Positions 1 to 64,000 of a DNA stretch of 64,000 bases are shown here, in pieces. The position numbers and the translations under genes are program-made. The notes below the pieces were generated by a model. It saw only the letters and a program-made list of their open reading frames with translations. It did no database searches and was not told the origin of the DNA. Numbering within the stretch: the first letter of the stretch is position 1; each line of letters starts with the position of its first letter. The DNA comes from Isoetes taiwanensis (Eukaryota; Streptophyta; Lycopodiopsida; Isoetales; Isoetaceae), in contig JAJEKV010000057.1 of assembly GCA_021234155.1 (NCBI GenBank), positions 3,503,821-3,567,820 of the forward strand, read 5' to 3'.

Positions 1-615
1 CTTTATGGAAGTTTAACAGAGATACGTTCATAGATTCATCCGTCCATTCATAATAACCATAATCCATAATTGAAATGTAAATCCTAAATATCAAAGAAGG
101 GTTAATCCTAAGTAAGAACAACCAGAGAAGACTCAAAGAACTTAACTGAAGCACTAGCCTTAAAGATATCAACTAGATTATCCACTAAGCCGAGTTTCGA
201 CTTGATCCATTGTCATTAGGCGCCTCCATCTCTCAGTAATCTGGTGTTCAGCAACAACTGGGGTGTTCAGCAACAGTTCCAGGTACTTGGGCGCTCAGCT
301 GCTCCCCTTCCTGGCTCGATTTTGGGGTAAAATGGGGGTAGTGATCCACCTTGACGGCCCAAGTTAGCATTCCCATGCTGGCCAATCGAGTTTGGCCATG
401 TGGCACCTTCCCAAGTAATCACTTAACTTAATTAAACTAATTAGATATTAATTCCTTAATTATAGGTTATTATCCTTAATAATTAATTTAGCATAGCTAA
501 ATTAATCCCTTTTAGGTCAACCCCCTAGGTTACAATACCCCATGGTGGCGTACCTTTACTGGGTGACGTGTCAGTATATTTATACGTATACCATATAAAT
601 ACTTGGAACGTCACA
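1..615 (-). repeat. 3' LTR of the outer gypsy element (partial)
   Basis: Matches 48239-48829 almost throughout and ends in the same terminal CACA (TGTG on the minus strand). The window starts inside the LTR, so about 945 bp are missing compared with the complete copy at 47270-48829. Relative to that copy it carries an extra 10 bp near 490 and an extra 14 bp near 555. Confidence 0.92.
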
Positions 616-628
616 TTCTCCCCTCCTT
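616..628 (-). promoter_or_regulatory. Polypurine tract of the outer gypsy element
   Basis: Directly abuts the LTR. On the minus strand it reads AAGGAGGGGAGAA followed by the LTR start TGTGACG. The purine run and its position fit the plus-strand DNA primer of an LTR element. Confidence 0.85.
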
Positions 629-1158
629 AGAAATAATGATGTCCTCAGCATTAGGGTTAGTAAAAAATATAGGAAAGTACAGTATGAAGGAAGGTAAGTC
701 CTTATTTCCGAAGGTAATACATTAAAACTTAAAGTTTGAAACAGTTTAAGCACCGAGGTGCATTTCACATGATCCCCACGAGAAAGTTTAAGGACCGAAG
801 TCCGATATCAAACATCAGAGTAGCAAAAAAGAAACACATGTAAACAAGATAAAACTGGAAAAGTCGGGCCATCAGCAACCCTCTATACATGGGCAGGTCA
901 CGTACTGCTCACTGGCCTGCACATGTCAATACATCAGTTTATATAGATAAAATAATTAGGTTGTGGTTGAAGGGACCACCCCCTATATAAAAAAAATAGA
1001 AGAAAAAAATCTATGTACAAGGGAACCTATCATGCCTATGGTTCGCAATTCATTGCGGCGTAAGGAATGGCCAAGTTCCCATTATAGCCGAGATGAATGC
1101 GGCTTATCAACTACATGCTTTCCAAGCAATTCGCGGTCATGCCCACATTGACAATACA
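629..1158 (-). other. 3' untranslated internal region of the outer gypsy element
   Basis: Lies between the pol stop and the polypurine tract. No ORF with recognisable motifs was seen on either strand. Confidence 0.6.
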
Positions 1159-4100
1159 TCACGTCCTAGAGAACACGAAGGTGATCTCATCATCGGTAAC
1201 TATTATCACCCACGATGCATCTACCCCTCTACTGCATGATTCTCGGCGGATCAAGCCTTCAAGCTTACCGCCGGGAGCGGGGTTGATAGCATCGTTGATG
1301 GTGCGGCCCTGAGATTCTCGCATGAAGTCCGGATAGTGCTTCTCAAGGTCTATCTTCATCACCCACGTAGCATCTTCTGTTGGCAAGTGTTTCCATTTAA
1401 CCAAGTATTGTAGCATTTGACTCCTTCTGGTCTGCTTATTGGCCCGATCAAGAAGAGCTTCAGGCACTATATCTAGATGCTCTTCCGTCATTTCAAGAAG
1501 GGTGGGTGTATCCAAGATCTCCTCTGGATCGGGGGTGTGTTGTTTCAGAAGGCTCACGTGAAAGACCTTGTGGATCTTCAAGCGGGGTGGCAAATCCAGG
1601 CGATATGCTTGTTCTCCAACACGTTCAATGATTTTGAACGGCCCAGCCCATCTGGGTGCCAGCTTCTTGCAGTTACCAATCTTGAGCTTGACTTGTTTTA
1701 CCTTAATCTTAAGCCAAACTGATTCGCCCACCTGGAATACTCGTGGGGTTCTGTGCTTATCCGCTACACTCTTTTGACGACTGTGTGCAGCCAATAAGTA
1801 ACCACGAACTTCTTCAACCAAAGCTTGCATTTCCAAGAGGAGTTGTTGGGAAACCTCCACTTTGGAAACGGGGTTATGCCATGTGTCTGGAGTAAGGCAT
1901 TGATAACCATAATTTATCATAAAGGGAGACATTCTGGAAGACTCCTGTTTCATGCTGTTATAGGCAAACTCGACCAGATAAATATAGTCAGCCCATTGTG
2001 ATTGCTTACTCCACACATAGCTTCGTAGCATATCCTCTATAATACGATTGGTACGCTCTGTCTGACCATCCGTCTGAGGATGATATGCCGTACTCATAGC
2101 AAGCTTGGTCTGGATGGTGGCGAAGAAATCTTTCCAGAATGCACTTACGAATTTGGGGTCCCTGTCGGATACAATAACGCGTGGCATTCCGTGCAACCTG
2201 AAGATCTCCTTTGCAAATAGCAGAGCGGTATCGAAGGATGTATCCGTGGTACGACATGGCAAGAAATGAGCCATTTTCGACAATTTGTCGACTACTACCA
2301 TCAATGCATCATATCCGAGAGTACGTGGAAGGCCCACAATGAAATCCATGGTTATCACTTCCCACTTAGCGTTGGGCACATCCAGAGGTTGCAACTCTCC
2401 TAGAATCCTTAGCTGCTCAGCCTTGGTTTGTTGACACACTTGACACTGCTTAATGTACCTGGCAAGGTCCTTCTTCATGGAAGGCCAAAAATAACTGGAG
2501 CGGATCTTAAAGTAGGTCTTCATAAAACCTGCATGTCCAGCTATAGGGCTGTTATGCGTGTCATGGAGAATTAGCTCACGTACTCCTGAAGTCTCAGGTA
2601 CACACAACTTATCCTTGTAATATAACAAGTTGCCCTCTTTCTTATATGAACGGAAGGCTTCACGTTCTTTATCTGTGCGTGCCTCCTTAGCCAAACTATC
2701 CCAAACATTACGGAACTCGGGATCTGTGGCCAAGGTCTGTTCTATCTGTTTCCCAAACTCACTAGTGAGGGTGGAAATTGCATTACAATGGGTTCGGGTT
2801 ACCAAGGGATGGCGTGACAACGCATCCGCAACCACATTGTGCTTCCCAGGCTTATACATAATCTCAAAATCATACTCCTCCAGAAATTCCATCCATCTTC
2901 TCTGACGGAGGTTGAGATTCAGCTGGGTGGATAGGTACCGAAGACTCTGATGATCTGTATCAAGTTGAAATCTTCTACCAAGAAGGTAGTGTCTCCATAT
3001 ATGCAGAGCGCGAACAACTGCTAACAACTCCTGGTCATGGGTAGGGTATCGCTATTCAGTCTCGTTCATTTTCTTTGAATCATATGCAATAACCCTCCCC
3101 TCCTGCATTAGGACTCCACCGGTAGCAATCTTACTGTCATCCGTTGCCACTAGTTTATCTTTTTCAGGATCGGGCAATGTGAGGACTGGTGCTGACGTTA
3201 AAGCATCCTTAAGCTTCTGAAAACTTTCCTGGACCTTTGCTTTCCAATGCTCAATCCAATCCTTCACCTTCTCATGCTTTGTAAGATCAGTAAGAGGTGC
3301 TGCAATCTTTGCAAAATCCTTAACAAATTTCCGGTAATACCCTGCTAATCCTAGGAAACTTTGGACCTCTGAAACATTACCTGGAATGGGCCAATCCTTT
3401 ACTGCCTCTATCTTTGCTGGATCTGTAGTAATTCCCTCTGCTGAGATGACATGTCCCAAATAATCCACCTTCGAAGTGGCAAACTTGCACTTAGAGAACT
3501 TGGCAAAGAGCTGGTGACGTCTTAGCTTTTGTAGGGCCAACCGAAGATGTTTCTCATGCTCCTCCAGAGTCTTACTATAGATGAGAATGTCGTCAAAGAA
3601 AATAACAACAAAATCATCCAAGTATTGTCGGAAGACATCATTCATCAATCGCATGAAAGTTGCGGGGGCATTAGTTAATCCAAAAGGCATAACGGTAAAT
3701 TCATAATGCCCATATCTAGTGCGAAAGGCAGATTTATGAATGTCCTCCTCTTTAATTCTTATCTGATGATATCCGGAGCGTAAGTCAATCTTTGAGAAGT
3801 ATCTGGCCCCTTGCAACTGGTCCATAAGATCGTCTGCTCTAGGTAAAGCATAGCGATTCTTGATGGTATGCTTATTGAGTTGCCGATAATCAATACACAT
3901 CCTCAAGGAGCCATCCTTCTTTTTAACAAAGAGGATAGAAGCGCTAAAAGGCAAAACACTAGGCCGAATGAAGCCTAGGTTTAGTAGCTCCTGAAGTTGC
4001 TTCTTAAGCTCTGCCAATTCAGGGGGACTCATACGGTACGGGGCCTTACTGGTAGGCTTAGTACCTGGTTCCAAAGCTATCTCACATTCCACCCCTCTGA

Positions 4101-4755
4101 ATGGAGGAAGTTTCTGGATCTCGTCTGGAAAGAGATCACTAAATTCCCTAAGAAGATTAGCAATGCGTTTTGGCAATGCATCAACTACTTGCTTCTGTTT
4201 AGCATCTGACTCAATGGATGCAAGTCTGATGACGCAAAGTAGCTTATTCTTGCGTATAGCCTTACTTAACTGCCTGATGGACATAGACTGCATAATAGGG
4301 TTTAATGGATCACCTTTTATAGTTACGCGGGCTCCATTAGCTGCGTTGAAGGTAACCTCCCGCTTTTCGCAGTCGATATTGGCTTTTGCAGATGCCAAGA
4401 ATTCCATACCAACAATCAGATCATATTTGCCAATATCCATTAACTCGGCACCCAATGCAACTGGTGCACCCGGCAGCTGCATTTTAAGGTTAATGCGACG
4501 GCCATGAGTATGTCTGATTTTTCAACTGGCTAACGTGACAGGTTTCGGTCGGGACCTCAAAGTCTCAAGCTGCAATACCTGGGCCATTCTAGGAGAAGCA
4601 AAATTATGTGTACTTCCCGTGTCCATAAGAATTATGAAAGGCTTACTGTCTACTTGACCTATGGTGGAAATAACAGCAGGCTGACTTTCAGCATTGCCGG
4701 TTTCTATGGCTGCAAGGATATGAGACGCACCGTTAATATACTCGGGAGCCTCCTA
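1159..4755 (-). pseudogene. pol: Chromovirus pol: protease, RT, RNase H, integrase, chromodomain (stops)
   Basis: The aspartic protease shows LMDTGSTHNF near 4640. RT has [26 protein letters not shown] and the catalytic FFDDILIYS. RNase H spans the stop at 3052 and continues with DTDHQSLRYL. In the 622-residue ORF starting at 3027, the integrase zinc domain (HDTHNSPIAGH, CQVC) covers residues 155-200, and the DDE core follows with MDFIVGLP, VSDRDPKF and TDGQTERTN. The C-terminus holds a chromodomain (YLVKWKHLPTEDATW), a family known to bind methylated histone H3 or target chromatin. In-frame TGA at 4522-4524 and TAG at 3052-3054 break the polyprotein. Deleting the DNA transposon at 4756 would join this frame to gag. 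It looks inactive but only lightly decayed. Confidence 0.93.
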
Positions 4756-4781
4756 GGGTGAAAGCATGTTGTAGTGGAACA
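4756..4781 (+). repeat. Left terminal inverted repeat of the outer DNA transposon
   Basis: 26 bp, perfect reverse complement of 41458-41483. Preceded by CCTA, the left copy of the 4-bp target duplication. Confidence 0.9.
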
Positions 4782-4938
4782 AAAACGTGCATTTTAGCAC
4801 CACATTTTTGGGTGCTAAGTGTGGTGGGAACTACCGAATTTGTAGTGGGAGAGGCAGTTATTTTTTCAAATATACACATGATTACTTATTCAAAATTTTG
4901 TCCTTTCAGTCTTATTCAGTCTTGTACACGATCATTTT

Positions 4939-5193
4939 CCCTCAAAAACTCTGATCACGCTCCCTTAATCCGGCAAGACCATTTCTGATTCTGAATTTTC
5001 ATTTTCCCTCAAAAACTCTGATCACGCTCCCTTAATCCGGCAAGACCATTTCTGATTTTGAATTTTCATTTTCCCTCAAAAACTCTGATCACGCTCCCTT
5101 AATCCGGCAAGACCATTTCTGATTCTGATTTTCATTTTCCCTCAAAAACTCTGATCACGCTCCCTTAATCCGGCAAGACCATTTCTGATTTCT
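4939..5193 (+). repeat. Four tandem copies of a 67-bp repeat
   Basis: Copies begin CCCTCAAAAACTCTGATCAC at 4939, 5006, 5073 and 5139 (periods 67, 67, 66). They lie just before the first gene of the transposon and may contain its promoter; that role is inference. Confidence 0.9.
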
Positions 5194-5214
5194 GGCAAGA
5201 AGATCGATCACGAA

Positions 5215-5813
5215 ATGGCTCTGATCATACCGGACTTGAATGCCACGGGATACACCTACAAGGAAATGTACAGGCAAGAAAAGCATTACGCCACACAAGA
5301 AGAAATCGAGTCTGTTTGGGGACCGAAAGTATTAGGAAAATCCACTTACAGGTGGGTTGCATTCTAGATTCGGGGATGCCCATGATTCTCTGTTGTTTAG
5401 AATATTGTTTTGTTTCATCATGCAGGTTGAAGAATCTGAGCAAGGAGAGGTATAATGAATATATGTGCCTTTACAAAAAAATCACAGGCAGGAAGTGTGC
5501 CTGGGGAGGCATGGCCTCACAGACTATGGCTGTTGCGTATTACCTTCACACAAAAGGAAAAGAAATAAACTGGTTGAGTTTCTGGCAACAGTTAAGAGAA
5601 AAAGGGTCTGAAGCCTCTCCGTCCCAATGTAAGAGGAAGCATGCAAGCATTTCAAATAGTGAGGAAGCAGAGCAACATGCCACAGATGATGCTTCCTCTC
5701 TTGAAATGACTAGGCCACAATTCAAGCCTCCTCAAGTCAGAAGAAGAATCTCGGGAAAATCACTTGAAAAAATAGGTACTTTTCAACCCTCTTCTTCCGG
5801 AACCACCATATGA
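5215..5813 (+). CDS. Small WGxxAS-motif protein of the giant transposon, two exons
   Basis: Exon 1 is 5215-5351 and exon 2 is 5426-5813, joined across a 74-bp intron (CAG|GTGGGT donor, CATGCAG acceptor) to give a clean 174-residue frame. The start is the first ATG after the 67-bp repeats. No known domain was recognised. The centre contains AWGGMASQTMAVAYY, followed by a basic, Ser/Thr/Glu-rich tail. The protein first encoded from the right end of the smaller relative (31452 leftward) has ARWGDLASCGLYVMAY at the equivalent place, so this looks like a conserved family gene rather than a chance ORF. The function is unknown; an accessory DNA- or transposase-binding role is only a guess. Confidence 0.65.
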
Positions 5814-5939
5814 TGCAATTTAATATTGGAACCGTTATTTTCCAAAAGGTCTAGCAAGCTTGAACAATCGGGTACACCACTTACTTCTTCATTTGGGTGT
5901 GTTGTAAGTTATGTGTAGGCAATTTGTCTTTGCTAGTTT
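5814..5939. other. Spacer after the WG-protein gene
   Basis: Short AT-rich stretch between the stop codon and the TGTGGTG array. Probably 3' UTR. Confidence 0.4.
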
Positions 5940-6545
5940 CGAGTTGTGGTGGATAATTTCAGTTCCACATGGTATGTAGCTCCAAATGTGTTCTGGGACA
6001 GTCATATGGTGCCAATTATATGTTAATAATGTAGTTTGTAGCATATGTAGTGTCACATATAGTACCAAACGTGGTACCTTATCTGAATAGTGAATTGGCT
6101 TCCATATGTTTCTATATTTAGTGTCATATGTGATGTTAGATATGGTGATACTTGTGAATGGTGGATTGTCCGCCATATGTGGTGCCAATCTAACTGCGCT
6201 AAATATTGCACCACGCTATCTCCGCCACATATGGGGTGGTGGATGCCCCACGGATGTGGTGCCTTCTCATTGCATTGTGGTGCCACATGTGGTGTCTAAT
6301 GTGGCACCACTATGGATCCACATTTTGCACCACATGTGGTGTCTTTGACGCCATTTGTGGTGCGAAGTAATGGATTGCCATATGTGGTGCCTTGGGTGCA
6401 TTGTGGTGCCATATGTGGTGTGGCATGTGGCACCGGTTTGGTGCCACATGCCACACCACATGGTGAATATGACGCCATTTGTGGTGCAAAGTTTGTCATG
6501 ATGGAATTTGTGGTGTGTAAAGTGGTGCTGTTGTGTCATGTGGTA
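5940..6545 (+). repeat. Left subterminal TGTGGTG array
   Basis: Dense irregular repeats of CATATGTGGTGCC, TGTGGTG and GTGGCACC over about 600 bp, 1.2-1.8 kb from the left end. The matching array near the right end (39740-40460) has the motif in the opposite orientation. Known CACTA and hAT elements bind their transposase at repeated subterminal motifs, so a similar role is inferred. Short ORFs here are products of the repeats. Confidence 0.8.
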
Positions 6546-7391
6546 CTAACCTTGGATTACTTTCCGGTTGAATTCAACAGAGACCTTTGGGAGAATGGAT
6601 CAACTCTACAAGATCGGTGATTCATTAATAAGGCAAGGTTGCAAACTTGTGATCAAAGCCCATGAGGTGCTACAAATGAAGGTTCAAAGAACTTGAGTTC
6701 CGGGCCAGAAGATGAATAAAGATTTAAAAAAATGGAAGGAATGATTAAGGATAAACCAAGTTCGTGCGACGGTATTCGGGCTATATGCCAAGATCTGAGG
6801 CCGAAATGAAGGAACCATTACCGAGAATTTGAGCGGACAAAAATTGAGGAGCTTAATCTGGCGTCACCAGAAAGCGCATTACCTACAAAGATTGAAAGTC
6901 TTTGGAACCAAGGTTAGAGAGGTTTACGTCTTGCAAGGACCGTCTTCCTTTATTTGTCTTGGATCCACTACTTCCGGACCTTAATAAGGCTGAAGATTAT
7001 GGTAGTGGCTGTCCATTCTGTGGCAAGATCCTTCGGTGGATGGGGAAACCACTACCAACTTTGATTCTTTGAATCACGAAATACCAATACCATCTTCCAT
7101 GTCTCCGCTCATCCTCTTGAGGTACTTCATAACAAAATTCTGAAGTGCTTAGTATAATTGTATTCTCATTGACAAATTTATGTTCACTTTGCGGGGATTT
7201 GTAATCAACTGCTGCATTGAGAATTGCCACATGAATTTTCTCTGAAGATGGGTACAAGCCTTAGGTGTGAGTAGGGAGGATCAAAAGCAACTTCAAGCTA
7301 CCGAGGCACTTACGGTGAGCACTTATAGGTAGCTTAGTTTACATGCTAAGGGCCCGATGTAAGGGACCGGATGCCAATTAGGATTAGTGGA
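6546..7391. other. Non-coding stretch of the giant transposon
   Basis: No ORF with a recognisable motif, RNA gene or clear repeat was seen on either strand. Confidence 0.45.
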
Positions 7392-7545
7392 CTTCCTATC
7401 TTTCACCCCTGGCTTAGTCTCTTTTAAGTTTGTCTGTTTGATGTATCTAATTTACCCCCCCAGGGATGAGGTCGCTCACTCATTTTAGGTGGCGAATTAG
7501 ATACATCAAGCAGAAAACTTCGAAAAGGGAGTAAGCCCGACATAA
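7392..7545. repeat. Foldback (MITE-like) unit 1
   Basis: The arms GATGTATCTAATT and AATTAGATACATC (7440-7507) enclose a short loop holding GGGATGAGGTCGCTC. Homology between the arms extends outwards imperfectly. Confidence 0.65.
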
Positions 7546-7559
7546 AACAAGATAGCAAT

Positions 7560-7735
7560 CTTTCATCCCCGGCTTAGTCTCTTCCATCCCTCGGTTGGCT
7601 TAGTCTCTTTTGCTTGTCTGTTTTTATTGTATCTAAAGTGCCCCCTGGGATGAGATCGCTCGCTCATTTTAGGGGGCACTTTAGATATATATAAACATGA
7701 ACATCGTAAAGAGAGTAAAAAAGTCTGGAGCTTAT
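7560..7735. repeat. Foldback (MITE-like) unit 2
   Basis: Related to unit 1 by the shared loop GGGATGAGATCGCTC and flanks (CCCGGCTTAGTCTCTT). Its arms are ATCTAAAGTGCCCC and GGGGCACTTTAGAT. The two units form a direct repeat just upstream of the FCP1-like gene. Confidence 0.65.
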
Positions 7736-7793
7736 TTGAAAAAACCAAAGCATAGTTACAATCAATTGTGATTCAATTCCAGGTTTGCAGAGC

Positions 7794-10700
7794 ATGGTGC
7801 CGTTTACTAATTCAGGTCTAACTGTTCATATTGGTGGCAATGACTTTGTGAGTCCATATAGCACACCAAAAAGGGAATTATTTTCTACCCCCAAAGGTAA
7901 CCAAGTCTTGTTTGATGCAATTGGGATATGTAGCTTACTTCTTCATCCCTACTTTGTAGATATAGAGGTACAATGTGGTCAGCTAGGGGGACAAGACACT
8001 CAAACCCCTTCGAAAGCATTAGACACAGATAGAAACTCGGGCAAATCAGAAGATGCATCAGGTTACAGGAACTCGAACAAATCAGTAGATGTCAACAAAT
8101 CAGTAGGTGCATCAAGTCAAGCTCCAGTAGGTGCTCCAACTGGACAACAATCTGCCAGATCAACAGATGCATTAAGTCATGCTCCACACCAATCTGCCAA
8201 ATCAGCAGATGCATCAGGTTATGATCTGAACAAATCGTTAGGTGAATAAGTCGTATTTAATTAAAGTGGGACTCATTCCATTCCCACTTTTTTTCGGAAC
8301 CCTGTTATTTTACACAAAAAGGAGCACCCCGACCCGAAAACGGTCCTTAATTCGAATTTTTGTCTGTTAGTGTGCATCCAAGCTTTCTTCCAGTTTTCTT
8401 GGATAGCGAGTCGAGAACAAGAACAATGCAACTCAAACATAGGAATTTCATTACAGATTGAAACCAAAGTTCTTGTTGAAAAAGATTCTTAGTTGAACAT
8501 TTTGGCTCTATTTTCTTAGGTGGGTAGACAAGAGATCACAAATTCCAACAAAAATTAAGCAAATTGTTTACTTAATCACCAAAAAATACTAGTTTTGAGA
8601 TACCGTATATTTATAAATGGGCTCATTACAATATATATTACAGTGGGTGAAGAGACCATAGTGGTCGTATGGGCACAATGATTACACCCTCTTCACACAT
8701 GAACCACCTAGTGCAAAGGGCGCTTGGAGCTCTCTCCAAGTCACGGAGCAACTTACAGACGATAGAAATTTGTATGAGGCGTTCCTTCATGGGCCACGTG
8801 CTTGTATGTCCAACTGATGTCACCACCCTCTTCTCGGCACCTTTCTTCAATGAACTGGTCTTTTCATTGCTCCCAAGCATGTACTATCTGGTCGAGATAA
8901 GGACTGCAAAAGACAAAATCAAGTTAGTCAAGTGATACTACAGGCAAAAAAAAAAATAAAACACGTTCTTGGGCCATTTTGGAAAAATACGGACACTGGG
9001 GAGCCTTTCTCGAAAGCGACTCAAAGCTTAAAAACCAGTTTTAGGTTGGAGAAGGCCTTTCTCGACTCGCCGAAGTCGAAAGGCGTTTCAAAGCTTAAAA
9101 AGCGCAGGTTTTAGGGGTCGAAAGGCCTTTCTCGACTGAGTCGAGAAAGGCGACTCAAAAAAACGCAGGTTTTAGGGGTTGAAGGCCTTTCGACTTCGCG
9201 AGTCGAAAAGGCGTACAAAAGCTTAAAAACGCAGGTTTTAGGGGTCAGAAGGCCTTTCTCGACTCGCGAGTCGAAAAGGCGTACTCAAAGCAGCGCAGTG
9301 TTTTAGGGTTGAGGAAAGGCCTTTCTCTCACTCAGTCGAAAGGCAGCTTCGAGTAAAAATGCGTGGTTTGAGAACCAGTTCTATGGAAAAGGCAGGTCTG
9401 AGGAACTTTCTCGACTCACGAGTCGAGAAAGGAAGCTCAGAGTGAAAAAAGGAGGTCTGAGGGCCATTTCTGAGTTTCTATCTCCAATATTATGGAGCAC
9501 AAATCATGACTAATTGGACCATATTCTATGTATTTTCTATGTATTTTCTAATGCACACCATATCCTATGCACTTTCTATGTATAGCAATACAAAAAATCG
9601 ACCCTCCCCTTTTTAATATGTCAATATTTACCCATAGTTTTTTTCAAAGAGTTTTTTTAAATGGGACACTATATAGTATGTATTTTGTAATTTCTAATAA
9701 GCACAATATACTATATGACTACAAAATGAGAAGCTTTTTTAAATAGGACACTATATACTATGTATTTTGTAATTTCTAATAAGCACAATATACTATATGA
9801 CTACAAAATGAGAGGCTTTTTTAAATGGGACACTATATACTATGTATTTATTAATAAGCACAATATTCTATATACTATGTATTTTTTATTAAAAAATACA
9901 CTCCCTATATGAAAAAATAGACATCACAAGCTCTAAACGAGCATACAATCCATGCTGGAAATAATGTTCTAGTACGGACACAAAACTACCCCGCTTTTTT
10001 TTTCCCCCTCATTTTCGAAATTTGAATTTGGTACATACCTTTTGGTCCTGTTCTTTTCCACGATGGTTCTAATCCCCTGCTGAAGACCCGGCTATGGCGA
10101 TGGCAGCCTCTTTTTACTCCTTCTCTGAAGCTATTTCGGGCGAAGAACACGGGCTTTTCATCAAGCCGTGCCGAGACTTTATGCCGTGCATAGCTTCTTG
10201 CAAGAAATAGGGGATTAAATGAGCCTTAGCAGATTATATGAACAAGATCCGGCAGATGGGTGCTGCAGCCGAAGATCCGGCTGCTGATACTTGTTCGTCG
10301 CGCCAAGGGAGCAGCGGAGCAGCATTCTTGGATGCGGAGCAGCGTTTTTGGATGCCAGCGCCACCTTACTCCCGGCATCTGTCAGCCTCCTTCCTATTTG
10401 TGTTTGCGGAGGATATGGCCTCCTTCCTATTTGCGGAACCCCTGCCAAGAAATCTGTTAAAAAATCTCCTCTTCCTCTTGCTGTTCCTACTCCGGCCAAA
10501 TCCCCTGTTTCTGCCCCTCCAGCTCCATCTCCGGCTCCTAAGAAAGCTTCCAAGCCTGGATCCAAGTCGAAATCTGTGGAAAGCTTTTCTGTGGAAATCT
10601 GTGGAAAGCTTTTCTTGAACCTGTGGAAATCTGTGGAAAGCTTTTCTTGAACCTCGGTAAGAACAGAAATGGTCCAGTCTTGTTTTGCAGTACAAGAAGC

Positions 10701-12927
10701 CATTGCAAGATCCTGTGGAATCTGCATCTGTGGTGGAGTTGGAACTCCGTTGGAACATCTTCCGAACATCCCGCAGGTAAATAACTGCCCCTTTGCATGC
10801 TTAAGCCTGGGAGCACTGTTTTTCACCGGATCCGGCATTTTTCTGCTTCAAACAGACCAATCCGGCTACTTAAACTTCAAAAATCATCAAAGAAGTTGCT
10901 CTAAATCAAACGCTTCAGAATGGAAGAATTTTACCTGCATTGCAGCACATAACCGGCAGAGAGCAAAATCTGCCAACAGGTCCCAAGACGGATTTAAACT
11001 TCAAGGCGGACAGGGAAGAGTTAACAAGGAAGAGTTAACCGGACAGGGAGAGATTTGACTGCAAAATCGGTGAAATATGTTGCAAAAATCGGTGAAATAC
11101 GCTGAAACAGCTTCAAATTCGATGATTTTGCGCAGGCACAGACACATCGACACGGCGACAAATCCAGCAGATGGAGACTCTACCTACACAAATTCTATCA
11201 TGTGGTCCCGCTGCAGGGAATCCAACGACTATAAGCTACTCCAGGTATCTGGGAGCAACGTCTATTTTCATACCTGTCAGATAATGGGAGCAACGTATAT
11301 TTTCATACCTGTCAGATAATGGCCGAACTATGACTATCTATGGCTAGAAGATACTTATTCTCGACTACTGAGTCGAGAATGGAGGCAGTTATTACATTAG
11401 TCGAGAATGGAGGCAGTTATTACATTAGTCGAGAATGTCATTAGTGATTACATTTATTTAATTTAGTCACTTAGTCATTAGATCAATTTAATTTATTATC
11501 TAATTAATTATCTAATTAGTTTAATTGATTATTGATTATATATTAATAATTAATACTTTTTTTTTTGGGAGACCCTTGACCCCTTTGCCCCTCCCGCTCC
11601 TCCTTTGCTCCTTTGCTCCTTTGCCCCTCCCTCCCCCATCCCTTCTTCCAACTAACTTATCCCCCACCCCCCTTCCCTCCCCCCCCCTTTTTTGCCTCTT
11701 TGCTCTCCCCCCTCCCCCATCCCCATCCCATCTTCCAACTTATCCCTTCCCCCTCCTCTTTTGCCTCCCCCTTCTTCCAACTTAACCCCTCCCTCCCCCT
11801 TCTTCCAACTTATCCTCTTTTGCTCTCCTCTCCCCTCCCTGCCCCTGCCCCTTCTTCCAAATTATCCCCTTCCCCTCTTCAACCTATGGCTCCTCCCTCC
11901 TTCTCATCCCACCCTTCTTTTTATCAAGTGTGTGATGTGTAATTCAGAAATTTTTTTTTGGGGTATGAGTCCCATTTTCAGTCCGAGTCCCAAAATTCGA
12001 GATTTGTCCCACTTTAATTAAATACGACTTGAATGTAAGTCACAAGGTAACTTCCAACCTTTTGTGCCTGTCTTCTTTTTAATTTGACCCATATAGTTAC
12101 CGAATCTGTTAAATTTTTGCATCTGGAAGTGTCTCAGAGAAAAAGCAAGAGCAGAATTCCAAGCAAAAGACGAAGTTTCCAGCCCTGCACGAAGAGATGC
12201 TGAAGCAGAAGTTTCCAGCCCTGCACCAAGAAATGCTGAAGCAGAAGTTTCCAGCCCTGCACCAACTCTGTCCATGCAGAAGACTACAAGGTTAAGCCCA
12301 ATCCTGCTTGTTTTTTACTACAATGGAGTTCTGGGTAGAAGTTATGACAAGAGTCAGTTACTACCCACTGCCAAAGAAGTTGGAATTAAGTTGATCACAC
12401 TTAACAGAACCAAGTGGGTAGTAACTAGACCAGGCTGGGCCGAATTCATAGATTGGTGCAGTCAGAATTTTCATATAGCACTTTGGTCCAGCCTGCAGGC
12501 TCAAAACTTGAGAATGATAGTTAAGGGAGCATTGATGAAACACAAGGACAAATTCAAGTTCATATGGAATCAGGATCAGTGTACCAACACAAATTTATTT
12601 AACAGTGGAAAGCCATTTTTTTTGAAACACCTCAAAAAACTCTACGACGAATTTCCAGGTTTCACAAAAGAGAACGTGCTTCTCATTGATGACAGCAGAT
12701 ACAAAGGGTACCTCAATGAGCCAAACACCATGATCTGTCCAAACAGCTGGAGCCCTGACATAGTAGATGGCAATTTCCTCATGAATGATCTAAAGGTTTG
12801 GCTTCAGGGGTTGCTGAAGGCAGGGAATGTGCAAAGTTATGTCGAAAGCAACAAAATGCTGAATATGTTTGACACTGAGAGTCAAATTTGTATTAATATG
12901 ATGAAAAAACATAGAACTAAAGCCTAG
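7794..12927 (+). CDS. FCP1/NIF-like HAD protein, catalytic Asp lost; interrupted by a TIR element
   Basis: Exon 1 (7794 on) encodes an N-terminal region rich in KSxDASG-type repeats. It is broken at 8247 by a 3.8-kb element and resumes at 12035, with a likely donor CAAG|GTAACT and acceptor GAGCAG|AATTCC near 12155. Exon 2 carries three 12-residue AEVSSPAPRNAE repeats (12168-12270) and then the HAD domain ending at 12927. That domain shows the strand-1 motif as LLVFYYNGVLG, ALWSSL as motif II and VLLIDDSRYKG as motif IV. In active FCP1/NIF phosphatases strand 1 reads DxDxT; here both aspartates are Y and N, so it is probably a non-catalytic fold. The inner element has a homologue (30798-30150) with the same loss. 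The first ATG is chosen; an upstream exon is possible (CCAG at 7783). Confidence 0.7.
8990..9440. repeat. Array of CTCGACTCGCGAGTCGAGA-type repeats
   Basis: Six or more imperfect units of about 60-90 bp with AAGGCCTTTCTCGACT, a small palindrome CTCGACTCGCGAGTCGA and AAACGCAGGTTTTAGGGGT. They look like subterminal repeats of the 3.8-kb element. Confidence 0.75.
9650..9880. repeat. 82-bp AT-rich tandem repeat, nearly three copies
   Basis: Units start TTTTTTAAATGGGACACTAT near 9650, 9734 and 9816; the third is truncated. Confidence 0.8.
9900..11339. other. Interior of the 3.8-kb element
   Basis: Overlapping ORFs occur on both strands at 10215-10838, but they are low-complexity and contain a direct duplication (GTGGAAATCTGTGGAAAGCT, 10570-10650). 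A 32-bp tandem pair lies at 11253-11320. No convincing gene was seen. Confidence 0.5.
11340..11445. repeat. Right-hand GTCGAGAATGG repeats of the 3.8-kb element
   Basis: Three copies of ATTAGTCGAGAATGGAGGCA-like units, opposite in orientation to the TCTCGAC array on the left side. Confidence 0.7.
11565..11930 (+). repeat. Pyrimidine-rich tract
   Basis: About 370 bp of CCCCTCCC/CTTCTTCCAACTTA repeats. The proline-rich ORFs over it are composition artefacts. Confidence 0.8.
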
Positions 12928-13018
12928 AAATAGTATTATTGTGTATATGATGTAACCTCTCTTGACTTTTTAATATAAACAAAGTTTTACTTCAATTGTT
13001 CATTTCTTGGCTATTTCA

Positions 13019-13929
13019 ATGTTCCTCAAGGTTTTCAATGATCTTCCATTTGCTGAATGTAAATTTACACCACCAGCACGAGGACTACAGCCGCTTGATC
13101 AAGAGGCAATCAGAATATTGGAGAAAAGTAGGGATTGGTTCAGTGACAGGATAGTCCATTTCTTCATGAGGTTAGTAATTTAATATAAACAACTCAGATT
13201 TAAAGTCTTCTGTTGTTTCTTAAATCATCTTGTTTTACCAGACCTTGGACTTTGGCAGGTGTATGCACCAATTCTGCATCAAGCATGACATGGAACAGAG
13301 GTTCCATTTCATGGATCCGCTCATTTACACATTACTGTCGAATGAGCTTGCTTCAAAGGACAAACTGTTGAACCCTCAACTTGCAATTTCGGAATGTACC
13401 ATTCTGCCAGCATGCTATCAGCAGCACTGGACAGTGTATGTCATTGTAGGTCTTGGAGGTCAGCCAGTTAAATGTCAGCCAGGTGTGTACCATTTTGACA
13501 GCCTAGAAATGTACAAGGGCTCTGAGCCTGTCATGAGTTTTGTTGAGGATGCAAACACAAAATTCCCAAGCACCATAAAGCTGCGCCACAAGAAAATTAC
13601 AAGTTCCCCCACTCAGTCTGATTGCTGCTCGTGTGGTCCTGCTATATGTGTCTTTGTAAAGAAAGTTGTGGCTGCAGTAATGCGAGACTTGGACATACTA
13701 TCCCAATGCAAGGTGAGTTCGTAAATTTGAAGGTATTACTCATCCAATGTGAGGCCTGATATGTTTGTTGCAGGGTGTACCAATTTCTAGTGGCGAGCTG
13801 TTGGACACGCGCAGAATGATGATTGATGTTGTGAAGCACAGTTGCTCTAGTAATGGATCTTTACTTGTAATCACATGTTTGTATTATTGTAACCAAAGAG
13901 GTTATTCTTGTAACCTATTCTTTCATTGA
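13019..13929 (+). CDS. Ulp1-like (C48) cysteine protease encoded by the giant transposon
   Basis: Three exons (13019-13170, 13259-13712, 13774-13929) with consensus junctions give one clean 253-residue frame. The catalytic set of the Ulp1/adenain clan is complete. His is in QQHWTVYV and Asp in YHFDSLE. Gln and nucleophile Cys sit in TQSDCCSCGP, with the Cys six residues after the Gln as in SUMO proteases. Ulp1 enzymes cut SUMO or SUMO-like peptides; plant MULE and CACTA elements, Polintons and adenoviruses are known to carry members of this clan. The start ATG lies only 90 bp after the FCP1-like stop, so the two genes are in tandem. The real substrate is unknown. I see no disabling change. 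Confidence 0.82.
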
Positions 13930-14039
13930 CACTCTAATGTACATTGTTGTATACTATTGTATACAATAGACTTTTCTGGCTGACCAGAGCAACACTCTGG
14001 TGGAGTTCAAATCTCCAGAAGAAATTGATGTATTCAAAG

Positions 14040-14152
14040 ATTCATGACAATGTGGTGATACATGTCGTGATAGATGTGGTGATACAACTGGTGCACGTGG
14101 TGAATCATGTGGTGCATGTGGTGAATCATGTGGTGAATCATGTGGTGAATCA
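14040..14152 (+). repeat. TGTGGTGAATCA tandem repeats
   Basis: About ten GTGGTG motifs in 110 bp just after the protease gene, the same core as the subterminal arrays. Confidence 0.8.
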
Positions 14153-14290
14153 TAGGTGGCATGTTGGAGCTTACGTGGCATGTTGGAGCCTAGGTGGCAT
14201 GTTGGAGCCTAGGTGGCATGTTTGAGCCACCTTGGCATGTTGGAGCCTAGGTGGCATATTTGAGCCACCTTGGCATGCTTGAGCCTTTAC
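14153..14290 (+). repeat. GTGGCATGTTGGAGCCTA minisatellite
   Basis: Six or seven units of 18-24 bp. A short stretch of the same unit recurs at 33206-33258. Confidence 0.8.
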
Positions 14291-14469
14291 ATGACCTTTG
14301 TTACATGTTTGACTTTCATTGACCAACATGTTTGGTGAAGCGTAAGTCAACAATTGAAGTCAACAATCAATTTACACTAGCTAATTATAACTAAAATTAC
14401 TAAACAAGTGCCAAGCCAACATAATATGATTGGTGTCCAAAAAAGATTGGCCATTTCAGGATAGATTTG

Positions 14470-14493
14470 GGGTAAAAGCATGCTAGGGTGTCA
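14470..14493 (+). repeat. Left terminal inverted repeat of the inner DNA transposon
   Basis: 24 bp, 21 matches to the reverse complement of 31943-31966. Preceded by the TTTG duplication. Confidence 0.83.
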
Positions 14494-15410
14494 TACATTA
14501 GTTCTAAATTCATGTACTATTTTGCACTAGAAACCCGTTTTTTTATGTAATTTTGAATGTATGGTAGGAGGCCACGTGCTTGTCGTTATATATTTAAAAA
14601 AGGAATATATTTGATTGTTTGTCATCATGACATGAAGTGGCCGACGGTTGTTGCGAAATTTTGGGCACAATCACTGGATTCCCTCCGATCCAAGCAAATT
14701 CCCTCCAATCCATCCGAAGCAAGCAAATTCCCTCCAATTTACGGTCTAAGAATCTAAAACAAAGAAAAGAATTTCAAATTCTTGCCGGATCTTTGCATGC
14801 ATATCAGTTTTCATAGTAGTAGTAGTGGCATGGCACAAGAAAATGAAAGTATGAATGTAATTATTACTCGGTGATGTCCAAAATGAGGACGGTGATACCG
14901 AAATCGACAAAGGGAAGCGAAAATGGTTGAACAAGATACTCTAAATGACATCTTTGAATGAAGTGACAGAGAGTGATACATCGTCAACGGTGAGAATGGC
15001 GAGATCATATTCCGTACTTCACCAAAAAATCGGGAAAAGAGCGAGAAAAGGTTGTTGAATGCTTTAGAAATGAAGCCGTTCTCTATCTCCGTGAAAGAGA
15101 GGTATTGGTTTCGTGGATCTTGCAAGATAACAGCTCTTGGGGTTGTTTAAACCCATGATTGGGCTACCTTCAGAAGCGGTGGTGAAACATTCATTGTTAC
15201 AAAATCTCAAAGATGGATTAGAAGAGGTTAAATCTTCTAATAGCAGTGACAAGTTGGCAGCCAAGCACTCTGTTTTATCCATGATTGTTCGGAAAAATGG
15301 GGAATTGAAGCAAAAAGGAGTTGTTTCAAAAATGTTGAACTGCCATCCTCGAAATTTGTCATACGCTGCAGGCAGAAGAAAGAGAATGAAAATTGCAGGT
15401 CCAAGTATAT

Positions 15411-16002
15411 TGTTAGTCCTGTGCCTCCTGGTTCAGGACTATTCATGCATACGACGGACCAGGTCAAGCTCAAGGATCCACAGACAGGGATGGGTCAGCC
15501 ATCAAAGGCTCAGCAGAAGACCAAGCAGCAGACCACGCAGTCAAAGCCTGCGTCCGTCAACAAGAGGCGCCGCTCAGACAAGTGATGACCCGTCACCGCC
15601 CGTGTCAGCGTCAGCGTGATTCTAGGCATTTCAAGAGGCACCGTCAACATTCCTGCAAATCAGGCCTCCTTCCAGGAGTCGGCACCGAGATCAGTCCGAG
15701 TGTCTATATTGGGCCAGAGGCCATTGTACTATATATGAGTAGAGCTAGCATATGATGGCTAGATGAGTTTTGAGTCTTGTCTCTTTTCAGTCTTCTCTCC
15801 ATTGCGAGAGCTCATGTATGTTCATCATTGATATCAAGGAAGCATATCATTTTCCTCTCATTGTTCTTTTCTGTTCCATTTTCTTCTTCTTGTTCTTTTC
15901 TTGCAAATCCCGCGTGACATAGTCCCCCGGATTCTCCTGTTAGATCCAAGGGTCCTCACAGAGGGCTGTCTTGCAGGAGTTCCCGAACCCAGACCCCAAA
16001 CA
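15411..16002 (+). repeat. 5' LTR of the inner gypsy element
   Basis: 592 bp, TGTTAG..CAAACA. It has a TATA-like CTATATATG at 15729-15737. Its second half is almost identical to the 3' LTR, but its first 285 bp differ at many positions. Confidence 0.93.
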
Positions 16003-16020
16003 CTGTCGCCGCTGCCGGGT
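16003..16020 (+). promoter_or_regulatory. Primer-binding site, tRNA-Asp-like
   Basis: CTGTCGCCGCTGCCGGGT directly follows the LTR. It resembles the plant tRNA-Asp primer site (TGGCGCCGTTGCCGGG) with a few mismatches, as used by Tat/Athila elements. Confidence 0.6.
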
Positions 16021-16049
16021 CTGATTCGATTTTCCTTTCTTCTGTCGCC

Positions 16050-18350
16050 ATGTCTGTCCGAAACTTCACGCCAGAAGAACTTCTTTCCCAGACGGCGTCT
16101 CGCTTGGAGCGCCATCATCGAAGGGAAGCTGTTCGTGACATGTATGGATCTGCTTACGACATTGAGGGAGGCCACATTCGGTCTAGGGCTCAGTCGGCGC
16201 CACCCACCCCTCGTGTCATGTCTCGTCCAAATTCTCCGCCTCAAGCGTGCAAACATTGCTCACAGCCTCAGTCTCCTCATCACTATCAGGAGCCCTATCC
16301 GGCTCCAACTGCTCAACCTTACTTTCATACCCCAGAACATGCCTTCATCCATCACTCTTCTGGCCATAAGCCTCTGCTTTCACAACCATCATCTCCTAGG
16401 GTGGACAGGGATATCCACATGTCTCTTTTGCTCCTCCCCAGGAATTTCCGTTCCCTACCTTTCCCACCGCTCTTCCTGTTTACAATCTTACAGACCTCAA
16501 ACCCCATGATCAGGCACCTCGGCCACCCCTTCAGCAGGGTCTTTCCAGCACCATACCCCCTCCAACTCCACCTCAATATCCTCACTATCATGTTCCGGTC
16601 CAGCCCAGCACTTTTACCTCTACCTTTCAGACCCTTAAGCTGACTTATCCCACCTTTGGCAACATGAAAGGCAAACCTTTAGACCAAAGTGCTCAGGCCC
16701 ACATGGAAGAATTTGAAGCTCTGGCTGTCCTGAATGGTCATGCGCAACCTCAACTGAAATTCCACATCTTTTCCACCACATTGCGTGGCTCCCCACTGGA
16801 AACAAGATTGGTCCGAAATGAAAACTGCTTTTCTTTCTCACTATGGGACCACGGATGATGATCAACTTCATCTCAAGCAACTTAATGACCTTCAACAAGA
16901 GCCCGCAGATGTCTGGGATTTTGCGGGACCGTCTTCACATTCCTTTCGGCAAACTCAAGGAGTACCCCACACAAGAGCCGGATCTTGGTGCGGTTTCTCC
17001 AAGGACTTCCTCCATTTCTCGGACTCATGGTGAATACTGCGCCCAAAGACTTTGGAGCAGGCTATCGATCTTGTCAATCACTCCGTCAATGTTTCCTCCC
17101 GTGGCGTGGCTCTTCGGGGAGCTTCCTTTCATTCCACCCGTCATGGTTCCCCGGGCTGGCTGTTCAACCTCAACCGCGCCAATCCAGCGGCCTTGTCGGA
17201 TCACGGTGCCATATCTGCAAATATCAAGGCCACTTGGCGAATGAGTGCAACTCCACCAATGGCCCGCCTCATTGTAAACGATGCAATATGTGCAATCATG
17301 CCCGCGGAAGAGTGCACTTTCACTCATCCTACACCTTTCATAACAAGATGGTTTATCAAGTGCAAACAACACCTCAGCACCAATCGCCATATCAGCCGCC
17401 ACCACTGCAGGCGCAACCCAATCAACTCTATCAGCAACAGGAGCAACAACGGGGACCCAACACACGTCCTCCCTTTGATCCTTCGAAAGCTCAGTGTTAC
17501 CACTGTCAAGAATGGGGTCATACCACCACGGCGTGTCCTCAACTTCCACAAGTTCAGGTACAGCTTCCTGGCACAAATCAGACCACATCAGTCCGCCTCA
17601 CGGCTTACCAACTTTGGATTGCCAATGGCAAACAAGGCCCGCGTCCGGTTCTTCGGAAGCCACCTCGTGCACCTCAGCAATCACGCTATCAACCCGCTCC
17701 TGCAAATCAACCTCAGATGGATCAACAAGCACAGGAAGAAATTTTTCAAGCTCTCAATCCTCCAGTCCAGCCGTCCAATTGGGTTGGTTTAGTCTCACGC
17801 CAGACCAGGGCGTCACGTCCCTTAACCATTATTCCTAATGGCACGCAACCTACCTTTGCCGTCGACACAATTCCTCATGCAGAAGACAAACAGGTCCATT
17901 TTGCACCTGACTTGGAGAAACTCATGCCGAATGTCATGCCTAAAGTTCGCCAAAGCATTCTGAACCTCATGCAAGCTGCTGAAGGCCGCACGTTGGCTAA
18001 TGTTCATGCCACCACTCGAGCTCAACAAAGACAGGACGCACCTTACATGTCGCAACCTCCACGCTCTCAGCCATATCCAAATATCGCTGCTGAGGTAGAC
18101 CTACTCAAAGAAGTTGCTGCTTCCTTACCACGCACTCCCGCACCTATGGATCCCGCAGATCCTTTTTCTCATGTGCCTCTGGAACTCCAAGAGGAGCTGG
18201 AAAAAATCAAAATTCCTCTAAGTCTTGCAACGATTTTGAAACTCTGTCCTGCTCTCAAGGACCAGTTACCACTCCCGACTGTCTTGGTTGGGGCTGTTGC
18301 TACCTCTACACCCACGGTACATGCCATGGTGGGCAATCAGCAAGTCAACC
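16050..18350 (+). pseudogene. gag: gag of the inner gypsy element (frameshifted)
   Basis: Starts MSVRNFTPEELLSQ at 16050. A retrotransposon gag core follows in other frames (QPQLKFHIFSTTLRGS, then SEMKTAFLSHYGTTDDDQL near 16800). The long open part from 16985 holds two zinc knuckles of CX2CX4HX4C type (CHICKYQGHLANEC and CYHCQEWGHTTTAC) set in Gln/Pro-rich sequence. At least two frameshifts before 17000 prevent a full product. Confidence 0.85.
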
Positions 18351-21300
18351 ATGTTCAAATTGATGGAGGTAGCGCAGTTAATCTCATCACGGATAAACTC
18401 CGCAAACAAATGGGCATCAAACAACTCTATCGTGCCCCATATGACATCAAATTGGCCAATGGCCATATCCGCGAGACCTCAAAGGCGTCACGCCTCTTCT
18501 TCACATCAACATTGGTGATCTCGATTCCCCTTGGAATTTGGTGTTTGGAAGGCTGGAGAAGATCCGGTGATTATGAAATGTTGGTCGTGAGACCTTTTCT
18601 CCGCCAGGGCCAAGAGCATCCATTCTTGGGCCCGGGATCGGTTAGTCATCAACGTATGGTCACCTCAATGCCACCATGGACTTGGAAACAGTAAAATCAT
18701 TTCCGTTGACAATGCTGAACCCTCTCTCTCCGACACCGATTTTGAGGACGCCCAGAATATTTATCAAGTTCAGGCTCCACCTGCGAGTCTGCCTCTGTCA
18801 TCCTACCCCGAATATGCTGATCCTTGGGGAGAAATGACTCTTGAACAGGACCAGGCTGTGGCTGCTTTGCTTGACCCTTACCTGGCTCCTTGCAATCGAA
18901 TCCAACGTGTTGATCACTTTTCAGACGCTGAACCTCCTGCAGCTCCGGTAGATGTACACGCTATCATGAAGCAACCACTGCTTGAGGAAACTCAAAACCT
19001 CTTTTTTCACCATGCGGTATACGCATCCTCTGTTATGCTTCAACCTCCTGCTCATATTGTCCAGGACCGCGGTTATCCCCATATTCAGACTCGACGTCGA
19101 GATTGTGGGCGTAGGCAACAATCACCGTCCGAATTGTCGCCAATCTTCCGACACCCTATCGTAATGGGGCCGTCACGCTTTTCAAAAGTTCAAACACATT
19201 TTAAGCCGGAGCTATAGAGATCTTGAGGGAATCAACAAAACCTTGGGGAACTCACCATTCCTACCAAGTTCGATGCACGCCAGTCCGGCAAAGAACGATG
19301 CACGGCTCAACCCCAATTACCGATGATCGCGTCAAGGCGAAATTGACAAACTCCTTCTTTGCGGGTTTGATCTATGAGGTCAAACATTACGAGTGGGTGA
19401 GCTCCATCGTCATTGCACTCAAACACAATGGTAAGATCCGGCGTTTATGTGGACTACCGAAAACTCAATCGTGCCCGCGGGCGTGATCATTTTCCACTTC
19501 CCTTCACGGACCGGGTTACGGAAGAGGTTCTTGGACATGAGATGTACTCTTTCATGGATGGTTTTTCCGCTACAATCGGATCTCAATCAAAGAATCGATC
19601 AACTCAAGACTACCTTCACCACCCCGTAGGGCACTTTTTGCCTACAAGGTGGTTCCTTTTGGATTATCAAACTCTCCATCCACGTTTCAACGTATCATGC
19701 TCTCGTTTTTCATGATTTTATGAAGGAAAATCCCTTCTTGCAAATTTTTCAAGATGACTTCTCGCCTCTGACGTTCCATGGCTGACCATTTGGATAAATT
19801 GGAACTTCGTCTTTCGAAAAATGTGATGAGTCCGGCATTAGTCTCAATCCCAGAAATGCACCTTTTTCGTCACTTCGGTGTTCTGTTGGGACATGTGGTC
19901 AACAAAGCGGTATCACCACGGATCTGCGCCAAAATCAGGCAAGCGTGCTCAAGGCTCAAGCACCAGCCAATATCAAGGAAACACGCTCTTTCTTGGGTAA
20001 GGTCAATTATTACTCCACCTTCATTCCTGGACTAGCAGCCATTGCAGATCCCATTCATAAACTCACGGGTGATGAATCCACCTGGGCTTGGAATTCCCAG
20101 GCGGATGCTGCTTTCCAACAGTTGAAGCTATTGCTTACTCAGGCCCCGGTTCTTGTTCCTCCTCAATGGGACAAGCCCTTTCATGTCCATGTCGATGTCT
20201 CGGCCTTTGCTATTGGAGCTGTTCTTTCTCAAGAATACGATGCGCACACTGACAAACCAAACCGCTACGCCAGCCGGAAACTCAATTCTGCTGAACGCAA
20301 CTACTCTGCCACAGAGCGAGAAGCCTTGGGTTTAATTTTTTGCGTCCAACGCTTCCGTCACTATCTTTTGGGCAGTCAGATCAAATTCTTTGTTGACCAC
20401 CAGGCACTTCTTTATTTGATCAACAAATCTACGCCCACGGGCCGCATTGCTCGTTGGGTCCTCCTTCTGCAAGAATTTGCACCTTTTGAAATTGTTCACA
20501 AGGCCGGCAAATCTCATGTTGTCCCGGATTATCTTTCACGCATCCACACAGATGATCCCTCCACTGGGGTCTCAGACGCCTTTCCTGACGCTCAACTCTT
20601 TCTGGTCACGGCAACACCTCATTGGTTTCATGACTTTCAGCAGTATCTCCTCACAGGTGCTCTTCCACCAGAGGACGCCACGCTCTCTCCAGCCAAGCGA
20701 CAATCCCGTCGCCATCAATTTCTCCGCGAGGTCCGTGACTACACCATGGTTGCAGGCCATCTTTACAAAAAGGGTAAGGATACAATCCTTCGACGCTGTG
20801 TTCTCCCTCATGAGGTCCCAGATATTGTTCGAGAACCCCATGAAGGGCTCGGTGGTGGTCATTTTCATGGAGACACCACGGCACGCAAAATCCTTCTTGC
20901 TGGTTATTTTTGGCCCACGCTCTTCAAAGACGCTCACGCCCACGCCCGCACGTGTGATGCTTGCCAGCGTGTGGGATGGCCCACGGCCCGTGACACTCTT
21001 CCCTTGACGCCGGTTGCCACGCCACTTCCCTTCAGCAAATGGGGAATGGATTTTGTGGGACCCATCGATCCTCCTGCGCGGCACACCCGTGCCCGCTACA
21101 TTCTGGTTCTCACTGACTACGCTACCAAATGGGCGGAAGCTTGCGCACTTCCAGACAACACTGCGGCCAGCACAGCCAAAGTCATCTATCAACAAATCAT
21201 CACGCGATTCGGCTGCCCCACGGAGCTGGTCAGTGATCGTGGTGTCCATTTTATCAATCACACCATCAAGGAGCTGACGGATTATCTCCTGATACATCAT

Positions 21301-21954
21301 CACAAGAGCACACCTTACTATCCTCAAGGGAATGGTTTGGCTGAAAGCACCAACAAAACTCTGGTCACAATTCTCAAGAAAATTTGTGACGCTTCTCGCA
21401 CTGACTGGCAAAACAAGCTTCCTACTGTTCTTTGGGCTTACAATACTTGTTTCAAAATAGCTACAGGTCACACCCCTTTCAAATTGGTTTATGGACAAGA
21501 AGCTCTCATGCCGTTTGAATACATACTTCCAACACTCCGTTTTCAACTGGCTACTGCCCATAATCCGCCTGCTGCACTCAAAGAAAGGGTCTATCAATTG
21601 GAACAGTTGGATGAACTTCGAAGGGATGCTTATATTCGTGTTCTTCATGGACAACGGTTGCAAAAATCTCTACATGACAAACGTATGAAGACAAAAACAT
21701 TCAAAGAAGGAGATTTGGTTCTTCTTTATGACTCTCGGTACAAAAATTTTCCGGGTAAACTAAAGTTTCGATGGCTTGGCCCTTATCAAATTGCCCAAGT
21801 GGTTAAACCCAGCGTTTTCCAGCTGGCCGAATTAGATGGAACTCCATTACCTACACTGATTAATGGCTTTCGCCTCAAAACATTTCATACAACAGAAAGT
21901 GCACATCAACAAACAGATGCTGTTCCAGACACGAACACAACAGATAGTGACTAA
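18351..21954 (+). pseudogene. pol: pol of the inner gypsy element; integrase part open
   Basis: The protease active site appears as IDGGSAVNLI near 18358. RT (19400-19900) is shifted several times; recognisable parts are VDYRKLNRARGRDHFPLPF, the palm region around SFMDGFSA and a catalytic motif reading FQDDF. From 19945 a 669-residue frame is open through RNase H (HVHVDVSAFAIGAVLSQE, FVDHQALLYLINK) and integrase. The integrase has a zinc domain (GGGHFHGDTTA, TCDACQRVG), DDE residues in GMDFVGPI, VSDRGVHF and PQGNGLAESTNK, and a C-terminal domain without chromodomain. It is probably not autonomous, because RT is broken. Confidence 0.9.
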
Positions 21955-22094
21955 ACCAGCGGCATATTTATATTATAGGTGGATTTTTTTTTACAAAATG
22001 TGGGCGCAGCCCAGCTATTTCCGCTATGGGCACTGCCCTATATACAAAAACGGGCTCAGAGCCCTATCTACTAAGTCCTAAGAAGAAAAACCCT

Positions 22095-22361
22095 CTACTC
22101 CGGGTTTGGAGCAGAAGTGATGCGCAGGATGTGGTAGAGGTTCTGCTCAGGATCCCAGCGAAGGTGCAGAACCACCTCCATCCCGTTGGTCTTCGGATCG
22201 GGATGTTCAGCCATCCCGGCACACCAACCGTCCATTCTCAGGCCACGATTGTGGCAGCGCCAGAGGTCCAGACAATTCATCTTGCAGGTAATCCACTCCT
22301 GACAGTTAGTGGGCATAGTGCAGTTCTCGTTCAAACCAGCAGCAGCCATGCTGAGCGCCAT
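22095..22361 (-). CDS. Antisense ORF downstream of integrase (aORF-like), Cys-rich
   Basis: A minus-strand ORF of 94 codons from the first ATG (22379), or 88 from the ATG at 22361, ending at 22095. The TATA-like sequence CTATATAAG (22399-22391) would place transcription start near 22368, favouring the second ATG. The peptide has six cysteines (ENCTMPTNCQ, TCKMNC, DLWRC, GWC) and ends PEQNLYHILRITSAPNPE. Antisense ORFs between pol and the 3' LTR are known in the Tat lineage (for example Retand). The product's role is unknown. Homology to those aORFs was not tested. Confidence 0.5.
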   Translation of the reverse strand: MALSMAAAGLNENCTMPTNCQEWITCKMNCLDLWRCHNRGLRMDGWCAGMAEHPDPKTNGMEVVLHLRWDPEQNLYHILRITSAPNPE

Positions 22362-22390
22362 CGGATGCCTTCGTTTCACTCCCGGTTCGT

Positions 22391-22399
22391 CTTATATAG
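22391..22399 (-). promoter_or_regulatory. TATA box of the antisense ORF
   Basis: CTATATAAG on the minus strand, about 30 bp ahead of the ATG at 22361. A good plant TATA match inside an element otherwise transcribed from the other strand. Confidence 0.5.
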
Positions 22400-22893
22400 C
22401 CAACTGAGGAACTCCTTGTCGACATGGACCAATCACACAAATCGCCAACGTGTTTGCAATGCAAGGCTGTTTGTAAAATGAGACTCTTTTCTCCCGCCGC
22501 ATATTTAGCCATGGTACCTTCTGACACATTCCTTTTAATGATATCCCACTTCGAGTTGCCAGCATTAAATGCCATTTCTTCTTTTCACGCCCGTCGAACA
22601 TTAATGTGTGTCCTTTGCCCACCTGTCACATCCCATCATTCTCTCACGCCTCATCTCCACCGTTCATTCCTTCTCCATTTGTTGTTTGGGGACTTAGCCA
22701 AATTTTTGCCTCTCAATCGCCTCCTTGGCATCTTTCGACACCTGGCACCATCAACGGTTGCAGCTTCGCCCTTATCATACCCCTTCACCCACCTTTGCGC
22801 GCCCTAAACCTTTTCGTCTCTCTGCGCCTTCGTCTTTTGTTCTCTGCTCTCCGCCTTCTTCAAACAGTTCCTTCTATTCCGACGCTTTTCGCC

Positions 22894-25870
22894 ATGGCTG
22901 CCCCCAAACTTTCTACACTTCAAGCTTCTGCTCCAAGGGATGCGACTCTTTTTGGGTCTGTGTCTTTCTCGACGCCCACCTTTCGAGAGGCCCTTGTTGG
23001 TCTGAGTCGGGAAGTTGCGGAACGCCACAAGCTTTACGAATTTTCACAAATGGAGCTCCCGGCCCCAAATCCGGCGCAATTGCAGCAGTTCATCGCACAC
23101 ATCGTCAACAGCCCGGAAGGACCATTTTACTTACTCAGCATTTGATTTCTGAGGTATTCCACATCCCTTTGCAAAAACCTTCTGTCTCTTGGGCTGCTTT
23201 ACAGGACATGGACGTCACTCAGTTTGGCGCTATTGCTTATCAAGCCAACCAACATCGCCTCACAAATATTGCCAAACCCCATGAGACTTTTGTGAAGTTT
23301 CTGTGGCGAAAATTGCTTGGGCATTCCATTAAGAACACCCACATCAATAAGCCGTTTTTATAATATGGTCATCAACGCCATTCACTCCACTCTGCATGTC
23401 GATTGGCCTCGGCTTTTTATTCTCTGAGTCTTCTTCAAAGTAGACGCGCGTTCGGCTACCCCCCTCCTCTGTCTCTGAAATTTCCGTGGGTGGCCATCTT
23501 CAGGCCCTCATTCGTCATTATCTTCCAGTTCTTGAGAGCCCTTCCACTTCCCATACCTCCACTCAGCGCTCTCTGCATTCCCAGCGTCAAACTCAACAAG
23601 CTGTACCTTCACGCCAAACTTCCCCTCGTCTGTTCAACATCCGACCCGCGCATGTCCTTTGTCTCCTCTTCTTCCTCGAGGCCACGCCTTCCAATTCCGT
23701 CATGCCTCTCAACAATCTCGGACAAAGGCAGACGGGGCCCTGCACCTCTCCATCCTCGGCGGCTCGTACAAATTCCAACAAGATGTTCAAGCGGCTGCCA
23801 TGCGGCTACATGCATCGAGGAGGCTCTCATGGCCGGTGTTCAGCGTCCACGGAGGCTTCGATCTTTGTTCAAAGAGACCTTCAAGCTGCCACGCCCCATG
23901 TTCAAACCACGGAAGCCCAACTTCAAGAAAAAGCACGCCTCTATTACGTGCCCGTATAGATCTCACCCGGTGCTTTCGGGATCGGACCCGCCTACTTACG
24001 GATCAAAGCGCAGCTCCAAACCGAAATTCAGGACTTATTGGAACAGAACAAGTCCAAAGATACCCTTCTGAGTGACAAGGAGAAACACATTGCTAAGCTA
24101 GACACCTTGTACTCAGAGCTTTGTGACAATTACAGCACTCAAGTTCAAAATCTCACTGAGCGTGAAGCTCGACTCATCTCCCTTGAAGCTCAGCTTTCCA
24201 CACTCACCAATCAGTTAACGTCCCTCCAGACTCAGCTTTTGGAGGCTCAGAAACAAAAGGTCATCGATGACGCGGAGATTGCCACGCTTCGCCTCCATAC
24301 TCTGGGGCAATCCTCTTCACATGCCACGCTTCCTGGTAAACGGGTCCGTGATCAGCCCCGTCTTTTGTTAGAAAAGGAGCATCGGATCCGTGACCTTGAA
24401 CATCAGCTCCAGCAAGCAGTTCAATCTGCTGAGGAAGCCCAAACCAAACAGGAGGGATATCTTGACATTGCCACCAACATCCCTGGGACTTCTCTACTCC
24501 TTCCAAACTATCTTGACTATGTGGTGGCCCGGCGGCATCTCTTTCTTTTTGAAATGGTACGCGGCCAATGGCAATGTTCATCAACAACCACTCAAAAGTA
24601 TGGACTTCCTTCGGATCCGGCGGATCTTTCTATAGAAGACAAGGGTTTATTTTGTGCACTCTTAGTCTTTGATCAGCTCACGGTTGAAGATCCCGAATTA
24701 GTCATCTTCCGAAGTTGTTCAAATTTTTCATGGCTTATGTTTTTCATGACTTCTACCCGGGCGGATCTCCGTGATAAATTCCCGATGAGGCCCATCGTGT
24801 TTTTTCGAGGCAACTCCAATGCTTTGGGTTGTTATCACCAACCAACAAATATTTCCGGGATCCCTTTCGGTCCGGACTTTTGAACAAGAGTACATGCCCG
24901 AATTGGCTCAAAGACTTACCTCTCGTGGCGGGTTGAAACGTTGGAACAGGTAAACAAAAATCCGGGCGCACCACGATGATCTTGAGTTTGCTTTCGATTT
25001 ATATGCAAGCACTTGGGAGGCTACAATCAACTCCGTGGCCTTCTGGAAAGCAAGACCATTCCCACGGGTTGGGTCAATCCTCCTGTCTATCAATTACTCT
25101 CTACTTCAGAATGGGACCATTGGTGTCGTGCTCTTGATCAAAATCTTGTTCAAGCATTCAGGGACATGGCTCACAAACCCACGCACTGGCATGATTCCCT
25201 CTCCATATGCTTCCTTAGGAGCCCCTCCCCCCCGGTTCCTTTCTTCTGATTGGCGTCTTCCCTTTTGGACGAAGGTCATGGATGGCCACGCTGGGTCGAC
25301 TCCGCCTCAGATCTCCACGGATCTCCGGTGGGATCCCCGATTTGTCAGACGCTCCAATTGGGAGGATAATGCCACTTTGGACACTACTGAAAATTGGATT
25401 TACATCGGTAATGAGCGTGGTTGGCAAAAGCCTGCTGATGCTCTTCATGGTCTTGACACCTTCTTGCAGAATGCCGCCACCTCACCAGATCCTTGATCTG
25501 CCGCCAAAAGCGTGTTTTCGTGGCTCTCAAATGCATCCTGGTCAGCTCTTTAAATAGGCAGCGTCCAATCTTTCACTGCAATCCGAATGCCAGCGTCAGT
25601 GCCTTCGGTCTTCAAACTTGCCTTCTCATGGAGTGCCAGTTTGTTCCTTCGGCTGCCCATGCTGCCCTGGAAGACATGGTGCGCTCTCACTTCCTCATTG
25701 AGGCCCATCCTGCCCTAGGGCTCAACACCCCTGACGCTCTTCAAACACGCCAGGACCTCATTGCTCATTACCATAATGGCGCCCGACCTCATTCCCGTGA
25801 GGATCACTTTCCGACTGCTGGTTTCCCGCCTTCGGAAGCACTTCCTCCTTTTCTTCAGACTGAGTGTCAT
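22894..25870 (+). pseudogene. Post-pol ORF of the inner gypsy element, frameshifted
   Basis: Begins MAAPKLSTLQASAPRDATLF at 22894. It moves between frames near 23120, 23400 and 24040, and again after 24883. The middle (24038-24480) is a strong coiled coil (heptads such as LISLEAQLSTLTNQLTSLQ). After it come SLLLPNYLDYVVARRHLFLF and FPMRPIVFFRGNSNALG, then WDHWCRALDQNLVQAF in another frame. No known domain was recognised. It is on the sense strand between integrase and the 3' LTR, where env-like or extra ORFs occur in Athila/Tat elements. No transmembrane segment was seen, so env is not supported. Confidence 0.6.
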
Positions 25871-25884
25871 TTGGTGGGGGGGAG
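25871..25884 (+). promoter_or_regulatory. Polypurine tract of the inner gypsy element
   Basis: TTGGTGGGGGGGAG immediately before the 3' LTR. Confidence 0.8.
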
Positions 25885-26477
25885 TGTTAGTCCCAGGCCT
25901 CCCGGTTCGGGAATATTCATGCATCCTGACGGACCAGGTCAAGCTCAAGGATCCACAGCGGGCATGGGTCAGCCATCAAAGGCTCGCCAGAAGACCAAGC
26001 AATGCACCCACGCATCAAAGCTGCGTCCGCCCAACAAGAGGCGCCGCCAGACAAGTGATGACCCGTCACCACCCGTGTCAGGTCCAGTGATTCTAGGCAT
26101 TTCAAGAGGCACCGCCAACATTCCTCGCAAATCAGGCCTCCTTCCGTGAGTCGGCACCCCAGAGATCGGTCCGAGTGTCTATATTGGGCCAGAGGCCATT
26201 GTACTATATATGAGTAGAGCTAGCATATGATGGCTAGATGAGTTTTGAGTCTTGTCTCTTTTCAGTCTTCTCTCCATTGCGAGAGCTCATGTATGTTCAT
26301 CATTGATATCAAGGAAGCATATCATTTTCCTCTCATTGTTCTTTTCTGTTCCATTTTTTTCTTCTTGTTCTTTTCTTGCAAATCCCGCGTGACATAGTCC
26401 CCCGGATTCTCCTGTTAGATCCAAGGGTCCTCACAGAGGGCTGTCTTGCAGGAGTTCCCGAACCCAGACCCCAAACA
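25885..26477 (+). repeat. 3' LTR of the inner gypsy element
   Basis: 593 bp, TGTTAG..CAAACA, followed by the TATAT target duplication. Confidence 0.93.
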
Positions 26478-27809
26478 TATATGGGCATTAGCAGGCAGAA
26501 AGAGAAGATCTGATTGTTTGGACGGAGACACAAAGCAATTAGTCATCCAATTTTGGTTAAACAACACCAAGGTTTCACCTAAATACAGGGATGTAAGAAA
26601 GAAAAGGCATCAGGCAATCCAGTTTCTTGATATACCACAGGTATTTCATTCTTTACTGTGTGAAATGCTTCTGATCCCTCATGTATATGTTTATTTTTAT
26701 TGGAATTTATAGTATCTTCTTTGTTTTGATGTATGAATGCTTTCTAATGACTGATCTATTATTTATGTATTCACTTTTACTTACTTTTACATATGCGATC
26801 ACCTTTGTTGGTTTGCTTACATTTATTGACCATGTATATTACACTAAATCTTCCTTTCTTATTTATGCAGTGACTCCAAAATTCTTAAGCAATGTACAGA
26901 TTAGATATTTGCATAATATTGTATGTTATACATGTCTATAGAGTACATATCTTGTACTCGGACTTTGAATAGTGCCTATGGACTTCAAGAATCTACTCTA
27001 GAACATTAATATGCTCTAGGGTACAAGAATGTACCCACATACTTATCCTTACACACGTATTTAATGTACATGTGTAATGTATATTCTGTTGTCCTTATGT
27101 ATATTGTAAGTACATTCTGAGTACATATGAGTGCATATGAGTGCATATGAGTGCATATGAGTACATCTGAGTACATATTAGTACATTATGAGTACATGTT
27201 AGTACATTTTGACTCCGCATGTACTCAATTGCACATACAAAATCTTTTATTAACTATGATGATTTGAATGCACAGGCTGAGCTGTACCAGAACTTTGTGG
27301 AGCAACACCCAGAGGCAGACATTGGCATCGATTGTTCAATACCTCAAACCCCGATTGTGTAAGGAAGCTAAAGGAAAGAAACACATGTTGTTGTGTCAAG
27401 CATGAGCAAGCAGAGAACTTCAGGAAGGCATTTAATTCTATGAGGGCTAAGCTTTACATCAATTGTAGCTGCAATTGTGAAGTTTGTGCTGCTAACAAAA
27501 ATGATGGAATTTGTCAGGCTCACAAGCATACATACTGTAATGTCAGCACTCTATGGAGGAGTATGGTTTGTCCAAAACAAGATAGTGATGAGTGGCACAA
27601 ATTAAATTGTATTACAAGTGATTGCAAGAACTGTGGTAAGCATAACATTAGCTTGTGTCCAAAAGAAACTGAAAATGACATTGAAAGTAAAGTCAATTGG
27701 CAAATATACTCTTATGTGGATGAGAAGTCTAAAAAAGGAGTCTCAAGAAGGCTCAGATTGGTGGAGAAGACAACAAATGCACCTGTAATGCTGGATGCCA
27801 TGTTTGGTC

Positions 27810-28058
27810 CATAGCTACCGGGAACCAAGTTCCCAACTCCGTTCCCGTTCCCAACTCCGTTCCCGAGGGTCCAGAGTTCCATAAGTTCCCACTTTAGTTC
27901 CCAGTAGAAAAGAGAATATACCCCGAATATACTCAAAGGATCCCTCGAATATACTCGAACATTCCGTTCCCATTACGTTCCCGTTCCCATCCGTTCCCGT
28001 TCCCGTTCCGAATTTTGGGTCTAAGTTCCCGTTCCCGTTCCCGTTCCGGGTAGCTATG
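27810..28058. mobile_element. 249-bp hAT-like MITE in the transposase gene
   Basis: Ends CATAGCTACC and GGTAGCTATG (10-bp perfect inverted repeats) are flanked by GTTTGGTC on both sides (27802-27809, 28059-28066). An 8-bp duplication is typical of hAT. The interior is made of GTTCCCGTTCCC repeats. Its removal restores the transposase reading frame exactly. Confidence 0.88.
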
Positions 28059-29499
28059 GTTTGGTCACATGAAGACATTTATCCATCACAACTTTGCAGC
28101 TCACTGGCAAAGCAAGGAATTCAGAAGATGTGTTCAAAACCTGAGAGATGATTCAGTGATATCAGTGGTTGACTTTGCAGAAAATTATACATTGAAGCCT
28201 TTCAAAGAGGTTCAGTCAGAACATTGGAATGCAGACCAAGTTACTATAATGGTACAGATTACCATGCTAAAGGTAAATGGCATCTTGAAGAAGACTGTTC
28301 ACTTGTATATTTCGATGACGTAAATCATGATACACATTTTGTACAACATGCATTTAAGCTTCATCTAAAATGGCTGAAAGAGAATGGTGGATCTCATGTG
28401 TACATATCATATTGTGTGGTCTCGATGGTTGTGTCGCACAATACAAGTCCGTAAGAAATTCATATTTCATTACCAGTACTATGTTGAATATGGCATTCGT
28501 TTACAATGGAACTACTTTGGTTCCGGGCATGGAAAAGGTGAACATGATGGAGAGTCCGCCAAGGCCAAGCGGTACTTGCAGCCCGAACGATTCACGAGAA
28601 CATGGAACAGATTAGAGGTGCACATGATGCTTGTGTTGTCTTGAGGAGCAAGCAATCTAATGTTAACAGAGTATACTTGGGAAGTGAAGGAGTCGATATT
28701 GATAGAACCAATGCATTGGATGTGCAACCTCTTCCCGGTATTCGAAATTGCATGCTATAGCTTCTATAAGTCCAACTGACCCCACCTTAGTAATGGTGAG
28801 ACCATTATCTTGCTTCTGCAATGCTTGCATTAACTTTGAATGGGATGCTTGTGAGTCCATTTCATTCTGTGGGAAGTGGCAATTAAAGAAGCTAGTACCC
28901 CGATTGTGAAGTAGAGAATGAGGAAACTGCTGCTTTTGCAAATGAAAATAAAGAGCTAGAAGATCTAGTACAGGTAGGTGATATGTTTGCTTCTTTTGCT
29001 GCACCAGGAAATGAAGAAAATATGCCATACTATATCCTTCTTTGCAAGAAAACAAAATTTGTTTTGCAGGAAAATGTTATTGACGATTACAAAAATTATC
29101 ACCATACAGGTGAAACAGTCATATCAACAGATTACTATCAAAAATTGCACCGGTTGTCACCACAAGTATAAGTTATTGGATGACAAAGAAGTTCTTGTAC
29201 CGCAGAGTCCATTTATTGGAGCAAAGTTTGCAATGCCAAAAGTAAATCATAAGGTGAAGGGTGCTTCTGCAGCTTATGCATTGTCTACTGATGTGCATGA
29301 GATGCTACTGGGAAGTCTGCCTGAAATGCTACATGATCTGGAATAGCTTGAACAGATTATATGTTGGACAGATTATATGTTGGAGAGAAATCTGAAAAGA
29401 GAAAAGTGCAGGAGTAACATGATTTATATTACATTGTAATTGAGTACATCAACTTATTTCAAAACATGTTTCTTGTTATTGATAACTTTACAGAATATA

Positions 29500-30036
29500 T
29501 CAACTTCTTTTATGCCTAACTATTACATCCTGTGGTGGCTGAAATCTCATAGGTATTGCATCCATTCTCCTAAGATTTTCGGAGCGCCATATAATGTTAG
29601 GACTAGCTGTGGCAGAGGCCACTGCTACTTCTCTTGCAATTGGAAGCCCACTCCAGCCCTCACGCAGCGCAGTTGACTCGTGCGCACTTGGCAACGGATT
29701 CCTTCCCCAAGGATCAGGATCATAGATCTTGTGAATTGCCCAAAGTATTGTTAGCATCTCATCCCTGGTGCTTCTGTCTTCGATCTGTTCGACCTGATCC
29801 CATAATCCAGGCAGGCTGGTAAGGAATCTTGCTTCATACATTAAGCCACAAGAGAATGGTACATCTGGAACATATTCTGCTTCAGTCTCTAAAGTAGAAG
29901 GTGGTTCATCTGGTTCAACCTCTGCTCCATGTACATGTACAAGTTCCTTTTGTTCTGGTTCAACCTCTACTCCATGTATAAATTCCTCTTCAATTTCATT
30001 TTCAATCCAATAACAAAAGTTAAAAATTATTAGCAT
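29500..30036 (-). CDS. Unknown protein of the inner transposon
   Basis: A 178-codon open frame. It starts with a hydrophobic stretch, then two acidic repeats of the form HGVEVEPEQKELVHVHGAEV, then a globular-looking part with CGLMYEARFLTSLPGLWDQV and IHKIYDPDPWGRNP. No domain was recognised. It lies downstream of the FCP1-like gene on the same strand, where the larger element has its Ulp1 protease, but no His-Asp-Cys pattern is present. It could be the last exon of a longer gene; the initiator ATG is uncertain. Confidence 0.4.
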   Translation of the reverse strand: MLIIFNFCYWIENEIEEEFIHGVEVEPEQKELVHVHGAEVEPDEPPSTLETEAEYVPDVPFSCGLMYEARFLTSLPGLWDQVEQIEDRSTRDEMLTILWAIHKIYDPDPWGRNPLPSAHESTALREGWSGLPIAREVAVASATASPNIIWRSENLRRMDAIPMRFQPPQDVIVRHKRS

Positions 30037-30149
30037 TTTAAATCTAAAACTTCCTCAACCTTAAATATTAATAATAGATATAATTTAACAAGTACTCAAA
30101 AGAGTTATGAAAGCAAATCAACATCAAGAAAAGTTACAGTAAAACAGAT

Positions 30150-30798
30150 TCAGTTTATCAAAGGCATTGTACATAGGGCCTTTATTCTGTTCATATCTTC
30201 GCCGTATTCATCCACTATAGTCTTGATGATAATGTCACCATATATGTCCCAAGAGTCATCCAACTTATGCTCCTTTATGTAATTGGTAAAATCTGGTGCA
30301 TATTTCAACCCTACCAACCAATCAAATAAGAAGGACAGATGGTTGTCGCGTTCTATCAAAGGTGTCCATAGTGGCACACAAACATAACTTTCTTTGTTGA
30401 AAAGAGCTTTGTGCTTAGACTCAAACACACCACAGAGTTAATTCCATTGTATTTAGGATATTCAATGACAATACTATCCATAGGTACTACTTGAGGGGTT
30501 ACACCAACTGAATTTGTGTAAGGAAGTCCCCAACATCTCTCTTTTCCATAAACATGTTTAAATTTTGGGATGCCATCTTCATAGAGCTTGTCCAAAATTG
30601 ATGTTATGATATCTAAGGTAAGAGTTGACCATATGGCCAAATCCCAATGAAAGGAGGGATATTGAAGCATTGCTTTCATTGTTGGTCTGCAGTAGAAAAC
30701 TCCATGTTCTGTAATTATGGGATTGTAAGAGGAAATATTCATTCCTGGAGTTCTATAAAAGTAACCCAGAACACCTTGGATCTCAAATATTAGGAGTC
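30150..30798 (-). pseudogene. FCP1/NIF-like HAD protein of the inner transposon, frameshifted
   Basis: The exon begins at 30798 after a consensus acceptor (CTTCCTTACAG). The strand-1 motif is LLIFEIQGVLG, so the two catalytic aspartates of FCP1/NIF (DxDxT) are E and Q. Motif II is conserved as LAIWSTL, and KFKHVYGKERCWGLP matches KFKFIWNQDQCTN of the outer copy. A frameshift near 30430 separates the C-terminal part (VPLWTPLIERDNHL, ending at 30150). The same two substitution sites are changed in the outer copy, by different residues. No separate first exon was identified; only about 75 bp separate it from the upstream WG-protein stop. Confidence 0.65.
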
Positions 30799-30872
30799 CT
30801 GTAAGGAAGCAAAATATAATTAACATACAGTAGCACTAGGATTGCAACCATTCATTGATTACATTATCAAGA

Positions 30873-31452
30873 TTACATAAAGCCAAATGGCTTAGTGTTG
30901 TTTCCAATAAGAAAAAAGCCAATTGGCCTCATTTGATAAAGAGTTATGAAATGCTTCTCTTGCGAGGTGCTAGTAGTGCCTGTTTCGATGAGATGGCTCT
31001 TATAATTAATCATAGCCTTAATGAGCACATGTCTCCTGGACTGTGCATACTCCGCATCAAACCAATCTGAAGAGAACTGAAAGAATAAAAACAAATAGTT
31101 TTCAGAATTAAATATTATATAAAAAGCAATTGTGTATACTCACCATGCTCTTAGCTTGCACCTGGGCATCCACAAAGGCTTGCATATAAGCCATGACATA
31201 AAGACCACAAGAGGCCAGGTCACCCCATCTGGCTTCATCACCCCATATCTCTCTTACCATAGCATCATACTGCTCGTAAACATCACAAAAATTCAGTTGT
31301 CTGAGCTGTCTTACAGAAAACCTGGTATCATCAGGAGGTAAAATTTCCCTTTTGGCATGCGAACTTGAAGCTTTCTTATTTGCTGGAGGCTTTCCGGTCC
31401 TTGGAGACTTTCTTGAACCCTTGATTGGTGTCTTCTTTGGGGTCTTTGCCAT
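30873..31452 (-). CDS. WG-motif protein of the inner transposon, two exons
   Basis: Exon 1 is 31452-31143 (donor ATG|GTGAGT) and exon 2 starts near 31079 after TTTCAG, ending at 30873. The first 35 residues are Lys/Pro/Ser-rich (MAKTPKKTPIKGSRKSPRTG), then comes a compact region with YEQYDAMVREIWGDEARWGD. The stretch ARWGDLASCGLYVMAY aligns with AWGGMASQTMAVAYY of the outer element's first gene. Both are the first gene from the end opposite the transposase. The basic N-terminus suggests nucleic-acid contact or nuclear import; the function is unknown. Confidence 0.55.
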
Positions 31453-31942
31453 GTTTACAGTACCTGCAAAATGAACAAAGCAACAAATTTGATTTCATAA
31501 GATAAATTTGCACGAAATATTTGAAGATCAGACCGTAAACCAAACGCATTGTTTATATTCATGTTAAACCTACATCGATTTAGCTTGAAAAATACCGCTT
31601 TTCGATTTTTAATCCATAGAACCAGTTCTATTACTTCTTGAATTCATTTTCGGACTGAAATCACAGAAAATTAAAACTACAAAATAAAGAAAACAAAACT
31701 TACAGGGCAGATCACACGGATATGCAGTGTTCCGAGCCGGTTCAAACGTTCTTAGCAGTGCCAATTTTCGGAAAACAAACCAATTCTTGCTCCACTCGAT
31801 TAGCCAAGAAACAGGGGGAACAAAATGGAGGGAATTTTTGGTACACTCGAATAATGACATTTTCTTTAATGATGGCAATCAAAAACTTGCTATAATTAAA
31901 ATACATAACGTTATATGTAATGTATTCGAATGGCCTTTTTTT

Positions 31943-31966
31943 TGTCACCCTAGCGTGCTTATACCC
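31943..31966 (-). repeat. Right terminal inverted repeat of the inner DNA transposon
   Basis: 24 bp, 21 matches to 14470-14493, followed by TTTG. Confidence 0.83.
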
Positions 31967-32154
31967 TTTGTTTTTTTTTTTAGAAAATAAAATTATGGTC
32001 ATTACGAGGTAATTATTCGTATCCTACTAAATCATTACGATTAAGATACTAATGGTACGAAATCCTAAAATCGTAGCCTATGAAATTAATTTCACGCCAG
32101 CCTTTATAGGCTATGGTCGTGAGGGAGAAATATCGTCCAATTCTCCCAAACAGA

Positions 32155-32653
32155 ATGCCGAAGCGCTGCCGCTCTGCTTCCCCTTCCCCTGGCCCGTCCA
32201 AGCGCCGGGCCTTGCTTACCTTGCCTTTGGCAGAGGTCCTAGCCAGTTATGGCATAGGATCATGGACGATTCCTTTGCAGGATGATGTCGAACTGCCACA
32301 CGATTCTGTCCCCAATTCAGAGGAGAGCTCCTCTTCTGAAAACTCCTCTTCTGAAAGCTCTGAATACTCTCTTTCAGAGCTTTCAGAGCTTTCAGAAGAT
32401 TCCTCCAATTTTCATTCATCTGATGCAGATTCTTCAGAGGAGGAGGTTGATTCCGAAGACAACATCTAGAGTGAAGAAGAAGAGACCAGCGAAGGAGAAG
32501 ACCCGGAAGAAGAAGACCCCGAAGAAGAAGAAATGTTTGCAGAATTTCACAATTGGCTGGAGAGTAAGTACTAAGTAGCATGCAATTCAATTTTTTGCAA
32601 TCTTTTTTACAGGCTTTCTAACTTTCTTTACTTTTCTTACAGATGAAGCTTGA
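32155..32653 (+). pseudogene. Acidic Ser/Glu-rich protein with one in-frame stop, two exons
   Basis: The frame starts MPKRCRSASPSPGPSKRRAL at 32155. It runs through a Ser/Glu tract (EESSSSENSSSESSEYSLSE) to a TAG at 32467-32469, and continues in frame with SEEEETSEGEDPEEEDPEEE to the donor GAGA|GTAAGT at 32564. A tiny second exon (32643-32653, after CTTACAG) closes it at about 139 residues. Without the stop the C-terminus would be strongly acidic. Charge pattern: basic start, acidic end. No domain was recognised. It belongs to the outer transposon, just right of the inner insertion. Confidence 0.5.
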
Positions 32654-32699
32654 AGTCCCGGAGCTGAGGAAGCCACTGTTGTTTTTTTTTTGTTATGAT

Positions 32700-32895
32700 C
32701 AAGTTCAACCACAGGCCTTTTGTGCCTTTGTTATTTTTTGAAAAAACAGATACCACATGCCTTAGTGCCTTTCTTTGATCTCACCCATATGTCTGACAGG
32801 CCTTAGTGCCTTAAACTTGACACACAGGCCTTAGTGCCTTGTAATATATGATGGCCTTAGTGCCTTTTTTTTGTATATACAGGCCTTGTGCCTTT
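32700..32895 (+). repeat. GGCCTTAGTGCCTT minisatellite
   Basis: At least six imperfect copies of a GGCCTTAGTGCCTT/AGGCCTTGTGCC unit in the 3' UTR of the acidic gene. Confidence 0.75.
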
Positions 32896-33205
32896 CTGAA
32901 GTTTTCTGTATTGTAATTTCTGAAGTATTCTGTTCTGAAGTATTCTGTTTTCTCTTTTAATCAATTGGTTTTGTAATACCTTTTTATTATGCCTTCAGTT
33001 TAATCCAGGCCTTGTGCAAGTTTAATTCAGTTTAATTCAAGTTATACCTTGGAATTCATTCAACATTCAAGTACAAATTTCTGTAACTGAAGCATAAAAA
33101 ATGAGAATGCAAAACAGAAACTTCTTTATATTCATAAAAGTACCTATACAGTACCCTTTACACAATTGCCACAGTAAGTGGATTTTCCTAATACTTTCGG
33201 TCTAT

Positions 33206-33258
33206 GTGGCATGCTTGACCCTTTACTGTGGCATGTTGGAGCCTAGGTGGCATGCATG
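33206..33258 (+). repeat. Dispersed copy of the GTGGCATGTTGGAGCCTA repeat
   Basis: Contains GTGGCATGTTGGAGCCTAGG, the unit of the 14153-14290 array. Directly left of it, 33174-33202 is a perfect inverted copy of 5321-5349. Confidence 0.65.
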
Positions 33259-33435
33259 CAAACGTCCCTTTCCTCTTCTGCCTCATTCCCAAAATCGTAT
33301 GAATGCCTACGATTTGCATCCCTTTTATTCCCAAAATTCTGCCCTGCAGCTTCATTCCGTCCATTCCGTCCCCATCGTCTATTCCGCCATCTCCTTCACT
33401 CCTTCCCCATTCTGTCCATCTCCTTCACTTCCGCC

Positions 33436-33759
33436 ATGGCCAAGTTCAAGACTACACTCCACAGGAACACTATCCCGGCCATTGTGCCTGCTCCTTCGCA
33501 GCCAGCACGGTCAGAATCCGTGTCTTCCTGCGGAGGATCCGTGTCTTCCTCCACTAGAGAAGGCCGCCCGGTTACAGTGGTGGCGAAGTTCACTCCACCA
33601 GAGGTGGAGAAGCTCATCATGGATGCACAGGCTGTCGCTTCGATGCGGGTGCTCGTGTGGGTGCATGCAGGTTATGATGACGAGGAGCGACTCCTCGAAA
33701 TGAAGATGTATGCCTGCGAGGACGACCTCCATATAGAGCTCAAGATGGCCCCCGCCTGA
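33436..33759 (+). CDS. Hypothetical 107-residue protein
   Basis: The start at MAKFKTTLHRNTIPAIVPAP is preferred over an upstream ATG (33247), whose extra residues look like translated 5' UTR. A Ser-rich linker (SVSSCGGSVSSS) leads to a compact part, VAKFTPPEVEKLIMDAQAVA and YDDEERLLEMKMYACEDDLH. No family was recognised. It lies in the outer transposon between the acidic gene and a long non-coding stretch. Confidence 0.4.
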   Translation: MAKFKTTLHRNTIPAIVPAPSQPARSESVSSCGGSVSSSTREGRPVTVVAKFTPPEVEKLIMDAQAVASMRVLVWVHAGYDDEERLLEMKMYACEDDLHIELKMAPA

Positions 33760-35720
33760 TTAGTTTAGATTTGTATTGTAATCCCTGGTTTCAATTTTTT
33801 TAGCAATAGTCCTTGTGACTATTCTTTGTAAAGGCTTTTCATTAATGACAGAACTTGTTTTGCAATAGTCCTTGTTTTGCAATAGAACTTGTTTTGCTTT
33901 TTTAACTTCTCTCTCGAGTTTCCATCGTTCTTTTCGATTAGCTGAACTGCTTAAATTAGCTGAACTTTTTGTCATTAATTATAAAATGCAAACAAGGAAT
34001 TTGAAGGTGCGTAATCTATATGATCTCGCACACTAACAAAATATGGTAACCAGCTTTCGGCAAAATAGGAAAATATGAGATGGGTGGCTCGGGTTCAAAA
34101 GAAATAGAGTTCAAAAGAAACCGAAAAGAAAAACACGAAATTCCCTCAAGCAAAAGTTAGTGGCCTTGCAAGAATATTTGCACAAAGCGTAGCTTAATGA
34201 ATTTTGGCCTCATATCAATTCAGGGGACCTAATTTGGGATCCATATATTGTCATCACCAAAATCAGTCAAGATACTATTAGGAATCGAGAGCCATTCCAT
34301 TTTCCTCGACGGGTCAAAAATGGTCAATGCCCCTGTCTGATTATGGTGAAATCTGTGGTGAACGCTTTGTGGTGAAAAATGTGGTGAAAAAATCATGGTG
34401 AAAGCTGTGGTGATGCAAACGTTGTTTTATATTTCAAATAATAAAAATACATATGGAAATCTACCATACAGGTAGAATACTTCATACTTCTTATGAAATG
34501 AAGTATGCAGAAAAATAAGGGAAAACTATAACCCTGAGCTTCTAGTATTATCAAAATGCATTAGAGATATAATAATAGCTGTTTTGAAGAGGTTAATGAT
34601 GACATACGATTCTTGGGCCTCAATCGAGATCCCCGTGCATTGTGAGATCTCAGAACTCTTCTTCTTCTTCCAAGTATGTTCAAGATGAGATCAAGTTTTT
34701 CTGCTTTAATAGTTGGTGAAATCCAAAGAACACTAAAACATGAGCTTCTCGTTTACGCCCACTTATGATCTGATTCATAAAGTATTGTCTCGGTTGTTGT
34801 GTCTCCAAGCATCCGCCTGTTTTAGCACTTTTTTAATGGTGAAGCATGGATCATTTCTGCTGTAGTTGGATGAACATATCCTCTTCCGCAATGGGGGAGA
34901 GCTGCGAACTCATCCTCGAATCATCATACCACCCCAGATCCCCGGCTACCCGCACCCAGCTCTGTTAAGTCTCCCGGACGCATTCATGTAAAAAACAACA
35001 TCATTAGTAATATAGAAATCACATTCTACTACAAAGAAAGGCAACCTTCCTAGCACGCCTTGGCTTCTAATTCTTTAAGCCTATTAGGAATTAACCTCTG
35101 TTTTGAGCCTAGAATACCTCGAATTCATGGGTCCTCCGCTCCCTCTAATATCCCTACTCTGTTCCTGGTTTATTTGCTCCAAAGATAGGTCCTACCGGAT
35201 CGATTGCATTTTGAACTGGCGAAATTGTTTGTTCTCGTGTTCTCCTTCTGTTTTCTTCCGCCATAGCTGGATTGGGATAAGCCAATGTCTGCATGCAAAA
35301 CTAGATTTAGGGTTTCCCCAATGCTTCCCCCGACCCGACTTTTTTGAATGATTGACCTTGCATTTGATGTGACAGATTTCCAATGATTCTCTGTCCCATT
35401 CTGTTCATCCTTAATGTAATTTTTCTGTGTGTCACTTTCACCCTGTCAATTAAACAGTGAGAGATTGAAGAGTGAAGATTTATATTAAACATATAAAATG
35501 ATTACATAAGGTTACATTTCAGATTACAAGCCAGGATTTCTATTAAACATTTCAGATTACATGAGCAACAAAATTTTTTATATACACTTGCTTTCATTCC
35601 CGTAAGTCTATCAAAAGAGATCCAGGTCCAGCTCCTCCTCGTCATCTTCTATGACCACCGATCGATGGCCCGGGTCAGCTTGCCACCTATTTCATCCCAT
35701 TCTGGAGGGAAAGCAAAAAA
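33760..35720. other. Long non-coding stretch of the outer transposon
   Basis: No supported gene. A cluster of GTGGTGAAA motifs lies at 34345-34410. The remainder is AT-rich unique-looking sequence with only short ORFs. Confidence 0.5.
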
Positions 35721-36217
35721 CTATAATGGTGCAGTGTTACCAAACAGAATAGCAGCTTCTCCATGTGCATCCTGCAAGCCCTTGTGATGATAGAACATAT
35801 CCCTGAAGTGAAGGAATTGTTCTTCTGTAAACAACCTATCATAACAAAAGCAGAACCTGTCTAGCGTAAAGGCTTGGTAGCCATTAAGCAGAAAAGGTTT
35901 CAACCTTTGCAGATCCTGGTCAATAGTAGGAGGAATAGGCCAAAGATGCTGGTGTGTAAAAATTTCAGTGGAAGCAGAGAAAGTTGAGAGATCTGGGAGG
36001 TTTGGTTCATCCTCCTGGTGAGAGTTTTCAACATTTTTGTGGTCATATTCTCATCCGGTGAATAGAGAAATTTCTGTTGCCTGAGAATGTCCATCCATTC
36101 TGCATGGGTGAAAATCGGGACATCACGCCTAGGTATCATGGGCTCTTCTTCTCTGGTGACATTGTCCCATTCCGGCACTCCATCGTTTTGCAGGATCCAA
36201 GAGGTGAAGTTGGCCAT
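35721..36217 (-). pseudogene. Unknown protein, one frameshift
   Basis: N-terminal frame: MANFTSWILQNDGVPEWDNV to about 36030. The C-terminal part continues in another frame (LKPFLLNGYQAFTLDRFCFC, ending in AAILFGNTAPL at 35721). Together they make about 165 residues. No domain was recognised. A GTAAACT microsatellite (36240-36285) lies just upstream of the start. Confidence 0.4.
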
Positions 36218-36479
36218 GTCTGCTGAAGTAGCTGCTGTAAGCTGTAAACTGTAAACTGTAAACTATAAACTGTAAACTGTAAACTCGGTCGGGAGCAAGA
36301 AGAATGGCACCTCGGGCCTTTTGGGTTGCCCGAGGTCATTAATTTTTGTCATCCCATAATGATTTTCGGGTACGGCTGTCAGCCAAAGGATGATAGAGGA
36401 ATTGATGGGACCGAGAGAATTTAAGGAAAAGGAAAGCATTTCAGTGGAAAAGCTGTTCAGAAGGATCTCTGTCTTGGGG

Positions 36480-36545
36480 GAAGAGACAGAAAGTGAAACA
36501 CGTGGTGAAACATGTGGTGAAACATGTGGTGAAACATGTGGTGAA
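36480..36545 (+). repeat. GAAACATGTGGT tandem repeat
   Basis: Four or five 12-bp units with the TGTGGTG core seen in the subterminal arrays. Confidence 0.85.
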
Positions 36546-36714
36546 TGGCGAATTTTCCCAAAAAAAATAAACTTTTACATGGCCCGTCAGCCCTAAATTC
36601 AAATTCTCTTTCGCTCCTTCACAATTTCATGCTCCTTCCTGCTGCTCAAAGGGACGCTCTACTCTCACAGTTAAGTGCATTCCATCTCGATCCCAAGATC
36701 CTCTGTCAAAAGAT

Positions 36715-37371
36715 ATGAACCACTTCAGCTACTTTGCTCCAAACTATGATACACTCTCTCTGGATCAAAGAGGATCTCAAACTCTGCCAAGATTGGATGC
36801 TAATGGTGTAACAGTTCCTCTATTTCTGAGACCAGCTGGGCCGAGCATCTCGGACGAGCAATTTGCCTCAGATTTTGAATACCAACAATCCGAGTCCCCA
36901 CAAACATACTGACTATTCGAGAGATTACATGAGGAACCTTAGCGAGAGACATTGGAACTTCAAAGGAACCCGCGAGAATATAGATTGTTCCCGGTAGGCG
37001 GATTGGTACCGCGATATTCAATACACTCATGACATGTGGACAGTACGCGATTAGGGGCATCCACGGATATAGATATAATTGATATCCCCGATGATGAACT
37101 AGAATGGGCTATAGAATTCCTGCAGAGGCACATATCTTATGCATCAAATATGGTGGTTCATGGAAAGCAACAATGCGGAAGAATGACGGTCGGCAGCTTT
37201 GAGTACTACGGGGAATGCTATTATCATCACAAATGCCCTGGCAAATGCATATGGCACTTTGATAATTTTGATGTCCACTACCAATGCGGTGGGCTGATTC
37301 TTGAGCTAAACCGGGAAATGCCAACACTCTTATACTTCACCCTAATTTCCGAGCTCACCATGAATTCCTAA
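36715..37371 (+). pseudogene. Unknown protein in two frames
   Basis: First part 36715-36912 (MNHFSYFAPNYDTLSLDQRG) ends at a stop. A second open part (DIDIIDIPDDELEWAIEFLQ to 37371) carries a Cys/His-rich segment (CYYHHKCPGKCIWHFDNF). The linking 120 bp has no long frame, so this is either a missed intron or decay. No domain was recognised. Confidence 0.3.
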
Positions 37372-37944
37372 ACACCTACCATTTCCACACAAATCACCCC
37401 ACTCTTCCACATCATTGACTTGCACCTCTCCCTTTTTTGACAAGAAACAGATCTGCATATAACTTCTGCATCTTATTAACATCTACATCTTTTCTGCAGG
37501 AATTGGTCTGCTCACTCTGTTGCAGCATAACACATATCACAACTACTACCATTATTATTAAAAAACATTGCTATGTGCTTTCAACAAAGACCTACTTCAT
37601 TTGTATTTATTTGCATGCTTTATCATGAGTAGCCTACCTATAAAGGCTCACTCACTATGTTGTACCTTTTTCTATAATTAATGAAAAAAACCCCATTCAC
37701 TCAAAAAAAAAAAATACAATTGAGCATGGAATTGAGTTTCTTATATTATTCCCAAACAAGGCAAGACACAACAACATATATTTAAAATTTTTGAATCATT
37801 TCCTAACCTGTAAGAATGTGTTCAACTATTCTTCATCAGACATGCTATCTTCATCAGATAAAACCTCGGGCAAGTTTTCTAGAATATTTTCCTCATCCAC
37901 TTTGGTCTAGCCTCAGAACCTGCTCGAGCACCTTTCTTGATCTG

Positions 37945-40900
37945 CTACATGGAAACTCGAATAGCACAAATTTGACTAGAGAATACAAGTGACTTTGGCT
38001 CGTTTGTCAACAACTCATACATCACCTTTGACCGAGGCGTCTTTCTATAGTAAATGCCCTCCACAACGGTTTCACCTCTCATAAACAAGTTTCCGTTCTG
38101 CTTGAAGTCATTTTCAACTTCAAATTTTGGCTTGGTGCATAGCAACATCCAAAATACAGAATCCTCCTCATTCCCTTTAGGTGCAGCAACTGCAAAGTTG
38201 TCTCCTTCTCTAAGTGCTTCTGCAAGTACATTTGCCAAGGTTGAGTATAGTGGCCTGGTAGACTTGCGGGTCTCTTCCACATCCGCATGAACATTGGAGG
38301 ATGGTTCAACGACTACAAGGTTCCATTCATCTACATACAATTTGTTCTCACACATGTCCCATTTTCCATCCAAACAATTCTTTGCAAAAACATGATAGCT
38401 TTACGGTATGTAGGCGTGTTGGATTTCCTCTTTGAATCCATGGACTGAATGAATTTGCCTCGGTTTTACGGAATTGTCTCTCGCACCCCAAGCCTTTTTC
38501 CCCGTTGATATCCTCGTGTTTTATTTCCCGTAAGTATCTCCAAACTTTTCTTCCATTTTCACCACTCGGATGTACCACATTGAAATTGTTTCTCTGCAAT
38601 TTTCACCACATCATGGGCATTATCTAGTTTAATGTCGATGTTTAAGTCATGAACCTCGTATCCATCTTTTCAATTCTGCTTTGCCTTCCCATCATGTTCA
38701 CCTTTTCCATGGTTTGATCCAAAGAAGTTCCACATCATGTTGACCTCTCAGATCACAACCGTACCTTCCAACAAAATAAAATGATCCGTCGCTTTGAATT
38801 GTGATGCAAAGACCATCCGAAAAATACATAGTGCCGTTTGGGGACATTGCCTTTCTCGCTTTAAGTACTCAAAATGTTTCATAAAACAATGTTGAACAAA
38901 AAGTGTGTCATGTTCCCTATCATCCGGCACATAGTAGTGTGTTTCCTTCTCAATGGTGTCTGTCGTGGATCAACCTCGATAGGTTATTTGAACAAATATA
39001 GTTATCGGTTGTTGACCCAAATAAGCATGGACTGAACTTCATTCTCGCTCCTTAAAAGTATAATTCTCTGCGAAGTCAACCACGGATAGGTAAGCATCTC
39101 CGGCAAGTTATCAAGGAGTTCTTTTGTAATCCTGCCTTTGCCACTTATATCCTAAGTTGTGTAAAGGAAATTTTGGAAGCTTCTCTAACATTTTGTTCAC
39201 CAGTGGAAGACTTGCAGTTTCATTGTGTTGATGAACGAGCTTAGACTTCTTGCTGCCATCTCTGAATACAGTTTTTTCATAGTCTAGGTATTCCCACTTC
39301 ACCATGCCACTATCACTAGATTGTTCATGTGGGCAGATAGGGAACTTCTTAATCCCACACTCTTTACACTCACCCAGAATGCATTCCCTCTTATGGTAAG
39401 GTTGGAAGCTAGTTTTCTCACATAAGATTCCCCGCCACAGACTTCTTGTGCTACTTATTTTGTATTCAGACGCCCTGCATTCACCATATATGTCTGACCT
39501 GCAAAGCTGACAAGTGCAGCTGCAGCTTTTTGGGTGCTTAGTTCTCATACTATTGTCTGCATTCTAACATGGTATATACAGCAGCAATTATTGAAGTCCT
39601 TTAATTTTACAACAAACCATGGTTTCAGCTTTTCAAACATCCTCTGTTTGATCATAACACTAGGATGTTTCGTTTTGAATTTCCTGAACAATTGCAACTG
39701 CAAGGAAGATAACAAGGTGATCAGCATATTTATTGCACACTACATTTTCCACCACACTAGGCACCACATAACATATATTACAGACATTTATCTTACACCT
39801 CGTTATTCACCACACTAGGCACCACAAAGCATATAATACATAATTTATTGTACACCATATTTTTCACCACACTAGGCACCACATAGCATATATTACAGAC
39901 ATTCATCTTACACCTCGTTATTCACCACACTAGGCACCACAAAGCATATAATACATAATTTATTGCACACCATATTTTTCACCACACTAGGCACCACATA
40001 GCATATATTACATAATTTATTTTACACCATATTTTTCACCACACTAGGCATCACATAGAATATATTACAGCATTTATTTTACACCATGTTATTCACCACA
40101 CTAGGCACCACATAACATATATTACAACATTTATTTTACACCATGTTATTCACCACACTAGGTACCACAAAGCATATATTTAGAGCATTTATTTTTCACC
40201 ATATTTTTCACCACACTAGGCACCACATAGCATATATTACAAAGATGTATTTTACACCATGTTATTCACCACACTAGGCACCACAAAGCATATATTTACA
40301 AAGATTTATTTTACACCACGTGCCTCACCACACTAGGCAAAGACATATCATATATCACAAAGATTAATAGGCATCACACACCACGAGCAATCACTAACCA
40401 CACCAACCACATATCACAAGCAATCACTAACCACATACAACATACCACATTAACAATAAAAAATGTGGTGAAGATGAAGAAATGAAATAACCTGTGATTC
40501 TTCCAGATAGCGAGTGGCATGATCCTCTCTTACATTTCGTTCCAATCTTCTGAACTTAACATCCTTTGCATTTGGAGAGACCCTACTGTTTTCGGTCCAA
40601 AATTGCTGCACAAGTTCTATGACAGAATTGGGAATTGCATCTGCTCTTCTAACTCTATCTCTTCCCTCTTCAATTTTGCTTTGGTAAGATTCCTAGGATG
40701 AACACCCAGCAGTTTACCAAAACCCTGAGCACTGACAGGATTAGCACTTTCGGTATTAATGCTTCCTCTTACGGCTATAGCAAGGCAACTACTCTTGGCT
40801 GCTAAACTCTCATTGCTGTTAGAGTTCTTCACAAGTTGAATGGAAGCCCTGAGGTTGCTGACCACAATGCTCTTGGCTTGCAAATCTTTCAGCTCTTCAC

Positions 40901-41231
40901 CAAGTACGCTGTCCATTGTGTCATCTTCCAGAAAATCTCGTAAAACCTCTTTCTTATCACTGTCAGCCAAGCCTTTAGTGGTGCTATGAAATGAAGATAA
41001 TAATTTCAACACCATCCGATGCCTAGTAGAGGCCGTTCTGGTGGATCCTCCCTCTGCTGATGCAATTTTTGCTAATTCTTCTTTAGCTTCCCTTTTTCTT
41101 TTCCTTTGGCGTCTTTTATGATCCCGTTCTTGTTCTGGAGTTCTCTTTCTCTTACCTGTGCTCCGTTTTGAGATTTTAGGCAGATTTGCTTCCAAATTAA
41201 ATGATTCAAAGTATGAACCGGATTGATCCAC
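37945..41231 (-). pseudogene. DDE-type transposase (DFAENY family), copy 2, broken
   Basis: Reads inward from the right end. The first exon (41231-40617) has a basic N-terminus (ISKRSTGKRKRTPEQERDHK) and an ESLAAKSSCLAI/VHPRNLTKAK motif shared with copy 1. An intron packed with CACCACA repeats follows, then the Cys-rich module (SCSCTCQLCRSD, ECKECG; 39548-39111). Core remnants follow with stops (REHDTLFVQHCF; FFGSNHGKGEHDGK near 38700). The C-terminal domain with APKGNEEDSVFWMLLCTK ends at 37945. The first acidic motif is too degraded to read. It is more decayed in its core than copy 1, so neither element in this window is autonomous. Confidence 0.72.
39740..40460 (-). repeat. Right subterminal array: about 11 copies of a 57-bp CACCACACTAGGCACCACA unit
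   Basis: Units begin near 39752, 39809, 39866 and so on to 40324, each with two CACCACA motifs (TGTGGTG on the minus strand). It lies 1.0-1.75 kb from the right end and inside a transposase intron, mirroring 5940-6545. Confidence 0.85.
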
Positions 41232-41457
41232 AACCGTGTGCTTCAGGAAAGGCGCGGGTTAGGTGGAGATTGGAATGGGACGGGTGGCGTAGGAAATTGG
41301 AATGGGACGGGTGGCGTAGGAATCGGGTTGTTGCAGTTCAAGAAATGATTGAATCCGGGCAGTACATGCACTAGGCGCCAAATAAACATTTAAAATCGCA
41401 CCACAAATTTGATATCTCCCACCACATTTTTAGGGGAGACAGGGGGGACACCCAGGG
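41232..41457. other. Right terminal non-coding segment of the outer transposon
   Basis: Promoter-side spacer between the transposase start and the TIR. Contains a 25-bp tandem pair (GGAATGGGACGGGTGGCGTA) at 41269-41320 and further TGTGGTG motifs. Confidence 0.5.
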
Positions 41458-41483
41458 TGTTCCACTACAACATGCTTTCACCC
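41458..41483 (-). repeat. Right terminal inverted repeat of the outer DNA transposon
   Basis: 26 bp, perfect reverse complement of 4756-4781, followed by CCCA (left flank CCTA). Confidence 0.9.
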
Positions 41484-42708
41484 CCCAATCGAGGTCGGCC
41501 ATGGCCAGCTGGGCAGTCTGTGTGACATAAGGGCAATTCTGCATGAAGTGCCCGGGCCGTATACACCTGTAACATGCTTTGTCTCTGGGTAGCTGTTCTC
41601 GGGCCTCTTTGGGAATAGACTGTAAGAGGTTCCGAACTTCCTTACCGACATTGTTCGGCTTGTCGGGCATGTTGAAGGTGACTTTCTTTTCCTGGCGGCC
41701 ATTAGAGTTCTGTTGAGAGGGCCCCGGACTCAGTGAACGGTCCTTGTAAGGTGTGTACGGGCGTGGCTGCGAGTAAGAGGCGGGGCGCTGGTACTGGTTT
41801 CGTGGTGCGTCCTCTTCAAGGCTCAATGCGTTAGCCTCAGCCTCAGCAACTGATTTCGGGTCTATGGCCTTAACCATTCGTTTAATTGATGGGGCCAACC
41901 CTTCAATATAGCCCTCTACCGCCCTCTTTTCATTCATTCCTGGCACATACAGCCTCAAGCGCATGAATTCATCAGTGTAGGCCTGAACTGACATACCCTT
42001 CTGCTCTAACCTGTAGAAAGTCTGAATCTGTTGGCATTTGTACGCACGGGGCACATAATGCGACTTAAAAGCTTTGGCAAACATTTTGAACTTGCACCTG
42101 CTTCTGTCCAGATGCTTGGCTCGAGCATAGCCCTTCCACCAAATACGAGCAGCTCCTGTAAGGTTTGTGGTGGCAACCTTTCCTGTATCCTTTTCTGTCA
42201 TGCCATAGGATTTTCCAAACTCCTTCATCTCGTCCAACCAGGACTCTGCATTCAGCCCGTCTCTAGATTTCCCATTAAACTGGGCCAATTTCCTATTTTT
42301 CCATATACTGGTTATGGCCGTGTCAACCGTCTTACGGTACTCTTTGTCCCGGCACTTTGCATGGTCACCAGATGATACAGACGACTCAGAGGACACAGAA
42401 GTGGCCGATTGTGAGGACGTGGCACTATCGTTAGAGGAACTCCGACGACGTTTGGGACGGTGCCTCCTTAGTGCGGGTACAGGGGCCGGTTCAGGTGCAG
42501 GTGGCTGCTGTGGTGGTGGACTTGGCGGTAACAGAGGTAACTCCGGCCCATCTTCCTGCGCATGCTGCGGTGGGTTGGCATTCAACACATAAGCTTGCAG
42601 CTCCACTAACTGCCGCTTGATCAACAGGAGTTCCTATTCAGGCATTAATCTGCTAGCACCTGAGGGTGTCTGCCACGAGGCGTTACGTGCACCGTCTATA
42701 TTGACCAT
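41484..42708 (-). pseudogene. gag: Chromovirus gag, cut at its end by the DNA transposon
   Basis: Starts MVNIDGARNASWQTPSGASR at 42708. An in-frame TAG (42634-42636) is codon 25. After it comes a Pro-rich, then Ser-rich linker, and a retrotransposon gag core (LDEMKEFGKSYGMTEKDTGK, FYRLEQKGMSVQAYTDEFMR). A basic region and one zinc knuckle, CYRCIRPGHFMQNC, close it. The frame runs to 41484, where the DNA transposon begins. Deleting that transposon and one copy of its 4-bp duplication continues the frame directly into protease. Confidence 0.9.
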
Positions 42709-42987
42709 AAGAAGGTATAAAGAGAGTTATTGTAATACCACGGGTCACAAAGAAGATTATTTTAAGTAGTGCTAGGAAATAATAATAAAGACCATAGAAG
42801 AGAAGAAAAGATCTTTATTATTAAGTGAAAGTAATAGTTACATCAGAGTTATATCCTTAGCAAAACTTAGGGTCATAATGTACAAAAAGTAGTGATTACA
42901 AAGATATTTTAGCCATAAGGCTGTACATTCAACAACTCTTAGTGAACACATACTTAGCCATAAAAGAAAAAACTGAAGAGATTAAGA

Positions 42988-43476
42988 CTAGGGCTGCGCA
43001 AAAGGGTAGAGGATGGAATAGCGGACGCTTTCCCGTACGGCCCTTACTACCTTATAGCGAGCCCATGCCTGGATAATGACATGCTGGTAGTCCAAGGTGG
43101 GACTAATGATGAGGAGATTAAAAAGATCTCGTAGCGCAAAGAAAATTTGCCATAAATGATCATTAGCATCGGCATAAGCTTCATGCCTCTTCTTCTCCCA
43201 GTAATTCCAAGTTCGTCGAAGAGTTTGTTGCAGATGTTCGAAGGCACGTTCTCGGAGAATGTTGACTACTTCCAATCCTTTAGCTGGATCATAGGACTCA
43301 TCTTCCACAACAAGTTCCCCTTCTTCGGAGTCATCATCTCGATCTGGGTACTCACCATATCGTTGGCCGTAATCTTGGTCGGGAGGTCCTGGATCGTCCC
43401 TTCGTATGTCATTGGTGATTCTTTCCTCGATCTCTGCGAGATCGTAGTCTGCAAGATGGCAAGAATGAATATACAC
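42988..43476 (-). CDS. Accessory ORF C of the outer gypsy element
   Basis: Open frame of 162 codons. A consensus acceptor (CATCTTGCAG) just before DYDLAEIEER at about 43450 suggests that the real start lies in an upstream exon. The sequence is acidic at first (YPDRDDDSEEGELVVEDESY), then helical (AFEHLQQTLRRTWNYWEKKR). No domain was recognised. It lies between ORF B and gag on the same strand. Nothing disabling is seen inside it. Confidence 0.5.
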   Translation of the reverse strand: MYIHSCHLADYDLAEIEERITNDIRRDDPGPPDQDYGQRYGEYPDRDDDSEEGELVVEDESYDPAKGLEVVNILRERAFEHLQQTLRRTWNYWEKKRHEAYADANDHLWQIFFALRDLFNLLIISPTLDYQHVIIQAWARYKVVRAVRESVRYSILYPFAQP

Positions 43477-43661
43477 TGTGGAACAATTTCTTATACCCTA
43501 ACTCTAATAGATACAAAGAAGTATCATGGGAAAACAACAATTTAATTGTATGCAACGATACAATAATCATAAGAGAAGGGCACATATATTGTATGATGGC
43601 TAAAAAAATGCCAAATCAAAATTTACAACTATATGCAGTACAAGATGCGTAATAAAAATGT

Positions 43662-45092
43662 CTAAGAACTAGGGTTCTCCTCTTCGTCCATAGGCTGAGG
43701 AGGTGGTGGCGGCGGTCGATGACGTAACAAAGTCACCCCTGGGTCCACTGTGGCAGCTGCAATGGAGGCAACCTCTGGCGGATAGGCGGCAGCCAATGGG
43801 GCCGCCGTAAGAAGTTTCATACTCATCCATGGTGCAATATCCTGCCCCAATGCAGTGAGGGCAAGATCCCGTCGGATGAGTACGTAAGTAAGCGTGCGAT
43901 AGGGAAGCTTCTTATGCCCTGCCAATGTGGAAAGAGCACGGAGGTTCCACCACGAAGCCTCGGCCTCTGGCCCTAAGTCCTGGGCTACAAAAAGGACCTG
44001 CCCCTGCCGAAAAGCTGATAGGAAGAAGCGGGTAAGGTGATTCCCTAACGCCTCCCCCTGTGGCGACCTTCTTATCTAGGTCCATAGGGACCTCTTCTTC
44101 CTTGAGTTCCTCCTGTTCTTCGCTCAAATGAGCAGGGTTATGGTAAAGATCCTCTCCCTCCTCATCCGATCCGGAGGGAACTTCGACCATATTAATATTT
44201 GGGACATGAGGTCCCATAGCTGTAAAGGCATCCGGTGAAGGCTGAGATGGCGGATCCTGTAACACCAGTTTGCGAAGCCGTAACAAAGTTTCGGCCGGCT
44301 CTATGGTCTCATGATGAAATTGGAGTAGCTGCTGTACTTCCTGGGGAAGGTCAATAGGAGTAAAGTCAATGAAATCATCCATACAGTACTCTGCTAACTC
44401 ATAGAGTACATGGTCCTTGCGTCGGCGCTTAAACCCGGCCACCATGTGATAAGTCCAGATGATATCATCCAAGAGAAGATACTCTTGCCCTTGGTGATAC
44501 ACAACTAGAAGGGCGTCTAGTCCAGACAAGCGTGCAGCTTGTTCCCGACGTGGTGGCATCTCCTTTGCCAGCTGCTTCCAACGGACGAAGTCACCCATGC
44601 CTATGTGCTCATCCTCTTCCTCATCGGAAGGCTCGGAAAGTTTGCCTTTCTCTGCCGGCAATGTCTCATCCTCAACATACTGATCCATGAGGATGGCGAG
44701 TGCAAAGGCAACTTCGAGATATTGTCGCCCTGGTGCTGAACAACTGGCGGCTGTTTACCCGATCTAAGTTTGCCCTTGAGCACTTCATATGCGTGGGTGT
44801 CACCCCCAAGCATTTCTCGGACTACATCCCGTTCTAGGTACAACTGGAGAGGTTCCCCAAAAGGAATACACAGAGGGAGCATCTCCTCTGTGTAAAACTG
44901 TAGGAATCCGGCATAATCTGGGTGCCGCTGCATATTAGAGATGAGGTCAAGGCGTTGACGTAGAAAGGGCTGTAAAAGGTCAAAGGGCACCTGTGGATCC
45001 CAATGCTCTCCATCCTGGTACCATGCAAGTAGATCGGCGGCAGCCATGGGCGCTGGAAGAGAGGAGGGAGGAAGATAGACAGATATAGACAA
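43662..45092 (-). pseudogene. Accessory ORF B of the outer gypsy element, two frameshifts
   Basis: The likely start is MAAADLLAWYQDGEHWDPQV at 45047 (the first ATG in frame is 45092). Frameshifts near 44735 and 44045 separate three open parts of about 115, 220 and 120 codons. Two acidic tracts are present: LSEPSDEEEDEHIG and SGSDEEGEDLYHNPAHLSEE. Between them lies a helical region (LLVVYHQGQEYLLLDDIIWT). The last part includes KLPYRTLTYVLIRRDLALTA and ends in a Pro-rich tail. No family was recognised. Acidic tracts occur in histone chaperones, and the neighbour encodes an H3 fold, but that link is speculation. Confidence 0.5.
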
Positions 45093-45248
45093 GTGAAAAT
45101 GAAATCTTAGAGATCCTTTTTAACCCTTTTTTTTAAAGTGATTTATTTATGCTGACGTCAGCATTTTCGTACATAATACAAGGACAAAAATGTAGATTTT
45201 TATTTAATATAAAAAAAATATTTACAACGCAGACATTCTCAAAACCCA

Positions 45249-45763
45249 CTAAGGACGCTCTCCCCGAATCCTGCGGGCCAGGGCCAAATCCTTTGGCATT
45301 ATAGTGACTCTCTTTGCGTGGATAGCGCAAAGATTTGCATCACCAAAAAGTGCCACCAAGTAGGCTTCTGCAGCCTCTTGAAGTGTAAAATGGCAAAAGT
45401 CTGGAAGCGGAGGTCGGTTTTGAACTCTTGGGCTATCTCCCGAACTAACCTTTGAAAAGGCAGCTTCCGTATCAGGAGTTGTGTGGTCTTCTGGAACTTA
45501 CGGATCTCCCGTAAGGCCACGGTGCCGGGTCTGAACCGGTGGGGCTTCCTTGGTGGAGCAGGGTTGGGAGGCGGGCCCCTTTGCCGTGGTATCGTCTTGC
45601 CCCCAACAACAGGACGGGGCCGGGAAGCATCCACCCGCTCCTGCCTCCGGCTGGAACTCACGTTCTTCCCAATAGCTCCGACAGTCTTCAACTTCTCCTT
45701 GTACTGGCTGCCAGACTTATGGGCTACGGCTTTCCTCCGGTGTTTAATGGGCGTCCTGTCCAT
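45249..45763 (-). pseudogene. Histone H3-like protein encoded in a retrotransposon (one frameshift)
   Basis: From residue 73 the frame reads [20 protein letters not shown], then [20 protein letters not shown] and TDLRFQ, almost identical to canonical H3 through helix alpha-N and alpha-1. A 1-bp deletion near 45390 shifts the rest. In the next frame [20 protein letters not shown] and [20 protein letters not shown] continue the fold to RGERP and a stop at 45249. The tail before the fold is about 72 residues against 36 in H3, is basic and Pro-rich, and keeps only hints of H3 (GGKTIPRQR). There is no CENH3-type longer loop 1. It is in frame with ORF A upstream, separated by one TAG. It lies between primer site and gag of a chromovirus. 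H3 normally forms nucleosomes with H4. Confidence 0.9.
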
Positions 45764-45805
45764 CTGGTTTGGCCCCTTCTCAATCTCTGGTCCCCCATTA
45801 CCCTG

Positions 45806-46498
45806 CTAGTCCTGCTGCTCTTGTCGGGCCTTCTCCTCTTTTTCCCTTTGGATTCTTTCCTGCTCCTCCCGGAACTCTCGAGCTCTCCTGAGGTCGTCTT
45901 CAACCTCAGCGTACCGTCGTTCTACAATGCGGCGAAGGAGTTCAGCGTGGTATCGATTGGGTCGCTGGTTCATATCAATCTGGATCGTCGTCAAGTAATC
46001 CAGACTGATGTCAGGAATCTCTCCCCACGTGAAGCTCTGGGAGGCTTCATGCCACTCATATGGGGGAAGCTCGATTGCCCTGCCATCAATGACGGCGACT
46101 CCATCTCCTAAATATCTATATTCTCGACCTCGAGCCGCCGTATCGGCTCGTTCCACCTCCCTGCGGTCATCCTCCCTGGCCAAGTTCCGTATACGGTCGG
46201 CCTCTGTTCTTATGTCCTCCTCCTCAGTGTGTCCCTCACATTCAGGAGGGTAAAATTTGATCAACATCATGACCAAATCAGGTTGCTCGACTATGGTATA
46301 AGGAAGCTGTCGGAGATTCAACCTAACCAAAAACGATATCGGATAGGGTATCCTAGCGTCGTCAGCAAATCTGTTTACCAACTCATCCAGAAGTATGTCA
46401 ATCAAGGCAAGGTCAGTAGCCATGTGCTGCGCGATTAAGGCATAAATCTGGGCTATGGTGAGGGTAGCGGGGTCCACGGTACTCTTTTTGGTGGCCAT
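45806..46498 (-). CDS. Accessory ORF A, in frame ahead of the H3-like domain
   Basis: 230 codons from MATKKSTVDPATLTIAQIYA. It has an N-terminal helical domain (LIDILLDELVNRFADDARIP, LVRLNLRQLPYTIVEQPDLV), a charged middle, YRYLGDGVAVIDGRAIELPP, and a long C-terminal coiled coil rich in Arg/Glu (ending EKEEKARQEQQD). The TAG at 45806-45808 is followed in the same frame by 14 codons and then the H3-like start, so an ancestral fusion of ORF A with H3, or readthrough, is possible. No family was recognised. It is the first ORF after the primer site. Confidence 0.55.
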   Translation of the reverse strand: MATKKSTVDPATLTIAQIYALIAQHMATDLALIDILLDELVNRFADDARIPYPISFLVRLNLRQLPYTIVEQPDLVMMLIKFYPPECEGHTEEEDIRTEADRIRNLAREDDRREVERADTAARGREYRYLGDGVAVIDGRAIELPPYEWHEASQSFTWGEIPDISLDYLTTIQIDMNQRPNRYHAELLRRIVERRYAEVEDDLRRAREFREEQERIQREKEEKARQEQQD

Positions 46499-47254
46499 AA
46501 CTATGGCGCTGAGGTCTAAGGCGGCAGACAGTGAGGCGCTTGCGGTTAGGAAAACGATAGGGGAGGCGCTAGGGGTAGAAAAGGCGATAGAGAAAAGCCA
46601 AGGTGGAAAACAGGGTCGGGTCCGGCAGCTATGGCGGGCGTCAGACCTAGCGGGCGGAGGCGCTGTTAAACAAAAAAAAAGTTAACGGCCGCCTACCCTT
46701 TAAATTTTTAAAAGTTTTTTTTTTTTTTTTTTTTAAATATATTTATACGGCGGAAATACGCGCGATTATACGGTCGGGTGCCGACAGCATTATACGCGTT
46801 TCTACCGCGACTGTAAGTCGATAAAAAGCAAGTGGCGCCCGAGTTGACTTTCGGGGCCCCTCCTTGACTCCTTTCCGCCTGTTAATGACCCTCCTAGGGT
46901 ATCTGGGTATGCCCGATCCAGTCGATAAAAAGCAAGTGGCGCCCGAGTTGACTTTCGGGGCCCCTCCTTGACTCCTTTCCGCCTGTTAATGACCCTCCTA
47001 GGGTATCTGGGTATGCCCGATCCATTGGAACCACTTTCGCCTTCATCTGAACTACCTACAAAAAGTTATAGCCCCTCCAAACTTGGGTCCTCCAGTTGCC
47101 CTAAACCTCTTAAAACTTACAATCCACTACATCAACCTAGCACAAAACCAAACATCAAAGAGCTAAACATTCACACTAGCTTAAGCTCCCACCTAACTAC
47201 TGAACTAACGAGTTAGGGTTTGGTCAGTGCTATGATTCGAAAATGCGAAATCAC
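46499..47254 (-). other. 5' leader of the outer gypsy element
   Basis: No ORF of note. Contains a poly-T run (46716-46734) and the 104-bp tandem duplication at 46817-47024. Confidence 0.6.
46817..47024. repeat. Perfect 104-bp tandem duplication in the leader
   Basis: 46817-46920 and 46921-47024 are identical as read (both begin GTCGATAAAAAGCAAGTGGC). The lack of differences implies a recent duplication compared with the LTR divergence. Confidence 0.95.
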
Positions 47255-47266
47255 GGCTCGATACCA
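47255..47266 (-). promoter_or_regulatory. Primer-binding site, initiator tRNA-Met type
   Basis: On the minus strand TGGTATCGAGCC, three bases after the LTR end. It differs from the usual TGGTATCAGAGC by a short indel/mismatch. Confidence 0.75.
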
Positions 47267-47269
47267 CTT

Positions 47270-48829
47270 TGTGGCGCTCCACGAACATATCGGCGGCTCG
47301 AACGTATACATACGGGGACTTTCCCCTCCCATGGCAACCAACTCGCCATGAGCAGGGCCCTCCGTCTAACTCGGGCCATCTATAGAGAGAGGGTCATTCG
47401 GCCCACGCCTTCAATGGGGCTCCTACGTCGCGGAAGTGTGAATACAAGGTTAGCACACAGCATAATCATATCATAAAATACCACCACGAAGGGTGGCACA
47501 TCCATCCAACTGACAACAACAAAGAAGATGCATTTGATACTAGGAAAAACACCCAAACCCCTGGTTCTACCCCGGCTCAGACTCCATGAGGATCGACTGA
47601 CGGCTAGGTCTCAAGAGGTCAGCAGACCGAATCTTGGCATGGCGCTGGCTGGCATAGAACATCGGCTAGGATTGTCCATTCCATCCGCCCCTCCTGTGCA
47701 CACTTTGCAGATGAGTCGAATCATGCTATGGCATCGCTATAGCCTTCCGGAGACGCAGACTCAAGGTATCACCCTTCAAGCCTACTCTAGGGTTCATGAC
47801 GCCCCGGTCCGATGAGGCAGGTCAGGGAAGTGTCCCCTTCCAGGATCACAGTGGTTCCATGGGTGAGCTAGAGAATACATGCCGCATCAGCGACCCCCGC
47901 ATCCATACACGACTTACTCACCCGAAATCTACTCAAAGTACAGGGTGCCCCATACGGGTCACACCTCTGCATCCAGGGAGTGCCAGACCCATACCCGGCC
48001 CTCTACGTGACCGGCTATCAGGCCTAGCCCACTGTAGGAGTCCCAGGAGCCGTGTATGTTCGTGCAAGACCCCACCCCCACTTCACCACTGCGTCCCTTC
48101 TCTGGTGCTAAGCCATTCCATAGCATCCACGACTCAATGGTCTCTTGTGCACAGGCCGCTACAATTGGAAATTAAAGGAGCTACTAGGAGCATACTAAAG
48201 CATCTGGCACAGAGGTCTCTACCCCCCCTCTAATCCCTGCTTTATGGATGTTTAACAGAGCTACTTTCATAGATTCATCCATCCATTCATAATAACCATA
48301 ATCCATAATTGAAATGTAAATCCTAAATATCAAAGAAGGGTTAATCCTAAGTAAGAACAACCAGAGAAGACTCAAAGAACTTAACTGAAGCGCTAGCCTT
48401 AAAGATATCAACTAGATTATCCAATAACCCGAGTTTCGACTTGATCCATTGTCATGAGGCGCCTCCATCTCTCAGTAATCTGGTGTTCAGCAACAACTGG
48501 GGTGTTCAACAACAGTTCCAGGTACTTGGGCGCTCAGCTGCTCCCCTTCCTGGCTCGATTTTGGGGTAAAATGGGGGTAGTGATCCACCTTGACGGCCCA
48601 AGTTAGCATTCCCATGCTGGCCAATCGAGTTTGGCCATGTGGCACCTTCCCAAGTAATCAATTAACTTGATTAAACTAATTAGATATTAATTCCTTAATT
48701 ATAGGTTATTATCCTTAATAATTAACTAAATTAATCCCTTTTAGGTCAACCCCCTAGGTTACAATACCCCATGGTGGCGTACCGTCAGTATATTTATACG
48801 TATATCGTATAAATACTTGGAACGTCACA
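47270..48829 (-). repeat. 5' LTR of the outer gypsy element (1560 bp)
   Basis: On the minus strand it begins TGTGACGTTCC and ends GCGCCACA. It is bounded by the primer site at one end and host sequence at the other. A TATAAATA motif (48798-48791) lies only about 30 bp inside the start, which would leave a very short U3, so the true promoter is uncertain. Confidence 0.9.
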
Positions 48830-50426
48830 ATATATTGAGGAGGAGGGGGCTATGCTACATACACAATATATTGAAGATGGAAGTATCATGAGCTAGATCA
48901 AATTTATCAATACTCTGCCACTCATTACTACTTATTACTGATCAAATGTTGACTAACAAACATAAAGGGGAGCTAACGTAAAGCACAAAAAGAACTTCAA
49001 AATGTATCATTAAGAAATTTTGTCCTTGCCTCATCTTTTCCTTTTACAAGTTTTATTAATAACAATATGGTATTTGGGTCGCGATTTTTGTCGTTCTGTT
49101 AATTTCGTGGTGCCATGCGTCATCCCATTCTATTGCAGAATGGTATTCCAGTCGCCCATTCCACATATCCAGTTTTCCATCCGGTTAACAACAACAAATC
49201 CTCTGTTTTTTTGTTCGATGGTAGACAACGGCGACGAAGAACAGGGCTTGGCAATGGAACAGGGCTGGTGACAGACAGGGCTTACCGCTTGAGCTGGAGC
49301 TTTTGGCAATGGTTGGAGGTGCAAAAACCTTTGGACTCTGTTTTTCTTTGCATGTTTTTGTGAATCCTTAGCTTGAATCTTTAGCTTGAAGGCTTGTCGC
49401 ATTGGCGCCCGAAGTTCCATAAGGAGCAGATGCTCCTGCTTCCGCATGATCAATCTGATCGGTGCTTATTGTGTTTATTTCTACAGCCCTGCGCTAGGTT
49501 AGGAAAACAGAGTCGATGAAGAACAAAGCATACAAAATCTGCAGATCCTTACTTTTTTGGGCAGTAGAACAGATCATACAGCGAAAATTTGCTTCATCTG
49601 CTTCTTGCCGTGCCAAATCGCTCCACAAATACCATATTGTCAGTTCATGTTTTTTGGTCTGCCATTCTGTCATGTACCGGTGACCCGCTCCCGGCTAACG
49701 CTGGTCGCCGGACCCCCATCCCAAAAACCTTGAATTGTTTTTTGGTCTGCCATTCTGTCATGTACCGGTGACCCGCTCCCGGCTAACGCTGGTCGCGGGA
49801 CCCCCATCCCAAAAACCTTGAATTGGTACATAATATGGTGCAAAATATAAGGAATTGTTGAACTTTTAATTCAAAAGAATTGCAAGGCGATTTTATAAAT
49901 ACATTACAACTCACGCACACCATTTTTGTACTCGTGTACACCTGTGTTCTCCAGCAGTGTTATTTTATTGCTATCAGCAAAAAGCTTCAAGTTATTATAA
50001 GTTGGATAATAAAAAGTCGAAATTAAGCACACTTGAGCAAAAGCAAAAATCTTTATTTTGGAGTTTGAAATGCCTTAGCTATGGGCAAATAGCCCACGGA
50101 ATTGTTTAAAAAGCCTTTGTTACATTTATGGGAGAGGAGGAAGAATAGTGAGGGTTATCTTTAAGCTCGAAGTATCATGAGCTATAAAATATGTTCATCG
50201 ACACTTGCCAGTTATTAATGATCAAATAGTAGACAAACATATATGGGAGCTAATGTAAACGAACGAGAACTTCATGTAAATTGAACATCATCATTATATT
50301 AAACTGAAGTCTATCATCTTATGTAGGAGATAATAGATTAGATCACAACAAGAAAGAGTTACAAGGAAAGGGTGTGTAAGACCAAAGTTGACAAAGAACA
50401 GTCTTGCTTATTAGAAGAAGCAAGGA
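48830..50426. other. Intergenic region next to the retrotransposon
   Basis: AT-rich sequence without a supported gene, apart from the 88-bp tandem pair at 49651-49826. Short ORFs at 49020-49453 have no recognisable motif. Confidence 0.5.
49651..49826. repeat. 88-bp tandem duplication
   Basis: Two copies beginning TTTTTGGTCTGCCATTCTGT at 49651 and 49739, with one visible mismatch (GCCGGA/GCGGGA). Confidence 0.92.
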
Positions 50427-50860
50427 CTAAACAGGAATCCCTACATAAAAAAAAAAACCAAATAAATGTCAGAAAAGATGAAAAGCAAGAGAACATAACA
50501 TGAAACAACATAAGAAACAAAGTGGAAAAAAAAAACAAAGGAAACGAAGAACGCACCATCACATTTGTAGTTGGGAGGGATATACTTAGCAAAGCCACAG
50601 CGGCGAGGAACGGAGAGGGCATTACGGAGGTCGAAACGGATACCATTACTTTGAGCAGAGTTCATGGTTTGGCAGAGGCAGTTGGGGTAGCCATTGTAGG
50701 TGCGGATTGTGTTGCAACAGGCAGCGCCAGGATAGCCAGAATTGGTGTTCACAGCCTGAAGGCAGTTTGCAAGGTTGAGATAGTTGTTGCACTGAGGCAT
50801 CTGAGCTGAAGCAGCCACCACCAAAACACCCACTACCGCCCACATCAGCGCCATCCCCAT
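50427..50860 (-). CDS. Non-specific lipid-transfer protein, two exons
   Basis: Exon 1 is 50860-50557 and exon 2 is 50440-50427. The donor GATG|GTGCGT and acceptor ATGTAG give a 105-residue protein ending IPV. A signal peptide (MGMALMWAVVGVLVVAASAQ) is followed by the eight-cysteine pattern C-X8-C-X14-CC-X11-CXC-X24-C-X11-C, including GAACCNTI and NCLCQTM. Such proteins are secreted, bind lipids in a helical cavity held by four disulfides, and act in cuticle or wall lipid export and defence. An intron just after the last Cys is common in the family. The frame is clean. This is probably a working host gene. Confidence 0.9.
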
Positions 50861-50907
50861 CTCTCAGAGAGATCTCTCTGCCCCCGAGTGTTTTTTCTGC
50901 TTCGGCT

Positions 50908-50913
50908 TATATT
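50908..50913 (-). promoter_or_regulatory. Putative TATA box of the LTP gene
   Basis: ATATAA on the minus strand, 48 bp before the start codon, in CAATATAAGCC. Spacing is reasonable for a short 5' UTR. Confidence 0.4.
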
Positions 50914-51524
50914 GCCTTTCCAGCCTGCCTTATTTATGCCTTGGCCTCAACCCCATTTAACATCTGGTCTTGGTCTTTGCACACTCATTCATTGCATTTC
51001 GGTGGCAGCCTTTTTCCGACAAGGACACCTGTATTTCTCTTCCTTTAACTATTCCTTGCATGGCATTTTATCTATCCTTCCTGTCTTCTTCCATTATGGC
51101 TGCTGCCTCTTTAATCTTTATCAATGGCCACTACATGCATCCTCCAAGTCCAACCATTCTTTTCCTGACACTTATTTACCTATAGGCCTATATCTTACAT
51201 GTCCAGGGCAGCATTATTCATGGCTTCATTCCATGACAAATTGCCCTCTACAAATAAGTTGTTTATCATATCTTCTCTCTGCAGTCATTTAGTGTGTGCT
51301 TTGTCAATGTACTTGTCAGGCTGATCCCAGATTCACATTCACATCTTTTCATCATATCTTTTTTTGTTTCTTTGCCTTACCTTACCTCTGTTGCTCTTTC
51401 ATTTCGCTTACACTTCTCGGTTTTACTGTGCAAGTGTTTGTTTAGAACACTGCCTCATTTCCCTGTGTCTTTATTACATTCTCAAATTTTCATAGTTTGC
51501 ATGTTCCAATTTTACTTCCTTATA

Positions 51525-51932
51525 TGTTGAAGGGGCCTAGATGCTTCCCACAATATATTCAAGTAGGCTCTTTATGTTCTTTTGTCATAATGACTTGCAA
51601 TCTTTTAAAATGTCTTGTAGTAAATGTGGTACAGCCTATTTACGAATTGTGCATTGTGCAGAATATAATTTAAATACATTTGGTACACTTCAAGTTTATG
51701 TTGAGGTCTCAAACTTCATCTAAGCTGCCTAGTCATCTAGAAGGATGATGTGGCAATCCCTACCAAGGGACACACACCCACAGAAAGTCATGTCCTTAGG
51801 TGAATAGTCATGTCTATAGCCAAGAGACATATCTCTTAGGCTTCTATATGTAGCCATGGTTGGGGCTGTTCTAACTAACACGATCAATATAGTTTTGTTC
51901 TTCCTTCCACATTTGTGTCATGGTATCAGAGC
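51525..51932 (+). mobile_element. Copia-type LTR with primer site, coding part lost
   Basis: TGTTGAAGGGG..TTTGTGTCA (51525-51920) is followed at once by TGGTATCAGAGC (51921-51932), an exact initiator tRNA-Met primer site. No gag or pol and no second LTR were seen downstream, so this is a truncated remnant. The superfamily is guessed from LTR size and primer. Confidence 0.65.
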
Positions 51933-54821
51933 TCAAGGAGGAGCGATTAGAAGGAAGGTGTTGCCCGATAGGGCAACCACATGCATGGTCTTGGGAGTAA
52001 TGAAGCAAGAGGACAAAGTTAGAAAGATACTAGAGGTAACTAAAAATGTAATCAATCTAGTGATTAAAATTACGCTAGGGATCTTAGCCGTGTTAAGGAT
52101 TCTTCTTAACAATAATAGATTTAACAAATATAGTGTCTTTTCCTGTAAGCTTGTCTTTTATATTAAGACTCTCAACATTACCAGGTGATCTATCATTGAG
52201 TGATTTGGTCTGAACCAGCTTGCTCCTAGGCTATTTCTGATTTGTTATTACCCAATATGTTGTTTTGATTTTTATTACTTTGCCATTTTGCCATCCCACT
52301 GCTAACCATAATTGTTCTGTAATTTCCAGCATTGAGTGGATCAGTCAGTAATGCAATTACTTTGTTACACTGCCAACCCTTGGATAGGCCCTCTCCGAGT
52401 GCTTTATTGAAGATACTAGTTTCAACTGTCATAAATCCTTCTCTAGCTGCATTGAAAATACTTGTTGTGAATCTTGGCAATTCTAGTGCTTTATTATTAC
52501 TGCCCTCCCTACTGCTTCTTTTGTGAAATCTTCCTCTCTTGTTCATTCTGGTATCATTGTTATCTTCATCCCTTAGGTACATAGCCTAATCAGGTGTTCC
52601 TTCTAAATCCCCTATTTTGTTATTCTGTACTTGTTCTGCTTCTTCTGAAATATCAAGCAACAATTACATTTGAAGGTTTAAATGGCTGGTAATTATCATC
52701 GAATGTCTCTGGTTTTTTCAACGACAGTAAATGAAAAAAGAGATGATAACTCTATAGAAACATTCAGGTTTATAGCGGCAAAACTTTAAATTTGCAGGTA
52801 ACGCTTCTTAGAGAAGTTGCAAGGTCAGTGCTTAGTATTATGTGAAACATTATTTAGTAATCATTGTTTAGTAATCATCGTCGTATAGTTCAACAACTGA
52901 AACAGTTGTGAGAATGCCGAATTATTGGATCCTCAAAAGCCTGCAGAGCTTCTTGCTTGAGCTGCTTCAGTTACACATGGCAATAGAGGCAGTACAAGTT
53001 TACGTTTCTTTAGTTCGAGCACAAATAGCTTATTTTGGAATAGACACCGAGCAGGTTGTCTTTCAACACAAAGATATGTGCAAAGAAACCAGCAATAGAT
53101 CAAAATGAGACCAGCAGGAAGTCATAGCATTTTGATTGTTTAGACTAGTTATTTTGCTTGGGAAAATGGTGGAAAGGACTCTTCAAACTCAGTTAAACAT
53201 GTAATGTTACTCTGGTTTAATTTTTAATATGCATGCTGTTGTGCAAGCAATTGGATTACATTATAACTTTTATAGGCTACTAAGTTAAAGTCGTTCTTAG
53301 CTCATAAGAGCACCTCCAATAGTTGAAATATTCTACTTTATAAGCACGAAATGTTAGGGCAGGCCACATTTCTCCATATTATCACCCTTATTACATCCTA
53401 TAACTTTCTTGTCTCACCTGGCAGGCTGCTAGTGCCACTTGGCAGGCTGCTAGTGCTCGCCGGATTGAACAAAAAAGGGCGGCACGTGCGAAATGTGGAC
53501 TGCCCTAACATTTCGAGGGGAAATGTTCGCTTGCTGGCCATTACGCGAGGTTTTGGCTCGCCCTAACGGGCTCGCCAGGGCCTTACCCCATGTAATGGCC
53601 AGCCTAAGCCAAATGATGGAATGTGATCCTTTTGTTGCTCCATCAAATGCGATTTGAGGACATCATTTTCAATATACAAATTACTTGTGCTTTAAAAGAT
53701 TATAGCAACATGGAAACATTGATCGTTAGCAGGATATCATGACTTAATAGTTTGAGGCGTCTGCATATTTGGAATGTTCTTTTTATATTACTACATTTTT
53801 TGGTTCCCAAAGTGCCTATGAGTGTTCCTCCCTTGAATCAGAAATGATGGAACGCATCTAGATTTAGTATCTTCGAATTGACTCTTATCGTTAGTCTCTT
53901 ATTCTGGAGTAAGTACATTGTGCTCCAGGCTCGTGCTCCTATGGCATCTTTTTGTGCTTACACAGTTAGATGAGACATGTAAATTTTGTACTTTTTATTT
54001 GATTAATTAACTTTTTGGCTTTCGTCCTTCCAAAAAAAAAAAAAAAAAGGTGCTGCGCACGGAGGGTTGCCCTCCGTGACCCGAGAGTGAAATGGCTTAA
54101 ATCACACTTCAAAGTCATGTTTTCGAGCATATACTGACATATACTTGGAATATGCCACAGGGTTTTCCTCGTAGGGACAACCCAAAAAACTGAACTCAAA
54201 CATATCAGTGGAATGCTATTTCCATGCCCAATTCATAATTCATAAGGCAAGGCATTCAAATACGCTAATAACTCACAAATTGAATGTTGCAAATAGGAAA
54301 AAGAAACACAATCCATTGGTTCCATTCAAACCTTGAACATATCGAAAGACGAGAAGCAAGAATGATGATTTCGTTGGTGTTCTAGTTTTCTTTATCGGGG
54401 CTCAACACATGCACGCACTGTAGCCCGGTTCTCCAAGATTCAAGGAATTCGATTTTTTATTGCTATTTTTGTTTTCTAAATTTGAAATTGCCTCCAAGAT
54501 TTCCAACCATCTTTATTGATTTTAGTACTAAATTGGGGGACAAAAGGGACATCGAAAATGAGACACCCCAGTGTGCAGACATTTGTTTGGTTCTAAAACT
54601 ACAAGGTTGAATCCATTATTAATGTTCGACATTTTATGATAGAGTATATCTCTCAATTTTGAATGGCGTGGAAGACGATCTTGAATATGTGGGATTTGAA
54701 CCTATATTATGCCCAAAATCTAAGCATACCAAAGTATTATAATGGCTAAGAGATAGCCATGAAGCAACCACCATCCATGAGTATTCATGTTCACAATAAA
54801 TATATGGACTGCTTCGTGTGC
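51933..54821. other. Intergenic region
   Basis: No supported gene. There is a GGCAGGCTGCTAGTGC direct repeat at 53420-53457 and a poly-A run at 54032-54048. Short ORFs lack motifs. Confidence 0.5.
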
Positions 54822-55410
54822 CTAAACAAACAAAGAAATGTCACTACATATGTTTGGCAAGTCGTCGCTTGATTCAACATCTGGATCGCTCTTTGCCGTG
54901 GGTGTGCACATCTCAAATGCCACTGGCCCCATACCCAAGCAGTTAAATTCTTCATTTTCAGGGAAGACATCTCCAGCACATTCACCAAAAGATCTTTCAG
55001 CTACACCTGATATTACAACAGGAATGTCAATGGACTCCTCCATTTTCTTTTTGGGTTGGCACTGCCAAGACCTCCTCTGTAACTTCATCTTGAAGCTCTG
55101 TATTTTCATCAGGTACCATAGCACAATCATTTACAGCATTTGCTGTTTGTACATCCAAACTCAAAGCAGTATGGTAAATAACTGCCATGCTCTTGGAAGC
55201 CAGAGGAAAATGCTTGGAAGAAGAAGAAGGGTCGAGCTGCGCCATAGCCACGCCTGCAAAGGAATGGGGCTGGATGACCGAGAGTTTACAGGCAGCAGCC
55301 AGTTTGGAGCAGTCACCAGCATATGCTAGGCATATGCCAGCATATACCTGGGTGCCCACATACCCACATAAACGAGGGTTTGCCCCGTTAGGGGCAACCC
55401 AAAAACTCAT
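54822..55410 (-). pseudogene. Charged repetitive gene, copy 1 (short, decayed)
   Basis: The C-terminal part of a protein also seen at 56920-58700. NTELQDEVTEEVLAV matches NADLQNEASEESLTL there, and VESSDDLPNICSD matches VGSSDDLPSVCSE. A change of frame is needed near 55060, at the same place as in copy 2. The upstream 200 bp (55207-55403) is a direct repeat of 58640-58832, so both copies arose by segmental duplication. Most of the repeat region present in copy 2 is missing. The function is unknown. Confidence 0.5.
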
Positions 55411-56919
55411 TTTGTCCTAAATCAGTAGGAGTTTTGTATGTTTTGGGATATCGGATTGGACGGTGTAGATTAATTGGAGGGGGACGGGCACGTTTTGCAA
55501 GATGATTTAATGTTAAGGCTTCCTTTTCACTAAACTTATTATGCATGTTGTTGATTATTTGAAGTAATACATTGCCCACCTAGAGATATCCAGTGATGTG
55601 TGATGCTCTACTTTAAACAAACTGGTCCATTTTCTTCTCTATAGGTGAATGGTAAGCATGCAAATTTGTTGTTGTGTATGGTAAGGCAGGCTCACTGCAT
55701 TACATGCCACATGGGTGGATGATCCTGCGACATGGGGGAACAATTGACGGACAATAATGAATATCATGAGACATGGAACATGTGCAATTTTGTATTATTG
55801 TTAGTGTTATGGGATTAGGAATTAAAAACTTTAATTTAAAACCTAGTTGTTGCAAATTAGCACGCTTCAGGAGATCCAAGTCAAATGCTCAAATGGAATG
55901 GGGAGTCTCTTTCAGGCATAGAGCTCGAAAGAAGATACGGGGCAAGAGTCATCTGCCTGGTTGTCTCGCTATTTGATCAAAACCAGGCAAGGCTTTGAAC
56001 AATGTTCCACCAATCGAATTTTGCTAGCATTGATTGGTTTGACAGACGAAAAACAACATATACCAGCTCCTTTTCTTTTAGGTTCTCCCATCAGAACTAG
56101 AGCATATTTCAATGTGCAAGCAATACAGCTTCATCTTAGTATTTCTATAACATTTAATCCATTTTCAAATTGAAGTACAATCAATATGATACACAATCGT
56201 TCACCTTCAGCGATTAAATGCTTTTCAAGAAAAGTGCATCACTTCAAACTTATTGCATGCACTACAGAAGAATAATCGATGCATGAGTCTTCAGTAAAAG
56301 TTTGGGCTGTTAGAAGTGCCAGATGTGCAGTGCAATAATGAACTTGCAGATATTACTAAAATAAGCGATTCATAAAAAATATATTCAAAAATCCAAAGAA
56401 ATTGCAATTTGGGAGAGTCTAATCCAGCAGCCACTTACATGATTAATCTTCTGCACATGACTTACCTTTTTATCATCTACGTCAAGCAAGTTTATAATTG
56501 AGATATCAGAAAGGAAGGAAGAATTAGGAGGAGTAATAAAAGAAGAATTTTGATTCAATTTTTAAGTGCAGAATCAAAAATCTTTTGTTAAACGAATTGC
56601 AGTAATGAACACGATAATTTTAGAAAATGTAGTTTCTGTTTATCAGGTTGGTAAAAATTCCTGCTCTAAACATAAGAGTTTGAAGGTTGTCCTTATGGCC
56701 ATATTCTTTTTGCCAAGCTAAGTAACAATACGCATCATTATTAAAACATGAAAAATCTTCCTCCTCTCTGTCTCAAAAATGATCTGACTGCTGCATGTGA
56801 ATTTTTTGTTTTGACCTGTGAACATTGCAAAACTAGCTTTCTTTGGAAAGGTAGAATAACAGTAAATCTAGTATGAAAAACCTAAAATGTTTGTGCTCTT
56901 CCCTCCCCAGTGTCCGTGT
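55411..56919. other. Intergenic region
   Basis: AT-rich sequence without a supported gene, RNA or clear repeat. Confidence 0.45.
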
Positions 56920-58700
56920 TTATGCAAAACCTTCTGAAAGGCAATTCACAGAGGCAGTGAAGGAGCAAACTAGATATTGAAAATACATGGCTACTTGCTG
57001 CAATTCACTGCATACGCTTGGCAAGTCGTCACTGGACCCAACAGCTTGAGCCTTCTTAGGAGTGGACTCGGTTGATGCCTGAGTGATATCTATGGAATTA
57101 TCCCCTCGTGAAGCGTCCTGGTTTGATTCAGCTGATCCGGTGCATCTATCGACAACAGCAGAAACAACACAAGGGGTGTGAACAGGCTTCTTCAATTCTC
57201 TTTTACATCAAGTGTTAGCGACTCCTCTGAAGCCTCATTTTGAAGGTCTGCATTTTCCTCAGTTCCCTGGTTATTCTCAAAAGCAAAACTGATAGCACTA
57301 GGCTCCTTTGCAGCTGGAATTTTTTCATCAGCTCTTTCAACTACGATATGATCATTCAGAACCGCTTGCTCATGACTAACTCGATCTTTTGAAGTCTGCT
57401 CGGGCTTCGTAGATGCTGAGAGTGCCTCCCCATTTTCTTCCTGTAACTTGCGAGTGATTCTTCCCCTAGTGTTCCGAGTTTTGATAGGTACAGTATTTAC
57501 CAAATCCACTTCCACCGCCTGAGATACATTCCCTTTCTGTTCTGGAGCTTCATTCTTAGCGCCTTTTGCATTGGCCCTGGAAGAAGCCCTTGTAGCTTTG
57601 ACCTGTGAGGTTATCTTAAGCACTTCCCTTTCTGTTGCCTCCTCCTTAGATTCATCTTCTGAAGATAACCCCTTGTGTTCTGAGTCAGAACACAAGGGGC
57701 TGAGCCCACAGAAGCCTTGCTAATGTCCTCCTTTTGAAATGTGGCTCCCGTGTTTGAGTCTCTGGAATTGGCCCTTGCAGAAGCCCTTGTAGCCTTCAAG
57801 GTTATGGCAACCCCCTTTTCCTTTTCCTCCTCCTTAGACTCATCTTCTGAAGATAAAGCCTTGCTAGTCTCCTCCCCGTCTTGGAGCTTCCTTCTTGTCA
57901 CCATTTGCCTGGCGAGAAGCCCTTGTTGCCTTGGCGTGTGGTGTTATACCCACCTTCTTTTCTTTTACCTCCTCCTTAGAAGCATCTTATGTGTCCAAGG
58001 AAGCATGACCCATTTCCTCAACTAGTTTCTTTTTTTGTATTGCGAAATGCAACCGACACGGTAGATCCCTTCTTAGCTTTATTGGGAGTTTCCTCGATAC
58101 TCCATTTCCCAAATCCTCGTTACGAAGTTGGTGCGTGAAGTCTGCACAAAGAACAACCTGTTCCTTCTCCTTAGACTTATCTTGTTTGCTAATTTCTTTT
58201 TCCTCTTCTCTGACTTCCTTCTTGCTGCCATTGGCCTGGGCAGAAGCCCTTGTAGCTTTCACCTTCTTTCCTTCTACCTCCTCTTCAGGTGCATCTTCAT
58301 CCTTCGAAGAAGCCTTGTTAATTTGCTCATCTTTCTTTTTTCTTGTACTCCTTGCTGCAACAGACCTGGTAGAACCCTTCTTTAGCCGGAGTTTCTCCAT
58401 TTGCCAAATCATTTGTACCAAAGCTGGGCTGTGATCTTTCTTCACTAACAACTTGCTTGCGCGACCCTCTTGTAGCGGGCCTTTTTGCGTGGCTTTTGGC
58501 TGCAGAAACCTTTTCTTCTGCTTCATAACTTTCTTCGTTCTCATTATCTACGACAATTACTTCAGGCTTCTTCACGCGGCTCTTTCTTGTGGTTGTGGCT
58601 TGTTTTTCACAGCAGCTGCAGATTTACGAACTGGAGTAAATGCTTGGAAGAAGAAAGCTCTAGTTGGGCCATAGCCACGGCTGCTAAGGAATGGGCTGGA
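56920..58700 (-). pseudogene. Charged repetitive gene, copy 2 (frameshifted)
   Basis: Open parts on the minus strand run from KKPEVIVVDNENEESYEAEE (58575) to SSDDLPSVCSE near 57015. The middle consists of degenerate modules, each with a KATRASARAN-like core, an acidic SSEDESKEE stretch and often TRNTRG or STRKKK. The composition is Lys/Glu/Ser-rich and mostly disordered; it would be nuclear if expressed (several Lys/Arg clusters). At least three frame changes (near 58330, 57980, 57195) suggest decay, though some could be introns. No family was recognised. Confidence 0.45.
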
Positions 58701-58832
58701 TGACCGAGCATTTACAGGCAGGAGCCAGTTTTTAGCAGTCACCAGCATATGCTAGGCATATGCCGGCATATACCTGGATATGCCCACATACCCACATAAA
58801 CAAGGGTTTGCCCCCCTAGGGGCAACCCAAAA
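58640..58832. repeat. Duplicated upstream segment (partner of 55207-55403)
   Basis: Shares GTCACCAGCATATGCTAGGC, ACCCACATAAAC and GGGGCAACCCAAAAA with 55207-55403 in the same order and spacing. Direct repeat offset about 3.43 kb. Confidence 0.85.
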
Positions 58833-59689
58833 ATGGTTCCCAAAGTATTCTGATAGCTTTATGTCTAGAATGGAGTACACTAAGTCATATTATGTTTCTA
58901 AGAAACTCACAATTATATTAGATTTTTTATTTTTGGCAGAGATCTACCAAAAGTTGATATGATTGAGCATGTTCATATTTAGACTCAATGTTACCAATAA
59001 AATTTCTGAGTAAAAAGTTACATTACAGCATTTACTAGATTGTCTGACATTTGCTAGATGGAATCACCAGAAGCTCAAGAGCTGTGAACTCTCGGTTCAC
59101 AAACTTCAGGTATATGTGCAAATCACTCTGTCAGTAAGAGCCAATATTATAGGAAAACCTGTACTCATGGCGGGTATCTCTTTGCACTGGATCAATAGAG
59201 ACAAATGATGCCTAAGCCAGAGAGATATACACTAGAAAACTTGAAAATATAGTCTACGACAGTACCTCATGAGCTGTCGAAGATGAATAGCAGAATGGTT
59301 GGCATATTTGCGAGCTTCGCAATTATATTTTTTTGAGCAAGGTGGACAGACTATAAAATAGCTAGAACCTACTCATGGAATCTGTTCAAATATTATGCAT
59401 TTCTTTGAGCAAGGACAGTACTTTGCCATGAAGGATGATAAATCAATGCCAACAATATGGTTTAGTGTCTTTGCCATGATGTATAGAAATGTTATTTTTA
59501 ATACAAAAGCCCATCAAACAGCACACACCATTTTGACATTCATGCTTATGCCCAACAACTTCTTGGATTTCTATTAAGACTTGAATTACTTCAATTACCT
59601 AATTGCCATAAGGTACATTGGATGTATTTAAGTATACACAATGGAACCAAATCCTACAACATAATAATGACATAGCACATCAAATTCAA
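58833..59689. other. Intergenic region
   Basis: No supported gene or repeat. Confidence 0.45.
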
Positions 59690-60330
59690 TCTTATAATTG
59701 TCATGACAACAACAATTGCCTTATAGCCCAGCAACGACAACGCAATTCAAGTCCAATCTTATAAATGTTAAGACAAGAACTGCCTCATAGCCCAGCAACG
59801 ATGTAGCAATTTTAAGTCCAGTCCTATAAATGTAAGGACAACGACCACCTCATAGCCCAACAATGACCTAGCGATTTAAATTCAATCTTATAACCCAGCA
59901 GCAACATAACAATTCGCCCAGCAATGAGATAGCAATTTAAGTCCAATCCTATAAATGTCAGGACAACAACTGCCTTATAACCCATGAATGACATAGCAAT
60001 TCAAACCCAATCCTATGAATGTCAGGACAACTGCCTTATAGCCCAGGAACGACATAGCAACTTAAGTCCAATCCTACAAATGTCAGGACAACAATCGTCT
60101 AATAGCCCAACAATGACATAGCAATTTAAGTTCAATCTTATAGCTTAGCAACGACAAGCCCAATCCTATAGCCCAGCAACACCAGAGCAATTTAAGTCCA
60201 ATCCTATAAATATCAAGAGGAAGAGGAAGAGGAGATTTTAACGTCAAGACAAGACAACAACCGCCTTATAGCTGTGCAATGATATAGCAATTTAAGTCCA
60301 ATCCTACAAAAAATGTCAGGATTGAAAATA
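59690..60330. repeat. Minisatellite upstream of the UGT gene
   Basis: About ten degenerate units of roughly 60 bp built from ATAGCCCAGCAACGACATAG, CAATTTAAGTCCAATCCTAT and AAATGTCAGGACAACAACTG. It ends about 150 bp before the UGT start codon. Confidence 0.85.
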
Positions 60331-60482
60331 TGTTTAACATTTGTTGGAGCGTGACACAATGTTCAACATTTGTTGGACACGTTCATACAAGAGATAAAAA
60401 TACAGTCAAACTTATGCACACAGCAACGAATAGAAATAACTGCCACTAGGTAAGCAGGAAACTGTATTGTTGAAACAGAACA

Positions 60483-62023
60483 ATGGAGGGAGGTAGCGAT
60501 GGCAGGCCCAAGCTTCACATACTTCTGATCTGTTTTCCTCTGCAGGGACATCTCAGTTCTATGCTCTACCTTGCTCGCAAGCTTCTGGCGTTGGACTTCT
60601 CAATCACCATAGCCAATGCTGAGCCGTCAAACCAGCGCCTTCTCCAATCATGGGGCGCTGTTGTTCATCTTCAAAATTTACCAGATCCTTTTGGTCCCCA
60701 ACCATCTCAACAAACGGTGAGCACTTTTATCAATTCCGATCAAGAAATCTTGCAGAAATCAGTGGGCGATTTGCTAAATGAGTTATGCGAGAGCAAGAAT
60801 AGGCCTTCTTGTATTATATTCGATCCATATATGCCATGGGTGCTGGATATGGCAAACAACTTAGGAATTCTTTCTGCGGGATTTTGGACATCCTCTGCAT
60901 TAACCTTGGCATTTCAACTAAACATTCCTCGTCTTATTGTTGAAGGATGCATTCCAGCCAAGAGCGACGGTAGGGTTCTTGCATTTTTCAAAATTGAGGG
61001 TAAAAGTTTAGGGCACATGCTTGTTCTTATCTGTAATATCTTTTGTGATGCAAAGTTATGATTTAGGGCAATCTTTTTGTTTTTGCAGATGCAACAGGGA
61101 AAGAGATTACATGGATACCAGGATTTCCTGCCTTGAAAGTTTCTGAATTTCCAACAGGATTACAAAATGGGGATCCAGAAGATCCACAATTCATATACAG
61201 ACTCAGAAGAACTCAACAAATACAAAAGGCAGACTGGATTCTATTTAACACTTTTGATGATTTAGAAATGGATTCACTATCTCAGTTTCCAACTTCTTTT
61301 GCAATTGGTCCTCTACTTCCAGCCACAGCATTTGGCACAATCGATGAACCCCAATTTGATGAAGTTCCAGCAGCATGGAGAGAAGACAAATCATGCATGA
61401 GATGGCTAGATACAAAGTCTCAAAATTCTGTTGTGTATGTGTCCTTTGGCACCATAGCCAGGCTTTCTGCAGAGCAAGTGCAAGAAGTTGCAGAGGCATT
61501 ACAGGCAAGTGGCTATCCATTTTTATGGGCTATTAGGCCGGATCTTATACAGGGTAATCTAGACAAATTTCTTGAGGATTTTATTATCAGAAACAGAGAA
61601 CAGGGAATGATTATTCCATGGGCTCCGCAGATAGATGTGCTTAAACACCCTTCAATAGGTGGGTTTTTGTCACATTGTGGTTGGAATTCAACTTTGGAAA
61701 GTATTTGTGGAGGAGTTCCTATCATTGGCTGGCCTCTTATGGCAGAACAGAACCTCAATTGCAAGTTTATTGTGGATGTGTGGCAGATTGGTATGAAAAT
61801 GCCAACCAAAGGTGATGAACTAGTGACAAGGGTTGAGATAGAGAAGATGATAGGGAAGGTGATGAAAGAAGAAATCATCCGCAAAAGGGTTAAGATGTTT
61901 GGGATTCAGGCACGAAAAGCAACTTCTGATTTAGGTTCTTCTTATCACAATTTGAACAGGTTCGCTGAGGATCTAAGAAGAATGTGTAGATCCATCAACA
62001 ATAAGTCCAAGTTGAAAGGTTGA
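60483..62023 (+). CDS. UDP-glycosyltransferase, family 1 (plant UGT), two exons
   Basis: Exon 1 is 60483-60999 and exon 2 is 61089-62023 (GAGG|GTAAAAG, TTTTTGCAG), giving a clean 483-residue protein, the usual family length. His23 in FPLQGHLSS is the expected catalytic base, with an Asp in CIIFDPYMPW (residue 114) as its partner. The 44-residue PSPG box spans residues 350-393 (WAPQIDVLKH; HCGWNST; ending PLMAEQ). The final Gln usually goes with UDP-glucose as donor. It transfers sugar to small molecules such as phenolics or hormones in the cytosol; the acceptor cannot be told. A single intron in this region is common in plant UGTs. It looks functional. Confidence 0.93.
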
Positions 62024-62303
62024 TAATGCACCTAACAATCATTTGAATCATAAATTTGAATGGAGTTAATTCCCACTTGATAACTTCATAAACATTTTGA
62101 GGTAATGAAAGCTTCAATTCGATTATTAATGAATATGCATGAGATAACTCTTATGGGCAAGAAAAATGCTCTTCTTCTTCCTCTAAACTTCTTTCTCAGA
62201 CTTACCAATGTATAATTTCTACACCTTCTTAAAAACAACATGCCATACCTCTGCATTGGGCGAACTACAAATCTGGTTCGAAAGCTAGGATGATGCAAAG
62301 GGT

Positions 62304-62708
62304 TTGTGTTCTCTACTTGCTTGTTGTTACTTGTGCGATTTGCCAGTTGCTTCACATTCCTCGGCTATGGAAGATGCTCTACATACAGTTCTGGTGGTGT
62401 CGTCCTTAGCACCATCAGCATCAGCTATAGTTCCTACTACTCTCTACGTTGTTGCTTCTGCTTCTCATGCTTCTGAGATTGTTATGGTTGATGGTCCTAA
62501 TCTTCAGTGTGCTAAAGAGTCTTGGCAACAAGTCAATTGGAAGAAGGCAACGAGGAAGAAGTCTGTTATGTCATCTCATGAGCCTTTCCTACCTCGTATT
62601 ATTCAATGGTATGATAAGTTGATGTCTGTTGATGATCATCTCGATGTCGCAGATCATGTTGATTGTGATGAGGCCATTAAACGCCTCAAGGTGGCACAAG
62701 GAGTATGA
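62304..62708 (+). CDS. Hypothetical ORF, possibly not a gene
   Basis: 134 codons. Inner start MEDALHTVLVVSSLAPSASA; C-terminal part PFLPRIIQWYDKLMSVDDHL. No domain was recognised. It lies between the UGT and the LINE fragment and could be part of a decayed element. Confidence 0.2.
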   Translation: MCSLLACCYLCDLPVASHSSAMEDALHTVLVVSSLAPSASAIVPTTLYVVASASHASEIVMVDGPNLQCAKESWQQVNWKKATRKKSVMSSHEPFLPRIIQWYDKLMSVDDHLDVADHVDCDEAIKRLKVAQGV

Positions 62709-63820
62709 TTATATACTGTGTATGGGTGGTTTTTCTTAGTCGACTATTTCGTCCTCTTGGTTTTGAGTCACAGGTCACAGGTCCCGTGTATGTATCTTGA
62801 TTTTCCTTGATAATAGATTGTTGTCCTTAAAAACAAAAACTTTTGTATCCTCTTATAAGAACAGGGTCTCAATTGGGGTATTTGGGTATGGACAAAGCTT
62901 CTTCTTCTTTCCCCTCCCTCCCCTTTTTTTTGGGGGGGGATGAAAATTGGTGGTGGGGGAAAGCACTGGTTCAACTAATAACAGTAATAACTTGATCATC
63001 ATATGGATAGATATCAACTCGTGGGATTTTCAAAATAATGTAATGTATCTAGAGGCCCCTTCATAATTAAGTTACCTTTACCTTGGAAAACAAACTTCAG
63101 GTACTATGTACATCATTGGACAAGCATGTGGAGGGAATAATTGTCCTATGTTATTTCGGTTGCCATTATAGCCACACATACCAAGCTACACCAGGCTTCG
63201 AAATTCCCAATAGCTCTAACCAGATAATGTTTCGGTAAGTGTCATGCTCTAACGGATTTTGAATATAAACTCAAGATTATTTGCCGGATTTGAAGGAAAC
63301 CCCACTATTTTTTTGTCGGCAAGTAAAAATTCGAACCGGAAAATAAGGATTGTGGCCGAAAATTTAGAAGACTAGTTTTTCGATGCCTGCTACACATGAG
63401 TTTGCACTTTGAAAAAGACAAAAGGTTTGACAAAAGGTCCATTCATACGGTTGGAGGGAGTATTAAGCTTGACTTCACTAGTATGCTTGTTATTGGTGGT
63501 GCAAATAGGAAACATACGCGTGTTGCAAAAGTTGGGCATCTTTATGGGATGTATATGTTCAATGAGAAGAGAACAAAAGGTATACCTTTGTTGACAATGG
63601 TACGTAGCCTCGGGAGAATCCTTCTTGGGATGGCCAGTCGATGTAAGGGTAAGGAGAGAAAGTTCTGCCTATTGCCAGAAGGTTTATGGGGATTAACTTA
63701 CGGGGGGCTACATTCTTACAAGCCACATCTATCTTCGTCCACGTGGCCCATGTGCAGGATGAATTTGTCGGGATGCAAAATTGTCTAGGAATCTTCTTAA
63801 AGGCTATTGTTATATCAACC
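62709..63820. other. Region between the hypothetical ORF and the LINE start
   Basis: The ORF at 63396-63788 has no recognisable motif and may be the decayed ORF1 or leader of the LINE that follows. A G-rich run lies at 62925-62939. Confidence 0.35.
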
Positions 63821-64000
63821 ATGAAAATTGTCTCTTGAAACCTTAGGGGTATTAAAAGGGTTCTTAAGAATAGAATAGAATAGAATAGTGCTTGTCGCCA
63901 TTTGCTCTATGATGGCGGATGTAATTCTTATTCAAGAACATAGGCTTCCTGATTTTGAAGCAAGTTCTATTGGAAAGTGGGTGGGTAGGCAACAACTACT
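63821..64000 (+). pseudogene. L1-type LINE ORF2, endonuclease start, cut by window edge
   Basis: Starts at an ATG with MKIVS, a stop where Trp is expected, then NLRGIKRVLKNR. After a change of frame it continues MADVILIQEHRLPDFEASS, matching the start of plant L1 apurinic-like endonuclease domains (SWNVRG, ADVIFLQEHR). A GAATA microsatellite marks the frame change. It continues beyond the window. Confidence 0.7.

Follow-up and report, generated by a model that had tools for sequence, protein, structure and literature searches.

The 64,000-nucleotide stretch of the Isoetes taiwanensis genome analysed here (contig JAJEKV010000057.1, positions 3,503,821 to 3,567,820; from here: the window) contains a chromodomain-bearing Ty3/gypsy retrotransposon that reads on the minus strand in the order LTR, primer site, ORF1, H3, ORF2, ORF3, gag, pol and LTR. 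The 5′ LTR (TGTGAC...CACA; 1560 bp, 47270-48829) was recognized by its match to the start of the 3′ LTR, of which positions 1-615 fall within the window and the remainder beyond it; the two differ by 13 mismatches in 590 compared bases and by two short gaps. Three bases inside the LTR end lies the primer-binding-site-like sequence TGGTATCGAGCC (47255-47266, minus strand), which we take to resemble tRNA-Met, and the polypurine tract AAGGAGGGGAGAA (616-628, minus strand) adjoins the 3′ LTR. The leader contains a perfect tandem duplication of 104 bp (46816-47023). The gag gene (41484-42633; Ty3 capsid, Pfam Retrotrans_gag) includes a zinc-knuckle-like stretch scoring below the Pfam cut-off. Protease, reverse transcriptase, RNase H, integrase and chromodomain were identified by Pfam and ORFs at 1159-4755, in a segment that contains stops. 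The order gag followed by PR-RT-RH-INT is that of a Ty3/gypsy chromovirus, interrupted in this copy by a nested transposon and by stops. The chromodomain at the integrase end matched Pfam Chromo at 8e-8 and, judged by eye, lacks the first and third cage aromatics.

The nested transposon is foreign to the element and sits at the gag-pol junction, where it cuts gag. It is a DNA transposon of 36.7 kb (4756-41483) with perfect 26-bp inverted repeats (GGGTGAAAGC...) and no obvious target-site duplication at its ends. It carries an ORF for a NIF-type phosphatase according to Pfam (12097-12927) and, by eye, a ULP1-protease-like ORF near 13224. A second LTR element lies within it on the plus strand (15411-26477), with LTRs 94% alike and TATAT at both flanks.

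Between primer site and gag, the element possesses a block of further reading frames on its own strand. ORF1 (45809-46498) has 230 codons and ends in a long charged helix; it is separated by a TAG codon (45806-45808) from the H3 stretch, which extends over exactly 515 bases of the minus strand from an ATG at 45763 to a stop at 45249. A basic tail or linker region with a pI of 11.9 (45551-45763) precedes the first part of the fold with alpha-N, alpha-1, loop 1 and the start of alpha-2 (45389-45550). The remainder of alpha-2, alpha-3 and the stop codon follow at 45249-45383. One base is missing at H3 residue 91 (deletion site 45384-45388), splitting the fold into two pieces. The stop-to-stop frame at 45299-45805 matched the Pfam Histone family with E 3e-17 and an H3.3 in the PDB with E 3e-27. 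Over both pieces, 84 of 98 comparable fold residues are identical to canonical plant H3, and the window copy retains all 20 Arg and Lys residues found between H3 residues 37 and 135. The sequence-only reading of this locus, which had placed a fold from alpha-N to alpha-3 with a single 1-bp deletion between primer site and gag, on the element's strand and within clear LTR boundaries, was thus borne out by the Pfam and PDB matches, the missing base, the LTR pair and the PBS- and PPT-like sequences. A protein search with H3 returned, by name, ordinary H3s and H3 doublets (best 120 of 7988 scored; 8 examined). Neither a poly-A stretch nor flanking repeats longer than 7 bp were found from 80 bp upstream to 200 bp downstream of the H3 stretch; flanking target duplications had been named in the earlier reading as a sign of a separate pseudogene insertion. 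The pre-gag block contains a single short hairpin, away from H3.

H3 is the only one of the pre-gag ORFs with a Pfam match above the cut-off; ORF1, ORF2 (about 460 codons at 43662-45047, in three pieces owing to two frameshifts in this copy) and ORF3 (42988-43497) belong to no known family by this criterion. Protein searches with ORF1 plus tail and with the middle piece of ORF2 returned nothing at E 0.001, and comparison of ORF1 and ORF2 to the PDB by sequence gave weak single matches only. The single-sequence structure models of both were poor; for ORF1 the mean pLDDT was 47.5, and its last helix alone was confident. Viral contigs contained no match to gag, RT or ORF1 and one match to H3 on a contig of 4 kb, and no match to ORF1 was found among prokaryote contigs. 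As orphan proteins, ORF2 and ORF3 are acidic in parts by eye and under purifying selection; as acidic neighbours of a histone they may be candidate chaperones. Pyrimidine-rich stretches ending in YAG occur at 46569, 45053 and 42994, upstream of ORF1, ORF2 and gag. These three, compared to about 1.4 expected from the base rate of the strand, are possibly splice acceptors, a weak indication drawn from sequence.

The whole genome (1.658 Gb in 1110 contigs) was searched for further copies. With the H3 stretch as query, 6846 first-look candidates were obtained, of which 150 matches were scored, the window included; this is a similarity-biased share of the candidates, and the samples taken from it were picked by hand. 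The scored matches are 64-100% identical to the query, and each aligned at least its residues 21 to 138, corresponding to most of the tail and the fold. From the better half of this list, 20 copies were picked by hand and examined in stretches of 9.9 kb, as found, with none of them assembled or mended. The three H3 pieces were followed by ORF2 in all 20 long copies. ORF1 preceded H3 in 19 of them, the exception (L020) having a piece of LTR at this place. Within the 9.9-kb stretches, ORF3 was matched in 16 of 20, gag in 15, an LTR in 17 and the leader in 15. No long copy showed a different order of the pieces (n = 20); in L011, ORF2 lies about 5.5 kb away from its usual place. Hence, the expectation that the H3-like frame would sit at the same place in other copies was confirmed, and the data support that H3 is not a stray pseudogene and belongs to the element's own gene set.

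The alignment of these copies also revises the structure of the encoded protein. The TAG of the window copy corresponds to Q in all 19 other copies spanning the site, and the apparent start Met to T (15 copies), A (2), G (1) or I (1), never to Met; these sites were read from the alignment by eye, L022 does not span them, and an automated motif scored only 10 of the 19. In 17 of the 20 long copies, the best match to ORF1 shares its frame with the fold, and 9 of 20 have at least 300 open codons in the frame ahead of the fold. The 1-bp deletion of the window copy is absent at that place from the 20 other long copies, and other frame breaks inside the fold were observed in 3 of 20 (L010, L015, L022). 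Because the TAG is replaced by Q and no Met is present in the 19 copies, the apparent tail is the middle part of an ORF1::H3 fusion. The family protein is therefore ORF1::H3, of about 420 residues, with H3 at its C-terminal end and without a start codon of its own, and the view of a stand-alone H3 with a tail of double length had to be abandoned, its Met and the TAG having been seen in this copy only. Of 21 copies, 10 contain the motif ARKS, which is like the sites around H3K9 and H3K27; in the window copy and the majority of its closest relatives, AHKS stands at this place. The idea of a family lacking K9-like sites, suggested by the missing ARKS in the window's tail, was dropped in view of these other copies.

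Selection was assessed by the Nei-Gojobori method, with a codon bootstrap and only those codons that tblastn read in frame. From pooled pairs, which are not independent, the fold gave a dN/dS of 0.080 (0.048-0.129) in 21 copies, compared to 0.196 (0.167-0.233) for gag (15 of 21 rows cover 70% of the gag codons), 0.246 for the tail, 0.180 for ORF1, 0.131-0.211 for the pieces of ORF2 and a noisy 0.132 for ORF3, where dS was 1.2. Shifted-frame controls yielded 1.72 for the H3 fold and 1.23 for gag. The fold value reached or exceeded that of gag in 0 of 1000 bootstraps and that of ORF1 in 2 of 1000; it did so for the first ORF2 piece in 63 of 1000, so that no clear difference separates the fold from that piece. 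Addition of 12 more divergent copies (33 in total) gave 0.076 (0.052-0.110) for the fold, 0.067 and 0.090 for its first and second part, 0.243 for the tail and 0.175 for ORF1. Decay of dead copies should raise such values. The H3 fold is under strong purifying selection and the linker evolves faster. This comparison across copies, proposed with the earlier reading, together with the many copies supports the main assertion of that reading, namely that an H3 fold is part of the gene set of a Ty3/gypsy element. Tests on the window copy alone agree with the multi-copy estimate and are superseded by it: 2.1% of neutral simulations of the 14 fold substitutions were as conservative, 2 of 2000 shuffles matched the coding bias of the tail, and the chance that the 14 fold changes arose after insertion was P 8e-6 to 0.007.

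Of 28 contact positions, 14 have the canonical residue throughout the readable copies and 13 vary in one to five copies; position 41 is F or Y in the 33-copy set. E105 and T107 are replaced in 33 of 33 copies. Within the window's lineage, E77 is present in 33 of 33 copies and A125 in 32 of 33. A FastTree protein tree of the 33 copies, rooted with one canonical H3 and leaving the distant lineage described below aside, resolved at least three groups; since it has a single canonical H3 as outgroup, it cannot serve as a test of a single capture.

Copies were also approached from the side of gag, for which 107 matches were scored out of 17156 candidates in the whole genome. A by-eye comparison of the gag and H3 lists placed 20 of the 107 (the window copy among them) no more than about 5 kb downstream of an H3 match with the same orientation; for three more, the distance was up to about 10 kb. 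The remaining 84 supplied 20 copies, chosen by hand and mainly from the upper part of the list, in each of which a 2-kb stretch around the expected place of H3 was inspected. H3 was detected in 12 of these 20 gag-anchored copies, in 11 cases in the first 2-kb stretch and once in the adjoining stretch; in this twelfth carrier (L048/L064), ORF3 follows H3 and ORF2 is unmatched. Two copies (L061, L062) have ORF2 within about 0.5 kb of the LTR and no ORF1::H3. In two more (L049, L058), ORF2 lies at the end of the stretch with no H3 in the preceding 1.9 kb, and they probably lack ORF1::H3 too, judging from these partial sequences. The stretches of L044, L045, L046 and L056 allowed no call on H3 either way, and the stretch adjoining L045 (L066) was without a match as well. 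Full-length copies without H3 had been considered a potential refutation of an element-borne gene; carriers form the majority of this sample, and 2 of 20 do lack the gene and 2 of 20 probably so. The two copies without ORF1::H3 indicate that the gene is dispensable at least in cis. Such copies may derive from carriers by loss and rely on other copies for the gene, or they may represent an older form.

The 11 carriers detected in the first 2-kb stretch come from a deeper lineage. Where ORF1 was matched (10 of 11), it is 31-51% identical to that of the window; 2 of 11 have a tail that can still be recognised, and the fold pieces are 66-95% identical to those of the window. For 11 distant copies, consisting of 10 first carriers and L064 (L051, with an unalignable fold start, was left out), the fold had a pS of 0.73 and a pN of 0.097, with a ratio of 0.039 that is only rough, synonymous sites being near saturation. 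Four of these 11 have at least 300 open codons in the frame ahead of the fold. Several distant copies have the canonical D77 and Q125, compared to E77 and A125 in the window's lineage. The homologous ORF1 ahead of H3 makes one old capture of H3 followed by divergence the best account. Repeated capture may have occurred, given the canonical residues at positions 77 and 125 in distant copies and a tree with one outgroup. As a separate observation, gag is 88-93% identical among L047-L064 though ORF1 is only 31-51% identical to that of the window, as if the pre-gag block and gag-pol had been exchanged between lineages. L051 combines a 90% identical tail with a 47-51% identical ORF1.

Taken as a whole, we lean towards the following explanation, which we consider somewhat better than even. 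A chromovirus lineage would have captured an H3 coding sequence, presumably once, and joined it in frame behind ORF1, giving the fusion protein that was then kept through many rounds of transposition. The H3 domain would pair with host H4 and use histone chaperones to enter nucleosomes or to dock on them, and the long charged helix of ORF1 would act as a tether, tying the RNA-protein particle or new copies to chromatin. Such tethering could aid the choice of integration sites or resist silencing. Mostly ordinary H3 surfaces on the fold next to a fast-evolving N-terminal neighbour are expected if H3 meets H4 and chaperones or DNA while ORF1 serves the element. A more specific possibility, which we put forward tentatively and consider less probable, is that ORF1::H3 enters nucleosomes and writes a private chromatin state, serving together with the integrase chromodomain as the address or shield of the element. 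Since ARKS occurs in some copies and AHKS in others, the window copy among them, either imitation or evasion of silencing marks by the element is conceivable. The 230-residue extension could hinder incorporation into nucleosomes.

Alternatively, the fold might be conserved as a decoy or adaptor that binds H4 or histone chaperones and stays outside nucleosomes. The large N-terminal protein fused to H3 would fit such a role, as would the replacement of E105 and T107 in every one of the 33 copies and the variability, in one copy or more, of half of the 28 contact positions; yet these positions are canonical in most copies and the window copy has kept 20 of 20 fold Arg and Lys residues, which puts this explanation on the unlikely side. 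We regard a role of the H3 domain in compacting or packaging cDNA or RNA of the element, either within the particle or in the pre-integration complex, as rather improbable. The basic tail (pI 11.9), the fusion to an element-specific ORF1 and the position ahead of gag would agree with such a function, but gag has its own zinc-knuckle-like stretch, even if below the Pfam cut-off, and H3 alone is not known to wrap DNA without H4.

That H3 is a passenger, a retrocopy caught by chance and carried neutrally, draws on the broken state of the window copy, on the existence of copies without H3 and on gene capture, which is common in plant LTR elements according to the available parts of two studies (PMC7264820, PMC13317346). 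A fold dN/dS of 0.07-0.09 against 1.7 in the shifted frame and the conservation of the fold in the distant lineage despite saturated synonymous sites make this very improbable. Some of the 150 matches beyond those examined at length might be something else, such as a multiplied host H3 gene flanked by elements by chance, but for the copies examined this is refuted by ORF2 following the fold in 20 of 20 and ORF1 preceding it in 19 of 20, and it has hardly any probability left. A separate insertion of H3 into the window copy after its landing, to which the copies without H3 might point, can practically be dismissed, as it is refuted by H3 preceding ORF2 in 20 of 20 other copies and as the surroundings of H3, from 80 bp upstream to 200 bp downstream, contain neither poly-A nor flanking repeats longer than 7 bp, with no more than one short hairpin elsewhere in the block.

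How does an element-borne H3 with a possible chromatin role compare to known systems? It shares with CENH3 an H3 fold and a fast-evolving N-terminal part. CENH3 has a longer loop 1 and an altered start of alpha-2. Loop 1 of the element's H3 is spaced as in ordinary H3 and its FKTDLRFQ is H3-like, which may speak against a CENH3. The element's protein has a histone fold with the H3 signature, but no standard N-terminal tail and no start of its own (19 other spanning copies). The element agrees with plant chromoviruses of the Ty3/gypsy group with a group II chromodomain, as this group is defined in the consulted part of PMC3350952, in its LTRs, PBS, PPT, gag, PR-RT-RH-INT and a chromodomain without the first and third cage aromatics; it differs from them by the 4.6 kb that separate primer site and gag and hold ORF1::H3, ORF2 and ORF3. 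Additional sense ORFs and captured host genes are known from plant LTR retrotransposons, according to the portions of PMC7264820 available, but most extra ORFs are located between pol and the 3′ LTR. Sorghum genes captured by LTR elements are enriched for chromatin terms, as stated in an excerpt of PMC3726574. None of the main texts of PMC7264820, PMC13317346 and PMC3726574 contains the word histone, and no retrotransposon-encoded histone was found in the open-access literature, subscription papers lying outside the scope of this search.

By analogy, the closest working parallel to ORF1::H3 may be the bracovirus histone H4 (CvBV-H4), likewise a parasite-borne core histone with an extended N-terminus (PMC9145170 and PMC5423620, each in part). 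In the passages available from PMC9145170, its fold shows about 87% identity, it has 38 extra N-terminal residues and it was found in host nucleosomes. It differs in being an H4 of a polydnavirus, with no fusion to another ORF described in these passages (PMC9145170), and in its demonstrated chromatin role, whereas a role of ORF1::H3 is proposed by analogy only. In fungal hAT transposons, a captured H3 transcript was multiplied by the transposon as well; these are DNA transposons, and the copies in P. fijiensis are mostly truncated, with all but the original inactivated by RIP, while P. tritici-repentis has potentially active H3-carrying hAT copies (PMC6710886, as far as its text was accessible). 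A Helentron also contains histone sequence within a transposon, but its histone gene fragments are broken (PMC4067079, part of the text).

Retrotransposons are usually described as being controlled by host chromatin; here, a core histone is carried by such an element and preserved by selection. The fusion of this histone to another protein of the element and its strong conservation in many copies suggest a parasite that makes a chromatin protein acting on the packaged DNA of its host. If ORF1::H3 works in chromatin, it would offer a direct way to study how heterochromatin is selected or evaded by mobile DNA, and if this is true, a retroelement would join the parasites that use histones against their host.
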